NCBI RefSeq assembly: GCF_006440675.2
Contig: NZ_CP083951.1
Span: forward strand, 6,047,501 to 6,111,500
DNA from: Mesorhizobium sp. B2-8-5
GTDB lineage: Bacteria > Pseudomonadota > Alphaproteobacteria > Rhizobiales > Rhizobiaceae
Length of the DNA: 64,000 bases
Direction: 5' to 3'
The position numbers and the translations under genes were made by a program. A model generated the notes under the pieces. It searched no databases, was not told the DNA's origin, and saw only the letters and a list, made by a program, of their open reading frames with translations. Position 1 is the stretch's first letter; the number at the start of each line of letters is the position of its first letter. This document shows positions 1 to 64,000 of the stretch, in pieces.

Positions 1-39
1 GGTTAGCGACCGCTAATAATCTCACCCTAGAGTAACGTT

Positions 40-71
40 AGCAGTTCTTCGCTGGGTAGGCGGGAACTGCT
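40..71. repeat. Inverted repeat upstream of the first luxR-type gene
   Basis: The arms AGCAGTTC (40-47) and GAACTGCT (64-71) are perfectly complementary and 16 bases apart. They lie about 120 bases before the regulator gene at 190. They could be an operator or the terminator of a gene to the left of the window. No T-run follows, so the role is open. Confidence 0.4.
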
Positions 72-189
72 GTGTGGTCAGAATGAAGCGATCCAGCCTT
101 AAACTGGACGGGTGGGATTGCTTTTCCAAATTCTAGAATAAGGGGTAGTCGGCCGCGCGAGGCGGCTGGTATGCAAAAGGGCTGGTAGT

Positions 190-936
190 ATGAGCTCCTC
201 AGCTGGACTGGTTAATTACAACTCTATGAATCAACCAACGGTTTCGAGCAACGGAACCGAAAATGCTCGTCATGAGCAATGCCTTCTCATACTGGATGGA
301 AGGGCCTTGGACCGAGAATGCCTTGCATCGGCCCTCGTAGACCACGAACTCGGCATGGCGGTCGCCGCCATGGGTTCAATCGAAGAATGGCGCATGAAGA
401 AGGGCTCAGCCCCTCCCCTGGTCGCCATACTCTTCAACCTTGGCGGTCGGAAGGCCGCCGATCATGCCACGGCAGACGAGATCAGGCGCATATCGTCTGA
501 GTTCAAATCGATCCCCGTAGTTGTCCTGGCGGACAATGAGGACCTTGCACAGATATTGGCAGCTCTCGAATGTGGCGCACGAGGCTACATTCCGACCTCA
601 GTCGGTATCGATGTGTGTGTCGAAGCGATCAACCTTGCTGCAGCCGGAGGTATCTTTGTCCCTGCAAGCAGCGTTCTCTCCATGCGGCATCTGATCGAGT
701 CAGACAGCCGCGACACGCAGCCTTTGTCGAGAATGTTCACTCTAAGGCAAACCGAGGTCGCCCAAGCGCTCCGTCGCGGGAAGGCGAACAAGATCATCGC
801 CTATGAGCTGAACCTGCGTGAAAGCACCGTGAAGGTGCATATACGAAACATCATGAAGAAACTGAAGGCGACCAACCGCACGGAAGTCGCCTACAAGGTC
901 AACGATCTCTTCACGGAAGGAACTATGCGGAAGTGA
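190..936 (+). CDS. LuxR-family response-regulator-like protein with degenerate receiver
   Basis: This is a 248-residue DNA-binding regulator. Residues 30-160 have the receiver-like fold (LILDGRALDREC, then VVVLADNE and ARGYIPTS), and residues 178-240 form a LuxR/FixJ-type helix-turn-helix (LRQTEVAQALRRGKANKIIA, then ESTVKVHIRNIMKKL). At the usual phospho-acceptor strand the sequence is AILFNLGG, with Asn where Asp is expected, so phosphorylation in the normal way is doubtful. The start is the ATG at 190. The second luxR-type gene at 1736-2551 has the same layout but keeps the Asp. Both lie next to the polysaccharide export gene, so control of the exopolysaccharide island is plausible but not shown by the sequence. 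Confidence 0.85.
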   Translation: MSSSAGLVNYNSMNQPTVSSNGTENARHEQCLLILDGRALDRECLASALVDHELGMAVAAMGSIEEWRMKKGSAPPLVAILFNLGGRKAADHATADEIRRISSEFKSIPVVVLADNEDLAQILAALECGARGYIPTSVGIDVCVEAINLAAAGGIFVPASSVLSMRHLIESDSRDTQPLSRMFTLRQTEVAQALRRGKANKIIAYELNLRESTVKVHIRNIMKKLKATNRTEVAYKVNDLFTEGTMRK

Positions 937-995
937 CGATCCCAAGTCGAGGGACCTCGTTGCAGTGATTGGAGCGGAGTGAAATTGCCTCCGGT

Positions 996-1169
996 CACCA
1001 GGCGGGCGGGATCAACCCGTTCTTGATGTTGGACCTACCGCGCCCGCCGGCGCGCCGCGTCAACACGATCCTGCTCAGCTGCAGTCAGCGCCTTTTTTTG
1101 TGCGGCGTGCACGAATTCGCAGACCGAGCGATGGTCGACCTTCAGGCCGCGTTTGCCAAATTCGGCCAC
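996..1169 (-). pseudogene. IS630-family transposase remnant
   Basis: On the minus strand, translation from 1169 gives VAEFGKRGLKVDHRSVCEFV, then HAAQKKALTAAEQDRVDAAR, a stop, and in a shifted frame QHQERVDPARLV. This matches the middle of IS630-type transposases (pattern: GIKVSY..VW.FV, then ERDRPDVARRRA, then RIDPARLVFIDE). The DDE residues that should follow are absent, and no terminal repeats are seen. It is a decayed fragment. The rest of the 937-1221 gap holds nothing else recognisable. Confidence 0.65.
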
Positions 1170-1221
1170 CGGAAGCTAACCGCGCGCCGGGTTGCCGAAA
1201 TCCGCTGATCAATCAAGGGCA

Positions 1222-1584
1222 TTAGGGGAAGGTATGTCTGCCCACCCAGCTTACGGCTTCCTCGATCGTATCGAAATTCTTGTGCTGACCGCTCAGCAAC
1301 CCGAAGCCTGTCTCGAGGAACCATTTGCCCTTTGTGGAGTAGGCTTCCTCGTCGATCCGAGTAAGGACTGCAACCAGTTGGTCGAATTTCCAGACCAGGA
1401 GCCCAGATTCTCCGCCCTCGACCGTTCCAATTCGGGCTTCGTTGAGCGAAAATCCAGGAGCAATTTTTGCGTTGCCCACCTTAATGCATCCCCTCAACTT
1501 CAAAGAAGGATAGTGAGATCTGTTAGCTTTGAATGGGCTGCTTCCGTATGTCTTCGCTGTAAAATGTCCCGACGAGACATACAA
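1222..1584 (-). CDS. Hypothetical protein, 120 residues
   Basis: This is a small soluble protein without a recognised domain. The second half (WKFDQLVAVLTRIDEEAYS, then WFLETGFGLLSGQHKNFDTI) has the amphipathic look of a folded domain. The minus-strand reading is preferred over the overlapping plus-strand frame because the composition is more protein-like. It sits between an IS630 remnant and a luxR-type gene read in the same direction. No function is proposed. Confidence 0.4.
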   Translation of the reverse strand: MYVSSGHFTAKTYGSSPFKANRSHYPSLKLRGCIKVGNAKIAPGFSLNEARIGTVEGGESGLLVWKFDQLVAVLTRIDEEAYSTKGKWFLETGFGLLSGQHKNFDTIEEAVSWVGRHTFP

Positions 1585-1735
1585 ATTTTTGTTAGCAGAT
1601 CGTCGGGCGAGTTCAAGCGCTTTCGCTCATGATCCACCGTTAGTTTTTCGCGAGAGAATTTAACTGCCAAAGAATTTGGCCTGCCCGAGCTGAGAGCCAT
1701 GGCGAAATACTCGGGTTCCCGCAACCTGGAGGCGA

Positions 1736-2551
1736 TCACATCGGATGAGTGCTCTCGAGAAAGCGGTACCCCTTTTGCGCTTCAATTAGCTCTTGCGGAT
1801 CATGAGAGGGCTGAATTGCGATCTTTTCATTCCCTGACAGGCCATTGCCGGCGGAAGGAGTGAGCAAGCCATGATTCATCGCCCAAACTGCAGCCTGAGT
1901 ACGGTTGCGGACCCGTATCTTTCGAAGGATGGCCTTGACGTGTACCTTCACCGTAGCTTCGGCGATGTTAATCTTGCGCGCGATGATTTTGTTAGACTCC
2001 CCTTCGATTAAAAAATGAAGAATATTCTTTTCACGATTTGACAAAACCGACAACTCTGTCTCCTCGTCCTCCGTTTTAAGAGCCACTTTTGCCAAATCAT
2101 GTGCCGCATCATATTTCATGCTAGGCCAAATATCTTGAATAAACATCGACGTTTCTGCAGGCAGCACCGTCTGCCCAAGCATAACCAATTCGATGGTTTT
2201 GATGAAGGTTTCGCGAGCAGCGGCTTTTGTCAAATACGCGTCAGCTCCCGCACGAAAGGCTGAAACTATATCGTTCGATCGACAGTTATCGGCTAGCGCA
2301 ACGACATGACTGGTCGGGTAAATTGCTTTAAAGTCTGCAATTTGTGCGAATCCAGCGTTGGCATCAGTACCGCCGACATCCATGATGAGCAAGATGGATC
2401 GGTTCTGGGGAAGTGGCTTCTGCAGAAGATCGTGAACACAGTCTGCAGAGGAAAGAATACGAAACTTTTCTGCATCGAGGATTCGAATAAGACCCTCTCG
2501 TAGTAACTCGCTCGTTCCCACAAGAACTGTTATAAAAGATTGTCTTGTCAT
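1736..2551 (-). CDS. LuxR-family response regulator
   Basis: This 271-residue protein has a receiver-like domain in residues 5-130 and a LuxR/FixJ helix-turn-helix in residues 170-235 (LSNREKNILHFLIEGESNKI, then EATVKVHVKAILRKI). The phospho-acceptor Asp is present in LLIMDVGG. The conserved Lys of receivers may be the one in AYLTKAAA. It is read away from the polysaccharide export gene at 3157, so the 600-base gap between them probably holds promoters for both. No histidine kinase lies beside it. The gene at 190 is a relative that has lost the Asp. The start is the ATG at 2551. Confidence 0.85.
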   Translation of the reverse strand: MTRQSFITVLVGTSELLREGLIRILDAEKFRILSSADCVHDLLQKPLPQNRSILLIMDVGGTDANAGFAQIADFKAIYPTSHVVALADNCRSNDIVSAFRAGADAYLTKAAARETFIKTIELVMLGQTVLPAETSMFIQDIWPSMKYDAAHDLAKVALKTEDEETELSVLSNREKNILHFLIEGESNKIIARKINIAEATVKVHVKAILRKIRVRNRTQAAVWAMNHGLLTPSAGNGLSGNEKIAIQPSHDPQELIEAQKGYRFLESTHPM

Positions 2552-2682
2552 CGCAGCCTTCCTCTGATCTGTGGCGCTCGACCTCTCTTATGGCCCGTTT
2601 GATGTACGAACCCGGCACTCCACGCGCCAACCGCCATGGTTTCTTTTCAGCCTATATTACCTTACGCCACGAAACCCCCATG

Positions 2683-2723
2683 CCAAGATACCCTCTTTAG
2701 GCGCCAAAATACCCTCTTTAGGC
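2683..2723. promoter_or_regulatory. Two direct repeats with 21-bp period, candidate operator
   Basis: The two copies are CCAAGATACCCTCTTTAGGC (2683-2702) and CCAAAATACCCTCTTTAGGC (2704-2723). They differ at one base and start exactly 21 bases apart, which is two helical turns. Each contains the dyad CCT-N4-AGG. The placement between a leftward regulator and a rightward export gene fits a binding site for a regulator occupying one DNA face. The binding protein is unknown. Confidence 0.45.
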
Positions 2724-2772
2724 TTAGGGCAGCATCGTCGAGATCTATCCGGATTCTCAAACCCGAGACCCT

Positions 2773-2905
2773 CGATCGGGTTTGCGGCCAGGAGCCGTGG
2801 GTGGTGATCGGCCCGTTCTCCAAGGCTTGGACGATGAAATTGGAGATGGCCCAGCCGTCCTGCGATTGCATGTTGGGGCCGCAGGCGGTTCGAGACGCTC
2901 CGTCG
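2773..2905 (-). pseudogene. Remnant of UDP-glucuronate decarboxylase-like SDR gene
   Basis: Minus-strand translation gives GPNMQSQDGWAISNFIVQAL followed by ENGPITTHGSWPQTRS. Extended SDR enzymes of the UDP-glucuronate decarboxylase type carry a highly similar stretch (pattern: YGPNMHPQDGRVVSNFIVQA, then L..PITIYGDGSQTRSF). The Rossmann start, the catalytic YxxxK and the C-terminus are missing. A further weak match (TSLTGKRGKAIE, near 2960) may be part of the N-terminal half. It is a broken sugar-nucleotide gene of the kind common in polysaccharide islands. Confidence 0.6.
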
Positions 2906-3156
2906 ATAGACCAATATTTCCGGTTCTTCGCTGCGTTCGATCGCCTTACCTCGTTTGCCCGTCAAAGAGGTTCTCCTGCGGCGCGGTAATCTGCTCATTG
3001 AACGAGTTCGTGCAAGGCGGTGTTTATCCCGAAGGAGTGCCCACAAAGGGATAGTTGTGCCGCTGGCGGTGAAGGGTCACGATAAGGCAGAGCCTTGCTC
3101 GGCTCGACCAGTTCGGGACGGGATGGCCACCATTGAAAAAGCGAAAGACACACGCC

Positions 3157-5070
3157 ATGGCCATGGATACAAAATACAACTCCGAACCCGTCACTTCCTC
3201 CTCGTCGCATTTGGCCCGGAGCGGCATGAAAGGCGTCCTGTTTGTCATGGGGCTCTCTGGCGTCGCCGCCTTGGGAGCGGGCGCGATCAAAAACTGGAAG
3301 GCCATCGAGGATGTCTCCGGACCCGTGATGCAGAAGGTCGAGGATGTCTCCGGACCCGTGATGCTGAAGGTCGGGGAGGTCTCCGGAACCTTGGCACAGA
3401 AGGTCGAGGATATCTCCGGACCCGTGATGCTGAAGGTCGAGGAGGTCTCCGGAACCTTGGCACAGAAGGTCGAGGAGGTCTCCGGAATTCTGGCACAGAA
3501 GGTGTCTGCTGCTATCGACAGCTGGCAAGATCAACCGGCCCAAGCCACGGCCGAACCCTCCCGCGCGATCGTGCCGTTGGCCGCCGCTCTGATCGAACCG
3601 AGCGCCGCGCCTACCGTCCTCAGTACCGAGCGCTCCAAAACTCTCAGCACGGGACCGGATGCGTCTACCGCAGCGTTGATCGAAAGGAGCGCCGCCCCTG
3701 CCGTCGCCACCAATTCCGAGCGCTCCAGAACGCTCGGCATGGCGCCAGACGTGCCAACAGGAGGCCTGTTCGGCGTCGGCGATCGCCTCAAGGTCGCGTT
3801 CTACGAGCGAGTCGACGTCGAGGAAGACAAGTGGGCGGGCGCGTCCTCGGCCTCGGCGCTGGCCGGCATCCTGCAGCGTCCGGAACTGAGCGGCGAATAT
3901 ACTGTCCAGGAGGACGGCACGATTTCCGTGCCCTTGCTTGGCTCCATTGCGGTCGCCAACCGGTCGGCGCAACAAGTACAGGCCGACTTGGTGGAAACCT
4001 TCGAACAACTGCTTGGCCGCAAGGGGCTGGTCAACATCGTGTCGCTGGAGCGCTCGCCCATTTACGTGCTGGGGCCGGTCAAGAATCCAGGCTCGTTCAA
4101 GTACGCGCCCGGCATGACGATCCTACACGCGATCGCGCTCGCCGGCGGACTGAACCAGGGCCAGAGCGAGCCGTGGCAGAAGATCGAAGCCGTGCGTGAA
4201 ACCCAGAAGCGGAGCGGGGCGATCGATGCCATGGTGAAACTGCTCGCGCGCGGGGCGGTCCTAGAGGCCGAGCGCGACGGTACGGCGCCCAAGATCCCGT
4301 CCCAGTTGCTGGAATTGGCCGGCGCGGTCGAAGCCGCCAACCTCGTCAATGAGCAGAGCGACCGTCGTAGTGCCCTCGCCATGGCCCGCAAGTATCGCGA
4401 ACGCGCGACCCTGACTGCGCTGGAGGCGGCCAAGCAGGATGTCGTCGCGTATGGACACATGGAATCGCTCGACGAACTCGTCAAGCTGCGCCAGGAGCGC
4501 GTCAACAGTATGCGCACGCTCGTGGACCGCAAAGTTCTCAACGTGACGATGATGGACCAGGCCCAGAGCGAGTTGTCCGACGCGGAACAGCGTCGGCGGG
4601 ACGCCCGCAACCAGTACGCGAGCGCCAAGCAGCGCGTCGCTTCGCTGGAGGCTGAGGTGTTGCAAACCCGTGCCGACCTCAGGAACGATCTGGAGGTCGA
4701 GCTTGAGACGACGGAGAGCCAGATCGCGGCCAATGTACGCGATTTGAACGCCAGCGAAGGCATCCTGTACACGTTGCCGGTGACCCGCGCCCAGTTTGCG
4801 GCCCAGTTCGCGACGAACGCGAACAGGGTGACCTATCAAATCGTGCGGCAATCGACAGCCGGGCCGGTCAGCATCGAGTCCGCCGGGATGACCCTGTTGC
4901 GGCCAGGTGACCTCGTCAACATCATCGTGGGCGAAAGCCAACCAGGAGAGCCAGCCGGTTCGCCGGTCCCAACCTCGTCGCCGACCGGCGACAGCTTGCC
5001 GGCCGCGAGCACTCTCAACGACGTAGGGCCTGGCCGCGTGCTGGCGGATCAGGTGACTAGTCCGAATTGA
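3157..5070 (+). CDS. Polysaccharide export protein, ExoF/Wza-like, with hendecad repeats
   Basis: This protein probably acts in the periplasm or outer membrane in exopolysaccharide export. A hydrophobic segment (about residues 24-44, GVLFVMGLSGVAALGAGAI) follows a short basic start. Then come six 11-residue repeats (IEDVSGPVMQK and variants, 3304-3501) and a low-complexity stretch with two copies of an AALIExSAAP motif. The Poly_export domain begins at FGVGDRLKVAFYE and includes YTVQEDGTISVPLLGSI. An SLBB-like part follows (SPIYVLGPVKNPGSFKYAPG), then a long coiled coil. The layout matches ExoF, but ExoF is about 420 residues, so this 637-residue form has an extended N-terminus. The frame opens at a TTG (3133). 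The ATG at 3157 is preferred, and 3163 is possible. Confidence 0.85.
   Translation: MAMDTKYNSEPVTSSSSHLARSGMKGVLFVMGLSGVAALGAGAIKNWKAIEDVSGPVMQKVEDVSGPVMLKVGEVSGTLAQKVEDISGPVMLKVEEVSGTLAQKVEEVSGILAQKVSAAIDSWQDQPAQATAEPSRAIVPLAAALIEPSAAPTVLSTERSKTLSTGPDASTAALIERSAAPAVATNSERSRTLGMAPDVPTGGLFGVGDRLKVAFYERVDVEEDKWAGASSASALAGILQRPELSGEYTVQEDGTISVPLLGSIAVANRSAQQVQADLVETFEQLLGRKGLVNIVSLERSPIYVLGPVKNPGSFKYAPGMTILHAIALAGGLNQGQSEPWQKIEAVRETQKRSGAIDAMVKLLARGAVLEAERDGTAPKIPSQLLELAGAVEAANLVNEQSDRRSALAMARKYRERATLTALEAAKQDVVAYGHMESLDELVKLRQERVNSMRTLVDRKVLNVTMMDQAQSELSDAEQRRRDARNQYASAKQRVASLEAEVLQTRADLRNDLEVELETTESQIAANVRDLNASEGILYTLPVTRAQFAAQFATNANRVTYQIVRQSTAGPVSIESAGMTLLRPGDLVNIIVGESQPGEPAGSPVPTSSPTGDSLPAASTLNDVGPGRVLADQVTSPN
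3304..3501 (+). repeat. Six tandem 33-bp coding repeats
   Basis: Six in-frame 33-bp units encode the 11-residue motif V-E-(D/E)-(V/I)-S-G-(P/T/I)-(V/L)-(M/A)-(Q/L)-K. Two subtypes alternate in part, VSGPVMLK and VSGTLAQK. An 11-residue period is the hallmark of right-handed (hendecad) coiled coils. The near-identity of the DNA units suggests recent expansion by slippage or unequal crossing over. Confidence 0.85.
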
Positions 5071-5313
5071 TGCCTGGCAAAGGATTTTGCCCTGGACATG
5101 GCAATTCGCCTCCGGCGGCCGCAACGCTAGTAATCCAGGGCGCGTCCCGCTGGAATCATAACGTGGGGCGTTGGCGAAGTATTTAGCCAATGGCACGGCG
5201 CCGAAGACCGAAGCTGCCCTCTCTAGCGACGGCCTTAGTCGTTTGTTTTTGGCCTTGCTTCAATGTTTTGGCCTGAAACTATTCTATTGGCAAAGTATTT
5301 GAAAGATGGGGGC

Positions 5314-6525
5314 ATGTCAGAATCTGGCGACATCTCGGTTGTCGATGCGAAGCGCTATCGTGTTGCTTCAGACAAGCCTGCCATGCCTCAGGATACGGTG
5401 ATCGACGTTAGCGTGGAGGTCTTGCAGAACATCGCGAAACTTGAGACCGATTGGAAGGAGCTCGAAGCGCGAGCAACTCACTCATTCTATCTGTCCTGGC
5501 TTTGGATCGGAACTTGGCTGCGGCATCTCCCGGCGGGGGCGCAACCCCACGTTTTAGTCGCTCGGACGTCAAGCAAGATCGTCGGCCTGGCGATTATTTG
5601 CCGGCGGAGGGCGTGGAGTTTCGGGCTGCATGCACGAGCGCGTTGGCTGCTCAATGAAACCGGAGACGTTCATTTCGATCGATTGTTCATCGAGTACAAC
5701 AATATTCTTGCGGAGCGATCCTTGGCCGATGCCACCAGGGTGGCATGCCTCGAGGCTCTGGCACATCACTTGCGCTACTCCGACCAGCTGGTGCTCTCCG
5801 GAATTGATCGGGACTTCGAATTGGCCGCTTGCCGCACCGCGGGTCGGGCTGGGTTCCTTACCGAGGTCAAAGCGGAAGATACGGCACGGTGGATTGATTT
5901 CGCCAAAGTCCGGCAGAAAGGCGGAAATTACCGCGCCACATTGGGCCGCAATACTCGCCAAGCGGTAAGCCGTGCCATGCGGTTATATGCGGAACGCGGC
6001 CCCATTGAGTTCCGGACGCTGGAAGCGACATCGGAGGCGCTCGCCGCGTTTGATTTGCTCGCCGAGCTTCATCAGGCGCGGTGGAGACACAAGGGATCCT
6101 TTGCCAATCCGAGCTTCCGTCGGTTTCACGAGGACCTCATTGCGCGCGGAGTTCCCACGGGGACCGTCCGCATCTCACGGACGCTGGCTGGGGACCAGAC
6201 AATTGGAGTCTTGTACAATTTCGTGCATGACGGCCGTGTTCTCAACTATCAAAGCGGCTTTCTGTTTGAGCGCGACGGCCGGCTCAAACCCGGGCTTGTC
6301 AGCCATGTGCTGGCCATTGAGGACAGCTTCGGACGCGGGGAGCGCGGCTACGATTTTCTGGCAGGCGCAGCCGGGCACAAGTCACACCTGGCCAATGCCG
6401 AGCATCCTTTGACGTGGATCGCAATAGGCAGAGACAGTCCAGAGCGCCGCATCGAGGCAAAGCTGCGCGGTGCCAAGCGGGTGCTAGGGACCATTGCCAC
6501 TCGCATGAGACAGGCCGCGGCTTGA
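5314..6525 (+). CDS. CelD/BcsL-type GNAT protein (Acetyltransf_6, FemAB-related)
   Basis: This is a soluble protein of about 403 residues with two GNAT-like halves. It matches the CelD/BioF2-like acyltransferase family, whose Pfam clan also holds the aminoacyl-tRNA-dependent FemAB transferases. Supporting stretches are FYLSWLWIGTWLRHL, GGNYRATLGRNTRQAVSRAM and the C-terminal LNYQSGFLFERDGRLKPGLV followed by RGYDFLAGAAGHK. Members commonly occur in polysaccharide clusters and transfer an acyl or aminoacyl group. The donor cannot be read from the sequence. The frame opens at 5263, but the ATG at 5314 follows GAAAGATGGGGG and is preferred. The unusual tRNA gene starts 121 bases downstream on the same strand. 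Confidence 0.75.
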   Translation: MSESGDISVVDAKRYRVASDKPAMPQDTVIDVSVEVLQNIAKLETDWKELEARATHSFYLSWLWIGTWLRHLPAGAQPHVLVARTSSKIVGLAIICRRRAWSFGLHARARWLLNETGDVHFDRLFIEYNNILAERSLADATRVACLEALAHHLRYSDQLVLSGIDRDFELAACRTAGRAGFLTEVKAEDTARWIDFAKVRQKGGNYRATLGRNTRQAVSRAMRLYAERGPIEFRTLEATSEALAAFDLLAELHQARWRHKGSFANPSFRRFHEDLIARGVPTGTVRISRTLAGDQTIGVLYNFVHDGRVLNYQSGFLFERDGRLKPGLVSHVLAIEDSFGRGERGYDFLAGAAGHKSHLANAEHPLTWIAIGRDSPERRIEAKLRGAKRVLGTIATRMRQAAA

Positions 6526-6646
6526 AGTGTCGAGCAAAATAGGAGTTGCCACTTTGTATCAAGTTTTTTGGGCAGGCTCTTGGACCATCGATCGGCAGGT
6601 TCGGCAGGCGAGGACAAAGGAGAGGTTGGATTTGTCTAATCTATGT

Positions 6647-6731
6647 TTCAGCGTGGCGGAATTGGTAGACGCACCGCACTGTTGATGCGACGCCGGAAGG
6701 CTTGTAGGTTCGACTCCTACCGCTGGAGCCA
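6647..6731 (+). tRNA. Class II tRNA with GUU (Asn) anticodon
   Basis: This 85-base cloverleaf can be read fully. The acceptor stem is TTCAGCG (6647-6653) with CGCTGGA (6721-6727), followed by G73 and an encoded CCA (6729-6731). The D arm is of leucine type (GGCGGAATTGGTAGACGC). The anticodon arm is CCGCA-CTGTTGA-TGCGA, giving anticodon GTT and one C-A mismatch at 27-43. A long variable arm, GCC-GGAA-GGC, and a T arm, GTAGG-TTCGACT-CCTAC, follow. Asn-tRNA is normally class I with a short variable loop. U1-A72, G73 and GUU are Asn identity features, while the body resembles tRNA-Leu. It lies between the GNAT gene and the phosphopantetheinyl transferase gene. Confidence 0.85.
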
Positions 6732-7344
6732 TAGATTCCAAGTGGCCACGTAGCCACCATGGCCGATCAATCAGTCAGAAGAGGTAATCCGAATTGGACC
6801 TTAACTGACGGTGGCATCGCAAGCGAAGCGGAGATTGCTTTGATCTGACGCATTCCGCATCCAAGTAAACTGCTCTTTGGCCAGCAGCCTTACTCGTCAG
6901 AGCAGGAGATCAATGGGGCGCGAGTTCATCGTCAAGATAGGTGTCAAGATAAGTTCGGCCGTTTCGCCTCCGAAAGACCCCTCGCGAGCAGCATATCTGG
7001 GTCTTTATAGCACATCCATACATCAAAATATCCACCAGCCGCTCCTTGCTTTCGCTCTTACGTGATTGTTTCATCGGGATTCCGCATGAACGAGCGTTCC
7101 CAGCGATCGGGATCCACGTATGACTTCTGAGTGCTGCCCCGTGCTCGACTTTATCCAATTTTCCGGCGCGGGCGGGGACGATCGCCATGGCGCATTTGGC
7201 GCGAACTGGAATTTTCACGCTGTCTCGGCTCGGCCGGGACGTCGATCAATTCGACCCAGATTCGGCGTCAGTCAGCCTCTTGTGGAGCCGGCACCGCCCC
7301 CCTCAAACTCTTTGGATAAAGTCGGGCTGAGACCCGGGATCATA
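6732..7344. other. Gap between tRNA and phosphopantetheinyl transferase gene
   Basis: No convincing gene is seen. An open frame upstream of 7345 is continuous with the transferase gene, but its translation (7120-7344) is not protein-like and is treated as leader. The region presumably carries the promoter for the downstream four-gene set. Confidence 0.4.
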
Positions 7345-7956
7345 ATGCCGGTTCTCGACAAAGATGGTTTGGAGGTCCTGGCATTCATGCTCGATGCTGA
7401 GCAGAACGTCATCCGCGAGATAGGCGTTTGCCTCAACGAAGAGGAACGTCGGCGCGCCGAGGGGTTGAGACTGGAGCCGGACCGCCGCCGCTTTGAAGCT
7501 ACCCGTGGGCTGCTGCGCCGGCTCCTCGCCTCCAAACTGGGAATCTCGCCGTCCGACATCGAACTGGAATATGGACGCCTGGGCAAACCCCACCTCTCGC
7601 ACCGCATGCCTGCTCGCGATTTGCGCTTCAGCGTCTCACGATCCGGAGATGTCGCGGTCGTCGCCCTTTCGACCAGGGAGGAGGTCGGGGTGGACATCGA
7701 GGCAGTTGTGCCGGTGCCCGAAGCGGACGAGATCGCAGCGCTCTGCTTTTCCGCCTCCGAATACGGGTCCTACACCGCCCTTGCTCCGCAAGACCGGCTG
7801 GAAGGCTTCGTCCGGCGCTGGACCCGGCTGGAGGCTATCTCCAAGGCCTTGGGATGCGGTTTAGGACAGCCCCTTTCCTGGGAGGAAAGGGATTGGGCTG
7901 TCCATAGGTTCGTACCGAAACCCGGGTACATCGGGACCGTGGCAGTCCGGAATTGA
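7345..7956 (+). CDS. 4'-phosphopantetheinyl transferase, Sfp type
   Basis: The protein (about 203 residues) is predicted to attach phosphopantetheine from CoA to the carrier domain of the A-PCP protein at 9113. Family features are LNEEERRRAEGL, the FEATRGLLRRLLA helix, the metal-binding motif VGVDIE (D117, E119) and the WTRLEAISKALG motif (E163, K167). The FNxSHSGD motif reads FSVSRSGD here, with Arg99 in place of the usual His that contacts CoA. The ATG at 7345 places the N-terminus where the family normally starts, while an in-frame ATG at 7120 would add 75 unlikely residues. A short direct duplication (AGTCCGGAATTGA) spans the stop codon. Confidence 0.85.
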   Translation: MPVLDKDGLEVLAFMLDAEQNVIREIGVCLNEEERRRAEGLRLEPDRRRFEATRGLLRRLLASKLGISPSDIELEYGRLGKPHLSHRMPARDLRFSVSRSGDVAVVALSTREEVGVDIEAVVPVPEADEIAALCFSASEYGSYTALAPQDRLEGFVRRWTRLEAISKALGCGLGQPLSWEERDWAVHRFVPKPGYIGTVAVRN

Positions 7957-8048
7957 GTGGTAGTCCGGAATTGAAATGTCGGCGATGCCATCATTCACCT
8001 ACGATGCACTGCGGATAAGCGAGGAGGTCAACCAACTCGAGAGGCCCT

Positions 8049-9077
8049 ATGTCGGCGGACTTGATGCAGATCCCGGAGCTTCTCGCAGACCTCGCGGTCA
8101 AGGACATCAAGGTCTGGGTAGAGGGCGACCGGCTGCGCTGCAACGCCCCAGTTGGCGCACTGACTGCCGAGTCTTCCGACCAGTTGCGTAACCGGAAGGG
8201 CGAAATCATCGCGTTTCTGAACATGGCCACGGCTGCAGCCCGGCAACAGCCAGCAATCATTCCCCTGCAGTCTCGCGGAACACGCACGCCCATTTATGCC
8301 GTGCCCGGGCATATCGGGGCGCCCTTCTCATTCTCGGACCTGTCGAAGCACCTGGGTGGCGATCAGCCGTTCTACGCACTCCAACCGTCTGGCTTCGATG
8401 GGCAGAGCGAACCGATGGAACGCGTCGAAGATATCGCGGAGTATTTCGCCCGCCAGATCGTCGCATATCAGCCCACCGGTCCGTACATCATCGCCGGTTA
8501 CTGCTCCGGCGCTGCAACCGCTCTCGAGCTGGCGAAAATCCTGCGTCAACGCGGAGCGGAGGTCCCGTGCATGGCGCTCTTTGGCCCCCTACACCCCATC
8601 ATCTTTAAGGAATTGCCGCGTCAGCTATATTTCTTTGCCAGTCGCACCGCCGATTCATTTCTGCGAGAGATAGCAAAGCTGCCGACATTCGGCGCTCGTC
8701 TCCGGTATTTCGGCAGGCGTCTCGGGAACCTTGGCGGGCACGTCGGCGCCCTCGTGACCCCCGTTCGCAAAAGCAAAGAGCCTGTCACGGCAGATCCGGT
8801 GCTGGCGAGCAGAGCTCGACTCAAATCCACGGCGATCACGGCTTTGCGGCGGTACATCCCCGCCCCGTATTCGGGTCGAGTATGCATATTCCTTCCGAAC
8901 AAGGCTTGGATGCGATCGGGTGCGGCGCCGCGCCAATGGCTTCGAGTGATGCCCCAAGCCGAGTTTTATTTCGGGCCCGAGGACTGCAACGATAGCCGTA
9001 TGCTGGAGGAGCCGGACGCACCTGCCATCGCAGAGCTCTATCGCCAGGCAACCCGAAGGGCTGAGCGATTGACGTGA
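8049..9077 (+). CDS. TubC docking domain plus thioesterase-like protein
   Basis: Residues 8-57 resemble the TubC N-terminal docking domain of NRPS/PKS proteins (ELLADLAVKDIKVWVEGDRL, then LRNRKGEIIAFL). The rest is an alpha/beta-hydrolase thioesterase domain with the oxyanion region IYAVPGHIG and the nucleophile elbow AGYCSGAA (Ser153). Two triad positions look altered: the strand expected to end in the catalytic Asp reads MALFGPLH, and the usual DHxxML near the end reads DCNDSRML without His. The protein may therefore be a non-hydrolytic partner or use other residues. The gene starts 92 bases after the phosphopantetheinyl transferase and ends 35 bases before the A-PCP gene, so the genes are probably co-transcribed. 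Confidence 0.8.
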   Translation: MSADLMQIPELLADLAVKDIKVWVEGDRLRCNAPVGALTAESSDQLRNRKGEIIAFLNMATAAARQQPAIIPLQSRGTRTPIYAVPGHIGAPFSFSDLSKHLGGDQPFYALQPSGFDGQSEPMERVEDIAEYFARQIVAYQPTGPYIIAGYCSGAATALELAKILRQRGAEVPCMALFGPLHPIIFKELPRQLYFFASRTADSFLREIAKLPTFGARLRYFGRRLGNLGGHVGALVTPVRKSKEPVTADPVLASRARLKSTAITALRRYIPAPYSGRVCIFLPNKAWMRSGAAPRQWLRVMPQAEFYFGPEDCNDSRMLEEPDAPAIAELYRQATRRAERLT

Positions 9078-9112
9078 TTGATTTTTGATTTCTGCAATGG
9101 AGAGCGTATCTC

Positions 9113-11134
9113 ATGAATGAAGTCCTACCTATCGTGGCGAAGGGCGTAGCACTTCCCCTGCCGAAAGATGCCGATCATCAGGCGCTGGTTGTCGAGTACA
9201 ACGCCACGGCAGCGCCCTACCCGTCGGACAGGACGGTCATCGATCTCTTCCGCGACCAGGCGAGGCGTAGTCCCAACGCCGAAGCGATCCGTTTCGGTGA
9301 CGCAATGCTGACGTACCGGCAGCTCGACGAACGCTCCAACCAGATGGCCACGCATCTAAGCTCGACCGGCGCTGGGCCAGGTCGGATTGTCGTTGTGTTC
9401 ATGGAACATTCCATTGAGGTCGTCGTCGCGATCTTGGGCGTCCTGAAGTCCGGCGCGGCCTATGTGCCGGTGGATGCGGCAACGCCCAAGGGGCGTCTCG
9501 CAACAATCCTGAAGGAAATTGCCAACGGGACCGACGGGCGGGCGCCGGTGGCGATCACACAGGCGCGCCTTCAATCCGTCATGTCCCCGAACCTTGCAGA
9601 CATTTTCGTGCTCGACGCCGATTTCGGGCCGATTTTGACTCAGCCGGACTCGGCCCGACCATCCGCTGCCACTCCGGACAGCGCCGCCTATATCATTTTC
9701 ACCTCCGGCTCGACCGGCACGCCCAAGGGCGTGGTGATCGAGCACCGGAGCCTGGTGAACTACATCTGGTGGGCCGCTCGGGTATACGGTTCCAGCGAAG
9801 GTGACGCATGGCCCCTTTTCTCATCCCTCGCCTTCGACCTGACCGTTACCACGCTCTTTACGCCACTCGTCACCGGCGGCCGCATCGTGATCTATCTCGG
9901 TGATCCCGGAGTCCAGAGCATGGTCGTGCTCAAGGTCATCGACGACAATGCCGTCGATATCATGAAGCTGACGCCGGCGCATCTCGCGATGATCCGCGAC
10001 CGCAATCTCGAGACCACAAGGCTGCGCAAGTTCATCGTGGGCGGCGAGGACTTCAAAACTGAATTGGCTCGCGATATCACGAACGCCATCCCCCACCCCA
10101 TCGAAATCTACAACGAGTACGGACCAACCGAAGCCACGGTTGGCTGCATGATTCACCGTTTCGACATCGACCGGGATCAATCCGCATCGGTGCCGATCGG
10201 CGTTCCGGCCGCCAATGCGGGCATCTACGTCCTCGACAAAGCACATCAGCCCACCGCCTCCGGCACCATCGGTGAGATGTTCATTGCCGGCGACGGTCTC
10301 GCGAGAGGCTATTTCAATCGCCTTGACCTGACCGACGAGCGTTTCCTTACGGTCCCCGATCCTCGAGATGGGTTTTCGAAGCTGCGGCTGTACAAGACGG
10401 GGGATCTCGCCCGCTGGAACTCGGAAGGGCGCCTGGACTTTCTCGGCCGCGCCGACCATCAGGTGAAGATTGGTGGCGCACGTGTCGAGCTGGGCGAGAT
10501 CGAAGCGCGGCTTCTCAAGCATCCACACGTTCAGGAATGCGCTGTCATCGCCATCGCCAACTCGACGACGACGCCAGCGACACCAACGATCGTCCAAATG
10601 GGCGATATCGAACCGCCAGCGGCCGAAGACGGCATCGCGCGACTTGTGGCTTACTATGTCTCGTCGAAACCCCTGACCGTCGCGGACCTGCGCGCGCACC
10701 TCGCCGAAGAACTCTTAGGATCCATGATTCCGACGCACTATGTCTGCCTCGAACGGATGCCGCTCACGTCCAACGGCAAGATCGACCGCTCGTCGCTTCC
10801 CGAGCCGATCGCGGAAAACTTCCAGGCTGCGCAAGAATTCGCCGCCCCGTTGACGGAGACCGAGAAGACGCTGGCCGCGCTGTGGTGCGATCTCCTTAAG
10901 GTCGAGGCAATCGGCCGTCGCGACAACTTCTTCGGTCTGGGCGGGGAATCGCTCCTGGTGATGCGGGCGGTGTCGCGCATGCGGAAGATCTTCGGCGTCG
11001 ACGTGCAGCTTCGCAACCTCTTTGAGCGCCCGACGCTCGCCGAACTGGCGGAAGTGATCGACGGAATGCGTTGGATGGCAAATTCCAAAGGCTCCCCACT
11101 CTCGGAGGGACCGAGAGAGGAGGTCGAACTCTAG
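9113..11134 (+). CDS. Free-standing NRPS A-PCP protein, predicted to load L-Asn
   Basis: This 673-residue protein has one adenylation domain and one carrier domain, with no condensation domain. The core motifs are A3 IIFTSGSTGTPKG (194-206), A5 NEYGPTE (334-340), A7 YKTGDLARW (427-435), A8 VKIGGARVELGEIE and A10 NGKID (554-558). The carrier site is FFGLGGESLL with Ser613. Alignment by eye to GrsA gives specificity residues D242, L243, T246, K285, I308, G310, E335, V343, G344 and K556, that is DLTKIGEVGK, a code typical of asparagine. It should make Asn-AMP and hold Asn as a thioester. Its likely partners are the upstream phosphopantetheinyl transferase and the downstream flavoprotein. Confidence 0.9.
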   Translation: MNEVLPIVAKGVALPLPKDADHQALVVEYNATAAPYPSDRTVIDLFRDQARRSPNAEAIRFGDAMLTYRQLDERSNQMATHLSSTGAGPGRIVVVFMEHSIEVVVAILGVLKSGAAYVPVDAATPKGRLATILKEIANGTDGRAPVAITQARLQSVMSPNLADIFVLDADFGPILTQPDSARPSAATPDSAAYIIFTSGSTGTPKGVVIEHRSLVNYIWWAARVYGSSEGDAWPLFSSLAFDLTVTTLFTPLVTGGRIVIYLGDPGVQSMVVLKVIDDNAVDIMKLTPAHLAMIRDRNLETTRLRKFIVGGEDFKTELARDITNAIPHPIEIYNEYGPTEATVGCMIHRFDIDRDQSASVPIGVPAANAGIYVLDKAHQPTASGTIGEMFIAGDGLARGYFNRLDLTDERFLTVPDPRDGFSKLRLYKTGDLARWNSEGRLDFLGRADHQVKIGGARVELGEIEARLLKHPHVQECAVIAIANSTTTPATPTIVQMGDIEPPAAEDGIARLVAYYVSSKPLTVADLRAHLAEELLGSMIPTHYVCLERMPLTSNGKIDRSSLPEPIAENFQAAQEFAAPLTETEKTLAALWCDLLKVEAIGRRDNFFGLGGESLLVMRAVSRMRKIFGVDVQLRNLFERPTLAELAEVIDGMRWMANSKGSPLSEGPREEVEL

Positions 11135-11204
11135 CTTGCCGGAATGCCCCCGACCTTGGGCACCAATCCAGGCGGTGCCCTTGCATTGGACGCATGCAGA
11201 GCGG

Positions 11205-12383
11205 ATGAAGATGATGGACAAAGCTTGGGTATCGGCACGAGAACCCGGACTGCCTTGGGTGGCGGCGGAATATGAGCTCTTGCGCGACCAAGTGCGCCGG
11301 TTCGTGGATGAGGAAATCAAGCCGTGTGCGGATCTCTGGGAAGAGAACGGATTCATTCCTCGTCCGATCCTGCGCCGCATGGGCGAACTCGGCTTCTTCG
11401 GCATCCGCTACCCTGCCGAGTACGGTGGTGCCGAGATGGACGCGGTCGCATCAACGGTCTTCGCCGAGGAGCTCGGGCGCTCGACCTATGGCGGCGTCGC
11501 CGATGCAATGCTGGTCCATGCCGACATGGCTTCCTTGTATGTCTTTCACGACGGCACCAAAGCCCAGCGGGCGCGCTGGATGCCGGGCATTATCAGCGGC
11601 GAGGTGATCACCGCGGTCGCCATAACGGAGCCGGATGCGGGCTCGGACGTGAAGGCCATCCGCACGCGTGCGCTGCGAGATGGCGACTCCTATGTGCTCG
11701 ACGGTACGAAGCTCTACATCACGAATGGCGTCCACGCGGATCTCTACTGCGTCGCAGCCAAGACTGATCCCTCGGCAGGAAGCCACGGGATCACGATGTT
11801 CCTCGTCGAAAAGGGGACGCCAGGCTTCAGTGTCGCCCGCGAGCTGGACAAGCTCGGCTGGCGCTCCTCCGATACGGCGGAGCTCGTCTTCGACGGTTGC
11901 CGCATCCCCGCCGAGAACGTGCTCGGCGCGGAGGGACAGGGCTTCTACTCCATAATGCGCAACTTCCAGAATGAGCGCCTTGTTCTTGCAGGTATGGCGA
12001 TAGGGATGGCCGAGGCCGCGATCGATATGACCCTCTCCTGGGTAAAAACGCGCCGCGCATTCGGGGGCGTCCTGTGGGACATGCAGGCGATCCGTCAACG
12101 TCTCGCGATGCTCTCTGCGAAAGTGGAGGCAAGCCGTGAGTTTCTCTATGCCACCGCTTGGCGCATGGCGGCGGACGACGACTGCCTGCGCGAAATCTCG
12201 ATGTTGAAGGCCATCTGCGGCGAACTTGTCAACGAGGTGTTGTATGCATGCGTGCAGTTCCACGGCGCTATGGGCGTTATGCGAGAGAGTCCGATCGAGC
12301 GCATAGCGCGGGATGCACGCGTCCTATCCATCGCCGGCGGCGCGACGGAGGTGATGCTGGAGGTGGTCGCGTCGTTGTCGTGA
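11205..12383 (+). CDS. Acyl-CoA dehydrogenase-like flavoprotein
   Basis: The protein has about 392 residues and the full acyl-CoA dehydrogenase fold (VAITEPDAGSDVKAIRTRA, LYITNGVHADLY, then the helical C-terminal domain). In medium-chain enzymes the catalytic Glu lies in the IYEGT motif, which here reads SIAGGATEV and lacks it. The isovaleryl-CoA-dehydrogenase position is instead occupied in NFQNERLVLAG (Glu257). Amino-acyl-carrier-protein dehydrogenases that oxidise tethered amino acids also use this position. Placed 70 bases after the A-PCP gene, it probably oxidises the tethered aminoacyl group at alpha-beta. A TTG start at 11136 is possible; the ATG at 11205 is preferred. Confidence 0.85.
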   Translation: MKMMDKAWVSAREPGLPWVAAEYELLRDQVRRFVDEEIKPCADLWEENGFIPRPILRRMGELGFFGIRYPAEYGGAEMDAVASTVFAEELGRSTYGGVADAMLVHADMASLYVFHDGTKAQRARWMPGIISGEVITAVAITEPDAGSDVKAIRTRALRDGDSYVLDGTKLYITNGVHADLYCVAAKTDPSAGSHGITMFLVEKGTPGFSVARELDKLGWRSSDTAELVFDGCRIPAENVLGAEGQGFYSIMRNFQNERLVLAGMAIGMAEAAIDMTLSWVKTRRAFGGVLWDMQAIRQRLAMLSAKVEASREFLYATAWRMAADDDCLREISMLKAICGELVNEVLYACVQFHGAMGVMRESPIERIARDARVLSIAGGATEVMLEVVASLS

Positions 12384-12714
12384 GCCCAATGGGGACATCG
12401 CTCCCTGGCGTTGATTGTAGGAGGGCTGCGTTAAGGGCTCTTCGGACGGCGGGCAGGTTGATGGGGTCTTTCGGCTGTTTTTCCCAACCGCTCTCAGGCG
12501 GCGCTGAGTGGTATGAGCACCTGTCGATGCAGGCCCCGCCAGGAGCCACGTCACGTCTGGAGCGCCGATCCGGCGCCCACCGACGGCTTGCAGCTGCTGC
12601 GCCGGCCCGTCCCGCCGCTCGCCGCTTCATGCATGTCGCGCAAAAGTGTGCAGCGGTTTTGCGATAACGACATGCATGAAAACAAAGGCCTAAAGTGCGT
12701 CGCCTGAATCCGCT
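12384..12714. other. Gap before IS4 element
   Basis: No gene is supported. The right part (12632-12714) is a palindromic intergenic repeat described separately. The left part has minus-strand open frames with one protein-like stretch (KDPINLPAVRRALNAALLQS), but no family is recognised. Confidence 0.4.
12632..12714 (+). repeat. RIME-like palindromic repeat, copy A (split by the IS element)
   Basis: The stretch from TGTCGCGCAAAAGTGTGCAG to the IS end is shared, in reverse orientation, with 46138-46232. The IS4 element interrupts it, and the missing end continues at 13899-13924 (AATCCGCTTCGGCGCGACGC). Rejoined, the element is about 105 bp and ends in a palindrome around GCGTCGC/GCGACGC. Size and form resemble the intergenic mosaic elements (RIME) of rhizobia. 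Confidence 0.75.
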
Positions 12715-13898
12715 CACAGTACACGACTCATTGGGTTTTGATGGTCTTAGGGAAAGCGCTGAGCCATGCGGTTAGCGCGTTTTGGGGTGAGAAGTTGATC
12801 CATGCCCTGAGGGCGTCTAGTCCGATGCGGAACCATGACTTTTCGCGTCGGCCGTGGGCCTTTCGCTTGATGGCCTTCATACCCATGGTTTGGGTTGCAC
12901 ATCGATAGGCCCATGTGATTGCGATGGCGAGAATGGCTGTCAGGGTATCGATCTTGTCTGGCGCGGTCATTCTGGTGTCTTCGATGTTGAAGCCGCGGGT
13001 CTTGGCATCGCCGAACAGGCATTCGACGGCCCAACGGCTCTTGTAGGCTATGATGGCGGCCTTGGCGTCCTGGCTGTTGGTCATGACGATGAGCCATTCG
13101 CCCTGCTGGCCTTTTCTGCCGTCGATCCATTTGGCAGCGAAGGATAAACGGACGGATGCAGCCGGCAGGCCGGCCTCAAGCGTCGTGACGCTGCGGCTCT
13201 TGCGGCGCTTTCTCAGCAGGGTCTGGAGTGTCCAGAGCTTTCCATCGGCCAGGGCGACGCACTGGCCGACCTTGACGCGAATGGCAAACGGGACCTTGTT
13301 TTGCATCAGGAATTTGACCCAATCGGCGCCGATGAACTCGCGGTCGGCGAGCAGCAGTTCGATCGAAGCCGCGCCGAACAGGTCGAGATAGCGCCGCATC
13401 AACTCGATGCGCTGGTGCGTGTTGCTGTTGCCCTGGTGGTCGAGCACCGTCCACAGCAGCGGTACGCGAAAGCGTCGCGTCACGATGGCCAGCATGAGAA
13501 TGTTGATGTCCTTGCAGCCGACCTTCCAGCTGGTGCGGTCGAGCGCCAGGCATTTGGGCCGCGACAGGTTCAGCATGCGCACGACGAGCTGCGCGACGAG
13601 CGCCTGATCCAGCCGGATCGACTGGAAGAAGCGCTGCAGGCGGCGATAGTTCGACCCGTGTTGCGCGGCCCCCGGAAACTGGCTCGCCACATGGCTCAGA
13701 CTGACCGTGCGGCCTTGAACCATGCCGATGATCAGAACCGCGAGTGTTTCCAGGCGCGAATTGCGCAGTGCAAAATGACGGCTTAGGGTCTCGATGAGGG
13801 CGGTGTGAATCGTGATCGGCATCGGCGGATCCTTTTGGCGAAGAATCCTCCAATCAAATCACTTCAAGCCGTCCTCACCCTTGCGTCGTGTACTGTGG
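12715..13898 (-). mobile_element. IS4-family insertion sequence
   Basis: The terminal inverted repeats are CACAGTACACGAC (12715-12727) and GTCGTGTACTGTG (13885-13897). The flanking 8-bp direct repeat AATCCGCT occurs at 12707-12714 and 13899-13906 and is the likely target duplication. The element is about 1.18 kb and carries one transposase gene on the minus strand. Intact ends, target copies and reading frame point to a fairly recent insertion. Confidence 0.9.
12728..13822 (-). CDS. IS4-family transposase
   Basis: This is a 364-residue DDE transposase. The likely catalytic residues are Asp in CLALDRTSWKVG, Asp in LLLADREFIGADW and Glu in RWAVECLFGDAKTRGFNIED, the last being the YREK-like region of the family. 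The frame is uninterrupted and fills the element between its inverted repeats. It moves only its own element and has no role in the neighbouring pathway. Confidence 0.9.
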   Translation of the reverse strand: MPITIHTALIETLSRHFALRNSRLETLAVLIIGMVQGRTVSLSHVASQFPGAAQHGSNYRRLQRFFQSIRLDQALVAQLVVRMLNLSRPKCLALDRTSWKVGCKDINILMLAIVTRRFRVPLLWTVLDHQGNSNTHQRIELMRRYLDLFGAASIELLLADREFIGADWVKFLMQNKVPFAIRVKVGQCVALADGKLWTLQTLLRKRRKSRSVTTLEAGLPAASVRLSFAAKWIDGRKGQQGEWLIVMTNSQDAKAAIIAYKSRWAVECLFGDAKTRGFNIEDTRMTAPDKIDTLTAILAIAITWAYRCATQTMGMKAIKRKAHGRREKSWFRIGLDALRAWINFSPQNALTAWLSAFPKTIKTQ

Positions 13899-13980
13899 AA
13901 TCCGCTTCGGCGCGACGCGCTTTAGTTCCTGCTCCGGTCTGTCGAGCGGTGCGTAACGCTCACCTTCGTGTCGTCACGCC

Positions 13981-14826
13981 TCAATGCTGTCGGTCCATGC
14001 TCAGGCGGTAGACCTGAACGTCGGTCACCTCCAGTACGAGCGTTGCCGGGGTCGAACTGTCGTAGGCCGTGTGCCAGCCAGACGCGCTGCTGTTGGCGAT
14101 ACTCAGACTAATGAGCAGGGTCATGGCACCGGCCGGCACGTTCTTAGTGACGGTTCGCTTGAGCACACCATCGAAATAGAACTTGATTGACACGCCCGGT
14201 ATGTACTCCATGCCCCAGACGTGATAACCGGCCGACAGGTCCACACCAGCATCAAAGAACCGCTGCTCGTTGGTGGCAGCCAACAAAGCGTTTGCCAGCA
14301 CTGCGTTGGCCGACACGGAGCTGCTGAGGAACCCGCCCTCCTGCGTGTCGATCTCGGCCCCGCCCTCGAGATGCCAGAAGCCTGGCCATCCGCCAGTGCT
14401 GACGTCCGGTTGCTTCATGCGTATCTGGGCGTAGCCACCGGCAAACGTGAACTTGCCGTGCGTGCAGATAGCGCCCGACTTCCACGTGTACCCCGCGAAC
14501 CGGTTGCTTCTCGTCGCAACGATCTTCAAGCCTGATGGACCAGTGCTGATCTGAGCCGGGTCGAAGTACTCGGCGTCGAACCCGCCAGCGTTCATCGCGG
14601 AGTACGGCGACGGCACGCTCTGCTGCCAGATACCGTTCTGGTCCGCGATCGCAGGTATCCACTTCGTGGAATCGAGCGAGTGCCCGGTGAAGGTATCCTC
14701 GAATATCAGCTGACTGGTAGTGTACCCAGCTGGCGGGGGCAGCGACGACCCACCGCCTCCACCACTCGTGTCGCACGAGACGATCATGAGCGTTATCAAT
14801 GAAATGTACTTCGAGATACTTTTCAT
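13981..14826 (-). CDS. GH16 family glycanase, predicted lipoprotein
   Basis: The protein (about 281 residues) has a lipoprotein-type signal (SLITLMIVSC, Cys18 as lipidation site), a Gly/Ser linker and a GH16 jelly-roll domain. The catalytic motif is AEIDTQEGG, fitting the ExDxxE pattern with nucleophile and acid-base Glu. Trp-rich substrate stretches such as GGWPGFWHLEGG are present. Such enzymes cut beta-1,3 or beta-1,4 glucans or galactans and often trim exopolysaccharides in rhizobia. The ATG at 14826 is chosen because GAGGGGGG lies just before it and the signal peptide begins there; the frame itself opens far upstream. A second GH16 gene is at 36675. Confidence 0.85.
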   Translation of the reverse strand: MKSISKYISLITLMIVSCDTSGGGGGSSLPPPAGYTTSQLIFEDTFTGHSLDSTKWIPAIADQNGIWQQSVPSPYSAMNAGGFDAEYFDPAQISTGPSGLKIVATRSNRFAGYTWKSGAICTHGKFTFAGGYAQIRMKQPDVSTGGWPGFWHLEGGAEIDTQEGGFLSSSVSANAVLANALLAATNEQRFFDAGVDLSAGYHVWGMEYIPGVSIKFYFDGVLKRTVTKNVPAGAMTLLISLSIANSSASGWHTAYDSSTPATLVLEVTDVQVYRLSMDRQH

Positions 14827-15325
14827 ATGCCCCCCTCGTAACGAGGGCTTGACCAGGATGCGATTGCAATGGTCACCGCCGCTCACCAATCCTAAAGCGA
14901 AATGACGAGGACCGGATAGTCGACCGTGACCAAAAGAGGATACCTCGACTATATTGCGGCGCGGCAGATGGGCCTCGATGCGACCATGGGGCCACGCCAG
15001 CCGGTGATGCGAGGAAGTGCTCCTGATGTTCGTAGTTGGGAAACCTCCGGCTTGTGGCGGTGGCGGCATTATCCAGCCAAGTGGTCTTGGGGCGGCGTGT
15101 CGATGCTGATCTTCGGGGTGGTACCTCTTTAATTCCGCAATCAGACCTTGATCGAGTGATAAGGTCTGCAAAACTGAACGAAGATCGTTGTGATGCCGCC
15201 GTCCGAGTCGCCCCCTCCGAGCGGGCCCCTCGACAAGCCACTGGCAATAAATCCTGCACCGGTGTCATTGGATGGTTCCTGAATGCTCATAGTTTTGCTG
15301 AGAGATTCGGGCTATCAAGCTGTAT
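14827..15325. other. Gap between GH16 gene and FkbM pseudogene
   Basis: No gene is supported. The open frame that extends the GH16 gene upstream to 15171 is not protein-like apart from a short start (GLIAELKRYHPEDQHRH) that could be a relic of something else. The region probably holds divergent promoters. Confidence 0.35.
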
Positions 15326-16082
15326 GTGCTGACCGCCAAGCTCGGCCTGCAGCGTCTTCCGATTTTCCACCGCGCCTATCTTGCGCTTTATCCCCTCTAC
15401 AAAAGGTATTTTGAAGCAGGCCCGATCGATCAGCTCAGGGAATTCGTGCCAGGCGGATCGCTGGTCATCGACGTCGGCGCCAATGTCGGCTTCTTCACGC
15501 TCCGCTTTGCCGAATGGGTCGGCGACAGCGGAAAGGTGATCGCCATCGAGCCGGAGGATCAGAATTACAGCGGCCTGATTTCCGCGATCGAGCACGCAGG
15601 GTTCCTTGGCCGCGTTGAGGCGCTGAGGGCGGTCGCCGCCGCCGAGCCCGGCACGACCTTTCTCGAAATCAACCCGCTTTACCCGGCCGACCACAAGCTT
15701 TCCCGGAACGGCGCCGGTCACCGCCGTGACGCTCGACGGGCTGCTTGCGGACAAGGGACCCCGGCGCCCGGCGCTCGTGAAAATCGATGTGCAGGGTGCC
15801 GAACTGCTGACGCTTCAGGGCATGATCGAGATCCAGAGGTTCGCCCGGCCGGCCCTGTTCGTCGAACTTTCCGACCAGGGATTGAACAAGTTCGGGGCGG
15901 TTTTGGTAGTCCTGCGCCTCTTGTCGGATAACGGATACGAGGGATACTTGCTGACCCGGACCGGGCGCCGAAAGGCAAGCCAATCCGAGATCGAGGCCAG
16001 AACAACCGGAACCAAATCTGCCGATGTGCTGTTTCTTCCTGACAGGCCGGCGAACAGCGCTTCGCACAGCGCCTTGAACTGA
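15326..16082 (+). pseudogene. FkbM-family methyltransferase, frameshifted
   Basis: The first part (15326 to about 15700) encodes the SAM-binding core: LVIDVGANVGFFTLRFAEWV, then KVIAIEPEDQNYSGL. The rest lies in another frame from about 15700 to 16082 and encodes VTLDGLLADK, then VKIDVQGAELLTLQGM and FVELSDQGL, all typical of FkbM methyltransferases. The break falls near the AAGCTTTCCC stretch and needs one base gained or two lost. The intact gene would methylate a sugar hydroxyl of a polysaccharide. A sequencing error is the other explanation. The start is a GTG without a clear ribosome site. Confidence 0.8.
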
Positions 16083-16518
16083 ACGCCGTTCGTTAGCCTC
16101 TTTCGGAAACCGGCTTCCCCGCTGCGAAGCTTCGTCGTACTTCTGAGTGACGGAGGAATCGTCCGAGAATTTCATCGCGACTTCCATGGCGGCCTTGGCA
16201 GCGCCTTGGTAAGGTAGCGCTGGATGTTGGTTTCCCGGTCGCGCTTGCTCGCTCACACTTGCTGGCTCAGGGATCCTTGCTGGCTCAGGGATCGCCTCGA
16301 ATTGCGCCCTCTGCTGGTCATTCAGCGTGGCATAGAATCCTCAAGCGCGGCGCGCACCGATTTGACGCCATTCAGCATCACATCAAACCGCTTGCGGACC
16401 CCAGCCCTTCGCGCCGGCGACGTCATCACATCACTTTCGGCAATTGAAGCTTCGACCGCGTCGCTCAGGCTTGCGCGTTCGAGCATCTCAAGTGCGTCCG
16501 CACAACGCGATCCGTCTT
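16083..16518. other. Gap with small tandem repeat
   Basis: No gene is recognised. An 18-bp unit, TTGCTGGCTCAGGGATC plus one base, is repeated in tandem at about 16259-16294. Open frames on both strands across the gap show no family resemblance. Confidence 0.35.
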
Positions 16519-17856
16519 TCAAGTCTGGAGCGGCGACGGGGGCGATTCTTCGTGCACGAGGCCGGCGGCAGAACCAGATTTTATGGCGAAGGCCAAAGTC
16601 AAGGCCGCGCACACGCCCTCGATGCTGGTGGCGAGCGTCCAGCCCAGAACCAGGCCTTCAAGTCCACCGAGCCTCGCTCCAGCTATCACCAAGCCCAGCT
16701 CCAGCAATCCGCCAAGCGCGAACCAGGGAGATGCCTTGCGCATCCTGTCGCCCAATCGCGCCAGCGTACAGGCATGAAATTTAAGCGCTGTTCCCAGCAG
16801 GCTGAAGCCAAGGAAGCGCAGGCTCGAACCGGCGATTTCAGCATAGGCCGGATTGAAGACCGCAAGGATCCTCTGCGAATAGGTGAAGATGAAAACGGCG
16901 CAGACCAGCGAAAAAAGCAATGACGCCATAACCGATACAAGGATGTCGTGTCTGGATTGTTTCGGGCTCGCTCTCACCACGGGGAACAGGACTGTAGCCA
17001 TGGCCGCGGGAATCAACGAGGCGATGGTGACCAGCATCCATAGGGATACGAAAGCGGCATTGATGGCCGGAGACAGGAGAACGAGCACAACGTAGGGCAT
17101 GATGATGCCGGGAGCCTGCAAGGCCACGTCGAGCACGTAATGGTCGAAGACCTTGCCCCGCAGCGTACGGAGCAGTTGGAAATCGGGAGACCCAACGAGG
17201 CGACGCGCACCGCCCCGGGTCAACAGGTCCACGCCGATGATGGACGCCAGAAGACCGGCCACCCAGCTCAGAAGAAGCGCGGTATGGGAGGTGTAGCCGC
17301 CAACCGCGGCGGTGGCGATCAGCATCAGCTTCAACGTGCAGAACAGCACTTGCCGGATCATCCTGCTGGTGGCGCGCAGGGTGCCCAGGAACGCCTGGTC
17401 GACCAAGATGGCGAGAACGGTCAGACCGCAGCCGAGGACGAACACAACACCCACGAACCAGCCGCCGATCAGCTCGGTAGAGCTGCTGAAACACGCATGC
17501 CCGAAGACGAACAACAGGGCCAGCCCGACCCCCAGTGTCACCCCGACGCACGCTGCCGCGGCCACCAGGCCGCGTTCCTTGCCGGGATTCCGGACGATCT
17601 CGCCCACCAGCATGGTCCCGATTCCTGCCTCGCCGAGCGTGCCGATAAGCCCCATCACGGACAGGAGGGCAGATGTGTAGCCGATCACCTCCGGCGGGAA
17701 CAGCCGCGCTGCAAGCCACCAATAGACAAACCCGAGACCGGCCGCTGCAACCGTTCCGGTTGCCATGGCGCCGGAATTCATCACGAACGCGGCGCTCTTT
17801 CGAAGCTCTCGGCGCACGCGAGCAACGGCCGTCCAGGAGTGGTCTACCGACGTCAT
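16519..17856 (-). CDS. Polysaccharide flippase-like membrane protein
   Basis: This 445-residue protein has about 12 hydrophobic segments, starting with MATGTVAAAGLGFVYWWLAA and including long helices such as VFVLGCGLTVLAILVDQAFL. The N-terminal half carries the charged and small residue pattern of the Wzx/MOP flippase superfamily (EVIGYTSALLSVMGLIGTLG). Its likely role is to move lipid-linked glycan repeats across the inner membrane. It is the last gene of a leftward operon that begins with the GT2 gene near 23809 and lies two bases after the GT4 gene. Confidence 0.75.
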   Translation of the reverse strand: MTSVDHSWTAVARVRRELRKSAAFVMNSGAMATGTVAAAGLGFVYWWLAARLFPPEVIGYTSALLSVMGLIGTLGEAGIGTMLVGEIVRNPGKERGLVAAAACVGVTLGVGLALLFVFGHACFSSSTELIGGWFVGVVFVLGCGLTVLAILVDQAFLGTLRATSRMIRQVLFCTLKLMLIATAAVGGYTSHTALLLSWVAGLLASIIGVDLLTRGGARRLVGSPDFQLLRTLRGKVFDHYVLDVALQAPGIIMPYVVLVLLSPAINAAFVSLWMLVTIASLIPAAMATVLFPVVRASPKQSRHDILVSVMASLLFSLVCAVFIFTYSQRILAVFNPAYAEIAGSSLRFLGFSLLGTALKFHACTLARLGDRMRKASPWFALGGLLELGLVIAGARLGGLEGLVLGWTLATSIEGVCAALTLAFAIKSGSAAGLVHEESPPSPLQT

Positions 17857-17858
17857 TG

Positions 17859-19121
17859 CTATCCCGAACCTTGCTGTGCCGGCACCGCGGATCTTCCGGG
17901 GGCTGGGCGCAGGACGTCCCGGTACACCTGCTCGATCCGGTTCACGACCACTCCGGCCTTGAGGCGCTCGATCCGGGCGAGGCCTGTCGCCTCCAGGCGG
18001 GCGAGCAAGGCGCGGTCCTCGATAAGTGTCTGCATTGCGCTGGCGAGGGCGCGCGCGTCACCGCTCGGCACGAGAAGGCCTGTTTCGCCATGATCGACGA
18101 TATCCGGCATGCCGCCGATGTCGGTTGCAACAACTGCCTTTCCGGACGCCATCGCTTCCATGATCACTGTCGCGCAGGCTTCTGGCCCCACCGACGGCAG
18201 CACGCCGAACAGTGAGCGCCGCCACGCATGCATGATGGCGGAATGCGGCCACATGCTGAAGACTCGAACGTTCGGCGGAAATTTGGTTGGCGTATCGGCG
18301 ACCTGGCGCCCGATCAGGACAAGTTGTGGCGCCCGCTCCAGACTGGCATAGGCCTGCAGGAGAACGTCAATGCCCTTGAGGCGCGTCAAGTCACCGACGA
18401 ACAGGATGAATCCATCCCCGGGAAGCTCCCGCAGGCAGGCATCTTCTGGGCCAAGCACCCCGACATCGTCGGGCACGAAGTTGGGGATAACGTCGTAAGG
18501 GGCGTGGCCTTGGGTGAGTCCGTTGTGACGGGCCACCGCGTGGCTCACCGCGATAAAGCGGTCCACCACGCGCCGAGCGGCGAAGCTCGACGCCCAATTA
18601 CCCAAGGTGGTCACAGCTGCCTTCACCGCTCCGTAATGCCCAGTGGCACAAGGCAGGCACTTGGCCGCCGCGGGGCCACTGCAGAGCTGGGCGCCCAAGT
18701 GCATGAAGTTCTTCTTCGCGCAGACAAGGCCGTAATCATGGAACGTAACCACGAGGCGTGCCCCACTCAGACCTTTGAGCGGCAGGAAGGACGCGTAAAT
18801 CCAGTTGTGGGCGTGAACGATGTCCGGCTCCTCCTGGGCTACCAGCCGCTTCAGGGCAAGCACCAGTTCGGGATCCGGGAAGGGCGGCGCATGGCGGCGC
18901 TCGGGATCGGCGTGAAGGCCCGACAGACGCTGGAGCGTGCCGCGCAGGCGATGCACGCGGACCGCGCCGTCAAGCTCAGTTTCGGGCGATCCGGGATGCA
19001 TCGAGGTCCCGACGCTGACATGATGGCCCCGCCGCGCCAGCGCCGCGCCCAGATTGCGGACGTGCCGCTCCTCTCCCCCGATTACCGGAGGATAGAATTG
19101 CGATAGCAGCAGGATGCGCAT
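17859..19121 (-). CDS. Glycosyltransferase family 4
   Basis: This 420-residue GT-B enzyme is predicted to transfer a sugar from a nucleotide donor to the growing glycan at the cytoplasmic membrane face. The N-terminal Rossmann domain has the acceptor-side loop YPPVIGGEERHVRNLGAAL. The C-terminal donor domain has FVGDLTRLKGIDVLLQAY and the EX7E motif in GPEACATVIMEAMASGKAVV. Cysteine residues near CSGPAAAKCLPC are unusual for the family but also occur in some GT4 enzymes as a small zinc-type knuckle. The gene sits 15 bases after the DUF1616-like gene. Sugar specificity cannot be read. Confidence 0.85.
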   Translation of the reverse strand: MRILLLSQFYPPVIGGEERHVRNLGAALARRGHHVSVGTSMHPGSPETELDGAVRVHRLRGTLQRLSGLHADPERRHAPPFPDPELVLALKRLVAQEEPDIVHAHNWIYASFLPLKGLSGARLVVTFHDYGLVCAKKNFMHLGAQLCSGPAAAKCLPCATGHYGAVKAAVTTLGNWASSFAARRVVDRFIAVSHAVARHNGLTQGHAPYDVIPNFVPDDVGVLGPEDACLRELPGDGFILFVGDLTRLKGIDVLLQAYASLERAPQLVLIGRQVADTPTKFPPNVRVFSMWPHSAIMHAWRRSLFGVLPSVGPEACATVIMEAMASGKAVVATDIGGMPDIVDHGETGLLVPSGDARALASAMQTLIEDRALLARLEATGLARIERLKAGVVVNRIEQVYRDVLRPAPGRSAVPAQQGSG

Positions 19122-19136
19122 GATCGAGCCTTCATT

Positions 19137-19895
19137 TCAGAAGCGCGGCACTAGCGTCGAAACGCTGCGATACAGCCGGTTGTCTTGCGGTCGATAGAGC
19201 CGGGCTTCGGCCCTCTGGCGGATTGCTGCGGCGGGCACTGGGATTTCTCGCGCCCAAGTATCGCCCGGCGCGACGGCGACCGATCGGAAAACGGCGAACG
19301 GTTGCCCATCAAGGGTGATTTCCACGTCGAACCGCTGAGTTTGGGTCTCGGCGCTCCTGATGCCAACCGTGATCCGGTCGCGCTCGCCACTGGCTGATGG
19401 CAACAACCAGAACTCGGTGTATTTGAATTCCCGGTGGGCCGCTTCGTCTCTGACGGCAAACGCATAGGCCCCGGTCGCCACAAGCACCGCCAGCATGAGC
19501 ACGGCCCCCTGCCAAACCCGGACCCGCGCCAGAGCCGGCCAAGCTGGCAGATCGGGAGTGTCGCGGCGGACGGCGGCCACCAGTGCAGCGGCGGCCGTCA
19601 CGATCCAAAACCACAGCGCCCAGCCGAGCGGCGTCAGGAAGCCTGCGGCGTTCAGTGCAAAGCCTCCAACGATGCCGACGGCGAGGCTTGCTCCGACCGC
19701 GTAGACGATGTGTTGCAACGCGGAGGTCGTACTGACGCCGATGGCCCGCAACACCGTGTGGCCCGGGACGAGGAACACCACGGGTGCGCCCAGGGCAACT
19801 CGGAGGAGCGCGCTGTCGCTGAAAGCAACGGCCGCCACCGCGGCCCCCGCCCAAAGGTATGCGGCCAGAAGGTCCCGCTTGCTAATGGTTCTCAT
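19137..19895 (-). CDS. DUF1616-like membrane protein
   Basis: This 252-residue protein has four to five hydrophobic segments in the first 150 residues, including the pattern APVVFLVPGHTVLRAIG seen in DUF1616 proteins. A periplasmic beta-rich tail follows (about 160-252, RITVGIRSAETQTQRFDVEI). DUF1616 proteins occur in glycan and S-layer clusters of bacteria and archaea without an assigned reaction. The gene overlaps the preceding membrane-protein gene by 14 bases, so the two are translationally coupled. A role together with that protein in assembly of the glycan is inference. Confidence 0.6.
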   Translation of the reverse strand: MRTISKRDLLAAYLWAGAAVAAVAFSDSALLRVALGAPVVFLVPGHTVLRAIGVSTTSALQHIVYAVGASLAVGIVGGFALNAAGFLTPLGWALWFWIVTAAAALVAAVRRDTPDLPAWPALARVRVWQGAVLMLAVLVATGAYAFAVRDEAAHREFKYTEFWLLPSASGERDRITVGIRSAETQTQRFDVEITLDGQPFAVFRSVAVAPGDTWAREIPVPAAAIRQRAEARLYRPQDNRLYRSVSTLVPRF

Positions 19896-21861
19896 GCAAT
19901 TCCCTCACGTCGTAGATGACGATCCACCCATTGTCGTAGATGCGGGTGACGCCCTTGACGTCATTGAACTTAAGGAGCGCTGCACCCGAGAGCGGCGTTC
20001 CCTGCCGCCGTTGCCACGGCTGAAAGTAAAAGCCGAGCACTGGCGGAGCCGTGCTCAGGCGCCGGTCAACCAGCAGGAAATCGATGTTGCTTTCCGCCAA
20101 AGCCCAAAACTCCCCTGGCCCCAATGTCTCGCCTTCGAATATGCTCGCGGAATCGATGCCTTCTCTGATCTTGACCCTGACGTCCTGCCGGCCGTAGCTC
20201 GCAAGCAGAATGCTATTGATGCGGTCGGAGATGAAGCGGTTGCCGGCACCGAGCCATTCCTTGGCCCAGCGTGCCGTTTCGATCCCCATGGGCTCGATTG
20301 ATTCCTGATCGGCCGCCACTCTATAGCGCCCATCGATCGGATTGATCGTGGAGCTCGCGACGCCGCCCAGGACGATGACCGCCAGAGCACCGGCGGGCGC
20401 GATGCGGCGCCACCCGCGCGGCGCGCGGCCCTGCCAGAAGTGGACGATGCTCACCGCGACGACCAGCCCAACGCCGATGAACACGAACGTTCCCATGCGG
20501 TTGCCGATTTCCCATCCGGTGGCGGTCAGTCGGAAGGCCACAGAGATCGGGAGCCCGAAGGCCAGCAAGGTGAGGAGCAGGAGGCGGCTGTCACGCCAGC
20601 GGCATTTGAGAATGTCCCGGATCGGAAGCCAACCCGGCCGCGCACCACCGAGCGCTGCGATGGCGAGTGACCGAAAGAATCCCGTTGACAGTCCGAGTGC
20701 CAGCAGCAGGAGCGCCAGCAAGGTGGTCAGTTGCAGGTAGAAGGCCTTGGCCGGCGCTTGAAGATGTTCCGACGCCGGGGTGGCGGTGCCAAGGATCATG
20801 CTAAGCAATGACTGGAAGCCGGCCCCGATCACCGGACCGAGATAGCCTGCGAGAGGGATGCCACGGAACTGCATCCACAGGAGCGGCAGGGCTATGGCCA
20901 GGATCGCCGTGAGACCCACGCCGATCCTGGCCTCAATCCGCATGGGATCGTGACGGCGCAAAGCTTCGAGACCCGCCAGCGCTCCGAAATAGATGGCGGC
21001 GAAGGCGGCCGAGACGTGATGTGTGACCGCGAGGCTTGCCAGCAGCAAGGCTATCAGCCCCAGCGACTTGAGCCTCAGTCTCCCGACGAGATCCTTGGAC
21101 GCCGCTTCGACCGCGAAAGCCAGCACACACAGCACGATGCCGAGGCTCTGGTAGGAGAAACTTGAGTCGAACAGGAAGAAGGTTGAGCAGCCCATGTAGG
21201 CCAGACAGGCGATAGCCGCGATACGCGGCGATCCGACGATGCTTTCGAGGAACAGAAACAGGGCACCGATGAACGTGCCCTTGAGGATGGCCAATAGGAG
21301 CATTCCCGCCACTAACAAGGGCAGTCCCGTCAGATCGACGATCGCCGTCGTCACGATTTCCAGGGCGGGATACGTTGGCCCGATCGGGAAAAGCGGGTTG
21401 GGCAGAAACAGCCGGCGAGCAGTGATGAGATCTTCGGCTGCGATCCAATGCAAGAACTCGTCGTAACCGCTGAAGCTCGTCGGGGAATAGACCTTCTTGC
21501 AATAGAACAGAGCTTCGACAAGCAGGAACAGGAGGAACAGGCGCTCACCTCGGGCTGTCGTCGGCCAAGCGATGCGGAGGCTGATCGGAACGACCAGGAG
21601 GACCATACCGGACCAAAAGAGCGCGGGCGCCACGTCATAGGCCCGGCGCCCGGCTGCGTGCCCGGCCACGACCAGGAGCAGAGCCGTGGCGACGGTCAGG
21701 CACAGTATCGCGATCCAACCGTATTTGGCCTGTTGCGGCGGGGCATCGGCGCTGCCGCCGTGAAGATCGGGACCGATAACGGCCGATAAAAGCCGTATCC
21801 CGGCCTGGAGTGGTTTGATCCTGGTTCCCGCGGTGAAATGAGCCTGCGTCATCAGCATCAT
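19882..21861 (-). CDS. Large polytopic membrane protein, GT-C or polymerase type
   Basis: The protein (659 residues) has about 13 transmembrane helices followed by a soluble tail (about 530-659) that ends GVTRIYDNGWIVIYDVRELH. The first long periplasmic loop has SFSGYDEFLHWIAAEDLI, an acidic pair like those in GT-C glycosyltransferases, and a second loop has AVTHHVSAAF. It could be a polymerase (Wzy role) or a polyprenyl-phosphate-sugar-dependent glycosyltransferase; the sequence does not decide. It overlaps the upstream GT4 gene by four bases (ATGA) and the downstream DUF1616-like gene by 14 bases, so it belongs to the same unit. Confidence 0.65.
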   Translation of the reverse strand: MMLMTQAHFTAGTRIKPLQAGIRLLSAVIGPDLHGGSADAPPQQAKYGWIAILCLTVATALLLVVAGHAAGRRAYDVAPALFWSGMVLLVVPISLRIAWPTTARGERLFLLFLLVEALFYCKKVYSPTSFSGYDEFLHWIAAEDLITARRLFLPNPLFPIGPTYPALEIVTTAIVDLTGLPLLVAGMLLLAILKGTFIGALFLFLESIVGSPRIAAIACLAYMGCSTFFLFDSSFSYQSLGIVLCVLAFAVEAASKDLVGRLRLKSLGLIALLLASLAVTHHVSAAFAAIYFGALAGLEALRRHDPMRIEARIGVGLTAILAIALPLLWMQFRGIPLAGYLGPVIGAGFQSLLSMILGTATPASEHLQAPAKAFYLQLTTLLALLLLALGLSTGFFRSLAIAALGGARPGWLPIRDILKCRWRDSRLLLLTLLAFGLPISVAFRLTATGWEIGNRMGTFVFIGVGLVVAVSIVHFWQGRAPRGWRRIAPAGALAVIVLGGVASSTINPIDGRYRVAADQESIEPMGIETARWAKEWLGAGNRFISDRINSILLASYGRQDVRVKIREGIDSASIFEGETLGPGEFWALAESNIDFLLVDRRLSTAPPVLGFYFQPWQRRQGTPLSGAALLKFNDVKGVTRIYDNGWIVIYDVRELHENH

Positions 21862-23003
21862 ACCCTCGTCGCGGGAGGCCAGGATGTCATGCCGCCAGGG
21901 GCCGAGCGAACCGTGGATCGGCTGCTCAGGACATCACAATAAACGTCGCTCAGTGCTTGCGCGCAGGCATCCCAGTCGGGCAGCGCCAAATCCGGGATCT
22001 CCCGATGGGCCTCCAGTTCCTCGGCCATGGCGGCGGCCAGCTCTCGCGGATCGGCGTTGCGCGGAATCGCCCGGCACAGGCCATTGGCGGCCAGCTCCCG
22101 CAGACCGGACGTGTCGCTGACGAGGACCGGACGGCGCAGCGACAGGGCTTCCATCACGGCCACCGGATGGGCTTCGTATTCGCTGAACAGCACGAACAGC
22201 GCGGCACTCGCCAGTAGATCTGCCATTTCCTGCCGCTCCGAGGCGCGGATACCAGCAATTGTGACCCGCCTCTCGAGGCCGAGCGTCGCGACGAGGCGCC
22301 GCAATTCTCCCTCGTACGGGCCAGTACCGACGATGTGCAGTCGCACGTCCGGTACCCGGCGGATCAGTTCGGGCAAGGCTGCGATCGCCCGGTGATGGCC
22401 CTTATAGCGCTCCAGCCTGCCGCCCGAGACGATCAGGTGCGGATCGACCTTGACGCCGGGGCTCGGAGCCGGCATCGCGGCGCCGTTCGGGATGACGACA
22501 AACCGCTCCCGCGGCACGCCCATCCTCCGGCTGAAGAAGTCGGCTTCGAATTCGGAGACGCCGATCAGCCGCGCGGCCCGGGCTACCAGCGGCCGGAGCA
22601 GCATATGCTGGGTGCTGCGTATGGCGTTGCGCAGCCGGGAGGAATGCCCGCCGCTGTGGAAGGTCAGGACGAACGGCAGCTGCCCGCGGACGGCCGCGAG
22701 CAGTCCGATCGGGACCACGAAAGTGCTATAACCCTGGAAGTGGATCAGGTCCCAAGCCCCGCGCCGGATCGCGGTATAAATGCCGGGTGCCACATAGAGG
22801 TCCAGTTCCCTTGGCCAGGCCGGCACGCGCCGTACACGCATGCCGCGCACCTCCTCCTCAACCGGCAGCTCCCCCGAGGGATCGGTAGTGAGCACGTCGA
22901 CCGCGTGGCCACGCGCTGCCAAGCGGGGACCGACTTCCTGGATGTGAGTTTCAGTGCCGCCCATGAAGGGGTAGCAGCGAGCGGCAACCATCAGGATTCG
23001 CAT
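21858..23003 (-). CDS. Glycosyltransferase family 4
   Basis: This is a 381-residue GT-B enzyme. The N-terminal domain has CYPFMGGTETHIQEVGPRLA. The donor domain has VSGGRLERYKGHHRAIAALP and the EX7E motif in SEYEAHPVAVMEALSLRRPV. It should add one sugar to the lipid-linked repeat unit. The start ATG follows the GT2 gene by five bases, and the stop overlaps the start of the large membrane protein. Donor and linkage are unknown. Confidence 0.88.
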   Translation of the reverse strand: MRILMVAARCYPFMGGTETHIQEVGPRLAARGHAVDVLTTDPSGELPVEEEVRGMRVRRVPAWPRELDLYVAPGIYTAIRRGAWDLIHFQGYSTFVVPIGLLAAVRGQLPFVLTFHSGGHSSRLRNAIRSTQHMLLRPLVARAARLIGVSEFEADFFSRRMGVPRERFVVIPNGAAMPAPSPGVKVDPHLIVSGGRLERYKGHHRAIAALPELIRRVPDVRLHIVGTGPYEGELRRLVATLGLERRVTIAGIRASERQEMADLLASAALFVLFSEYEAHPVAVMEALSLRRPVLVSDTSGLRELAANGLCRAIPRNADPRELAAAMAEELEAHREIPDLALPDWDACAQALSDVYCDVLSSRSTVRSAPGGMTSWPPATRV

Positions 23004-23008
23004 CAGGC

Positions 23009-23809
23009 TTACCCGCCATCATCACAGGCTGTCGCGCCCCGCCCGTGTTGTTGGTACACCCACTCACGCAAGATGGTCTTGAGGACGCGCCAGCCGTCTG
23101 GGATGGCGCGCAGATGGCTCACACCGCTGATGCGCGGAGCCTCGAAACTCGCCACCTCGACGATATTGAGGTGGTTCTTCAAGGCCCGCACGTTGATGAG
23201 GGTCTCGATCTCGAACCCGTCGCAGTCGCAATTGAGCGTGCTGACGTGCTTGGTCCAGAAGGCGATGTATCCGTAGCATAGATCGGAGAACCAACCGCCA
23301 TAGAGGAGCCGCACGAACAGGGTCAGCCCCCTGTTGCCGAACATCCGGAACAGCGACATGTCGTCGGTGCCGGCGCCCTGGATAAAGCGTGAACCCTTGA
23401 CGAGATCCGCGCCGGCCATCAGCGCACTGACAAAGACGATCGCCTCCTCCGGGACCATGGAGCCGTCAGCGTCCAGCATGACGATGATGTCGCCTGTGGC
23501 GGCCCGGAATCCGGCCTGCAGTGCGGCGCCCTTGCCCCGCCGGGGCTCCATGACAACCTTCACGTCCTCGCGTAGGCGGCGCGCGACCGCGACGGTGTCG
23601 TCGGTCGAACGGCCATCCACGATGATGATCTCGTGCGCCCAGTTGGGGATGCGCGGCAGAAGCCAAGGGAGGTTCTCGGCCTCGTTGAGCGTCGGCACGA
23701 TGAAGCTTACTCGGGGCAGAGCCAGCGATTGCCGCAGCCCGAACTTAATTGGGTCAGGCGGCGATACGGCACTGACGGGGGTGAGTACACTGGAGAGACC
23801 GGCATTCAT
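23009..23809 (-). CDS. Glycosyltransferase family 2
   Basis: This GT-A enzyme (about 266 residues) resembles dolichyl-phosphate-mannose-synthase-like and polyprenyl-phosphate glycosyltransferases. Motifs are SFIVPTLNEAENLPWLLPRI, EIIIVDGRSTDDTVAVA, MEPRRGKGAALQAGFRAATG and the DxD-type IIVMLDADGS. The C-terminal part lacks the pair of membrane helices found in some relatives. The frame opens at a GTG (23929), but the added 40 residues are Arg/Pro-rich, so the ATG at 23809 is preferred. It is the first gene of the leftward operon and may start the repeat unit or make a lipid-phosphate sugar donor. Confidence 0.85.
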   Translation of the reverse strand: MNAGLSSVLTPVSAVSPPDPIKFGLRQSLALPRVSFIVPTLNEAENLPWLLPRIPNWAHEIIIVDGRSTDDTVAVARRLREDVKVVMEPRRGKGAALQAGFRAATGDIIVMLDADGSMVPEEAIVFVSALMAGADLVKGSRFIQGAGTDDMSLFRMFGNRGLTLFVRLLYGGWFSDLCYGYIAFWTKHVSTLNCDCDGFEIETLINVRALKNHLNIVEVASFEAPRISGVSHLRAIPDGWRVLKTILREWVYQQHGRGATACDDGG

Positions 23810-23929
23810 GGCAGCGCTGCACGGTCGAGCGATGGGCCGCAGGGGGCGGGCTGGAAACGCGCCAAGACTGCCGACAGGCGCCCGGCGCGATGATGGGCCG
23901 AAGGATAGGTTCCGGAAAGGAACCGACAC

Positions 23930-24432
23930 AGAATTGCAGCCACGCCCCCGGGTGCAACTGTTCTAATCATACGCAGACTCCCAGACATGCTGAAAAGATC
24001 AGATGAAACAAGAACGTGAGTTAAGTGAGCATTGCTGATGGGACCCCGCAATGGAAGCTCCAATAGATGGTTAGAAAGCACCATAGGTGATTAGCTCTTT
24101 GTGGTTATCCCTTCAGGTTAGCTCGGGGCCAAGCAACCAAGGCAGATGGCACGGTGGCGGCACGATCACCTTCACCAGTTGCGTCGTCAGCGCTGCCAGA
24201 CGTGAGGAACCGACAGCAGCGCGATGCCTTCACGCCAGCGAGGACAATCATCGACCTGCGGCCGGGATCCCGGGCGACAGGCTCTCCGAGCAAGCAGTGT
24301 AGAATGCGGCGAACATCGCCGGCGCGATGAACCTCGCGCGCAACGCCGACATTGCCATTGGCCAGAACTGCGAGGCTCCGCATGTGGGCTCGCTTCTTCA
24401 TTCGGCCGTGATTTCCGGGCTACCCCTTAATC
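23930..24432. other. Gap between two leftward glycan genes
   Basis: No convincing gene is seen. The region probably carries the promoter of the leftward operon. Short open frames on both strands between 24105 and 24430 show no family resemblance. Confidence 0.35.
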
Positions 24433-26052
24433 TTACGCGCGAGAAGGGTCGAGGCCGCCCGGCCCTTCGCGGGCGGCGTCGTGGGCCCGATCAACTGGCC
24501 ACGCCAACTGTCCCGGACGAGAGAGGGGCCACCCATGCGACGTTGAGGCCGGCACCTCGGGTGCTAGCGGCCGATACGAGGTCGTGACCTGGCGCAAACC
24601 ACGGACATGACCGAACAGGTCGATCACCTCCAGGCCAGACCGGCGGTTGTAGGTGTGACACCCGAACGCTTCGGACCAAATGCCACCGACCGGGGTCTGG
24701 GCAAACGCCGACGCGCCGAGCGCATCGATCCGGCAGAACGTCACCGCGCCGCCATAGCTGCGAGCGCAGTCCTGGACCGGGCGTAGCAGGCGTCCGCCGT
24801 GTTGGATGACAGCGCCTGCGGGGCGGCTGAGCGCAGCATCGAGCAGGACGGGGTTTGCGGCATGGGGCGTCCAAGGCCCCGTCAGGCTCTCGCCATGGTA
24901 GAGGCTGAGGACATCCCAGGACGTGGACCTCCACAGCCTTGGGCTGACGAAAAACCAAAAGCCGCCCTCATGGCGCAGCGGCGTGGTGTCGTAGCCCTCA
25001 ATGCCTTCCAGGAGGCAGGCCTCCCGCTTCCACCGGTACGGGAATTCGACTGCCCTGTAGAGACTGACATTCCTTGCCGCCCCCGATTCGGGGATCATCC
25101 AGACCTGCCCGTCCTGCTCGAACACGAACGGGTATGAGAGGTGGTGCGGCTCCTCCAAGACGATCTGAGGTGCGCCGGCGGTCCCGCTCCGGTCAGCTGT
25201 CACGACAGCAATGCACCCCCGGTTCTTTGAATAGAGGTACTGTTCGACGAAGATGAAATCCTGCCCCAGATACCGGAACGGGAACGGGTCGGCAAGGAAG
25301 CTGCCGGTGTCTCCGGTGAGCACGTTGAAAGCTGCTTCGCCTTTGTCGAGCAGACTCGCCGCCTGGTCGAAGCGCCAGCCGATCCCCCACGATCTGCCGC
25401 CTCTCGCCAACCTGTCCAAGAACGCGATTGCCTTCGATGCCGCCGTGCCAGTCTCCCATGCAATGGCCGAAAGCGCGCCGAGCGAAGGCGCGGCCGTCGG
25501 CGGACCGGGGACACCGGACGGAGCTGAACTGGTTTCCTCGCGCAAGGCTTTTAGAATCAGCGCCACAGCGCAGGAGATGACGCTGTCGAGACCCGCTGCG
25601 AACACTTTACGGTCCACACTGGCCGGACGCGCCATCCACGGCTGCGACGGGCGCGCCGTATCGTAGAGGTCGACGACAAGGTCCTGATCATTCGCCAAGG
25701 CCGTCATGACTCCGATCTCGCTCGGTAGCCCGTTGAAGAGTGGAGTGAGCACGCGTCGTCCCGACGGGAGCGGCTCTTCGCCGCTCAAATTGATCACCAC
25801 ATCCACTTGGTCGGCCGGCGGCGGCGGCAGGGATCGCAGCTCCGCCTCGACGGAGCCGGTGACACCGTTGACACGGTAACCATAGAGTAGTCGTTCGAGT
25901 TCGATCAACAGGCGGAAGATCAACGGCAGCGGGCGGCAGCCAGCCGCGAAAGCGCAGGAGACATCGTTGCCGGGCACTTCGGCAAGCGCCTCTGCCAGCC
26001 ACAGATGCCAGCGCAGCAGCCGCGACGGATCGAGACTCAAGCAAATGCGCAT
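24433..26052 (-). CDS. Glucosamine inositolphosphorylceramide transferase-like propeller protein
   Basis: This protein has about 539 residues. The C-terminal half is a five-bladed propeller of the GINT1 N-terminal type, related in fold to GH43 enzymes (FLADPFPFRYLGQDFIFVEQ, PQIVLEEPHHLSYPFVFEQD, GQVWMIPESGAARNVSLYRA). The N-terminal part begins MRICLSLDPSRLLRWHLWLA and resembles formyltransferase-like partners seen in bacterial relatives. In plants GINT1 adds glucosamine to a sphingolipid; bacterial members occur in glycan clusters without a proven reaction. The frame opens at 26100, but the ATG at 26052 matches the usual start. Role: probably modification or transfer of a sugar in this exopolysaccharide pathway. 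Confidence 0.7.
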   Translation of the reverse strand: MRICLSLDPSRLLRWHLWLAEALAEVPGNDVSCAFAAGCRPLPLIFRLLIELERLLYGYRVNGVTGSVEAELRSLPPPPADQVDVVINLSGEEPLPSGRRVLTPLFNGLPSEIGVMTALANDQDLVVDLYDTARPSQPWMARPASVDRKVFAAGLDSVISCAVALILKALREETSSAPSGVPGPPTAAPSLGALSAIAWETGTAASKAIAFLDRLARGGRSWGIGWRFDQAASLLDKGEAAFNVLTGDTGSFLADPFPFRYLGQDFIFVEQYLYSKNRGCIAVVTADRSGTAGAPQIVLEEPHHLSYPFVFEQDGQVWMIPESGAARNVSLYRAVEFPYRWKREACLLEGIEGYDTTPLRHEGGFWFFVSPRLWRSTSWDVLSLYHGESLTGPWTPHAANPVLLDAALSRPAGAVIQHGGRLLRPVQDCARSYGGAVTFCRIDALGASAFAQTPVGGIWSEAFGCHTYNRRSGLEVIDLFGHVRGLRQVTTSYRPLAPEVPASTSHGWPLSRPGQLAWPVDRAHDAAREGPGGLDPSRA

Positions 26053-26208
26053 TGTTGTTCTCACGACGAATTTCAAGCAGACGACAGCTTTGACGAGCAC
26101 CCGCAGCCAGGCACCACTATGCCCGATCGATGCGGGGCTGTGCGAGGCCAGAGGAGGTAATCCTTAGGGGCCGTTGCACTCGGCGCCCGGCGAGAGCCAC
26201 ATGCAGGG

Positions 26209-26610
26209 ATGATGGCTGGCTGGCAACGGGCGAAATACTGGCTGCGCAATGCTTCCGGAACGAACTTCACGTTGGACGGCAAGCCGTTCTTCGTGACCGG
26301 CGTAAACAACCACTATCTGACCTACGGATCGCAGGACGAGGTCACCCGCGTTCTCGATGACGCGGTAGCGATGGGCGCCAATGTGGTCCGCATCTTCCTC
26401 CAGCCGGTGATCGGGTCGCTCGATGGAGGCGTCGCTACGATCTGGGATTGGCGGCTTGAAGGCGATGCCAGCGTCGTGATCTGTGCCGACCACACTCGAT
26501 CGTTCGGACGATTTGAACGACGACGCCGCGGCGGTGCGCCGCCGGACCATCGCCCGGTTTATCGAAGAGTTTGGGAACACATTGGCAGCTCAAGTCGGGA
26601 GAATTCCTAA
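26209..26610 (+). pseudogene. Truncated GH5-type glycoside hydrolase
   Basis: The first 85 residues are a typical start of a GH5 mannanase-like domain: NFTLDGKPFFVTGVNNHYLT, then DEVTRVLDDAVAMGANVVRI. After WDWRLEGDAS the frame stops looking like the family, and another frame (about 26483-26600) encodes the protein-like RRRTIARFIEEFGNTLAAQ. The catalytic Glu residues are missing, so the gene looks like a deletion product. It lies directly before the GT2 gene at 26611. Confidence 0.6.
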
Positions 26611-27768
26611 ATGCGTATTGCGCAATCGGGTCCACCGATCGGCGTTGGCCAGGAAAGCCACGTCCGCAAGCCAAGTATCGGTCTCGCCCGCCGCAAACCT
26701 GACGTTGCCGCTGCCACAACCGGTCAGCCTGGATCGCGAACCGAGCAGCCCGAGGATGGCGTCGGCAGCGAGCGTCGGCAGATTTCCCCCACGATCTCGG
26801 TGATTATCTGTGCCTACACTGAGGAAAGATGGGAGCTGATGCTCCAGTCGGTGGCCTCGGCACAGGAGCAGACCTTGCAGCCCTGCGAGATCATCCTATG
26901 CGTCGATCAGCCCTTGTTTCGCCGTTGTGCCGCGCAGTGGGCTGATTTCGCCGCATCCACCCCCCCGGTACGGGTGATCCAGAACAAGCATGACGGGCAT
27001 CTGGGGTCGGCCCGAAACACCGCAGCCGAAGCCGCTGCCGGAAATATCCTGGCGTTCCTGGATGACGATGCAGCTGCCGACAAGGACTGGCTCGAGATTC
27101 TCACCGCCCCGTACCAGGATGAGCGCATCGGCGCCGTCGGCGGGCGCCCCATACCGGTTTTCGAGACCGGCCGCCCGGCCTGGTTCCCTGTGCAGTTCGA
27201 CTGGGTGTTCGGATGTGCTTATGATGGCCTTCCGACCAGCCGAGGCCCTTTGGCCCGCCTCATAGGAGCCAATATGTCGGTGCGGCGGATCCTCCTCGAG
27301 CAGGTGGGAGGGTTCCATTCCGACAGGCACGACGACATGGACATGTGCCACCGCGTGGCGCACATCAAGGGCAGTGCGGCGGTCATCTATGAACCGGCGG
27401 CGACCGTCCGCCACTTTGTACCCGCCTCACGGGCGACCTGGAAGTACTTCTGGCGTCGCTGCTTCTTCGTCAACAAGGGGAAGGTCGAGGCCTTTGCCCA
27501 AATGGGCGACGCCGCCACGCTGAGTGCAGAGGCCCGTTTCGTCTGGCGTGCGCTGACCAAGGGTGTGCCGAGGGAGATTTTGCAAGCGGCCAAGGGTGAC
27601 GCCGCCGGACTGGCCCGGTCCGCAGCAATAGTCGCTGGCATGGGGCTGGCCGCGGCAGGCCACGTCGCCGGCCGGATCGAGCTGGTACGGCGCTTTCGCC
27701 GGCGGCGCCAACAGGCAACCAAGCAGATACTGGACACAGCCGCGCAAGGCGGTGGCCGCGGGAAGTAG
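26611..27768 (+). CDS. Glycosyltransferase family 2
   Basis: This 385-residue GT-A enzyme has a disordered N-terminal 58 residues and then the catalytic domain: TISVIICAYTEERWELMLQS, HDGHLGSARNTAAEAAAGNI, the DxD-type LAFLDDDAAADKDWL, and the acceptor-side IGANMSVRRILLEQVGGFHS with DDMDMCHRV. A hydrophobic helix near residues 335-355 may anchor it to the membrane. GGGAG-like bases lie just before the ATG. The stop is followed immediately by the start of the GMC-type oxidoreductase gene, so the two are co-expressed. Confidence 0.88.
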   Translation: MRIAQSGPPIGVGQESHVRKPSIGLARRKPDVAAATTGQPGSRTEQPEDGVGSERRQISPTISVIICAYTEERWELMLQSVASAQEQTLQPCEIILCVDQPLFRRCAAQWADFAASTPPVRVIQNKHDGHLGSARNTAAEAAAGNILAFLDDDAAADKDWLEILTAPYQDERIGAVGGRPIPVFETGRPAWFPVQFDWVFGCAYDGLPTSRGPLARLIGANMSVRRILLEQVGGFHSDRHDDMDMCHRVAHIKGSAAVIYEPAATVRHFVPASRATWKYFWRRCFFVNKGKVEAFAQMGDAATLSAEARFVWRALTKGVPREILQAAKGDAAGLARSAAIVAGMGLAAAGHVAGRIELVRRFRRRRQQATKQILDTAAQGGGRGK

Positions 27769-29385
27769 ATGCCGTCTTCGATAATCATTGGTTCGGGTCC
27801 GGCTGCAGCCGCCGCCGTGTTGGCGCTGTCCGAGAAACCGGACGAGAAGATAACCGTGTTCGATCCGGGCACCGTGCTGGAGGCGGAGACGCAGGAGGTG
27901 ATCTCCAGGCTGTCCAAGCTGCGTGTCGACGACTGGGACGAGGAGGACGTCCGCCGGATCAGCCTGCAACCCAAGCGGCTCCAATCCGATTCGCTGCCTG
28001 AAAAGAGAAGCTACGGATCCGATTTCCCTTTTGCCAACAAGGGTCAGCTCGACGGCGTCCACTCCGAGGGTAGAGTCAACTCGGCTGTCATATCAAGCGC
28101 CTACGGGGGGTTCAGCAATGTTTGGGGGGCCCAGATCATGCCCTTCAGCGCCGCCACGTTGAAGGGATGGCCGTTCGACTTCTCGGATATGGAAGAGCAC
28201 TATCGGACGATCCTGGGTCACATTCCTTTCGCTGGAGAGTCCGACGATCTCGAGGAGTGGTTCCCACTCATCGGATCCCCGGACCCGCTTCCGCCGCTGG
28301 CGCCGCGCACGCAGATGGTCCTGGCCAACTACGACAGGCACCGCGATCGAGTGCGCTCCACTGGAATAACGATAGGCCGCGCCCGGCTCGCCTTCTCGTC
28401 GCCCGAATGCCAGCCCTGCGGCCTATGCATGACCGGGTGCCCGCGGTCGCTGATCTTTTCGGCCTCGCACAGCTTCGATCGCTTCAGGCGCAGCGGGAGG
28501 ATCGACTATCATAGCGGGCTGCTCGCGGTGCGCGTCGACCAGGAGGGTGCCACGGCCGTCGTGCAGGCCCGGGAGCTGTCCAGCGGCCGGATCCGGCGAT
28601 TCACAGCCGACCGGGTCTTCGTGGGCTGCGGAGCAATCGGGACCACCCGGCTGATCCTGGGCTCGCTCGGATCTGGCCAGCCGGTACATCTTTCGGAATC
28701 GGCCCAGTTCGTTCTTCCAATGATGTCCATGAAGCCGACCCCCGACCCACGCACAAGGCGCGAGTTCACGCTCAACCAATTCACCATGGCCATCGTCCAG
28801 GACGACGAGGGCTTCGATGTCTCATTGATTCACTTCTATCCGTTCAACCAGGCATACCAAGATGCGCTTCCCGGTTTCCTCCAACACCGCGCTGCCGCCT
28901 TCGCAACGGATCGGCTCCTGAGCCGGTTGACGGTAGGCCTGGGCTACTTGCCATCCTGGGCGTCACCCAAGGTCCGGGTCAGCGCCCAGGTGTCCGCAGC
29001 TCCTGATGAGCTACCCCAGATCACCCTCACTTCGGAGGGCTTCAGCGAGGCCAAGGTCAGGGGCAAGAATGTGCCTCCGATGCTGCCTGACGTAATTAAG
29101 CGGATCCGCAAGGCTGCACCCTACCTTGACCTGTGGCCAGTCACGCCGCAGATGCTGTGGTCGGGCGGGGCCAAGAGCTACCACTTTGGCGGCAGCTTTC
29201 CCCATGCCAGAGAGCCGGATTGCGGACGTGCGACGACAGACCGCCTCGGGCGGCTGGCGCGCTGGGACCGGATCCATCTCATCGACGGATCGGTTTTCCC
29301 GAATGTTCCAGCTACCACCTTTACCCTGACTGTGATGGCCAATTCCCATCGCATCGCCTGCGAAGCGATGCAGCTGACGGGTTGA
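27769..29385 (+). CDS. GMC-type FAD oxidoreductase with a ferredoxin-like cysteine motif
   Basis: This 538-residue flavoenzyme has an N-terminal FAD site SSIIIGSGPAAAAAVLALSE and a C-terminal GMC block, HLIDGSVFPNVPATTFTLTV followed by MANSHRIACEAM. GMC enzymes oxidise alcohol or sugar hydroxyls. Unusually, residues 214-224 read CQPCGLCMTGC, a CX2CX2CX3C pattern like a 4Fe-4S site. The gene begins immediately after the stop of the GT2 gene and is followed eight bases later by an epimerase gene. Together they suggest oxidation of a sugar or lipid hydroxyl during glycan modification. The substrate is unknown. Confidence 0.75.
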   Translation: MPSSIIIGSGPAAAAAVLALSEKPDEKITVFDPGTVLEAETQEVISRLSKLRVDDWDEEDVRRISLQPKRLQSDSLPEKRSYGSDFPFANKGQLDGVHSEGRVNSAVISSAYGGFSNVWGAQIMPFSAATLKGWPFDFSDMEEHYRTILGHIPFAGESDDLEEWFPLIGSPDPLPPLAPRTQMVLANYDRHRDRVRSTGITIGRARLAFSSPECQPCGLCMTGCPRSLIFSASHSFDRFRRSGRIDYHSGLLAVRVDQEGATAVVQARELSSGRIRRFTADRVFVGCGAIGTTRLILGSLGSGQPVHLSESAQFVLPMMSMKPTPDPRTRREFTLNQFTMAIVQDDEGFDVSLIHFYPFNQAYQDALPGFLQHRAAAFATDRLLSRLTVGLGYLPSWASPKVRVSAQVSAAPDELPQITLTSEGFSEAKVRGKNVPPMLPDVIKRIRKAAPYLDLWPVTPQMLWSGGAKSYHFGGSFPHAREPDCGRATTDRLGRLARWDRIHLIDGSVFPNVPATTFTLTVMANSHRIACEAMQLTG

Positions 29386-29392
29386 GCGTTCC

Positions 29393-30292
29393 ATGCGGGT
29401 CGGTATCACCGGAGCCAATGGATATGTCGGGACCATCCTGCGCGCCGCCTTCACCGAAGAAGGGCATGAGGTCATCGGCTTCGCCCGTTCGAACCGGGTG
29501 ACCTCCGAATCTGCCGCCGGCGTCGCCGAGTGGCGCCCATACGAGATCAGGCACCCGCCATCGGGGGCTGCTCTCAGCGACCTGGATGTGCTCATCCACG
29601 GTGCATGGGACCTGACTCTCGTCAGCACCGGTGAAGTGTGGGGTGTCAATGTGTCCGGCTCGCAGCACCTGCTCCGCAATGCCGCCGACGCAGGGGTTCG
29701 CCGGGTCATTTTTATCTCCTCGATGTCCGCGTATAAGGGAACCCGGCAGTTGTACGGTCAGGCGAAACTGGCCTGCGAGCGCACGGCCAGAGGCCTGGGA
29801 GGTGTCTCCACCCGCCTCGGACTGGTGTACGGCCCCGGTTGGGGCGGGATGGCAGGCGCGCTCCGTAAGCTCACCAACCTGCCGATGACACCTCTCATCG
29901 GGGCACGTTCCCATCAGTTCACCGTGCATGAAGTGGATATGGCGGCCGCCATGGTGCGTATTGCCGAGTCGGACATGCCCCTGCCGGAACCAGTGGGGCT
30001 GGCCCATCCGGAACCGGTACCGTTTCGAAGGCTCATGCAAGAGATCGCAGCGTCACAAGGCAGAACATTGCGCGCCGCTCCCGTTCCCTGGCAGATCGTC
30101 AGTGGGGTCCTAAAGGCAGCTGAGACCCTGCATGTCCCCCTGCCCTTCCGATCCGACTCCATCCTTGGGCTTGTTCACCCGGCGGCGGAGGTTCCCGGTG
30201 TAGAACAGCTCAAGCAGCTCGGAATCGAGTTTCGGAGCTTCTCGCTGGGCCGCGACCGACCCTCATCAGGGACGTTGCATCGATATCCTTGA
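29393..30292 (+). CDS. NAD-dependent epimerase/dehydratase (extended SDR)
   Basis: This 299-residue Rossmann enzyme has the nucleotide motif GITGANGYVG and the catalytic pair in SAYKGTRQLYGQAKLACE (Tyr and Lys of YxxxK). The C-terminal part (LAHPEPVPFRRLMQEIAASQ) matches substrate-binding regions of sugar-nucleotide SDRs. It follows the GMC oxidoreductase gene and could reduce or epimerise its keto product. Specificity cannot be assigned. Confidence 0.8.
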   Translation: MRVGITGANGYVGTILRAAFTEEGHEVIGFARSNRVTSESAAGVAEWRPYEIRHPPSGAALSDLDVLIHGAWDLTLVSTGEVWGVNVSGSQHLLRNAADAGVRRVIFISSMSAYKGTRQLYGQAKLACERTARGLGGVSTRLGLVYGPGWGGMAGALRKLTNLPMTPLIGARSHQFTVHEVDMAAAMVRIAESDMPLPEPVGLAHPEPVPFRRLMQEIAASQGRTLRAAPVPWQIVSGVLKAAETLHVPLPFRSDSILGLVHPAAEVPGVEQLKQLGIEFRSFSLGRDRPSSGTLHRYP

Positions 30293-30660
30293 TCGAAGAC
30301 CCGTCTCGATGCGCCAGCGACACAGACGGCGAAATTGTGCGGTTCGGCACGATCGCAAGGATCCGCGGCGTCGACATCTGCGCGAACTGCCGCGCACGCG
30401 CTCCGCGTGAACAGAGCGCCTCGACCGTCCTTGGGATCGTTGTTGGCGTCGCCGCAAAGGCAAGCGCGGTGCGATTCAGTCCGGATCTGCAAAATGGGGC
30501 TACTCCTGAGGAATGATCGCGGATCGGAGAGAACCATGCGATGCTTGAGAAAGACGCATGAGACGCATGACCTTAACGACGAGCGAAGAGCTTAACGCCC
30601 AGCTCGGTCGAACTCCCGGCCCCAGCGAAAGCTTGCGCACTAGAGGAAGGCGCAATCCCA
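30293..30660. other. Gap before heptose operon
   Basis: No gene is supported. Both strands have open frames with Arg/Cys-rich, non-protein-like translation. It probably contains the promoter of the operon that starts at 30661. Confidence 0.4.
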
Positions 30661-31638
30661 TTGGCTGAATCGCGCGCTATTTTTGTATCGGGAGTTGCGG
30701 GCTTTGTAGGAAGCAGGCTTGCAAGGATCTTTGTTGATCGTGGATATCCGGTCTTTGGCTTTGACAACCTGTCGCGCGGTTCTCGCGAGAACCTGAACGA
30801 GCTTCTCACGCATGAGAGGTTCATTTTTGAGAAAGTGGATCTCTCAGACGCGGGTGCGGTGAGAAGCCGCTTCATGAATTGTCACAAACGCATTCCGATT
30901 TCCGAAGTCTGGCACATGGCTGCCAATTCCGACATTCCTGCGGGAATCGCCGATGCCTCTGTTGATCTACGCGATACCTTTCTATCGACGTTCAACGTGT
31001 TGGACGCAATGAAGGAAGCGGGGGTTCCGTTCCTTGCTTTTGCATCCAGCTCAGCCGTGTACGGCGATTTGGGGGAGGCTCCGATTAGAGAGGATGTCGG
31101 GCCGCTGCTGCCGATTTCCAATTACGGTGCCATGAAGCTCGCGTCGGAAGCGCTAATCAGCGCTGCCGTCGAGAACTGGTTAGCTCGAGCGTTGATCTTT
31201 CGCTTTCCGAACGTGATCGGTGTCCCAGCAACCCATGGTGTCATTCTGGATTTCGTCAGAAAGTTAAGGGTTTCACCAAGCAAGCTGAATGTTTTGGGAT
31301 CGGGGCGGCAACGGAAGGCATATCTTCATGTCAATGATCTGATTGATGCGATTGTCTACTTGCGTGCAAACGCATCCGAGCGGCTTGGCTGCTACAATAT
31401 CGGTCCTGAGGACAAAGGGGTAACCGTTAGCTTTATAGCGGAAACGACTGTCGAGGCTGTCGCACCGGGCGCGGGAATCGAGTACGGATTTGAAGATCGC
31501 GGTTGGACGGGAGATGTTCCCCGATTTTCCTATGACATAGCAAAACTCCGTGCGCTCGGTTGGCGGCCCCAGCTTGGTTCGGCTGACGCTGTTCGAAAAG
31601 CCGTCGTAGAGATCGTGCGGCAGGAAGGACACCCGTGA
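30661..31638 (+). CDS. NAD-dependent epimerase/dehydratase, first gene of heptose operon
   Basis: This 325-residue extended SDR has SGVAGFVGSRLARIF at the NAD site and FASSSAVYGDLGEAP followed by SNYGAMKLASEALIS with the YxxxK pair. It resembles UDP-glucose 4-epimerase-like enzymes. The start is a TTG at 30661 preceded by GGAAGG. The stop overlaps the start of the next gene (GTGATG). Because the following genes make GDP-D-glycero-D-manno-heptose, this enzyme may convert that nucleotide sugar (dehydration or epimerisation), but this is inferred from position only. Confidence 0.82.
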   Translation: MAESRAIFVSGVAGFVGSRLARIFVDRGYPVFGFDNLSRGSRENLNELLTHERFIFEKVDLSDAGAVRSRFMNCHKRIPISEVWHMAANSDIPAGIADASVDLRDTFLSTFNVLDAMKEAGVPFLAFASSSAVYGDLGEAPIREDVGPLLPISNYGAMKLASEALISAAVENWLARALIFRFPNVIGVPATHGVILDFVRKLRVSPSKLNVLGSGRQRKAYLHVNDLIDAIVYLRANASERLGCYNIGPEDKGVTVSFIAETTVEAVAPGAGIEYGFEDRGWTGDVPRFSYDIAKLRALGWRPQLGSADAVRKAVVEIVRQEGHP

Positions 31639-33566
31639 TGCAGGCCCAGGCCGTTGTACTTGCGGGTGGTCGAGGGACGCGGCTCAGGGGCCGGATAGGT
31701 GATTTGCCTAAGTCGTTGGCCAGCATTGGTGGCAAGCCACTTCTTGAGCATCAAATCGTCCTCGCCAAGCAACACGGGATTGAGAGGATCTTGATCCTGG
31801 TGAACCACGCAGCCGAGCAAATCGTGGAGTTTTGCAATCAGCGCAAAAATTGGGGGATTGACGTTCGTTGCATAGATGACGGTGCGCCGCTTGGGACAGC
31901 TGGGGCAGTTTTGGCCGTTTTGGATCTGCTCGACGACGACTTCCTTACGATCTACGGCGACACGATGCTCGACATCGATCTGACCCGCTTTAAGTGCTTC
32001 CATGAAAAGCACAAGGCGGCGGCGGCAACCGTTTTCACCCATCCGAATGATCACCCACATGATTCCGATCTGATAGAAACGTCGGAAGACGGCGTGGTTA
32101 CCGCGTTCCATCCATATCCACGCGACCCAGATTGCTATTATCCAAACAAAGTCAGCGCGGCTCTTTACTACATTCGAAAACAAGCTCTTCTCCGTTGGCG
32201 CGCGGCAGCAACTCCGCTCGATTTCGGCAAGGACCTGTTTCCCGAAATGCTTCGGGCCGGCGCGGAAATCAGAAGTTATGGCAGCCCCGAGTACATAAAA
32301 GACGCGGGAACTCCGGCGAGACTCGACAAGGTTTGCGCCGACTTTGAATCGGGCCTCATAGCACGGGCTTCACTCACCTCTCCGCAGAAAGCAGTCTTTT
32401 TGGACAGGGATGGGTGCATCAATGTTGACCATGGACACATCGATCGTCCCGAACGCTTCGAACTGATTGAGGGGGCCGCGGCCGCGATCGCCAGTTTCAA
32501 CCGGGCCGAATACCGGACAATCGTCGTCACTAACCAACCCGTTGTGGCGAGGGGCGATTGCTCTGTACGAGACTTGCGGATGATCCATAACAAGATGGAG
32601 ACTGAGCTTGGCCGCCGTGCAGCTTTTGTCGATGCCATCTATTTCTGCCCGCACCATCCAGACCGCGGCTTTATCGGTGAGGTGGAAGCGCTGAAGGTCC
32701 GCTGCAATTGTCGCAAACCTTCTACCGGGTTGGTTGATGAGGCGGTCCAAACATTCAATATCGATCGCAGTCAGTCCTGGATCATCGGCGATTCCTCTAC
32801 GGACGTTGCTCTCGCAAAACGATCTGGCATCAGATCGATCCTGGTCGAGACGGGCGCAGGCGGGTTGGACAGCAAGTATCATGTAATGCCCGATTATACC
32901 GTCTCGGACTTGTTCGAGGCTGCCAAGTTCATTCTCACTGGTCACCCGATCTTGATAGACACAGCATCTGATCTGATCGCGCATGTGAAGCCGGGGGACG
33001 TCTGTTTCGTGGGGGGCCTTTCCCGGAGCGGAAAGAGCGTCCTTTCCAGCGCCATCGCGGAGGTTCTTCGCGGGCGCGGCTTTGATGCGCAGGTCGTTGC
33101 TCTTGATCGCTGGATACGGTCCGTCGCCAATCGCGAACCAACGGTGATGGGTCGCTATGATGTGAGCGAGATCAGGAAGGTTCTAAGCCGCTTGGTGGGA
33201 GTTCGTTCTCGCGAGACGCACGATCTGCCCTACTACGAAAAGCTGGGCCGCGTATCGCATCCGAAATCAGAAAAGATAACTATTTCTCCGGAAACCGTCC
33301 TGATCGTGGAAGGGGCCGTCGCTCTCTCGCTCTCCGATGTGGTTTTGCCCAGTCGTGCACACACGTTCTTCGTCGATATCGATGAGGAGCTGAGGAGGTG
33401 CCGAGTAACGCGAGAATACTCGCGGCGAGGTGTGGATCGAGAGGCTGCAGCGAGTATCTACCGTTCGCGCCAGGAGGATGAGGCACCGATCGTGCTGGCA
33501 TCGCGAACGAGTGCCAATCATTGCGTCCGATTGCGGGCGATCGAGCTGATTGAGGCGGTCGGATGA
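31638..33566 (+). CDS. Fused heptose-1-P guanylyltransferase / heptose bisphosphatase / P-loop kinase
   Basis: Three domains lie in about 642 residues. Residues 1-235 are an HddC-type nucleotidyltransferase (VVLAGGRGTRL, LPKSLASIGGKPLLEHQI, YGDTMLDID). Residues 250-430 are a GmhB-type HAD phosphatase with motif VFLDRDGCINVD and the zinc-type cysteines of CPHHPDRG and VRCNCRKPSTGL. Residues 450-642 are a P-loop kinase with Walker A GGLSRSGKS and a uridine-kinase-like tail. The first two give successive steps from heptose 1,7-bisphosphate to GDP-heptose. The substrate of the kinase domain is unknown. The ATG at 31638 follows AGGAAGGA. The operon continues with hddA and gmhA. Confidence 0.85.
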   Translation: MQAQAVVLAGGRGTRLRGRIGDLPKSLASIGGKPLLEHQIVLAKQHGIERILILVNHAAEQIVEFCNQRKNWGIDVRCIDDGAPLGTAGAVLAVLDLLDDDFLTIYGDTMLDIDLTRFKCFHEKHKAAAATVFTHPNDHPHDSDLIETSEDGVVTAFHPYPRDPDCYYPNKVSAALYYIRKQALLRWRAAATPLDFGKDLFPEMLRAGAEIRSYGSPEYIKDAGTPARLDKVCADFESGLIARASLTSPQKAVFLDRDGCINVDHGHIDRPERFELIEGAAAAIASFNRAEYRTIVVTNQPVVARGDCSVRDLRMIHNKMETELGRRAAFVDAIYFCPHHPDRGFIGEVEALKVRCNCRKPSTGLVDEAVQTFNIDRSQSWIIGDSSTDVALAKRSGIRSILVETGAGGLDSKYHVMPDYTVSDLFEAAKFILTGHPILIDTASDLIAHVKPGDVCFVGGLSRSGKSVLSSAIAEVLRGRGFDAQVVALDRWIRSVANREPTVMGRYDVSEIRKVLSRLVGVRSRETHDLPYYEKLGRVSHPKSEKITISPETVLIVEGAVALSLSDVVLPSRAHTFFVDIDEELRRCRVTREYSRRGVDREAAASIYRSRQEDEAPIVLASRTSANHCVRLRAIELIEAVG

Positions 33567-34564
33567 TTATCAGTCAGACGCCACTTCGAGTCAGCTTTGT
33601 CGGAGGTGGCAGCGATCTTCCTGCCTTCTATCGGCAGGAGGGTGGCGCCGTCCTAAGCGTTGCGATCGACAAGTACGTTTACGTTAACGTGAACCGTAAG
33701 TTCGATAACGGCACTCGAATCGCCTACTCGAAAACAGAAGAGGTAGAGAGCGTCGAGAATATCCAGCACCCAATTGTAAGAGCTACGATGGAATACCTCG
33801 GGATTCGCGGAGGTGTCGAGATAACAACCATCGCCGATATTCCATCGATGGGAACAGGACTTGGATCATCGAGCTCTTTTACTGTTGGCCTTCTGCATGC
33901 GCTGAACGCGTTTCGGGGGCAGTATGTTTCGAAGGCAAAGCTCGGTGCTGACAGTTGTTGCATAGAGATCGAACGTTGTGGCGCGCCCATTGGAAGGCAA
34001 GATCAATACGCGGCCGCCTTCGGCGGGTTGAATCTTATCGAGTTTCACTCTGATGATCGCGTCTCGGTGTCGCCGCTAATATGCCCACGTGATTTTATCG
34101 CTTCCATCGAGAAGCAAGTTCTTGTGTTTTACACCGGCATGACGCGCAGCGCGTCAGACATTCTCGTCCGACAATCGGAGGGCATCGCAAGGGCACCGGA
34201 CAAGCGAAAAGCGCTGAGGCAGATGGTCGAGCTCACGTACCGCCTTCGTGATGAACTGCATCGATGTAACCTCAACGCCTTCGGCGAAATCCTCCACGAG
34301 AACTGGCTCTTAAAAAAGAGCCTCTCCGAAGAAATCACGAACGATGCGATCGATGGCTGGTACCGAGCTGCGTTACGGGCAGGTGCCACGGGCGGCAAGC
34401 TACTCGGAGCAGGCGCAGGAGGTTTTCTCCTGTTCTTCGCGCCTCTCGACCGCCACGACGCAATCAAAGTGGCTCTCGGGGAGCTAAAGCACTTTCCTGT
34501 GAAGTTTGACTTCGCCGGTAGTCGCATCGTTCATTATCAACCAACATCGGAGGCCACCCAATGA
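33563..34564 (+). CDS. hddA: D-glycero-D-manno-heptose 7-phosphate kinase (GHMP family)
   Basis: This 333-residue GHMP kinase has RVSFVGGGSDLPAFY at the start, the ATP loop GTGLGSSSSFTVGLLHAL and the C-terminal AGATGGKLLGAGAGGFLLFF. HddA phosphorylates the anomeric position of heptose 7-phosphate, giving the 1,7-bisphosphate that the GmhB-like domain of the previous gene dephosphorylates. The ATG overlaps the previous stop by four bases, and its own stop overlaps the gmhA start, so the three genes form one translationally coupled unit. Sugar kinases for fucose look similar, but the neighbours favour heptose. Confidence 0.88.
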   Translation: MIISQTPLRVSFVGGGSDLPAFYRQEGGAVLSVAIDKYVYVNVNRKFDNGTRIAYSKTEEVESVENIQHPIVRATMEYLGIRGGVEITTIADIPSMGTGLGSSSSFTVGLLHALNAFRGQYVSKAKLGADSCCIEIERCGAPIGRQDQYAAAFGGLNLIEFHSDDRVSVSPLICPRDFIASIEKQVLVFYTGMTRSASDILVRQSEGIARAPDKRKALRQMVELTYRLRDELHRCNLNAFGEILHENWLLKKSLSEEITNDAIDGWYRAALRAGATGGKLLGAGAGGFLLFFAPLDRHDAIKVALGELKHFPVKFDFAGSRIVHYQPTSEATQ

Positions 34565-35265
34565 AACATTTTGGCGGCAGTGCTCAATCAACCGACATCC
34601 GAGCCAACCCAAAAAATCTTGACGGCAGCGCTCAAGCTTATTTCAAGAAACTTGAGATCGTCCTGGCTTCGTTGGACCACCAAAGCTTCGATAATGCGGT
34701 GGCCTTGGTCGCGCAGGCACAAGAGGACGGCAAGCAGATAATCACGCTTGGAAATGGTGGCAGTTCACTCACGGCGCTACATTTCATTACGGACTGGAAT
34801 AAGAGCATCTATCTCTCTACGAAGCTTCCTTTTCGTGGCCGAACGCTGGTCGACAATGTGGGCCTCACATTCGCGTACGCGAACGATGTTTCTTTCCAAG
34901 ATGTGTTCGTCGAGCAGCTGAAGAACATCCTGAACGAGGGCGACCTGGTTATCGCAATTTCGGGAAGCGGAAACTCAGAAAACGTTTTGCGCGCCGTTCG
35001 ATACGCCAATGATCATGGCGCAGTTACGTTAGGGCTTTGTGGATATGGCGGAGGAACACTCCGGCAGATCGCCCAACACGTGGTTTGGGTCAATGTGAAT
35101 GACATGCAACTAGCGGAAGATATACATTCTATGTTCGGGCATGTCGTTATGCAGCGTCTTTGTTCTGCAAGTACACAGAAGTGGAGCGATCGGCGACAAC
35201 AGCGCCGCGCTGCTGGAGGTCTCAATACAAATGGAACTGGCGCCGAGACGAACTGGCAATCCTGA
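34561..35265 (+). CDS. gmhA: Sedoheptulose 7-phosphate isomerase (SIS domain)
   Basis: The protein (234 residues) has a SIS domain with IITLGNGGSSLTALHFITDW and VIAISGSGNSENVLRAVRYA, and the zinc/catalytic region DMQLAEDIHSMFGHVVMQRL typical of GmhA. It makes heptose 7-phosphate, the first committed step. The last 30 residues (from about ASTQKW) lie beyond the usual end of the family. The first 25 residues are an imperfect copy of sequence around the start codon: a roughly 50-bp tandem duplication covers about 34539-34640, so the true start may lie in either copy. Confidence 0.87.
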   Translation: MKHFGGSAQSTDIRANPKNLDGSAQAYFKKLEIVLASLDHQSFDNAVALVAQAQEDGKQIITLGNGGSSLTALHFITDWNKSIYLSTKLPFRGRTLVDNVGLTFAYANDVSFQDVFVEQLKNILNEGDLVIAISGSGNSENVLRAVRYANDHGAVTLGLCGYGGGTLRQIAQHVVWVNVNDMQLAEDIHSMFGHVVMQRLCSASTQKWSDRRQQRRAAGGLNTNGTGAETNWQS

Positions 35266-35278
35266 TCGAGAACAAGCG

Positions 35279-35638
35279 ATGCAGCACTATCGGCTCTACG
35301 TTCTGGACGAACGCGGCCAGTTCAAGGGCGGGATCAACCTTGCCTGCATAGACGACGTTGCGGCGAAAGAGCAGGCCAGGCGGTTAGCAGAGGGCCATGA
35401 GGTGGAGCTTTGGCGATTGGTTGCGCGGTTCAAATTTGACAATCCGCGGGGCGGTCCCGGGGCGACGAAGCGCCCTCGCGCCGTAGCGCCACGTTCCAGC
35501 CATTTCAACAAGCCACCCAAGCGATCGCACTCTCCCCTTGGATGCGGTTGCACGTCTTGGCGCTGTTCAGATCTTGAAAAACACGATGTCGATGAGGCAT
35601 CGTTGGCGTTGCGATTGAACGGCTGTCCAGCGCTATAG
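35279..35638 (+). CDS. Small hypothetical protein
   Basis: This 119-residue protein begins MQHYRLYVLDERGQFKGGIN, then DDVAAKEQARRLAEGHEVEL. The pattern is like small rhizobial proteins of the DUF6894 type, which have one beta strand and a helix. The tail after RGGPGATKRPRA is Ser/Arg-rich and not protein-like, so the useful part is the first 60 residues. It follows gmhA by 13 bases. No function is proposed. Confidence 0.5.
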   Translation: MQHYRLYVLDERGQFKGGINLACIDDVAAKEQARRLAEGHEVELWRLVARFKFDNPRGGPGATKRPRAVAPRSSHFNKPPKRSHSPLGCGCTSWRCSDLEKHDVDEASLALRLNGCPAL

Positions 35639-36510
35639 AGACCGCGCCCGATAACGGTGCCAGGCCTTCCGCCTTCGATCATTGAAAGCGGATGACGCGG
35701 GCATCGCCGCTGTGTGTTGGCGACGTCGCTCGGCAACACGTGTAGAGACTGGAGCGTGATCAACGCCGCAACGGCTGACCTCGGCCAAGCGCATCGGCGC
35801 GCCAACGGTGGTCGAACATCCGGGTCGGCAGCTCCAGCAATAGGCTCGACGGCTCGTCCGCCATGCAGCATCGGAAGACAATCCCGCCCACCCCTCTCGA
35901 CGACCTCAAATGCGAACGGCCCGCTCGAACCAACGGGCGCCCAGCGAGCGCGACATCTCAGCGGACGGACACGGTTTTGGTAGGGCGTCCGGAAGGCCGT
36001 CTCGGTGCGGCCGTTCGATCACTTTCTATATTAGGACGTGTTTATAAGTTACATTAGGAATGTGTTAATAATACCGCACCGGGCCTCATTCTCGCCGCAA
36101 ATGGTAGTATGGTCGCTCATGTCACGTACATCGTCCTCAAGTGATCAATTCACGTAGGTACAGATGGTGTGCGTGCGTAAATTAGAATGCGGAAATGCCT
36201 GTGTTTGCTTAGGGGCGCGGGTGGAATGAAAACAAAAAAAGACGCAATGAACTAAGGAACTGCTGTGCTTATACTAGATAGCACGCTCGGTGGCACGTCC
36301 ACCGAGAGGGATGCGCTCAACTTTTATCCGGCTGCGGCTCAAACCGTTGAACTCCTTTCGCGCGTTGGTAGCGACACCGTTTATGGGCTCAAAGGCGAGC
36401 GCCTGACGAGCATTTCCGTCGACAAAAGTCGCCTTCGATGGTGGGTTCAACGTTGAGCTCGCTCGACCAGGATGTCTGGGGCGAGGACATCCAAATCTCC
36501 GCTACTTTGT
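35639..36510. other. Long gap with AT-rich part upstream of secreted glycanase
   Basis: No solid gene is seen. A 63-residue open frame at 36265-36456 (ATG, begins MLILDSTLGGTSTERDALNF) has no recognised family and is uncertain. The stretch 36021-36260 is clearly richer in A and T than its surroundings and holds two direct repeats: ATTAGGACGTGTTTATAA (36030-36047) and ATTAGGAATGTGTTAATAA (36053-36071). AT-rich leaders of this kind are typical binding regions of silencers such as MucR/Ros in rhizobia, or they may be IS ends. Both are inference. Confidence 0.4.
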
Positions 36511-36604
36511 AATCAGTCCGCGTTGTCTAGCTGCGAGTTTGAAATCCGTTCGCGTTGCCTGGCTGCGAGCTTGAAATCAGTTCGTTGCCTAGCTGCGAAC
36601 ATGC
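36511..36604 (+). repeat. Three tandem 32-bp repeats
   Basis: The units are at 36511-36542, 36543-36574 and 36575-36604, the last with a 2-base deletion. The shared core is GTTGCCTAGCTGCGAGC with small changes. They lie about 70 bases before the start of the GH16 gene, inside its likely leader. They are too few and without spacers, so they are not a CRISPR array. Confidence 0.75.
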
Positions 36605-36674
36605 GACATGTCGCGCAGTTGGCGATGCGCGGCAGTGGAATTCTCTGTTTTCAACGCCAAAGAAGGATCACGGA

Positions 36675-39053
36675 ATGGCTCTCTCCGCACCCGTAGGCTT
36701 TGCCTCTAGCGACCTCGTCTATCAGGAAAACTTCTCCGGTACGGCGCTCGGCAGCGATTGGCACACCTACATCACAAGCAAAGCCGCCAACGGCTGGCCA
36801 TGGAATACCAACGGGTCGGGAGGAAGTACGCCGGGCGGCCCGTATAATGCCGACTACGATGTGCCGAGCCAGGTGTCCGTGAGCAACGGGACCTTGGATC
36901 TCACGGCGATCCGACAATCCATCAGCGGTGTCAATCAGGGGGGGACGGCACAGACATTCCCGGTCACGTCCGGCGCCGTCAGCAGCTACGGCAACTTCGA
37001 ATTCAACGGGGGCTACCTTCAGATCAGTATGAAGGCGCCGAGCGGCGACGGCGCATGGCCGGGCCTTTGGCTGATGCCCGGCAATGGCTCGGGCAGCGGC
37101 GACAATTTCGAACTCGATATACAGGAGGGTGGATTTACCGGTTCGGGACCGGCGGACCAGAATTTCTCCTGGCACCTCCACGGGCCGTCAGGGTGGGTCG
37201 GCGACACCATCGACAGCGGCATCGACCTCACGGCCGGCTTCCACACCTATGGCATCTACTGGGATCCTGGCAAATCGATCACCTGGTATCTCGACGGGAA
37301 GCAGATGGCGCAAGTGACCAGCGCACAGGTCGCGATCCCGGATGAACCGATGCAATTGATGATGAACAATGGGGTCGCGAATTCGAACGCGTCCGGATGG
37401 CATACGGCGCTGGATAGCTCGACCCCTTCGTCGATGCAGATGCAGATCGACCAGGTCCAGCTCTATCAAAAAGCGGGCAGCGGCGAGACCGTCACGGGTG
37501 CCAACGTCAGTCCCCAGACGATATCGTCAACCTCCACGACGCCGTCAACGGCCCAGCCGGCAGTGACGCAGCCGGCAGTGACCCAGCCGGCGGTGACGCA
37601 GCCGGCAGTGACGCAGGTCGCCGCTTCACCGGCAACGGGGATCGAGCATACCGGCGATGCCATCACGTTGACGGTCGGCTTTAACAAGGCGGTGACCGTC
37701 ACGGGTACGCCTGCACTGTCGCTCAATGACGGCGGAACGGCCAGCTATGTCGGCGGCTCGGGCACGAACGCGCTCACCTTCCGCACCACCGTCGCGCCGA
37801 CGGACACGAATACCTCGGCGCTCGCCATTACCGGAGTCAATCTTCCGAGCGGCGCGAGCATCAAGGATGCATCTGGTATTGCGGCGAACCTCTCGGGCGC
37901 AGTGAAGACGTTCTCCGGTCTCCAGATCGATCCGGTCTTGCCGGCGGTGACGCAGGCCACAGCCTCGCCGGGAACCGGTATCGAGCACGTTGGAGACGCG
38001 GTCACGCTGACACTCGGCTTCAACGAGGCAGTGGCGGTATCGGGCACGCCGACGCTATCTCTCAACAATGGCGCGACCGCCACCTATGTGGGCGGCTCCG
38101 GAACGGGCGCGCTCAACTTTCGCACAACTGTCGCGTCGACGGACACCAATACCTCGGCGCTCGCCATCACCGGGGTCAATCTGCCGAACGGTGCGAGCAT
38201 CAAGGACGCGAGCGGTGTCGCTGCTAATCTTGCGCGCGCGGTGAAGACGTTCTCCGGTCTCCATGTCGCGACGTCATCGACAGCCCCATCGACCCCAACC
38301 ACAACGCCAACGACGCCAACGACCCCAGCCACTCCAACCACACCACCATCGATCGCGCCGGTCCTCACCATCGCGGATCCCACGCTCAACGTGAGCGGGC
38401 TGGGCGGTACGGTCGACCTAGGGGTCAAGGTGACAACGACCGACCCCAACGATGTCGTGACCGTGAAGGTGACGGGCTTGCCGAGGTACGAGAGGATCAC
38501 CGACAAACTCGACGGCAAGACGTTTGCCGGCAAGGACATCACCTTGACGGCCGCGCAGGTCGACAGCGGATTGACGCTGCAATCGAACTATAAGGGCGCG
38601 GCTCATCCGGTGGCGACACTCACGCTGACTGCAACGGCGAAGGATCCGGTCACCGGCGCCGTCGCGACAGCCTCGCCGCGGACCATCGCCGTAACGGATC
38701 CTCGGCCTGCGGCCACCACGACTTCGCCGCGGGTGATCGCCCAGACGGATCATGAGCATGCTCCCGCTACGTCGCTAGGGTCCTCGGCAACCCGGGGCCT
38801 TGCGCTGCTGCACGAGCATAAGAACCTGGTCGCCGGCCCCACTACGACCTTTGCGCCGCGAAACAGTGCCATGGCGGATCATCCGCTTGCGACCGGCACA
38901 GCCACGGCGTCCCTGGCAAGCCAGAGTTTTGCGGTGCTGAACCAGTACCTGGCCGGCCACTCGGGCCACGTCGACCCCGGTCAGATCGTGGCGTCCTTGT
39001 CGAATGGAGCCAACTGGAATCACGACTCGTACCTGACCAGACCGCAACATTGA
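36675..39053 (+). CDS. Secreted GH16 glycanase with tandem beta domains (type I substrate)
   Basis: This protein has about 792 residues. Residues 10-270 form a GH16 domain with catalytic motif ELDIQEGG and the Trp-rich AWPGLWLMPG. Next comes a short repeat (PAVTQ, four copies in 37556-37617), then two beta-rich domains of about 105 residues, 70-80% alike (TGIEHTGDAITLTVGFNKAV and TGIEHVGDAVTLTLGFNEAV), then a Thr/Pro linker, another beta domain and a His/Ala-rich tail. There is no N-terminal signal peptide, which fits export by the type I secretion genes just downstream. The ATG at 36675 follows AGAAGGATCACGGA. Enzymes such as PlyA and ExsH of rhizobia have this role in trimming exopolysaccharide. 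Confidence 0.85.
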   Translation: MALSAPVGFASSDLVYQENFSGTALGSDWHTYITSKAANGWPWNTNGSGGSTPGGPYNADYDVPSQVSVSNGTLDLTAIRQSISGVNQGGTAQTFPVTSGAVSSYGNFEFNGGYLQISMKAPSGDGAWPGLWLMPGNGSGSGDNFELDIQEGGFTGSGPADQNFSWHLHGPSGWVGDTIDSGIDLTAGFHTYGIYWDPGKSITWYLDGKQMAQVTSAQVAIPDEPMQLMMNNGVANSNASGWHTALDSSTPSSMQMQIDQVQLYQKAGSGETVTGANVSPQTISSTSTTPSTAQPAVTQPAVTQPAVTQPAVTQVAASPATGIEHTGDAITLTVGFNKAVTVTGTPALSLNDGGTASYVGGSGTNALTFRTTVAPTDTNTSALAITGVNLPSGASIKDASGIAANLSGAVKTFSGLQIDPVLPAVTQATASPGTGIEHVGDAVTLTLGFNEAVAVSGTPTLSLNNGATATYVGGSGTGALNFRTTVASTDTNTSALAITGVNLPNGASIKDASGVAANLARAVKTFSGLHVATSSTAPSTPTTTPTTPTTPATPTTPPSIAPVLTIADPTLNVSGLGGTVDLGVKVTTTDPNDVVTVKVTGLPRYERITDKLDGKTFAGKDITLTAAQVDSGLTLQSNYKGAAHPVATLTLTATAKDPVTGAVATASPRTIAVTDPRPAATTTSPRVIAQTDHEHAPATSLGSSATRGLALLHEHKNLVAGPTTTFAPRNSAMADHPLATGTATASLASQSFAVLNQYLAGHSGHVDPGQIVASLSNGANWNHDSYLTRPQH

Positions 39054-39060
39054 TCGCCTC

Positions 39061-39092
39061 CGCACCCAGGGGCTTCAGCGCCTGGGTGCGGC
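39061..39092 (+). terminator. Perfect 11-bp hairpin between glycanase and its transporter
   Basis: The stem is CCGCACCCAGG (39061-39071) with CCTGGGTGCGG (39082-39092) and a 10-base loop. It starts seven bases after the glycanase stop. No T-run follows, so it may act as a weak terminator or as a 3'-end stabiliser that lowers transporter expression relative to the secreted enzyme. Confidence 0.55.
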
Positions 39093-39158
39093 ACCGTCAA
39101 GTTTGTGCTGAGAAGGAACATCGAACGCGGACGCGTATCCGCGAAGGGTTAAGCCGGA

Positions 39159-41801
39159 ATGGCGATGCAGAACGAGAATGCCCACGCCGCAGACTTTGGA
39201 TTTCGAGCCTTGGCTCTGTTCCTTCGCTTTCATGGCGTAAACGCTAAGCCCGACCAGATCCGCGATCGCTGTGGCGGCGGCGGTGCAATCGGCATCCGCG
39301 CGATGCTTCGTTGCGCCCGAGAGTTCGGGCTTAAGGTCGGTTCGCGCAAGACACGGTGGAAACAACTTGCGGGTATCCGGTTGCCCGGCATCGCTTCACT
39401 GCATGATGGCGGATTTCTGCTTCTCGGAAAGGTCAGCGACAAAGGCGCGGTTGTGCTGCATCCGCCCTCGTCAAATGCGAAGCTGATCACCCGCGCGGAA
39501 TTCGAAGCAATCTGGGACGGCCGTTTGATCTTGGCTGGATCACAGAACATTGCGCAGCGGGCGCTTCATGCCCTTATTGGCCGTGGGCGTGATCTGGCAC
39601 GGCGCGCCTGCGATATCTTGATGCGTGCTCGTTTCGCCGATCGAGGCGATAAGGCCGCCCAGGCGGCGAGCACTGCATCTGAGAGCGGCGATGACTCAGG
39701 GCTCATCGCCTTGGCGATATTGCTGCGTTGCCATGGCATCGCGGCCGAGCCGGACCAAATCCGGCATCGCATGGGCGCGGCGCGAGTGGGTGTTACCGAA
39801 GTCCTGCGCTGTGCAAAGGATTTCGGACTCAAGGCTCGGGCACAGAGGACGAGCTGGAATCGGCTTGCGGTTACTCCGCTGCCGGGAATCGCCGTGCTTC
39901 GGGACGGTGGATTCCTGATCCTCGGCAAAGTCGTCGATGACAAGCTCCTCGTTCAGCGCCCATCGTCGCCGCAACCCATTACAATGACCCGGGCCGAACT
40001 TGAGTCCATCTGGGACGGCGACATCATCCTGATGACCCGGCGCGCAGCCCTGACGGACCTGTCCCGTCGGTTTGACATCGGCTGGTTTCTCGGCGCGGTT
40101 CACAAGTACCGCCATCTTCTCGGCGAAGTGCTGATCGCGTCATTCTTCCTTCAGATCTTTGCCCTCATCTCGCCGCTGTTCTTCCAGGTGGTCATCGACA
40201 AGGTGCTCGTGCATCGAAGCATGAGCACGCTCGACGTCCTGGTCGCGGGCCTTATCGCGCTGACCGTTTTCGAAACTGTTCTCGGCACGCTGCGCGTCTA
40301 TCTGTTCGCGCACACGACGAACCGCATCGACGTCGAGCTCGGCGCCCGGCTGTTTCGTCACCTGATGGCGTTGCCGATCGCATATTTCCAGACACGCCGC
40401 GTCGGGGATTCAGTCGCACGCGTCCGCGAGCTCGAGAATATCCGGCAGTTCCTGACGAGCTCGGCGCTCACGCTTGTCATCGATCTCGTCTTCACCGTCG
40501 TTTTCATTGCGGTGATGTTCTATTACACGACTCCGTTGACGCTGATCGTCCTGTCGTCGTTCCCATTCTACATCGGCATTTCTGCGGGAGCTGCGCCGCT
40601 GTTTCGCCGGCGCCTTGATGAGAAGTTCGATCGCGGCTCGGAGAATCAAGCTTTCCTGGTCGAGACCGTCACGGGCGTCGAGACGTTGAAGGCCATGGCG
40701 GTCGAGCCGCAGATGCAGCGCCGCTGGGAGGAGCAGCTCGCCGCCTATGTGACCGCAAGCTTCCGCGTGCTCAGCCTGAACAATACGGCGAGCCAGGCGG
40801 TGCAGATGATCAACAAGCTGGTCGTCGCCGCAACCCTTTACTTCGGCGCCAAGCTCGTGATCGGCGGCGACCTGACCGTCGGCGAACTCGTCGCATTCAA
40901 TATGCTGGCCGCGCGCGTGAGCATGCCTGTGCTGCGGCTCGCGCAGATCTGGCAGGATTTCCATCAGGCCCGCCTGTCGATCGATCGTCTCGGCGATATC
41001 CTCAACACCATTCCCGAGCCAAGCTTCAATCCTGGCCGCGCCGCACTGCCGGCGATCCGCGGGCAGGTGACATTCGAGCACGCGACTTTCCGCTACCGAG
41101 TCGACGGCCCCGAGGTGCTGCACGATGTATCGTTCAGCGTCGAGTCCGGTCAGGTCATCGGCATCGTGGGCTCCTCGGGCTCCGGCAAGAGCACCATCGC
41201 CAAGCTGATACAGCGGCTCTATGTGCCGGAGAGTGGACGCGTGCTGGTCGATGGCGTCGATCTGGCGATGGTCGACCTAACCTGGCTTCGACGCCAGATC
41301 GGCGTAGTCTTGCAAGAGAACGTGCTCTTCAACCGATCCATTCGCGAGAACATCGCGCTCGCTGATCCGGCTATGCCCATGGAGCGCGTCATTGCAGCGG
41401 CCTCGCTTGCCGGCGCTCACGATTTCATCCTGGAGCTGCCCGAGGGCTATGACACCATCGTGGGCGAACGCGGCAGCAGTCTTTCCGGCGGGCAACGCCA
41501 GCGTGTCGCAATCGCCCGGGCACTCATTACCGATCCGCGCATCCTCATCCTCGATGAGGCGACCAGCGCCCTGGATTACGAAAGCGAGCGCGCCATTCAG
41601 CAGAACATGAAACGAATTTCTGCCGGCCGAACCGTCTTCGTCATCGCTCATCGGCTCTCGACCGTGCGCCACGCGAACCGGATCATCACGATCGAGCATG
41701 GACGCATCGTCGAGGATGGCACCCATGATGACCTAATCCGCTCGAACGGGCGCTACGCAAACCTCCACTATCTGCAAGCTGGCATCCATGACGTCCGCTA
41801 G
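39159..41801 (+). CDS. Type I secretion ABC transporter with two degenerate C39-like domains
   Basis: This 880-residue HlyB/PrtD-type exporter probably exports the GH16 enzyme upstream. Residues 5-125 and 175-295 are two copies of a C39-like domain: ADFGFRALALFLRFHG and SGLIALAILLRCHG stand where the catalytic Cys motif (DCGxACLA) would be, and FLLLGKV/FLILGKV where the His is expected. The copies are thus binding, not cutting, domains, as in HlyB. Five to six membrane helices follow (310-580), then the ATPase: Walker A GIVGSSGSGKSTIAKL, signature LSGGQRQRVAIARAL, Walker B ILILDEATSALD. The start follows a GAAGGG-type site. The stop overlaps the hlyD-type gene by 14 bases. Confidence 0.9.
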   Translation: MAMQNENAHAADFGFRALALFLRFHGVNAKPDQIRDRCGGGGAIGIRAMLRCAREFGLKVGSRKTRWKQLAGIRLPGIASLHDGGFLLLGKVSDKGAVVLHPPSSNAKLITRAEFEAIWDGRLILAGSQNIAQRALHALIGRGRDLARRACDILMRARFADRGDKAAQAASTASESGDDSGLIALAILLRCHGIAAEPDQIRHRMGAARVGVTEVLRCAKDFGLKARAQRTSWNRLAVTPLPGIAVLRDGGFLILGKVVDDKLLVQRPSSPQPITMTRAELESIWDGDIILMTRRAALTDLSRRFDIGWFLGAVHKYRHLLGEVLIASFFLQIFALISPLFFQVVIDKVLVHRSMSTLDVLVAGLIALTVFETVLGTLRVYLFAHTTNRIDVELGARLFRHLMALPIAYFQTRRVGDSVARVRELENIRQFLTSSALTLVIDLVFTVVFIAVMFYYTTPLTLIVLSSFPFYIGISAGAAPLFRRRLDEKFDRGSENQAFLVETVTGVETLKAMAVEPQMQRRWEEQLAAYVTASFRVLSLNNTASQAVQMINKLVVAATLYFGAKLVIGGDLTVGELVAFNMLAARVSMPVLRLAQIWQDFHQARLSIDRLGDILNTIPEPSFNPGRAALPAIRGQVTFEHATFRYRVDGPEVLHDVSFSVESGQVIGIVGSSGSGKSTIAKLIQRLYVPESGRVLVDGVDLAMVDLTWLRRQIGVVLQENVLFNRSIRENIALADPAMPMERVIAAASLAGAHDFILELPEGYDTIVGERGSSLSGGQRQRVAIARALITDPRILILDEATSALDYESERAIQQNMKRISAGRTVFVIAHRLSTVRHANRIITIEHGRIVEDGTHDDLIRSNGRYANLHYLQAGIHDVR

Positions 41802-43212
41802 CCGAAACATCGTCCCATTTCCGAGAGCCCAAGTTCGCCGCCGGGAGCACGAAGTTGCGTTCCTGCCGGCAGCGCTCGAAATCACCGAAACGCCGCCGTC
41901 ACCGATCGGCCGCGCGATCGCGGCGAGCATCGTCGCGGTCTTCTGCGTCGCGCTGGTGTGGGCATCGTTGGGCAGCATCGATATCGTCGCAACCGCGACG
42001 GGCAAGATCGTGCCAGACGGACGCAGCAAGCTGATTCAGCCATTCGAGACGGGCGTTGTCCGCGCCATCAATGTACGCGATGGACAGAGCGTGAAGGCCG
42101 GCGACGTGCTGATCGAGCTGGACCCGACCATGACGGAAGCCGACCAGGAGCGCCAGAAAAGCGATCTTCTTTCGGCCGAACTCGACGTCGCCCGGCTGCG
42201 CGCGGCGCTCGCGGAGGATCCGCTCGCTGCCTTCCGGCCGCCGCACGGCGCGGGCGCCGGGGAGATCGAGATGCATCGTCAATTTCTGATCAGTCAGGTC
42301 GCCGAACAGAACGCCAAGCTCGCGGAGATCGAGCGCCAGCAGAATCAGAGGGAAGCAGAACGATCGACTACTTTGGCAAGCGTCGCGAAGCTCCAGGCGA
42401 CGACACCCGTGCTGCAGGAGCGAGTCGACATTCGCAAGAAGCTCGTCGACAACGCGCTTGCTTCGAAGGTCGACTATCTCTCCGAGTATCAGGAGTTGGT
42501 CAGCCTTCAGCAGGATCTCAACCTGCAGCAGAGCAGGCTGCGCGAAGCCGATGCAGCCATCGCGGTGCTAAGGGAGACGAAGGAAAAGACCGCCGCGGAG
42601 TATCGGCGCGCGACCTATGACGCACTCGCGAAAGCCGACCAAAGGGTTGAGAGTGCCGAGCAGGAGGAGATCAAGGCAGAGCAGCGCACGAAGCTCCAAC
42701 GATTGACCGCGCCGGTCGACGGCGTCGTGCAACAACTCGCCATTCACACGGTGGGAGGCGTGGTTACGCCTGCTCAGCCACTGGCCGTGGTGGTTCCGAG
42801 CGAGAGCCATCTCGAAATCGAGGCCATGCTCTCCAACCGAGATATCGGATTCGTCCACCCGGGACAGAAGACGGAAATCAAGGTCGACACATTCAACTTC
42901 ACCCGCTACGGGCTTCTTCATGGAGAAGTGCTCAGCGTGTCACCGGACGCCATACCTCGCGAGAGGCAGAGCGATTCGAATGACCGCGTATCGGGCGCAG
43001 AGCAGAGCGACAGCGAGCCGAGGGGTCAGGAACTGGAATATGCCGCGCGCGTTTCGCTTGACCGTGCGTACATGCAGGTGGACGACAAGCTCGTCAAGCT
43101 CGGTCCGGGCATGGCGGTGACGATCGAGATCAAGACCGGCGCGCGCAGTATCATCGGCTACTTTCTCTCGCCGCTGGCGAAATACAAGCAGGAAGCGCTG
43201 CGAGACCGTTAA
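41788..43212 (+). CDS. Type I secretion membrane fusion protein (HlyD family)
   Basis: This 474-residue protein has one N-terminal membrane helix (about 36-60, AIAASIVAVFCVALVWASLG), a lipoyl-like half (GKIVPDGRSKLIQPFETGVV, INVRDGQSVKAGDVLIELDP), a long coiled-coil hairpin and a beta-barrel C-terminus (LTAPVDGVVQQLAIHTVGGV). It bridges the ABC transporter to an outer-membrane TolC-type channel, which is not in the window. The start lies inside the end of the ABC gene, so they are coupled. Confidence 0.92.
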   Translation: MTSASRNIVPFPRAQVRRREHEVAFLPAALEITETPPSPIGRAIAASIVAVFCVALVWASLGSIDIVATATGKIVPDGRSKLIQPFETGVVRAINVRDGQSVKAGDVLIELDPTMTEADQERQKSDLLSAELDVARLRAALAEDPLAAFRPPHGAGAGEIEMHRQFLISQVAEQNAKLAEIERQQNQREAERSTTLASVAKLQATTPVLQERVDIRKKLVDNALASKVDYLSEYQELVSLQQDLNLQQSRLREADAAIAVLRETKEKTAAEYRRATYDALAKADQRVESAEQEEIKAEQRTKLQRLTAPVDGVVQQLAIHTVGGVVTPAQPLAVVVPSESHLEIEAMLSNRDIGFVHPGQKTEIKVDTFNFTRYGLLHGEVLSVSPDAIPRERQSDSNDRVSGAEQSDSEPRGQELEYAARVSLDRAYMQVDDKLVKLGPGMAVTIEIKTGARSIIGYFLSPLAKYKQEALRDR

Positions 43213-43699
43213 AAAGCGCACGAGACATCCTTGCGGCCGTCGGCAGGCATGCTCCAATTGTATGAAGGGGTGCGAACCGGGGCATTTGGGCTACCCCCAA
43301 TTCATGAAGAGAGCCTAGGCCCGGCGGCATGTTAGGATCGTACCGCACGCAATTGCGGATCAGAAACCGTGACGCTCAACATAGTCGGCCAGGCCAAGTC
43401 GAACACAGTCGCCTTCGAAACCAGTGCTCTCATCAGGGCCACTGGCTTCCGGGAATACGACGCGCGTCGGTGGTTCGGGCATCCGGGCTCCGAGGAAGAG
43501 CCCGAGCGCAACCTGATGGAGGTACAGGCGCTCGGCATGGGGCCCGGCACCATGATCCATCGAATGGGCGTAGGCCCTGACATCGTCACCGGCCATGACT
43601 TCCGCGGTCATTCCGGGGCGTTCCAGGTTCTCGATTCTGTCCTGTGCCGCAATCCAGAAATCGGCGCCTACAATCAGACATTCTGAGAGGAACTGGACC
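43213..43699. other. Gap before GDP-mannose gene, with one uncertain small gene
   Basis: A GTG-started frame at 43369-43686 (105 residues; begins MTLNIVGQAKSNTVAFETSA) is somewhat protein-like on the plus strand, but the minus strand is also open. The frame has no family match and is not scored as a gene. Nothing else is recognised. Confidence 0.35.
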
Positions 43700-46000
43700 A
43701 TGCCGGGCCGGATCGTATGTTTTGTCATGAGCGGGGGCGTTGGTTCACGGCTTTGGCCGCTCTCGCGCGAAGACAATCCCAAGCAATTCCACGACCTTTC
43801 CGGCGACGGATCCATGCTTGCGAAGACCGTCCGGCGTCTCAAGGCCCGGCCCGAAGGTGAGACCCCAATCTACCTGATAGCGTCCGAGCGGCATGCCGAT
43901 CGCGTTATTTCCGACATCGGTCCACTCGGCCTGGACGGCGGCAGACCGATTTTCGAGCCAGTTGGCCGCAATACCGCCGCGGCAGTCGCCATAGCCACCC
44001 TGCAAACGATCTTCGAGCATGGCGGCGACGCGCTTGTGCTCGTGGTCCCCTCCGATCATGAGATATCAACCGAGGCGCAATTCTGGGAAACGGTCGAGGT
44101 GGGCCGGCCTGTGGCCGAGTCAGGACGCCTTGTCATATTCGGCATCAAGCCGACACATCCGGAAACCGGGTACGGTTACATCGAGGTTGCGGCAAATGCC
44201 GACGGCGTGGCCGCCGTTGCGCGCTTTGTCGAGAAGCCCAATGCCGAGACAGCTCGCCAATACGCGTCGTCGGGAAGGTTCTATTGGAACGCCGGCATCT
44301 TCCTGTTTCGCGCAGACACGATGCGGCGAGCATTTCTCGAGTTCCGGCCGGACATCTGGGACAGCGCCGAACGGGCCCACAAGACCGCACGGGACGACGT
44401 TTCGGGCATCTACCTGCCACAGAGTTTCTACTCGGCTGTCCCGTCGACCTCGATCGACTACGCCGTCATGGAGCATGCCCACGACACCGCGATGGTTACG
44501 GCCTCCTTCCGCTGGAATGATCTTGGATCGTGGCAGTCGCTGCTCGAAGCCAGCCCGACCGACAGCGACGGCAACGTCGTGATGGGGGACGTCGTCGCGA
44601 TGGACTGCAGCAGCTCCTACCTTCGAAGCCAGGGCAGGCTGCTGACCGTCATTGGAATGAAGGATGTGGCCGTGGTGGCAACGCCAGACGCGGTATTCGT
44701 CGCCCCCGTCAGCCACAGCCAGAACGTCAAGAAGGTTGTCGAACAGTTGGAGAAGAGCGGACGACTCGAGACCAAGTTAACAGCGTCGGAAGACCGGGTC
44801 ATCGTCAGCGGGTCATGGCGCAAGCGCGTCGAGCACTGGCTTTTCAACGAAACCCTGCCGGTGTGGTCCACTGCAGGCGTTGACGACGTGTATGGCGGAT
44901 TCCATGAGTCGCTCGGTTTTGACGCGAGGCCGCTACGCAAGCCCAAGCGCACGCGGACGATGGCTCGTCAGATCTACGCTTTCGCGGTGGCCAAGGAACG
45001 CGGTTGGCCTGGACCCGCCGACAAACTTATCAACCACGGGATCGACTTCATCGCGAAATACGGTCGCACCGACCGCGGCGGCTGGGTACGCACCCTAAAT
45101 TGCAACGGCAGCGTGGCTGACCCGGCGGAGGATGCCTACGACCAAGCCTGCGTGCTGCTGGCGCTTGCCCATGCTCATCGATGCGGCCACCAGGACGCCC
45201 TGCGGCTTGCACAGGAGACATTTCATTTCATCGACACGCATCTCGAGGACGGCAGCCTGAACGGCTTCCTCGAGAGCCCCGTCTGGAGCGGGGCGCGGTT
45301 CTCGAACCCGCACATGCACATGCTGGAATCCTTCCTTGCCTGGCATGGGGTCACGGGCGAGCGCGCATATCTGCGTCGCGCGGCACGCGTCATCGATCTC
45401 TTCCGATGCCATTTCTTCGACCAGGAGAGCTGGACAGTTGGAGAACGCTTCGACGTCGATTGGCTGCCGTTGCCGGGGGACGATGGACAGTGGACCGAAC
45501 CAGGGCACCATTTCGAATGGGCCTCTCTCCTCGTCGATTTCGCGCGGGCGAGCGGCCAGAAGGACTTGGTAGCATATGCGAGAAAGCTCTATTCCTCGGC
45601 GGTTGCCAGCGGTTTGAACCGGGCCACGGGTCTGGCCTATGCAGCCGTCTCGCGCCACGGACTGCCCCTCGACCGGCTTTCGCGAAGCTGGCCGCAATGC
45701 GAGGCGATCAAGGCGGCAGTTGCCCTTGATGGTATTGGCGGGCCTGATTTGAAACCCGAGATCGAAGCGCGCGTCGCCCGGCTCTTCAGATGGCATATCG
45801 ATCCCGCACCGCTTGGCTTATGGGTCGACAGGATTGATGAGCGCGGAAGGTCAGTGGCGACGGAGGTCCCCGCGAGCATCTTCTACCACCTGGTCACGGC
45901 GTTGATGCAGTATCTGGACAAGACCGGGGGACAGGTCGAAGCTTTCCCGCTGCCGGTTTCGGAAGTAGGCAAGTCCTCGCTTAGGCAGGTCTACGCCTGA
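43700..46000 (+). CDS. manC: Fused mannose-1-phosphate guanylyltransferase and AGE-family isomerase
   Basis: This protein has about 766 residues. Residues 1-350 are a ManC-type guanylyltransferase with GGVGSRLWPLSREDNPKQFH, SDHEISTEAQFWETV and HPETGYGYIEVAANADG. Residues 380-766 form an AGE-family alpha/alpha barrel (ARQIYAFAVAKERGW, SVADPAEDAYDQACVLLALA, FSNPHMHMLESFLAW). Usual bifunctional PMI-GMP enzymes carry a cupin as the isomerase; here the isomerase fold is different. The likely result is that mannose or fructose phosphate interconversion and GDP-mannose formation are in one chain. The ATG at 43700 follows GAGAGGAAC. It supplies GDP-mannose to the neighbouring glycosyltransferases. 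Confidence 0.85.
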   Translation: MPGRIVCFVMSGGVGSRLWPLSREDNPKQFHDLSGDGSMLAKTVRRLKARPEGETPIYLIASERHADRVISDIGPLGLDGGRPIFEPVGRNTAAAVAIATLQTIFEHGGDALVLVVPSDHEISTEAQFWETVEVGRPVAESGRLVIFGIKPTHPETGYGYIEVAANADGVAAVARFVEKPNAETARQYASSGRFYWNAGIFLFRADTMRRAFLEFRPDIWDSAERAHKTARDDVSGIYLPQSFYSAVPSTSIDYAVMEHAHDTAMVTASFRWNDLGSWQSLLEASPTDSDGNVVMGDVVAMDCSSSYLRSQGRLLTVIGMKDVAVVATPDAVFVAPVSHSQNVKKVVEQLEKSGRLETKLTASEDRVIVSGSWRKRVEHWLFNETLPVWSTAGVDDVYGGFHESLGFDARPLRKPKRTRTMARQIYAFAVAKERGWPGPADKLINHGIDFIAKYGRTDRGGWVRTLNCNGSVADPAEDAYDQACVLLALAHAHRCGHQDALRLAQETFHFIDTHLEDGSLNGFLESPVWSGARFSNPHMHMLESFLAWHGVTGERAYLRRAARVIDLFRCHFFDQESWTVGERFDVDWLPLPGDDGQWTEPGHHFEWASLLVDFARASGQKDLVAYARKLYSSAVASGLNRATGLAYAAVSRHGLPLDRLSRSWPQCEAIKAAVALDGIGGPDLKPEIEARVARLFRWHIDPAPLGLWVDRIDERGRSVATEVPASIFYHLVTALMQYLDKTGGQVEAFPLPVSEVGKSSLRQVYA

Positions 46001-46731
46001 CTTGACGGTTCCCTCGTCATGCGGAACGCGGTGGGTAGCTTGGCCGTGACAATGGATCGCTGGGTCAGCTCTGGTCTATTTGTCAGAGAACGCATTGCCC
46101 ACGCTGCGTGCACGGCCATATAGGCAGGACGCGACTTAAAAGCGCGTCGCGCTGAAGCGGATTCAGGCGCTTTAAGGCTTTGTTTTCATGCATGTCGTTA
46201 TCGCAAAACCGCTGCACACTTTTGCGCGACACGCATTAGTCAGACGTAATCCAAGGCACAAACCTTGGCGGCTGGCGCTCATTGTTTGCGCAGGAATTCA
46301 AGTAGCCTTGGCCGAGCTGAGAGCGACAAAGCATCCTTTTGGCTAAATTAGCAATTTCATGAATGGGGACTAAAGGTCGTTCTAGCCAGCGCCGCCCAAA
46401 ACGCTGGTCAGGCCCAGCGGCTGTCCAAGTCACCCCCGCGCCTGCTGGGCCGCCCCTTAACCCGCCGGCTATTGAAATTGCCGTATCAACTGAACGAGCG
46501 ACAACCGTTTGACGGCTGCAAAAAGCTCGAAGCGGTGATCTGATCCGCAAACCGTCCTGTATGCACGCCGTTGCCGCCGTTTACCGCATGCATCGATCGC
46601 AGGCATTCCGGCCTCATGTAACGGAGCTATGTGTGGGGAAGCCAGGCCGAGGAGCAGGAAACGTTGGAAGGTGGACAGAAGCGACAATCGGAAATTCGTT
46701 AGCAAAATAAGCGATTTAGCGAATAGCCCGA
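46001..46731. other. Gap at the end of the accessory region
   Basis: No gene is supported. It contains a second copy of the palindromic intergenic repeat (46138-46232) and lies at the 3' side of the tRNA-His gene. Open frames crossing the tRNA are artefacts. Confidence 0.45.
46138..46232 (-). repeat. RIME-like palindromic repeat, copy B
   Basis: It is the reverse complement of copy A (12632-12714 plus 13899-13924) and has no insertion. The shared block runs from AAAGCGCGTCGCGCTGAAGC to CACTTTTGCGCGACAC, with the loop-side stretch TTTGTTTTCATGCATGTCG. It proves the original form of copy A before the IS4 insertion. Confidence 0.75.
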
Positions 46732-46808
46732 TGGTACCGTTGGCTGGGATCGAACCAGCGACCTCCGGATCCACAATCCGGCGCTCTAACCAGCTGAGCT
46801 ACAACGGC
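46732..46808 (-). tRNA. tRNA-His (GTG)
   Basis: The minus-strand sequence GCCGTTGTAGCTCAGCTGG opens the gene. The anticodon arm holds GATTGTGGAT with GTG, the T arm is GCTGG-TTCGATC-CCAGC, and CCA is encoded. The acceptor stem has a G1-U72 pair and A73, with no G-1 to pair with, which fits the alphaproteobacterial form of this tRNA. Its 3' end faces the accessory region, the orientation typical of integration targets. Confidence 0.95.
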
Positions 46809-46953
46809 ACGCCTGCCTGAGTTGGATCGAGGAAGCTTCTTTCTCCGCGATCCGCTCTGTCGTTCGGCGATGCGTCAAATACGGGCTATCGGATTCTAAT
46901 TCAAGGGCTTTGATAAGGGAAAGGACGGGTTTCCTCATCCGCCGCCGTCAAGG

Positions 46954-47090
46954 CAAAAGAAAAGGCCGGCGGGAGGAGGTGCCGGCCTTTTCCTGTTACG
47001 AGCCAGCGGGAGGAGGTGCTGGCTGGTCACCCCGGAAATGGAGGGAGGAGGTTCCATCCCCGGGTATCTGGTTGTTCAACCCTATCGCAC
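46954..47090 (-). ncRNA. Putative regulatory RNA with anti-Shine-Dalgarno loops (MmgR-like)
   Basis: Three consecutive hairpins carry the same 10-base loop. In minus-strand order it is ACCTCCTCCC each time: loops at 47043-47052, 47008-47017 and 46971-46980. The last stem (GCCGGC pairs) is followed on the minus strand by TTTTCTTTTG, a good intrinsic terminator. A fourth small hairpin (GGTTG/CAACC) lies at about 47070. CCUCCUCCC loops are a hallmark of several alphaproteobacterial small RNA families that bind Shine-Dalgarno sequences, among them MmgR (alpha-r8), linked to PHB storage. It lies in the 3' region of phaP on the same strand. It may be an independent RNA or a processed 3' UTR; the 5' end is not fixed. 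Confidence 0.6.
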
Positions 47091-47147
47091 GACTATTTGT
47101 CTGACGAAATGCGACGTTTTGATGCATCGCAGGGTTGTGCGCGAAAA

Positions 47148-47612
47148 TCAGGCAGCCTTGGCGTCCTTCATCGCCTTCTCAAAGGCGCTCTTTACCGGCT
47201 TGGAGACGTCCTCGACCGCCTTGGTGGTAACGGCCTGGAACTCCTTGGCCTGCTCGACGGCCATTTCGACGCGCTTGCGCAGGAAGGAGGTCTGCAGCTC
47301 GACGACTTCCGAAAGGGTCTTGGCGCCGACCAGGGCTTCGAGGTGCGAGAAGCTGGCCTCGGCATTGGCGCGCAGCGCGGCGATGGCCTTCAGCGAAACG
47401 TCGCTGGAAACGGTCTTGGCGGTCTCGTAGGTCGACTCCAGAACCTTCTGGGTCTCCTCGGCGCCGGTCTTCAGCTTGGCATAGGCTTCCTTCGACTGCT
47501 CGACGCCCTTCTCGGCGAAGGCGCGGATCTGGTCGGAGGCCTTGGAAGCGTCGAAGCTCGGGAATTCGACGTTCTCGATGGTCTCTGCGGTCTTTGCGGT
47601 GGTCTTGGACAT
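47148..47612 (-). CDS. phaP: Phasin (PHB granule-associated protein)
   Basis: This 154-residue amphipathic helical protein matches the phasin_2 family: ASDQIRAFAEKGVEQSKEAY, then GAEETQKVLESTYETAKTVS and a long heptad-rich tail. It coats polyhydroxybutyrate granules. The start follows AAAGG. The same gene order, phasin then a CbrA-type kinase then acetoacetyl-CoA synthetase, is known in Sinorhizobium meliloti. A promoter and a dyad lie upstream at 47672-47718. Confidence 0.92.
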   Translation of the reverse strand: MSKTTAKTAETIENVEFPSFDASKASDQIRAFAEKGVEQSKEAYAKLKTGAEETQKVLESTYETAKTVSSDVSLKAIAALRANAEASFSHLEALVGAKTLSEVVELQTSFLRKRVEMAVEQAKEFQAVTTKAVEDVSKPVKSAFEKAMKDAKAA

Positions 47613-47671
47613 TTTCCAACCTTTCGGGGCAGCGGCTTTGACAGAAAGCCGTCTCGTTCATGTATGATGGC

Positions 47672-47718
47672 AATATAAAGGGTTTTTTGTGCATTGCAAC
47701 ATCTTTGTTGCACCGCAC
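47672..47718 (-). promoter_or_regulatory. phaP promoter with overlapping dyad, candidate PhaR site
   Basis: Reading toward phaP, TTGCAA (47699-47694) and TATATT (47677-47672) are 16 bases apart. An inverted repeat, GTGCATTGCAAC-N6-GTTGCACCGCAC (47689-47718, two mismatches), covers the -35. The phasin repressor PhaR is known to bind TGC-rich sites of this kind, so repression released by PHB is likely. This is inferred. Confidence 0.5.
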
Positions 47719-47873
47719 CATAAAATCTTCCCTGACGTCAGCCATAGGGCCGTTAACCAAGAGCCCAGAGATTTCGACCCATGCAAGCCTAGGCTTGTGG
47801 ACCTTGGGGCCACAGGCTTTTATTAACAAAGCGTTAACTGAAAAAATGCCCGCTCCGGAGGGTTGGCCAGCGC

Positions 47874-50800
47874 ATGCCGCCTGAAAACTACTCCTTCCTC
47901 GACGTTGCCGTGCTCGACGCGGTGCGCCAGCGCTTTGCCGCCGGCGACGCGCTGGCCATTTTATCGACCGACCTCGAACAGGTGATCTGGGCGAACGGAC
48001 CGGGGGCGTCGATGTTCGGCTATCCGGATATCGAGGCCATCATCGGCGCCTCAGCGCGGCTGCCGTTGGTCGCGCGCCGGCAGATCATGGCGACCAGCGG
48101 CTTTCCCAACATCGGCAGCGATCGCGCCATCACGGTGAGGCTGGCCACCGGCATGGTGAGCCGCGCAGCCGGCTTCCTGGCCAGCGCCGTGACGATGCCG
48201 GACGGCGAGACGTCAATCATGCTGGCGGTGCCGGCGGCGCAGATCAGTTCGCGCAGCGCCGGCGAAATCGCCAGCCGTGCAATCGGCGGCTTTACCGAGG
48301 CCGGGCATTTCATTGCCTTCGTCGACGCGCAAGGCGATGTCGAAGCAGCCTCGGACGGCTTTGCGGCGCTCGGCATCGAGCCGCGGACGCTGGCTGCCCT
48401 GGTTGCGGATGTGGCAAGCAGCGGCGACCGCGTCGTCAAACGCCTCGTGCCGGGCACCAACACCTCCTATCCGGCCGGGTTTGCACGGCTCACCGATACG
48501 CGCCATCTGCTGGTGGTGATCGACGAGGACCAACTCGACGACTCCGGTGCCGGCCAAGACGATCAGCCGGTCGCCGACCAGGGCGATCAGACCGGCGATC
48601 AGCAAGTTGCCGCGCCCGAGGCGGTTAGCGCCCCGCCGCCAGGTGAAAGCCCGGCAATCGAGCCCGAGCCTCAGCCTGTCCAGGACAACCCAATGCCTGT
48701 CGTGGCGGCTGGCGAAGGGGCCGAGCCAACGCCGGAGGCTCCCGACGGCGACGCACTGCCCGACGCGGAGAGCCGGACCCTGGCGCGCCAGCGGTCTACC
48801 CGAACCGACCATCAGGCCGACGCCGCCGACACCAGCCGGCAGGCCGCCGATGCCCGCGCTGGCCAGCACGATCATTGGTACTTCAATGCCGGCAACGAGG
48901 ACACCGGACATGCTCAACCGGCAGCGCTGGCGGAGGACGCACCGGAGGGCGCCGCCACGGCCAAAGGCCAAGGGCAGGATGGCGGCGAAACCGCCGCACG
49001 CGAAACCGCCACACCCGCCCAGCCGACCCCGCCCCGCGACATCGACCGCTCCGCGCCGCCATTGCGCTTCGTCTGGCGCACCGACGCCGAAGGCCGGTTC
49101 AGCGCGCTGTCGCCCGAATTCGCCGACATCGTCGGCCAGCCTGCCGCCGATGTGATCGGCCGCCGCTTCAAGGATGTTGCAGCCACTTTCGGCCTCGACG
49201 CCTCGGGCGAGATCGCCGGCCTGCTCGACCGGCGCGATACCTGGTCCGGCCGCTCGGTGCTGTGGCCGGTGGCCGGAACCGGCCTGAAGATCCCCGTCGA
49301 TCTGGCGGCGCTGCCCGTCTATGGCCGCAGCCGCGCCTTCGAGGGGTTTCGCGGCTTCGGCGTCGCGCGCAGCGCCGACGCCGTGGCCGATCCGGAAGCG
49401 CTTGGCATGGCCCTGGTGCCGAATGCCGCACCAGCAGGAGCCGCTGCCGCCGGGGCCGAGCCGTCGGTCGAGCAGCCAGGCTCGGAACAGACCGAACAGC
49501 CGAAGCCTGAGGACCCCTTCCAGGGCGAAGTGCCGGCATTGACCATCGTGCCGAAGCCGGAGCGGCGCTTTGCCGACAAGGTGATAAGGCTGGCCGAGCA
49601 TCGCCAGCCGGCCAACGACAAGCAGCCGGGAAGCGACACGCCGGCAAATCAGAGGAGCCTGTCGATCCTCGAGCGCAGCGCCTTCCGCGAGATCGGCGAG
49701 CGGCTGCGCAAGGACAGTTCCGCCCCTGCCGCGGAACGCGCCGCCGAAGCCGACAAGCAGCCAGATGCGGCCGCCGCCGGCAAGGGCGCGGCGACGGTGA
49801 AGGAACCGGCCAACGAAGCGAGGGCCGACGCAAACCAGCCGCTTGCGCCCGACACAGCGGAGGACGACGGTTCCGAGCGGGAAGCGAGCTTGGCATCCGC
49901 AGCGCAAGCCCCGGAAGCCGATGACGCGAAGGCCGATGCGGAGACCGCGGAAGCGGAGACCGAAGCGGAAGACCAGGAAGACCTGGCGCGGCTCGATGGC
50001 ATCGATGGCGCCGCCGAGGCAGACGACACCGGCCAGGCCGAGACCTCGGCGGCTTCCGGCTCGCTGCTCAACTATGCCGATGGCGAGAAACCCACGGAAG
50101 ACGCCGGCGTCGCGCCGGTTTCCCAGCCCGAGCAGGCAGAGGGCACCCGTCAGGCCGACGAATCTGCTTCCACGGAACCGCGGCAGCCGGTCGAACAGCC
50201 TGAGGCAGAGCCGGTCGCGGCCGGGCAGTCCGGCCCCGATGCGACGGCCGACGATGACAGCATGACCGCCGACGATTTCCGCGATGCGCAAGACAATGAG
50301 GATTGGGCAGGCTCCGACGCGAATACCGCGGCGGCGGCGGAAGAACAGCCGGCAGCGCCGGCGCGGCCGCGCCTCGACGTGCCGCCGCTCAAACTGTCGG
50401 GTTTCGTACCGTCCGCTTTTTCGACCGGAGAGGAAGCCAAGGCGCCCGATACACCCATCCTCGCCAGGCTGCCGGTGCCGCTGCTCATCCATTCGGGCGA
50501 CGTGCTGCATTATGCCAACGAAGCCTTCCTCGAACTCACCGGCTACGGGGCGCTGGACGACCTCGCGGATGCGGGTGGCCTGGGCGCGCTCTTCGCCGAT
50601 CCATATGCCGAGGACACCGCGGCGGACGAAAGCGACCACTCGCTGAAGCTCAAGACCCGCAACGGCCAGGAATTCCCGATCGATGCGCTGCTGCGCTCAG
50701 TGCCGTGGCGCGGCGGCAGGGCGCTGATGCTGGTGGTGCGGCGTTCCGGCGAGGACGACGCGGCGCATTTCACCGCCGCCAATGACGAACCGGCGCTGCA

Positions 50801-51935
50801 GCCGGACGTGCCGGAACTGAAGTCGCGCATTGCGGAAATGCGCACCATCATCGACACCGCCACGGACGGCGTCGTGCTGATCGGCCGCGACGGCGACATC
50901 CGCTCGATCAGCCGGCCGGCGGAGGCGCTGTTCGGTTTCGACAGCGACGAGGTCGCCGGCAAGCCCTTTGCCTCGCTGTTCGCCATCGAGAGCCAGCGCG
51001 CGGCGCGCGACTATCTCGCCGGCCTTTCGGAGCCGGGGGTGGCGAGCGTCTTGAATGACGGTCGCGAGGTCATCGGCCGCGAGGCGCAGGGACGTTTCAT
51101 TCCGCTGTTCATGACCATCGGCCGGCTGCCCAACGACAGCGGCTTCTGCGCCGTGGTGCGCGACATCACGCAATGGAAGCGTGCCGAGGAAGACCTGACG
51201 CAAGCGCGCGCGGTGGCGGAGCGCGCCTCCTCGCAGAAGACGGATTTCCTGGCCCGCATCAGCCATGAGATCCGCACCCCGCTCAACGCCATCATCGGCT
51301 TTTCCGAGCTGATGGTGGACGAGAAATTCGGCCCGATCACCAACGACCGCTATCGCGACTATCTGCGCGACATCAACCGCTCGGGCAACCATGTGCTCGA
51401 CCTCGTCAACGACCTGCTCGACATCTCGAAGATCGAGGCCGGTCAGCAGGAGATGGATTACGAGGCGGTGTCGCTCAACGACACGCTGGCCGAGACGGTG
51501 GCGATGATGCAGCCGCAGGCCAATCGCGAACGCGTCATCATCCGCTCCAGCTTCGCCTCGCGGTTGCCGGAAGTGGTGGCGGACCTGAGAAGCGTGCGCC
51601 AGATCGCCCTGAACGTCCTGTCCAACGCCATCCGCTACACCCAGGCCGGCGGCCAGGTGATCGTCTCGACCGCTTACGAAGCCTCGGGCGATGTCGTCAT
51701 GCGCGTGCGCGACACCGGCATCGGCATGACCCAGGCCGAGATCGAGCAGGCGCTGAAACCGTTCAAGCAGATCAATGCGTTGAAGCGCGGACGCGGCGAC
51801 GGCACTGGCCTTGGCCTGCCCCTCACCAAGGCCATGGTGGAGGCGAACCGCGCCCGTTTCGCCATCACCTCGACGCCTGGCGAAGGAACCCTGGTCGAGG
51901 TCGCCTTCCCGTCGACCCGCGTGCTCGCGGAGTAA
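47874..51935 (+). CDS. cbrA: PAS sensor histidine kinase, CbrA type
   Basis: This 1353-residue protein has a PAS-like N-terminal part, a PAS domain (about 395-500), a very long acidic Ala/Pro/Gln-rich linker (about 520-830), further PAS domains (about 860-1100) and a transmitter. The H box is FLARISHEIRTPLNAIIGFS, the N box ALNVLSNAIRYTQ, the G1 box VRDTGIGM and the G2 box GDGTGLGLPLTKAM. In S. meliloti CbrA controls CtrA through DivK and affects cell division and succinoglycan. The gene order with phaP and aacS supports orthology. No transmembrane helix is seen. GGAGGG lies some 15 bases before the ATG. Confidence 0.8.
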   Translation: MPPENYSFLDVAVLDAVRQRFAAGDALAILSTDLEQVIWANGPGASMFGYPDIEAIIGASARLPLVARRQIMATSGFPNIGSDRAITVRLATGMVSRAAGFLASAVTMPDGETSIMLAVPAAQISSRSAGEIASRAIGGFTEAGHFIAFVDAQGDVEAASDGFAALGIEPRTLAALVADVASSGDRVVKRLVPGTNTSYPAGFARLTDTRHLLVVIDEDQLDDSGAGQDDQPVADQGDQTGDQQVAAPEAVSAPPPGESPAIEPEPQPVQDNPMPVVAAGEGAEPTPEAPDGDALPDAESRTLARQRSTRTDHQADAADTSRQAADARAGQHDHWYFNAGNEDTGHAQPAALAEDAPEGAATAKGQGQDGGETAARETATPAQPTPPRDIDRSAPPLRFVWRTDAEGRFSALSPEFADIVGQPAADVIGRRFKDVAATFGLDASGEIAGLLDRRDTWSGRSVLWPVAGTGLKIPVDLAALPVYGRSRAFEGFRGFGVARSADAVADPEALGMALVPNAAPAGAAAAGAEPSVEQPGSEQTEQPKPEDPFQGEVPALTIVPKPERRFADKVIRLAEHRQPANDKQPGSDTPANQRSLSILERSAFREIGERLRKDSSAPAAERAAEADKQPDAAAAGKGAATVKEPANEARADANQPLAPDTAEDDGSEREASLASAAQAPEADDAKADAETAEAETEAEDQEDLARLDGIDGAAEADDTGQAETSAASGSLLNYADGEKPTEDAGVAPVSQPEQAEGTRQADESASTEPRQPVEQPEAEPVAAGQSGPDATADDDSMTADDFRDAQDNEDWAGSDANTAAAAEEQPAAPARPRLDVPPLKLSGFVPSAFSTGEEAKAPDTPILARLPVPLLIHSGDVLHYANEAFLELTGYGALDDLADAGGLGALFADPYAEDTAADESDHSLKLKTRNGQEFPIDALLRSVPWRGGRALMLVVRRSGEDDAAHFTAANDEPALQPDVPELKSRIAEMRTIIDTATDGVVLIGRDGDIRSISRPAEALFGFDSDEVAGKPFASLFAIESQRAARDYLAGLSEPGVASVLNDGREVIGREAQGRFIPLFMTIGRLPNDSGFCAVVRDITQWKRAEEDLTQARAVAERASSQKTDFLARISHEIRTPLNAIIGFSELMVDEKFGPITNDRYRDYLRDINRSGNHVLDLVNDLLDISKIEAGQQEMDYEAVSLNDTLAETVAMMQPQANRERVIIRSSFASRLPEVVADLRSVRQIALNVLSNAIRYTQAGGQVIVSTAYEASGDVVMRVRDTGIGMTQAEIEQALKPFKQINALKRGRGDGTGLGLPLTKAMVEANRARFAITSTPGEGTLVEVAFPSTRVLAE

Positions 51936-51960
51936 CCTGCCGACGAGTCGCGCCAAAGAA

Positions 51961-51983
51961 AAAGGCGTCCTGGAGGACGCCTT
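51961..51983 (-). terminator. Rho-independent terminator after aacS
   Basis: The stem AAGGCGTCC (51962-51970) pairs with GGACGCCTT (51975-51983) around a 4-base loop. On the minus strand it is followed by TTTTTCTTT, so it best serves the leftward aacS gene. Its hairpin also lies just after the cbrA stop and may work in both directions. Confidence 0.75.
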
Positions 51984-52183
51984 GAGAAATGGGATGCTGT
52001 CACAACGGGGGCTTGAGCTGAACCTCAGGGACGAGGAACGGGATTTCTCCCTCAAGTTACACGCGACTATCGGGGTCGTCCCTTAACAAGTCCTTACCGG
52101 GTGCCAAAAAAATTTACGAATGTGTACCACCCGTGAAATCTAGGTAAATTCGCCGGACAGATTTCGTTAACCACGACATGCCG

Positions 52184-54142
<1,959 letters not shown>

Positions 54143-54408
54143 GATCGCTCCTCCCAAAGCGCGTCGCGTTCGAGCCAATTAAGCTCATCGTCGCATCTGC
54201 CATCGTCCCAGAAACGGCGCGCGATTGCGGATCGGGATCGTGCAGACCGCTTATGCATATTGCAGCGCAGCAGAGCAAGATTTTGTTCGGACGAGCCACG
54301 GCTGTCGCTGCGCAAATGCCATCGCAAGGCCATAAAGACTTGAAAAGCGTCGGCGCTCGGTTACACCCGTCGGGCGATTTTGTCGGCAATGAAAGCATAC
54401 GGGGCGAA

Positions 54409-56286
54409 ATGCCATCATCTCTGATCCGGCGCGGGGTGTGGGCGATCGGCCTTGCCGTGCTTATCATCACGCTCGCGGTCGCGGCGCTGCCGCTGATTGC
54501 CTCGACCCGCATCGTGCGCGACCGCATCGCCTGGGAATTGAGCGCCTGGAGCGGCTTCAGGGTGACGATCGACGGCTCGCCGCGCATCGAGGTGTGGCCG
54601 AAGTTCCGCGCCATCCTCAGCGACGTGACGCTGTCGCAATGGACCGAGACCGACGCGCCGCCGGTGGTCGAGGCCGATCGCGTGGAAGTCGATCTGTCCG
54701 CCATGGCGGCCTTGCAGGGCAACGTCGCCTTCTCGACCGCGAGGCTGGTGCGCCCGACGATCAGGGTCCAGCGCATGGCGAGCGGCTTCTATCTGCCGCC
54801 GCTTCCGAGCGGGGGGCGCATCACGCGCTCGATCGATACCGCGCGCGGCGTGGTAACCGCCAACCCGCAGAAGCCGGATCTCGGCAAATTGCCGTCCGAT
54901 CCGTTCGGCACCGTCGAGTTCCGCGATGGCCGCGTGGTGACTTCGGTCGACGGCAAGGACGCCGAAGTCCTGAGCAGCCTGAACGGCCAGGTGAACTGGG
55001 AGGCTATGAACAGCGAAGCATCGCTGACCGCGACCGGGATCTGGCGCGGCGAAAGCGTGCAGCTCGATTTCTCCTCGACGAAACCGCTGGTGCTTTTTGC
55101 CGGGGGAGCCGCGCCCGTCACCCTTTCCTTCAAGGCGGCGCCTGCGACATTCTCCTTCGACGGAACGGCCTCGATCTCGGACAATGCCTATCTGGACGGC
55201 CAGGCGAAGTTCGCCGCGCCGTCCCTGCGGCGCGTGCTGGAGTGGTCGCAGGCAGGCATCGCGCCCGGTGCTGCTATCGGCGCGGTCTCGATCGCCAGCA
55301 AGGTGAACGCGTCGGCGGGGCGTGCGAAATTCGAGAACACCACCGTCACGCTCAACAACAATCCGGGCATGGGAGCGCTGGATTTCTCCTTCGCCGAGGG
55401 CAGTCCGGTGATAGCCGGCACGCTCGCCTTCGACACGCTGGACCTGAGATCCTTCCTGTCGGCTTTCACGCCTGTCGCGCCCACCGGCGAGGCCGGCCCC
55501 GGCGACATCGACACCAGCTTCGCCGACCGCATCAACCTCGACCTCAGGCTGTCGGCGGCCCATGCCACGGTGGGACCGATCCAGCTTGCCGACGTCGCGG
55601 CCACCGCGCAGGTCAAGAACGGCCTTGCCGTCTTCGACATATCCGACGCGTCGGCCTTCAACGGCAACATCCAGAGCAGCCTGCGTTTCGACCGCAAGCC
55701 GGAAGGCACGCAGGTCGAGATGCGGCTCCTGGCATCGGATGTGGATACGGGAGCCTTTGCCACAGCGGCGGGAATGACGCGGCTGGTGCCGGCTGGCACC
55801 GGGACGGTGTCGATCATCCTCAAGGGACCGGGCAAGGCCTGGAACTCCATCTTCGAGAATGCCGACGGATCGTTCTCGGCGACTTTCGGGCCGGGCACGC
55901 TCAACGGGCTCGACCTGCCGGCCTTCCTCAAGCGCAACCAGCAAGGCGGCTTCTTCGCGCTCGACGACGTCGCCAATGGCTCGCTGCCGATCGACGGCGC
56001 CGAGATCAAGGCGAGCATTTCGAAGGGAGTGGCGCGCCTCGACAAGGCCGAGATCAATTCGCAAAAATACAAGATCTGGCTATCCGGCATCGCCTCCTAT
56101 GTCGGACGCGGGCTGGCGCTTTCGGGCGGAGTGGTGCCCAACGGACAGCCGGCACAGCAGCCCCAGGCCAACGGCCAAGCGGCCAGTCCGGCTCCCGCGC
56201 CGCCGAGCCAGTCGCTGTTCTTCGTCGGCGGCAACTGGAGCGCGCCATTCATATCGCCGATCGCTCCCGGCGTTTCGGGCCAGTAG
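54409..56286 (+). CDS. AsmA-family protein
   Basis: The protein (about 625 residues) has an N-terminal membrane helix (GVWAIGLAVLIITLAVAALP) and a large periplasmic beta-rich body with the AsmA motifs (RDRIAWELSAWSGFRVTIDG, GTVEFRDGRVVTSVDGKDAE, LDLRLSAAHATVGPIQLADV). AsmA-like proteins span the envelope and are linked to phospholipid movement between membranes. The frame opens at 54253, but the ATG at 54409 starts the typical N-terminus. The C-terminus is Pro/Gln-rich before a short conserved end. It ends 35 bases from the convergent potI stop. Confidence 0.82.
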   Translation: MPSSLIRRGVWAIGLAVLIITLAVAALPLIASTRIVRDRIAWELSAWSGFRVTIDGSPRIEVWPKFRAILSDVTLSQWTETDAPPVVEADRVEVDLSAMAALQGNVAFSTARLVRPTIRVQRMASGFYLPPLPSGGRITRSIDTARGVVTANPQKPDLGKLPSDPFGTVEFRDGRVVTSVDGKDAEVLSSLNGQVNWEAMNSEASLTATGIWRGESVQLDFSSTKPLVLFAGGAAPVTLSFKAAPATFSFDGTASISDNAYLDGQAKFAAPSLRRVLEWSQAGIAPGAAIGAVSIASKVNASAGRAKFENTTVTLNNNPGMGALDFSFAEGSPVIAGTLAFDTLDLRSFLSAFTPVAPTGEAGPGDIDTSFADRINLDLRLSAAHATVGPIQLADVAATAQVKNGLAVFDISDASAFNGNIQSSLRFDRKPEGTQVEMRLLASDVDTGAFATAAGMTRLVPAGTGTVSIILKGPGKAWNSIFENADGSFSATFGPGTLNGLDLPAFLKRNQQGGFFALDDVANGSLPIDGAEIKASISKGVARLDKAEINSQKYKIWLSGIASYVGRGLALSGGVVPNGQPAQQPQANGQAASPAPAPPSQSLFFVGGNWSAPFISPIAPGVSGQ

Positions 56287-56290
56287 ATGC

Positions 56291-56309
56291 GGGGGCGCAA
56301 AGCGCCCTC
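56291..56309. terminator. Small GC hairpin between convergent genes
   Basis: GGGCGC-AAA-GCGCCC at 56293-56307 lies directly after the AsmA-family stop and before the convergent potI stop. It lacks a T-run, so it is at best a weak bidirectional terminator. Confidence 0.4.
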
Positions 56310-56320
56310 GCTCCTATCAC

Positions 56321-57139
56321 TCAACCGCGCTGCGCGGCCTGCTCGTCGAGCTGGCGCTGGATCTCGCGGCGCTTGTTGGCTATCGAGGCGATGATGACGC
56401 CGATCGCCACCACCGCGATCAGGATGGTGCAGGCGGCGTTGATTTCCGGCGTCACGCCGAGGCGCACCTGGCTGTAGATCTTCATCGGCAGCGTGGTGGC
56501 GCCGGGACCCGAGGTGAAGCTCGCGATGACCAAATCGTCCAGCGAGAGCGTGAAGGCCAGCATCCAGCCGGAGATGATCGCCGGCAGGATGACCGGCAAG
56601 GTGATCTGGAAGAAGGTCTTCACCGGCGGCGCGCCGAGATCCATCGCCGCCTCCTCCAGCGAACGGTCGAAGGAGACCAGCCGCGACTGCACGACGACGG
56701 CGACGAAGCACATTGTGAGCGTGATGTGGGCGAGCGTGACCGTGAGGAAGCCACGGTCAAGGCCGACAGCGACGAAGAGCAGCAGGAGCGACAGCCCGGT
56801 GATGACTTCCGGCATGACCAGCGGCGCAAACACCATGCCGGAAAACAACATCCTGCCGCGGAAGCGCGTGAAGCGCGTCAAGGTCAGCGCGGCGAGTGTG
56901 CCGAGCACGGTCGCCACCGTTGCCGAGATGACGCCGACGCGCGCGGTCACCCAGGTGGCGTCCATCAGGCCCTGATTGTGGAAAAGCGACACGTACCATT
57001 TGGTCGAGAAGCCGCCCCAGACGGTGACGAGCTTCGATTCGTTGAAGGAAAAGACGATCAAAAGCACGATCGGCAGATAGAGGAATGCAAAGCCCAGCAC
57101 GATCGAGGTGATGTTGAAGCGGCTCCAGGTCGAGTTCAT
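56321..57139 (-). CDS. potI: Spermidine/putrescine ABC transporter permease PotI
   Basis: This 272-residue permease has six helices and the EAA loop (RSLEEAAMDLGAPPVKTFFQ). The N-terminal FNITSIVLGFAFLYLPIVLL is typical of PotC/PotI. It pairs with PotH in the inner membrane. The ATG at 57139 overlaps the potH stop by four bases; the frame extends upstream only by reading through potH. Gene order is potF, potG, potH, potI, read leftward. Confidence 0.9.
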   Translation of the reverse strand: MNSTWSRFNITSIVLGFAFLYLPIVLLIVFSFNESKLVTVWGGFSTKWYVSLFHNQGLMDATWVTARVGVISATVATVLGTLAALTLTRFTRFRGRMLFSGMVFAPLVMPEVITGLSLLLLFVAVGLDRGFLTVTLAHITLTMCFVAVVVQSRLVSFDRSLEEAAMDLGAPPVKTFFQITLPVILPAIISGWMLAFTLSLDDLVIASFTSGPGATTLPMKIYSQVRLGVTPEINAACTILIAVVAIGVIIASIANKRREIQRQLDEQAAQRG

Positions 57140-58098
57140 CTGCCCTGCTCCTGTGCCTTGGCCTGCGCCTGCTGGAAGAACATGATCGGGATGGTCAGCA
57201 CCAGAAGCAGGATGACGGCCACCGCCGACGACACCGGCCAGTCGCGGTTGGAGAAGAATTCGTTCCAGAGCGTCTTGCCGATCATCAGCGTCTGCGAGCC
57301 GCCGAGGAGGTCGGGAATGACGAACTCGCCGACCGCCGGGATGAACACCAGCAGGCAGCCGGCGACGACGCCGGGCAGCGACAGCGGGAAGGTGATCTTC
57401 CAAAAGGCGCCGGCCGGCGGACAGCCGAGGTCCTGCGCGGCCTCGATCAGCGAATAATCCATCTTCTCCAGCGAGGAATAGAGCGGCAGCACCATGAAGG
57501 GCAGGTAGGAATAGACGATGCCGATGAAGATCGCAGTGTAGGTGTTGAGGATCACCAGCGGCTGGCTGATCAGGCCGGTGGCGAGCAGGACCTGGTTGAG
57601 CAGGCCCTCCGGCTTCAGGATGCCGATCCAGGCATAGACGCGGATCAGGAACGAGGTCCAGAACGGCAGGATCACCAGCATCAGCAGGGTCGGGCGGATA
57701 GTCGCCGGCGCCCGCGCCATGCCGTAGGCGATCGGATAGCCGACGATCAGGGTAAGTATCGTCGAGATTCCGGCGATGATCAGGCTCGTCACATAGGCGT
57801 TGAAATAGAGCGGGTCCTGGGTGAGCCAGGTGTAGTTATCGAAGTTGAGCTCGCGGACGCCGGCGAAAAATCCCGAAACGCCGTCCTTGAAGCCAAGCAC
57901 CGGCGTATAGGGAGGCATCGAGATCGCCGTCTGCGACAGCGAAATCTTGAAGACGATGATGAACGGAACGAGGAAGAAGAACAGCAGCCAGAGATAGGGG
58001 ACGATGATGACGAGGCGGTTGACGAAGCCTTTCGCCAGCCTCGCCGGCAGTGTTGTGGTTTCAGTCGATGGAGCGGCAGTCGCTGCGATATCCGTCAT
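57136..58098 (-). CDS. potH: Spermidine/putrescine ABC transporter permease PotH
   Basis: This 320-residue permease starts with a 35-residue cytoplasmic part and has six helices (LVIIVPYLWLLFFFLVPFII first) and the EAA loop (YSLIEAAQDLGCPPAGAFWK). It forms the channel with PotI for polyamine uptake. The start is the ATG at 58098, nine bases after the potG stop. Confidence 0.92.
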   Translation of the reverse strand: MTDIAATAAPSTETTTLPARLAKGFVNRLVIIVPYLWLLFFFLVPFIIVFKISLSQTAISMPPYTPVLGFKDGVSGFFAGVRELNFDNYTWLTQDPLYFNAYVTSLIIAGISTILTLIVGYPIAYGMARAPATIRPTLLMLVILPFWTSFLIRVYAWIGILKPEGLLNQVLLATGLISQPLVILNTYTAIFIGIVYSYLPFMVLPLYSSLEKMDYSLIEAAQDLGCPPAGAFWKITFPLSLPGVVAGCLLVFIPAVGEFVIPDLLGGSQTLMIGKTLWNEFFSNRDWPVSSAVAVILLLVLTIPIMFFQQAQAKAQEQGR

Positions 58099-58107
58099 CT
58101 CAGCCTC

Positions 58108-59247
58108 CTACCTGGCCAGCACGACGCCGGCATCGGGCCGGAAGGAGACCCAGGCACGGTCGTTCCAAGTGAGCGGATCCTCGGTCACGCGCGAAGCGTT
58201 CAACGCGCTTGCCCGCACGATCTGACCGTCGTCCAGCCTGATGTGGTAGACGGTCATGTCGCCGAGATAGGCGACGTCGTAGACCTCGCCTTCGAGCGCG
58301 TTGACGGCATCGGCCGGCTTTTTGGAGGAAACCCTGATCTTCTCCGGCCGGATCGCGAAGACGATGTCGGAGCCGGCAGCGGCGCTGCTGCCATTGTCGA
58401 CGACGATCTCAGCACCGGTCGCGCCGGTGATGCGCGTGGTGCTTGCCGTGCGTTCGGCAACCTTGCCTTCGAACATGTTCACATTGCCGACGAAATGCGC
58501 CACGAAGCGCGAGGCCGGCGCCTCGTAGATTTCCGCCGGCGTCGCGACCTGCATCACTTCGCCCTTGTCCATGATGGCGATGCGGTCGGCCATCGTCATG
58601 GCCTCTTCCTGGTCGTGGGTGACGACGACGAAGGTGAGGCCGAGTTCCTGCTGCAGGTCCATCAGTTCGAACTGGGTTTCCTCGCGCAGCTTCTTGTCGA
58701 GCGCGCCGAGCGGTTCGTCGAGGAGCAGAACCTTCGGCCGCTTGGCGACCGAGCGGGCAAGCGCCACGCGCTGGCGCTGGCCGCCGGAGAGCTGGTGCGG
58801 CTTGCGCTTGGCGAATTGCTCGAGCTTGACGAGCTTGAGCATCTCGGCGACGCGCTTTTCGACATCGGCTCCGGGCATGCCTTCCTGCTTGAGGCCGAAG
58901 GCGATGTTCCTTTCCACCGTCATATGCGGGAACAGCGCGTAGGACTGGAACATCATGTTGACCGGCCGTTTGTAGGGCGGGATGCCGCGCAGATCCTGCC
59001 CGTCGAGCAGGATGCGGCCCGCCGACGGCTCCTCGAAGCCGGCGAGCATCCTGAGCAGGGTCGACTTGCCGCAGCCGGACGCGCCGAGCAGGGCGAAGAA
59101 TTCGCGCTCGAAGATGGTCAGCGACAGATTATTGACGGCGGTGAAGTCACCGAACTTCTTGGTGACCTTGTCGAACTGGATATACGGCTTGGCGTTCGGG
59201 TCATTCCATGGCGCGAAATCCCTGCGGATGCTGCCAAGCGATTTCAT
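58108..59247 (-). CDS. potG: Spermidine/putrescine ABC transporter ATPase PotG
   Basis: The ATPase (379 residues) has Walker A LLGASGCGKSTLLRMLAG, signature LSGGQRQRVALARSV, Walker B VLLLDEPLGALD and the switch His in FVVVTHDQEEAM, then a C-terminal TOBE domain (IVFAIRPEKIRVSSKKPADA). It powers polyamine import. The ATG at 59247 follows GGAGTGGGG; a GTG three codons upstream (59256) is possible. A 12-bp hairpin separates it from potF. Confidence 0.93.
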   Translation of the reverse strand: MKSLGSIRRDFAPWNDPNAKPYIQFDKVTKKFGDFTAVNNLSLTIFEREFFALLGASGCGKSTLLRMLAGFEEPSAGRILLDGQDLRGIPPYKRPVNMMFQSYALFPHMTVERNIAFGLKQEGMPGADVEKRVAEMLKLVKLEQFAKRKPHQLSGGQRQRVALARSVAKRPKVLLLDEPLGALDKKLREETQFELMDLQQELGLTFVVVTHDQEEAMTMADRIAIMDKGEVMQVATPAEIYEAPASRFVAHFVGNVNMFEGKVAERTASTTRITGATGAEIVVDNGSSAAAGSDIVFAIRPEKIRVSSKKPADAVNALEGEVYDVAYLGDMTVYHIRLDDGQIVRASALNASRVTEDPLTWNDRAWVSFRPDAGVVLAR

Positions 59248-59288
59248 GGTCCCCACTCCGTTATTTCTTAAAAATTCCCAAAGGAAAG

Positions 59289-59316
59289 CGACCCCGGCAG
59301 TTGGCTGCCGGGGTCG
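59289..59316 (-). terminator. Attenuator hairpin between potF and potG
   Basis: The stem CGACCCCGGCAG (59289-59300) pairs perfectly with CTGCCGGGGTCG (59305-59316), with loop TTGG. It lies after the potF stop on the minus strand and is followed by a weak T-rich stretch. Such hairpins let the binding protein be made in excess over the membrane parts. Confidence 0.65.
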
Positions 59317-59327
59317 TGTCTCAATGC

Positions 59328-60425
59328 TTACTGGCCGGTGACGATCTTGGTCCAGGTGCGCGTGATGACGCGCTGTGTCTTGGGATCGTACGGCGCAACG
59401 GTATACAGCTTCTTCGTCGTCTCTTCGTCCGGATAGACCGAAGGATCGTCCAGGATCGCCTTGTCGATGAACTGCTGCGAAGCCTTGTTGCCGTTGGCAT
59501 AGAGCACGTAGTTCGACGACTTGGCGATGACTTCAGGCGTCATCATGTAGTTGATGAACTCGAGCGCGTCGGCGACATGCGGCGCATCCGCGGGGATCGC
59601 CATCTGGTCGAACCACATCTGGGCGCCTTCCTTCGGCACCGAATAACCGATCTCGACGCCCTGCTTGGCTTCCTCGGCGCGGTTGCGCGCCTGGAAGACG
59701 TCGCCAGACCAGCCGATCGCCATGCAGATGTCGCCGTTGGCCAAGGCGTTGATGTATTCGGACGAATGGAACTTGCGGATATAGGGCCGGACCTTCAGCA
59801 ACGCTTCCTCCGCCTTTGAAATGTCATCGGGCGAGGTGCTGTTGGGATCGAGCCCGAGATATTTCAGCGCCGCGGGAATGATGTCGGCTGGGGAATCCAG
59901 CACATAGACGCCGCAATCCTTCAGCTTGGCCAGCTTGTCCGGATTGAAGAACACGTCCCAGCTGTCGATCTTGTCGGTGCCGAGCGCGGCCGTCACCTTC
60001 TTGACGTTATAGCCGAGGCCGACCGTGCCCCACATGTAGTTGACCGAATATTCGTTGCCCGGATCGTATTTGGCGGTGCGCTCGGAGATGACGTCCCACA
60101 TGTTGGAGATGTTGGGCAGTTTCGACTTGTCGAGCTTCTGGAAGACACCCGCCTGGATCTGGCGCGCCAGGAAGTTGGCGCTCGGCACGACGACGTCATA
60201 ACCGCTGCCGCCGGCAAGCAGTTTCGTCTCCAGTATCTCGTTGGAATCGAAGGTGTCGTAGACGACCTTGATGCCGGTCTTCTTGGTGAAGTCGTCGATG
60301 ATCGAGCTGTCGATATAGTCCGACCAGTTGTAGACATTGACGACGCGGTCTTCGGCATGGCCGCTTAAGGTGAAAAGCGTCAGAAATGCCGAGGTCGCCG
60401 AAAGCCATAGAGCTTTGCGGATCAT
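59328..60425 (-). CDS. potF: Polyamine-binding periplasmic protein PotF
   Basis: This 365-residue solute-binding protein has a signal peptide (KALWLSATSAFLTLFTLSGH, cut near AEDR) and PotD/PotF motifs: VNVYNWSDYIDSSIIDDFTK, YDVVVPSANFLARQIQAGVF and GDICMAIGWSGDVFQA. It binds putrescine or spermidine in the periplasm. The ATG follows GGAGAACACC. It is the first gene of the operon. Confidence 0.93.
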   Translation of the reverse strand: MIRKALWLSATSAFLTLFTLSGHAEDRVVNVYNWSDYIDSSIIDDFTKKTGIKVVYDTFDSNEILETKLLAGGSGYDVVVPSANFLARQIQAGVFQKLDKSKLPNISNMWDVISERTAKYDPGNEYSVNYMWGTVGLGYNVKKVTAALGTDKIDSWDVFFNPDKLAKLKDCGVYVLDSPADIIPAALKYLGLDPNSTSPDDISKAEEALLKVRPYIRKFHSSEYINALANGDICMAIGWSGDVFQARNRAEEAKQGVEIGYSVPKEGAQMWFDQMAIPADAPHVADALEFINYMMTPEVIAKSSNYVLYANGNKASQQFIDKAILDDPSVYPDEETTKKLYTVAPYDPKTQRVITRTWTKIVTGQ

Positions 60426-60762
60426 GGTGTTCTCCTTTGGTGAGTGTTCCCTCGCCGGCTCGTCGCGGTATGGCGGGGCGGCGTTGGTTTAAGACTATTG
60501 AGCTTTCCGGAGAGCGACAAGCGTGAACTGTCGACGCCAGGCTCGGTAGCGACATCAGGGTTCGAGACAGTTTGGCCTTCCCGGCAAGGCACCCGGGCGG
60601 CGTCAGCGGCATTGACCGCGGCGTATGCATAGCTATCACGATGCTGTCCGGTCCCGAGCGGGCCGGCGGAGACACTTGGCAAGATACGCCTGTCTTGTTG
60701 TTGCCGTAATTGCAGCCTGCCCGCCCGGCAACTGGGTTGTCAATGGGGAAGGCTGCCTATCG

Positions 60763-61749
60763 TCAATTGGGCGACGGCAGGCCGGTGACGCCGGGACGCG
60801 CCGGCCGCGTCTGGCGCTTGAACTCCAGGCCGATATGGACGAGCAGCGCCGTGACCACGACCGCGCCGCCGATGATGGTGCGCGCCGACGGCACTTCGGA
60901 ATGGACGAGCCAGACCCAGATCGGCCCAAGGATCGGCTCGAAGGTGCCGAGCAGCGCCGCGATCGCCGCCGGCACCAGCCGCGCGCCCATGGCGAAAAAG
61001 GCGAGGCCGACGCCAAGGTTGATGACGCCGAAGGCGAAGAGAAAGCCCATATCCCGCTCCGAAACCGCGAACGCCGAGGCCTGGGAAGCGGCGAAAGCGC
61101 CAGCGAAAAGCGCCGCGAGACAATTGGCCGGCACCATGCGCACATGGGCAAAGCGCCGGGTGATCACGGTCGCCACCGAAAACATGACCGCGATCAGCAG
61201 CGCCAGGCCGTCGCCGATCGGCGAGACGGCGCCGCCCAGGGATTCGGAGACCATGATGGCGACGCCGGCGATGACGGCGGCAATCGCGATCCAGGTCGCC
61301 GGGCTTACCCGTTCGCGAAACAGGAGCCAGGCAAGAAGCGCCGCCAGCAGCGGCACGCCGGCCTGCATCAAGAGGATGTTGGCGACGGTCGTGTAGGCAA
61401 GTGCCACCACGAAGCTGGTCGAGGCGGTGGCGAAGCAGAAGGCGACGCCGAGGCCGGGCAGGCCCATATGCCGGAAGAGGTTCAGGGTACCGCGCCAACC
61501 GTCGCGGAACAGCATGAAGGCGATGAGAAAGGCCACGGCCCACAGCGAACGCCAGAACACCACGGTCCAGCTGTCGCCGACATGGATGAAACGGGCGATG
61601 GTGCCGCCGAAGCTCCACATAAGCGCCGAAAGAAAGACCAGGAGCATGCCGATCCGCTCCTCGCGCGGCGAGACGGCTGGCAAAGCGACTGGCGACGGGG
61701 CGACAGGCGACGGGACGACGGGGGACGGGGCGGTATCGGTCATGGACAT
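60763..61749 (-). CDS. EamA-family (DMT) permease
   Basis: The protein (328 residues) has ten membrane helices in two EamA repeats. The first repeat has MLLVFLSALMWSFGGTIARF and FVVALAYTTVANILLMQAGV; the second has GLAFFAMGARLVPAAIAALL and LGTFEPILGPIWVWLVHSEV. The N-terminal 30 residues contain a PSPV repeat and are probably disordered. DMT proteins export or import amino acids and small metabolites; the substrate here is unknown. The pot genes precede it on the same strand, but a gap of more than 300 bases separates them. Confidence 0.88.
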   Translation of the reverse strand: MSMTDTAPSPVVPSPVAPSPVALPAVSPREERIGMLLVFLSALMWSFGGTIARFIHVGDSWTVVFWRSLWAVAFLIAFMLFRDGWRGTLNLFRHMGLPGLGVAFCFATASTSFVVALAYTTVANILLMQAGVPLLAALLAWLLFRERVSPATWIAIAAVIAGVAIMVSESLGGAVSPIGDGLALLIAVMFSVATVITRRFAHVRMVPANCLAALFAGAFAASQASAFAVSERDMGFLFAFGVINLGVGLAFFAMGARLVPAAIAALLGTFEPILGPIWVWLVHSEVPSARTIIGGAVVVTALLVHIGLEFKRQTRPARPGVTGLPSPN

Positions 61750-61953
61750 GACTTGTCAGCGAGTTGCGTTCGACACGATGCACCAAGGACAACAGGGATT
61801 CTGTGTCTCAAACGACGGGACTGTGTCTCAATCGCGTAGCGCAAAGTACAAAGCCATGCGTGATCCAGCATTCGCTCAAATGTAGGACAACCTCTCCGCG
61901 GTTTACTTCGACACAGTCAGACCCCAGACCGATGCGCAGGCTCGGGCGACATA

Positions 61954-63405
61954 TCATCCCTGAAAATCGAAGGCGCTGAGGCCCGTCACCATCTCGTCGA
62001 GGCCGAGCGGGCGCGTCACCGGCGGCTCGGCGCGCGCAAGGCAGCCTACGCGCTCGCAAAGCCGGCAGGCGGGGCCTACCGGCGTGGCGAAGCCTTGCCC
62101 GGACTTGCCGGCGGCTCCGGCCGGCAGCGCCGCGCCGTAGACGATCTCGTCTCGGAAGCCGATATCGCAGCCGAGCAAGAGCGCGGTGCGACGCGGCCGT
62201 TCGGAGAAGGCGCCTTGTGGACCTTCCAGCGTGCGGGCGATGCACAGGAACTCGGCGCCATCGGGCATTTCCAGCGCCTCGACCAGGATCTGGCCCGGCT
62301 GCGAGAAGGCCGCATGGACCGGAAGCTTGGGGCAGCCGCCGCCGAAGCGGCTCTGCGGGTAGCCCTGGCTGCCGGCCTTGCGGAAGCGGTTCCCTGCATT
62401 GTCGACTTCCAGCATGAAGAACGGCACGCCCGATGCGCCCTGCCGCTGCAGCATGGTCAGTCGGTTGGCCGCCTGTTCGAAAGAGACGCCGAAGCGGGAA
62501 CGCAAGACGTCGATGTCGTAGCGCGCGCGAACGGCCGCCGCATGGAAAGCCTGATAGGGCATCATCAGCGCATGCGCGGCATAGCGGCCGAGCTCGAAGC
62601 GGGCGAGCCGCCGGGCCTCGTCGGTGCCGAGCTTCAGCGCCTGGAGCTCGCCCGCGATGGCCACCGACATGCGCATCAGGCTCGCCTCCATGGCGATTTC
62701 GCGCAGCTGGTCGAAAGGCGACAGCCGCTCGGAGAGGAACAGGCGCTGCGAATGGCGGTCGTAACGGCGGCGCCAGTTGGGCATGGTGGCGACCGGCAGC
62801 ACCTTGACGACGATGCCATGCTCGCGCCTCAGCCAGGCCTTGAGCGCGCCGGACAGGTCGTCGCCGGGTTCGAGCACCGATGTGAAAGCTTCCGCCTCCT
62901 CCTCCAACGAAGCGAAGTGGTTCGGCCGGCGCTCGAACACTTCGTGGACTTCATCGGCAGGCAGGCGCGTGCCGGACAGCGCGGTTGCCCTGCCCTCCTT
63001 GGCCAGAAGCTGGTTGAGGTCGGACAGGCGCTCAGCCTGTTCGCGGTAGGCGCGAAACAGTTTTACCATCGCCGCCGAGGCGTTCGGCGCGGTCTCGGCG
63101 AGATCGATCAGTTCCTGATCGCCAGGCAGTTCGCCGGCAAGAAGCGGATCGCTGAACGCTTCGCGCAACGCCGCGATCGAGCCTTGCGTCTCTCCTTGCA
63201 ATTCATGCGGATCGACCTTGTAGACGGAGGCCAGCTTGAGAATGAGCTGCACCGTCAGCGGGCGCTGGTTGCGCTCGATCAGGTTGAGGTAGGACGGCGA
63301 GATGCCCAGTCCCTCGGCCATCGCCGTCTGGGTCAGGCCTCTGGCGTTGCGCAGCCGGCGCAGCCGCGGACCGGCGAAGATCTTCTGGTCGGCCATCCAT
63401 GCCAT
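61954..63405 (-). CDS. XRE-family short-chain fatty acid regulator (ScfR/RamB type)
   Basis: This regulator of about 483 residues has an N-terminal helix-turn-helix (RLRNARGLTQTAMAEGLGIS, then PSYLNLIERNQRPLTVQLIL), an IrrE-like middle (YDRHSQRLFLSERLSPFDQL) and a Cys-rich C-terminal domain of the DUF2083 type (GGGCPKLPVHAAFSQPGQIL, GPACRLCERVGCLARAEPPV). Relatives such as RamB control acetate and propionate use, and aceA lies divergently next to it. The frame opens at 63591, but the ATG at 63405 follows AAGGA. Confidence 0.87.
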   Translation of the reverse strand: MAWMADQKIFAGPRLRRLRNARGLTQTAMAEGLGISPSYLNLIERNQRPLTVQLILKLASVYKVDPHELQGETQGSIAALREAFSDPLLAGELPGDQELIDLAETAPNASAAMVKLFRAYREQAERLSDLNQLLAKEGRATALSGTRLPADEVHEVFERRPNHFASLEEEAEAFTSVLEPGDDLSGALKAWLRREHGIVVKVLPVATMPNWRRRYDRHSQRLFLSERLSPFDQLREIAMEASLMRMSVAIAGELQALKLGTDEARRLARFELGRYAAHALMMPYQAFHAAAVRARYDIDVLRSRFGVSFEQAANRLTMLQRQGASGVPFFMLEVDNAGNRFRKAGSQGYPQSRFGGGCPKLPVHAAFSQPGQILVEALEMPDGAEFLCIARTLEGPQGAFSERPRRTALLLGCDIGFRDEIVYGAALPAGAAGKSGQGFATPVGPACRLCERVGCLARAEPPVTRPLGLDEMVTGLSAFDFQG

Positions 63406-63646
63406 CCTTGACAAGAATTTACAAAGATATCGAGTCCGGCGTCCATTACGCCTTTTTACAATCGTGACAAATTTACAGAGATAGCCTGTCAATGACAACA
63501 CAGCTTTTCCTTTATTTTCAGTGCCGAGCGGTGGTTTTTCTGGGCGCTTTTCGCGCTGCAATGTAAACGATGTCACACGTAGACATCGCAAGGCTATAGG
63601 ATTGCGATGTCGCGCTGAAGCAGTTCCAAACGATCCGGAGTGACCA
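63406..63646. promoter_or_regulatory. Divergent regulator/aceA control region
   Basis: Two direct repeats, GACAAGAATTTACAAAGATA (63410-63429) and GACAAATTTACAGAGATA (63466-63483), share the core ATTTACARAGATA. A 10-bp inverted repeat, GACATCGCAA-N10-TTGCGATGTC (63582-63611), lies 36 bases before the aceA start. The direct repeats are near the regulator start and are candidate autoregulatory sites. The dyad is a candidate operator or 5'-leader hairpin of aceA. Confidence 0.55.
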
Positions 63647-64000
63647 ATGACCGATTTTTACAACCTCGTCCCCTCCGCGCCGGAAGGCCGTTTCGACGGC
63701 ATCAAGCGTCCCTATTCGCCAGAGGATGTGAAGCGGTTGCGCGGCTCCGTGCAGATTCGCCAGACGCTGGCCGAGATGGGTGCGAACCGGCTCTGGAAGC
63801 TCATCCACGAGGAGGACTTCGTCAACGCGCTGGGCGCCATGTCGGGCAACCAGGCCATGCAGCAGGTTCGGGCCGGGCTGAAGGCGATCTATCTCTCGGG
63901 CTGGCAGGTGGCCGCCGACGCCAACACCGCGTCGGCGATGTATCCGGACCAGTCGCTTTACCCGGCCAATGCGGCGCCGGAACTGGTCAAGCGCATCAAT
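63647..64000 (+). CDS. aceA: Isocitrate lyase, partial (runs off the window)
   Basis: Translation begins [20 protein letters not shown] and continues with [20 protein letters not shown], then [20 protein letters not shown], the typical N-terminal block of isocitrate lyase. The ATG at 63647 follows GGAG. The 118 codons seen are about a quarter of the gene. The enzyme splits isocitrate to glyoxylate and succinate in the glyoxylate shunt, needed for growth on acetate or on PHB-derived C2 units. Confidence 0.95.

Follow-up and report, generated by a model that had tools for sequence, protein, structure and literature searches.

A block of six features in Mesorhizobium sp. B2-8-5 combines a stand-alone A-PCP protein, predicted to load asparagine, with a class II tRNA-Asn of its own, and among related genomes this tRNA and an E. 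coli-type AsnB were never found together. We tentatively read the locus, with a confidence just short of even, as an asparagine-dedicated tailoring block (CysH/AlbIV-like, with an added dehydrogenase), in which the tRNA would be a dedicated, largely non-translational source of asparagine that replaces AsnB. The observations behind this reading are the presence of the tRNA, its structural conservation and identity elements, its co-occurrence with the cassette, the lack of an AsnRS above cut-off and the lack of overlap with E. coli-type AsnB. The initial annotation had interpreted the block as dedicated to asparagine, an interpretation that is partly supported overall; the attachment to polysaccharide that it raised as a possibility is conjectural.

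The window, that is, the whole 64,000-nucleotide stretch of DNA that was analysed, belongs to a 6.46-Mb genome assembled as a single contig. As had been annotated, the six features (GNAT, tRNA, phosphopantetheinyl transferase, TE-like, A-PCP and acyl-CoA dehydrogenase) share one strand, being placed by Pfam, ARAGORN and Rfam on the + strand between 5263 and 12383. A polysaccharide-export gene lies upstream of the block, and an IS4-family transposase, on the opposite strand, lies downstream of it. A search restricted to the sigma-70 consensus showed nothing resembling a promoter or terminator near the tRNA. The nearest named synteny is with two Mesorhizobium loci (L040 and L041), and the core cassette was found in 23 named Rhizobiales loci, with A-PCP identities of 72–92%. 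The genes for the phosphopantetheinyl transferase (PPTase; 7120..7956, +, start tentative; ACPS E 1e-13, AASDHPPT_N E 1.2e-9) and the TE-like protein are present in 23/23 of these loci and the dehydrogenase gene in 22/23, the exception being L067, which is cut by a contig end. Among the matches listed in plasmid searches, nothing exceeded 43% identity for the cassette and none covered more than 41% of the tRNA query. In the open-licence literature, we found no description of a tRNA combined with an asparagine module.

The tRNA (6647..6731, +) had been annotated as class II with an asparagine anticodon, and both assignments hold: ARAGORN calls it tRNA-Asn (anticodon gtt), it scores 45.9 bits against a cut-off of 29 with Rfam RF00005, and its 85 nt include a three-pair variable stem, a leucine-type D-arm that is shared by the tRNA-Leu genes of the host, U1-A72, G73 and a CCA encoded in the genome. 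The pattern formed by the leucine-type D-arm and the GTT anticodon, verified on the loci and the window before genomes were counted, was found at one place in the window and in 0/100 shuffles, while the folding energy of the tRNA is not distinct from that of shuffles (z 0.21). Across 13 tRNAs of this type (10 of them distinct) in Mesorhizobium and Microvirga, the fold is kept, with 97.4% of 230 cells paired, a fraction as high in none of 500 shuffles, and slid structures score far lower than the true fold. Changes on both sides were seen for 8 of the 23 stem pairs and, in the acceptor stem, for four of the seven pairs between Mesorhizobium and Microvirga. The count of pairs with two-sided changes was matched by 68/500 shuffles, the count of pair types by all 500, and the three remaining covariation measures by no shuffle of 500. 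The class II tRNA covaries like a functional tRNA.

In the sections of two reports that deal with identity, the asparagine identity of bacterial tRNAs is assigned to G73 with G34 U35 U36 (A37), leucine is said to require A73, and U1-A72 is given as the GatCAB mark on tRNA-Asn (PMC9976931, PMC4206432). The GUU anticodon, G73 and U1-A72 are invariant in the 13 class II tRNAs, all of which have G73 and G34 U35 U36 as in bacterial tRNA-Asn; the GatCAB-substrate features are U1-A72 throughout and a D-loop that, by eye, has A20a and no U20a. These tRNAs do not have a class I body with a short variable loop, the one in the window being 85 nt long with a variable stem, nor a constant A37: position 37 is occupied by G in 10, by A in 2 and by C in 1, and one tRNA has A at position 33. 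A base other than A at 37 in 11/13, together with the single A33, is unusual in tRNAs that decode AAC/AAU and argues against an ordinary second tRNA-Asn of phage origin that serves translation, or a neutral passenger, either of which would have accompanied the cassette through common descent or horizontal transfer, an explanation that we regard as possible but unlikely. The loop argument is only suggestive, because phage class II tRNA-Asn also vary there, with U37 in five and A33 in two of 17 phage or viral examples. That the host genome already encodes an ordinary class I tRNA-Asn also speaks against a second one for translation.

A phage origin as such is favored by the relatives of the tRNA. 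Its closest kin outside Mesorhizobium is of the type found in Brevundimonas phage Kikimora (83% identity over the whole length), and class II tRNA-Asn are also present in Pseudomonas phage Milchi and in 15 of the 38 IMG/VR stretches that matched; by comparison, whole-length identity is 70–73% with the Microvirga tRNAs, 65% with the host's own tRNA-Leu(tag) and 60% with its own tRNA-Asn. The phage tRNAs resemble that of the window in their leucine-type body, GUU and, mostly, U1-A72 and G73, but they lie inside arrays of other tRNAs and have no adjoining biosynthetic cassette. An extra isoacceptor for non-ribosomal use has a precedent in the non-proteinogenic tRNA-Gly of Staphylococcus aureus, as far as the cited part of that work describes it (PMC4052509); the present tRNA differs in its leucine-type class II body, its asparagine identity and its biosynthetic locus, and the weak-EF-Tu pair, A51-U63, is present in the Mesorhizobium tRNAs only, being absent from those of Microvirga.

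The distribution of the tRNA bears on the same alternative. A comparison of gene neighbourhoods across rhizobia, proposed in the initial annotation, bore out the conservation of the core in the 23 named loci and the placement of the GNAT gene by the tRNA in 3/4 Mesorhizobium loci, but not that of the tRNA itself, whose pattern is missing in 15/23 named cassette genomes. The eight genomes that have it are three Mesorhizobium and five Microvirga; ARAGORN, run on the 23 loci, reported the tRNA in only 4 because in four Microvirga (G201, G203, G204 and G205) tRNA and cassette are on different contigs. All four cassette-bearing Mesorhizobium, the window genome included, carry the tRNA. It comes immediately after the GNAT gene in the window and in L040; in L041 the two overlap, at the end of the GNAT frame, and in L051 the tRNA follows at a distance of 2.8 kb. 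Against an ordinary tRNA stands its rarity in the order, with one occurrence in 397 sampled genomes, that one being the host genome, and yet its presence, at scattered positions, in 8/8 cassette-bearing Microvirga. Among 48 Microvirga genomes, 9 were found to have the tRNA and 8 the cassette A-PCP (identity of 76% or higher), so that only 1/40 genomes without the cassette has the tRNA (Fisher, 2.4e-8, a value that ignores relatedness); 19 of the 48 match the A-PCP at E 1e-60, those beyond the cassette eight having identities of 42% or less. In G202 (L055) the tRNA precedes the PPTase gene by 1.7 kb, in G591 it follows the dehydrogenase gene at 0.3 kb, and in G574 and G568 it is about 24 kb and 2.3 Mb, respectively, from the cassette. 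Sixty other genomes of the host's genus showed no A-PCP above 39% identity (E 1e-100) and, among the matches listed in order of E, no full-length match to the tRNA, and 21 of the 29 loci with the best partial tRNA matches in genus and order (all except L031–L038), when checked by ARAGORN, proved to be tRNA-Leu in 21/21 cases.

The passenger and shared-ancestry explanations draw support from the Microvirga genome that has the tRNA without the cassette (G598) and from the A-PCP tree, built on an alignment that retained insert columns, in which the Microvirga cassettes form a single clade. Co-occurrence in trans with producer genes, together with the same kind of tRNA in phages, would also suit self-protection, in which the product or a related toxin hits ordinary tRNA-Asn, or the step that charges it, and the class II tRNA serves as a spare that is insensitive. 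We know of no toxicity of the locus product, 15 of the 23 named cassette genomes lack the tRNA by pattern, and a resistance role would be odd for AsnB; we consider this explanation very unlikely.

The preferred reading, that of an asparagine source replacing AsnB, depends on how these cells obtain asparagine. A profile search found AsnRS above cut-off in 0/28 genomes (controls, 7/14), comprising 15 cassette genomes that lack the tRNA, 12 that bear it and G598; the weak partial hits in 27 of them (the G193 assembly had none) are read as AspRS. Where AsnRS is missing, AspRS and GatCAB are described, in the pertinent part of one report, as building asparagine on a tRNA with U1-A72 (PMC4206432). 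The locus shares both the U1-A72 tRNA and the missing AsnRS with this tRNA-dependent synthesis, which in that account uses an ordinary tRNA-Asn for translation, whereas here a second tRNA is tied to a cassette. E. coli-type AsnB (NF006949) exceeded its cut-off in 10/15 tRNA-lacking and 0/12 tRNA-bearing cassette genomes, was below it in G598, and is absent along with the tRNA from five cassette genomes. In eight of the ten (G186, G191, G193, G194, G195, G196, G199 and G208) no more than about 15 kb separates AsnB from the A-PCP gene, the distance in G195 being taken from coordinates alone with the same contig assumed; in G192 and G200, AsnB and the A-PCP gene are on different contigs, that of AsnB in G192 measuring 12.6 kb. 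The dehydrogenase gene is directly followed by AsnB in L046 and L049. The absence of AsnB applies solely to the E. coli type, because exopolysaccharide-type genes of the AsnB family adjoin cassettes in three tRNA-bearing Microvirga loci (L056, L183 and L187) and in L060, and the two such proteins scanned both exceed the TIGR01536 cut-off. The opposition of tRNA and AsnB (Fisher, 3.6e-4, again ignoring relatedness) coincides with bacterial families, the linked AsnB being that of Bradyrhizobiaceae; since the split follows families and the A-PCP tree needs as few as 2 changes of the tRNA label, the independent events are few. Given that relatives carry AsnB instead, the tRNA may be the asparagine source of the pathway rather than a helper of the ribosome, and it would do the job of the linked AsnB of Bradyrhizobiaceae because asparagine forms on tRNA where AsnRS is missing.

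The A-PCP protein (9113..11134, +; AMP-binding E 2.9e-75, PP-binding E 1.7e-14) carries DLTKIGEVGK, which we take to be its specificity code from the placement of the residues via GrsA motifs. This code, already assigned to asparagine in the initial annotation, is identical in 24/24 A-PCP proteins (the window, 21 named loci, L183 and L187; L053, with a split frame, L067, at a contig end, and L184, with an interrupted gene, were left out), and it suggests that the protein loads L-Asn. The same code is given for the asparagine/cyanoalanine domain of albicidin, which has a large insertion, in the part of the study that describes it (PMC12283262). Within the later part of the A domain, ten of these proteins (from seven Microvirga, one Mesorhizobium and two Bradyrhizobium) have a PP-loop insert of 320 residues (SGGKDSS), and the two inserts scanned matched TIGR03573 with E 6e-40 and 2e-41, both under the cut-off. 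A methyltransferase had been considered for the insert and was ruled out by its sequence and by NCBIfam, which point to the PP-loop domain. In position and type, the insert matches the AMDH domain of CysH (cystobactamid) and AlbIV (albicidin), which, according to the cited part of one study, converts carrier-bound asparagine to beta-cyanoalanine or has a role in isoasparagine formation, CysH without AMDH leaving asparagine unchanged (PMC7966384). The window A-PCP has no such domain, only a scar (10559..10633, +; by-eye sequence comparison) at its site; because this short stretch resembles both insert ends, the protein reads as a natural loss of the insert, that is, as a deletion form of a CysH/AlbIV-type module rather than a full member. 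The likeness to CysH and AlbIV consists of a free-standing asparagine A-PCP, the shared albicidin code, ten insert-bearing relatives and a candidate shuttle protein; unlike those systems, the locus has an acyl-CoA dehydrogenase, a PPTase and a tRNA or AsnB alongside, and no large assembly line was seen adjoining. Proteins of the A-insert-PCP type occur far beyond Rhizobiales, at 60–66% identity among the best 120 matches.

The docking-domain thioesterase (8049..9077, +), annotated as such from the start, matches TubC_N (E 5.5e-19) and Thioesterase (E 6.2e-17) and has GYCSG, with Cys at the nucleophile position of the alpha/beta hydrolase, in 27/27 loci examined. The aminoacyl shuttles SyrC, CmaE and CysB also have Cys at this position, so the TE-like protein may be an acyl shuttle like CysB of cystobactamid. 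The acyl-CoA dehydrogenase family protein (11136..12383, +; Acyl-CoA_dh_1 E 1.7e-41) agrees with the IVD-type flavoprotein first proposed, its NERLVL motif, found in 26/26 loci examined, presumably containing the IVD-type glutamate; it falls below the cut-off of the prolyl-PCP dehydrogenase (RedW type) family (NF045652, 243.8 bits vs 650).

The GNAT protein (5263..6525, +, with an alternative start at 5314, an internal ATG in the same frame) had been described as FemAB-related. It does have the tandem GNAT fold of the FemABX aminoacyl-tRNA transferases, but the Pfam FemAB family (PF02388) gave no match, PF13480 (E 2.5e-27) being the sole report at E 0.001, and no NCBIfam model matched at 0.01. 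Lys342 and Lys373 are invariant in 44/44 sequences; the catalytic lysine of FemX is Lys305. In structural alignments, identity with the FemABX-type transferases VlmA, PacB and Sba18 is 8–14%, and a review of such enzymes in natural-product pathways makes no mention of a dedicated tRNA gene or isoacceptor (PMC12945691). The tRNA could be an aminoacyl donor only, the FemX-like GNAT moving asparagine from class II Asn-tRNA to an acceptor, as with FemX, VlmA, PacB and Sba18, while the A-PCP makes a separate asparagine unit and the AsnB pattern arises by coincidence at the level of families. This variant, in which the GNAT uses Asn-tRNA directly, is a branch of our main reading and seems distinctly unlikely. 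L039, L052 and five AsnB regions (the 5/5 fetched from Bradyrhizobium, where the GNAT gene is tail-to-tail with AsnB) have a GNAT homologue but no tRNA, and the GNAT profile has no match in ten further Microvirga stretches or in the Microvirga loci scanned, though other PF13480 proteins occur there. The other branch, in which asparagine from the tRNA reaches the A domain, we consider rather unlikely when taken by itself.

All together, the reading of the locus as a tailoring block would run as follows. The PPTase would prime the carrier and the A-PCP load L-Asn; the dehydrogenase would probably desaturate Asn-S-PCP, and the Cys thioesterase-like protein would pass the acyl group onward. In cells without AsnRS, AspRS and GatCAB would form asparagine on the class II tRNA, which would thereby be charged with it, and this asparagine would be released or transferred to its putative consumer, the A domain or the FemX-like GNAT. 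In its boldest form, which we put forward as an idea that is probably wrong but worth stating, a biosynthetic locus would use its own leucine-shaped tRNA-Asn, probably derived from phages, as an asparagine synthetase, feeding either an NRPS-like module or a transferase of the FemX kind in cells that lack both AsnRS and E. coli-type AsnB. If this is true, a tRNA gene substitutes for a biosynthetic enzyme in a specialised-metabolite locus, and tRNA-dependent amino acid synthesis is tied to non-ribosomal chemistry. It would also suggest a use for the odd class II tRNA-Asn genes and show a way in which bacteria lacking AsnRS may provide their pathways with free asparagine.

The leucine-type class II tRNA-Asn(GUU) also occurs in phage genomes, in most of which it carries U1-A72 together with G73. 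It lies at positions 1497-1580 of the stretch from Brevundimonas phage Kikimora (L069) and at 1490-1576 of that from Pseudomonas phage Milchi (L070), and it is found in 15 further stretches from IMG/VR (among L071-L108). Within Microvirga, only one genome (G598; L188, 1887-1971) has the class II tRNA without the cassette; there, the tRNA is surrounded by ordinary genes, with a transposase-like frame nearby. In three Microvirga loci (L118, L121 and L185), the class II tRNA shares a polysaccharide cluster with GNAT-like genes and with genes for a sugar transferase and for a Wzy_C protein; L118 additionally encodes an A-PCP-TE protein.

In genome G574, the gene for the A-PCP protein with the PP-loop insert is interrupted (L184, 7550-11888), its pieces being separated by a transposase-like frame. 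In the Mesorhizobium locus L051, the interval between the GNAT gene and the tRNA (3843-6489) holds genes for a flavin-dependent oxidoreductase and for a protein whose match, a weak one, is carbamoyl-phosphate-synthase-like.

In the window, an IS4-family transposase gene (12728-13822, minus strand) directly follows the dehydrogenase. Further along, ABC transporter and HlyD-type genes (39159-43212) encode proteins whose N-termini resemble, by eye, those of their counterparts adjoining AsnB and GNAT in L196-L200, and a tRNA-His adjoins an ar14 small RNA (46732-47070). Judged by eye, the genes of the region 30661-35265 resemble those of a nucleotide-heptose pathway, with an apparent epimerase, fused nucleotidyltransferase, sugar kinase and SIS isomerase.
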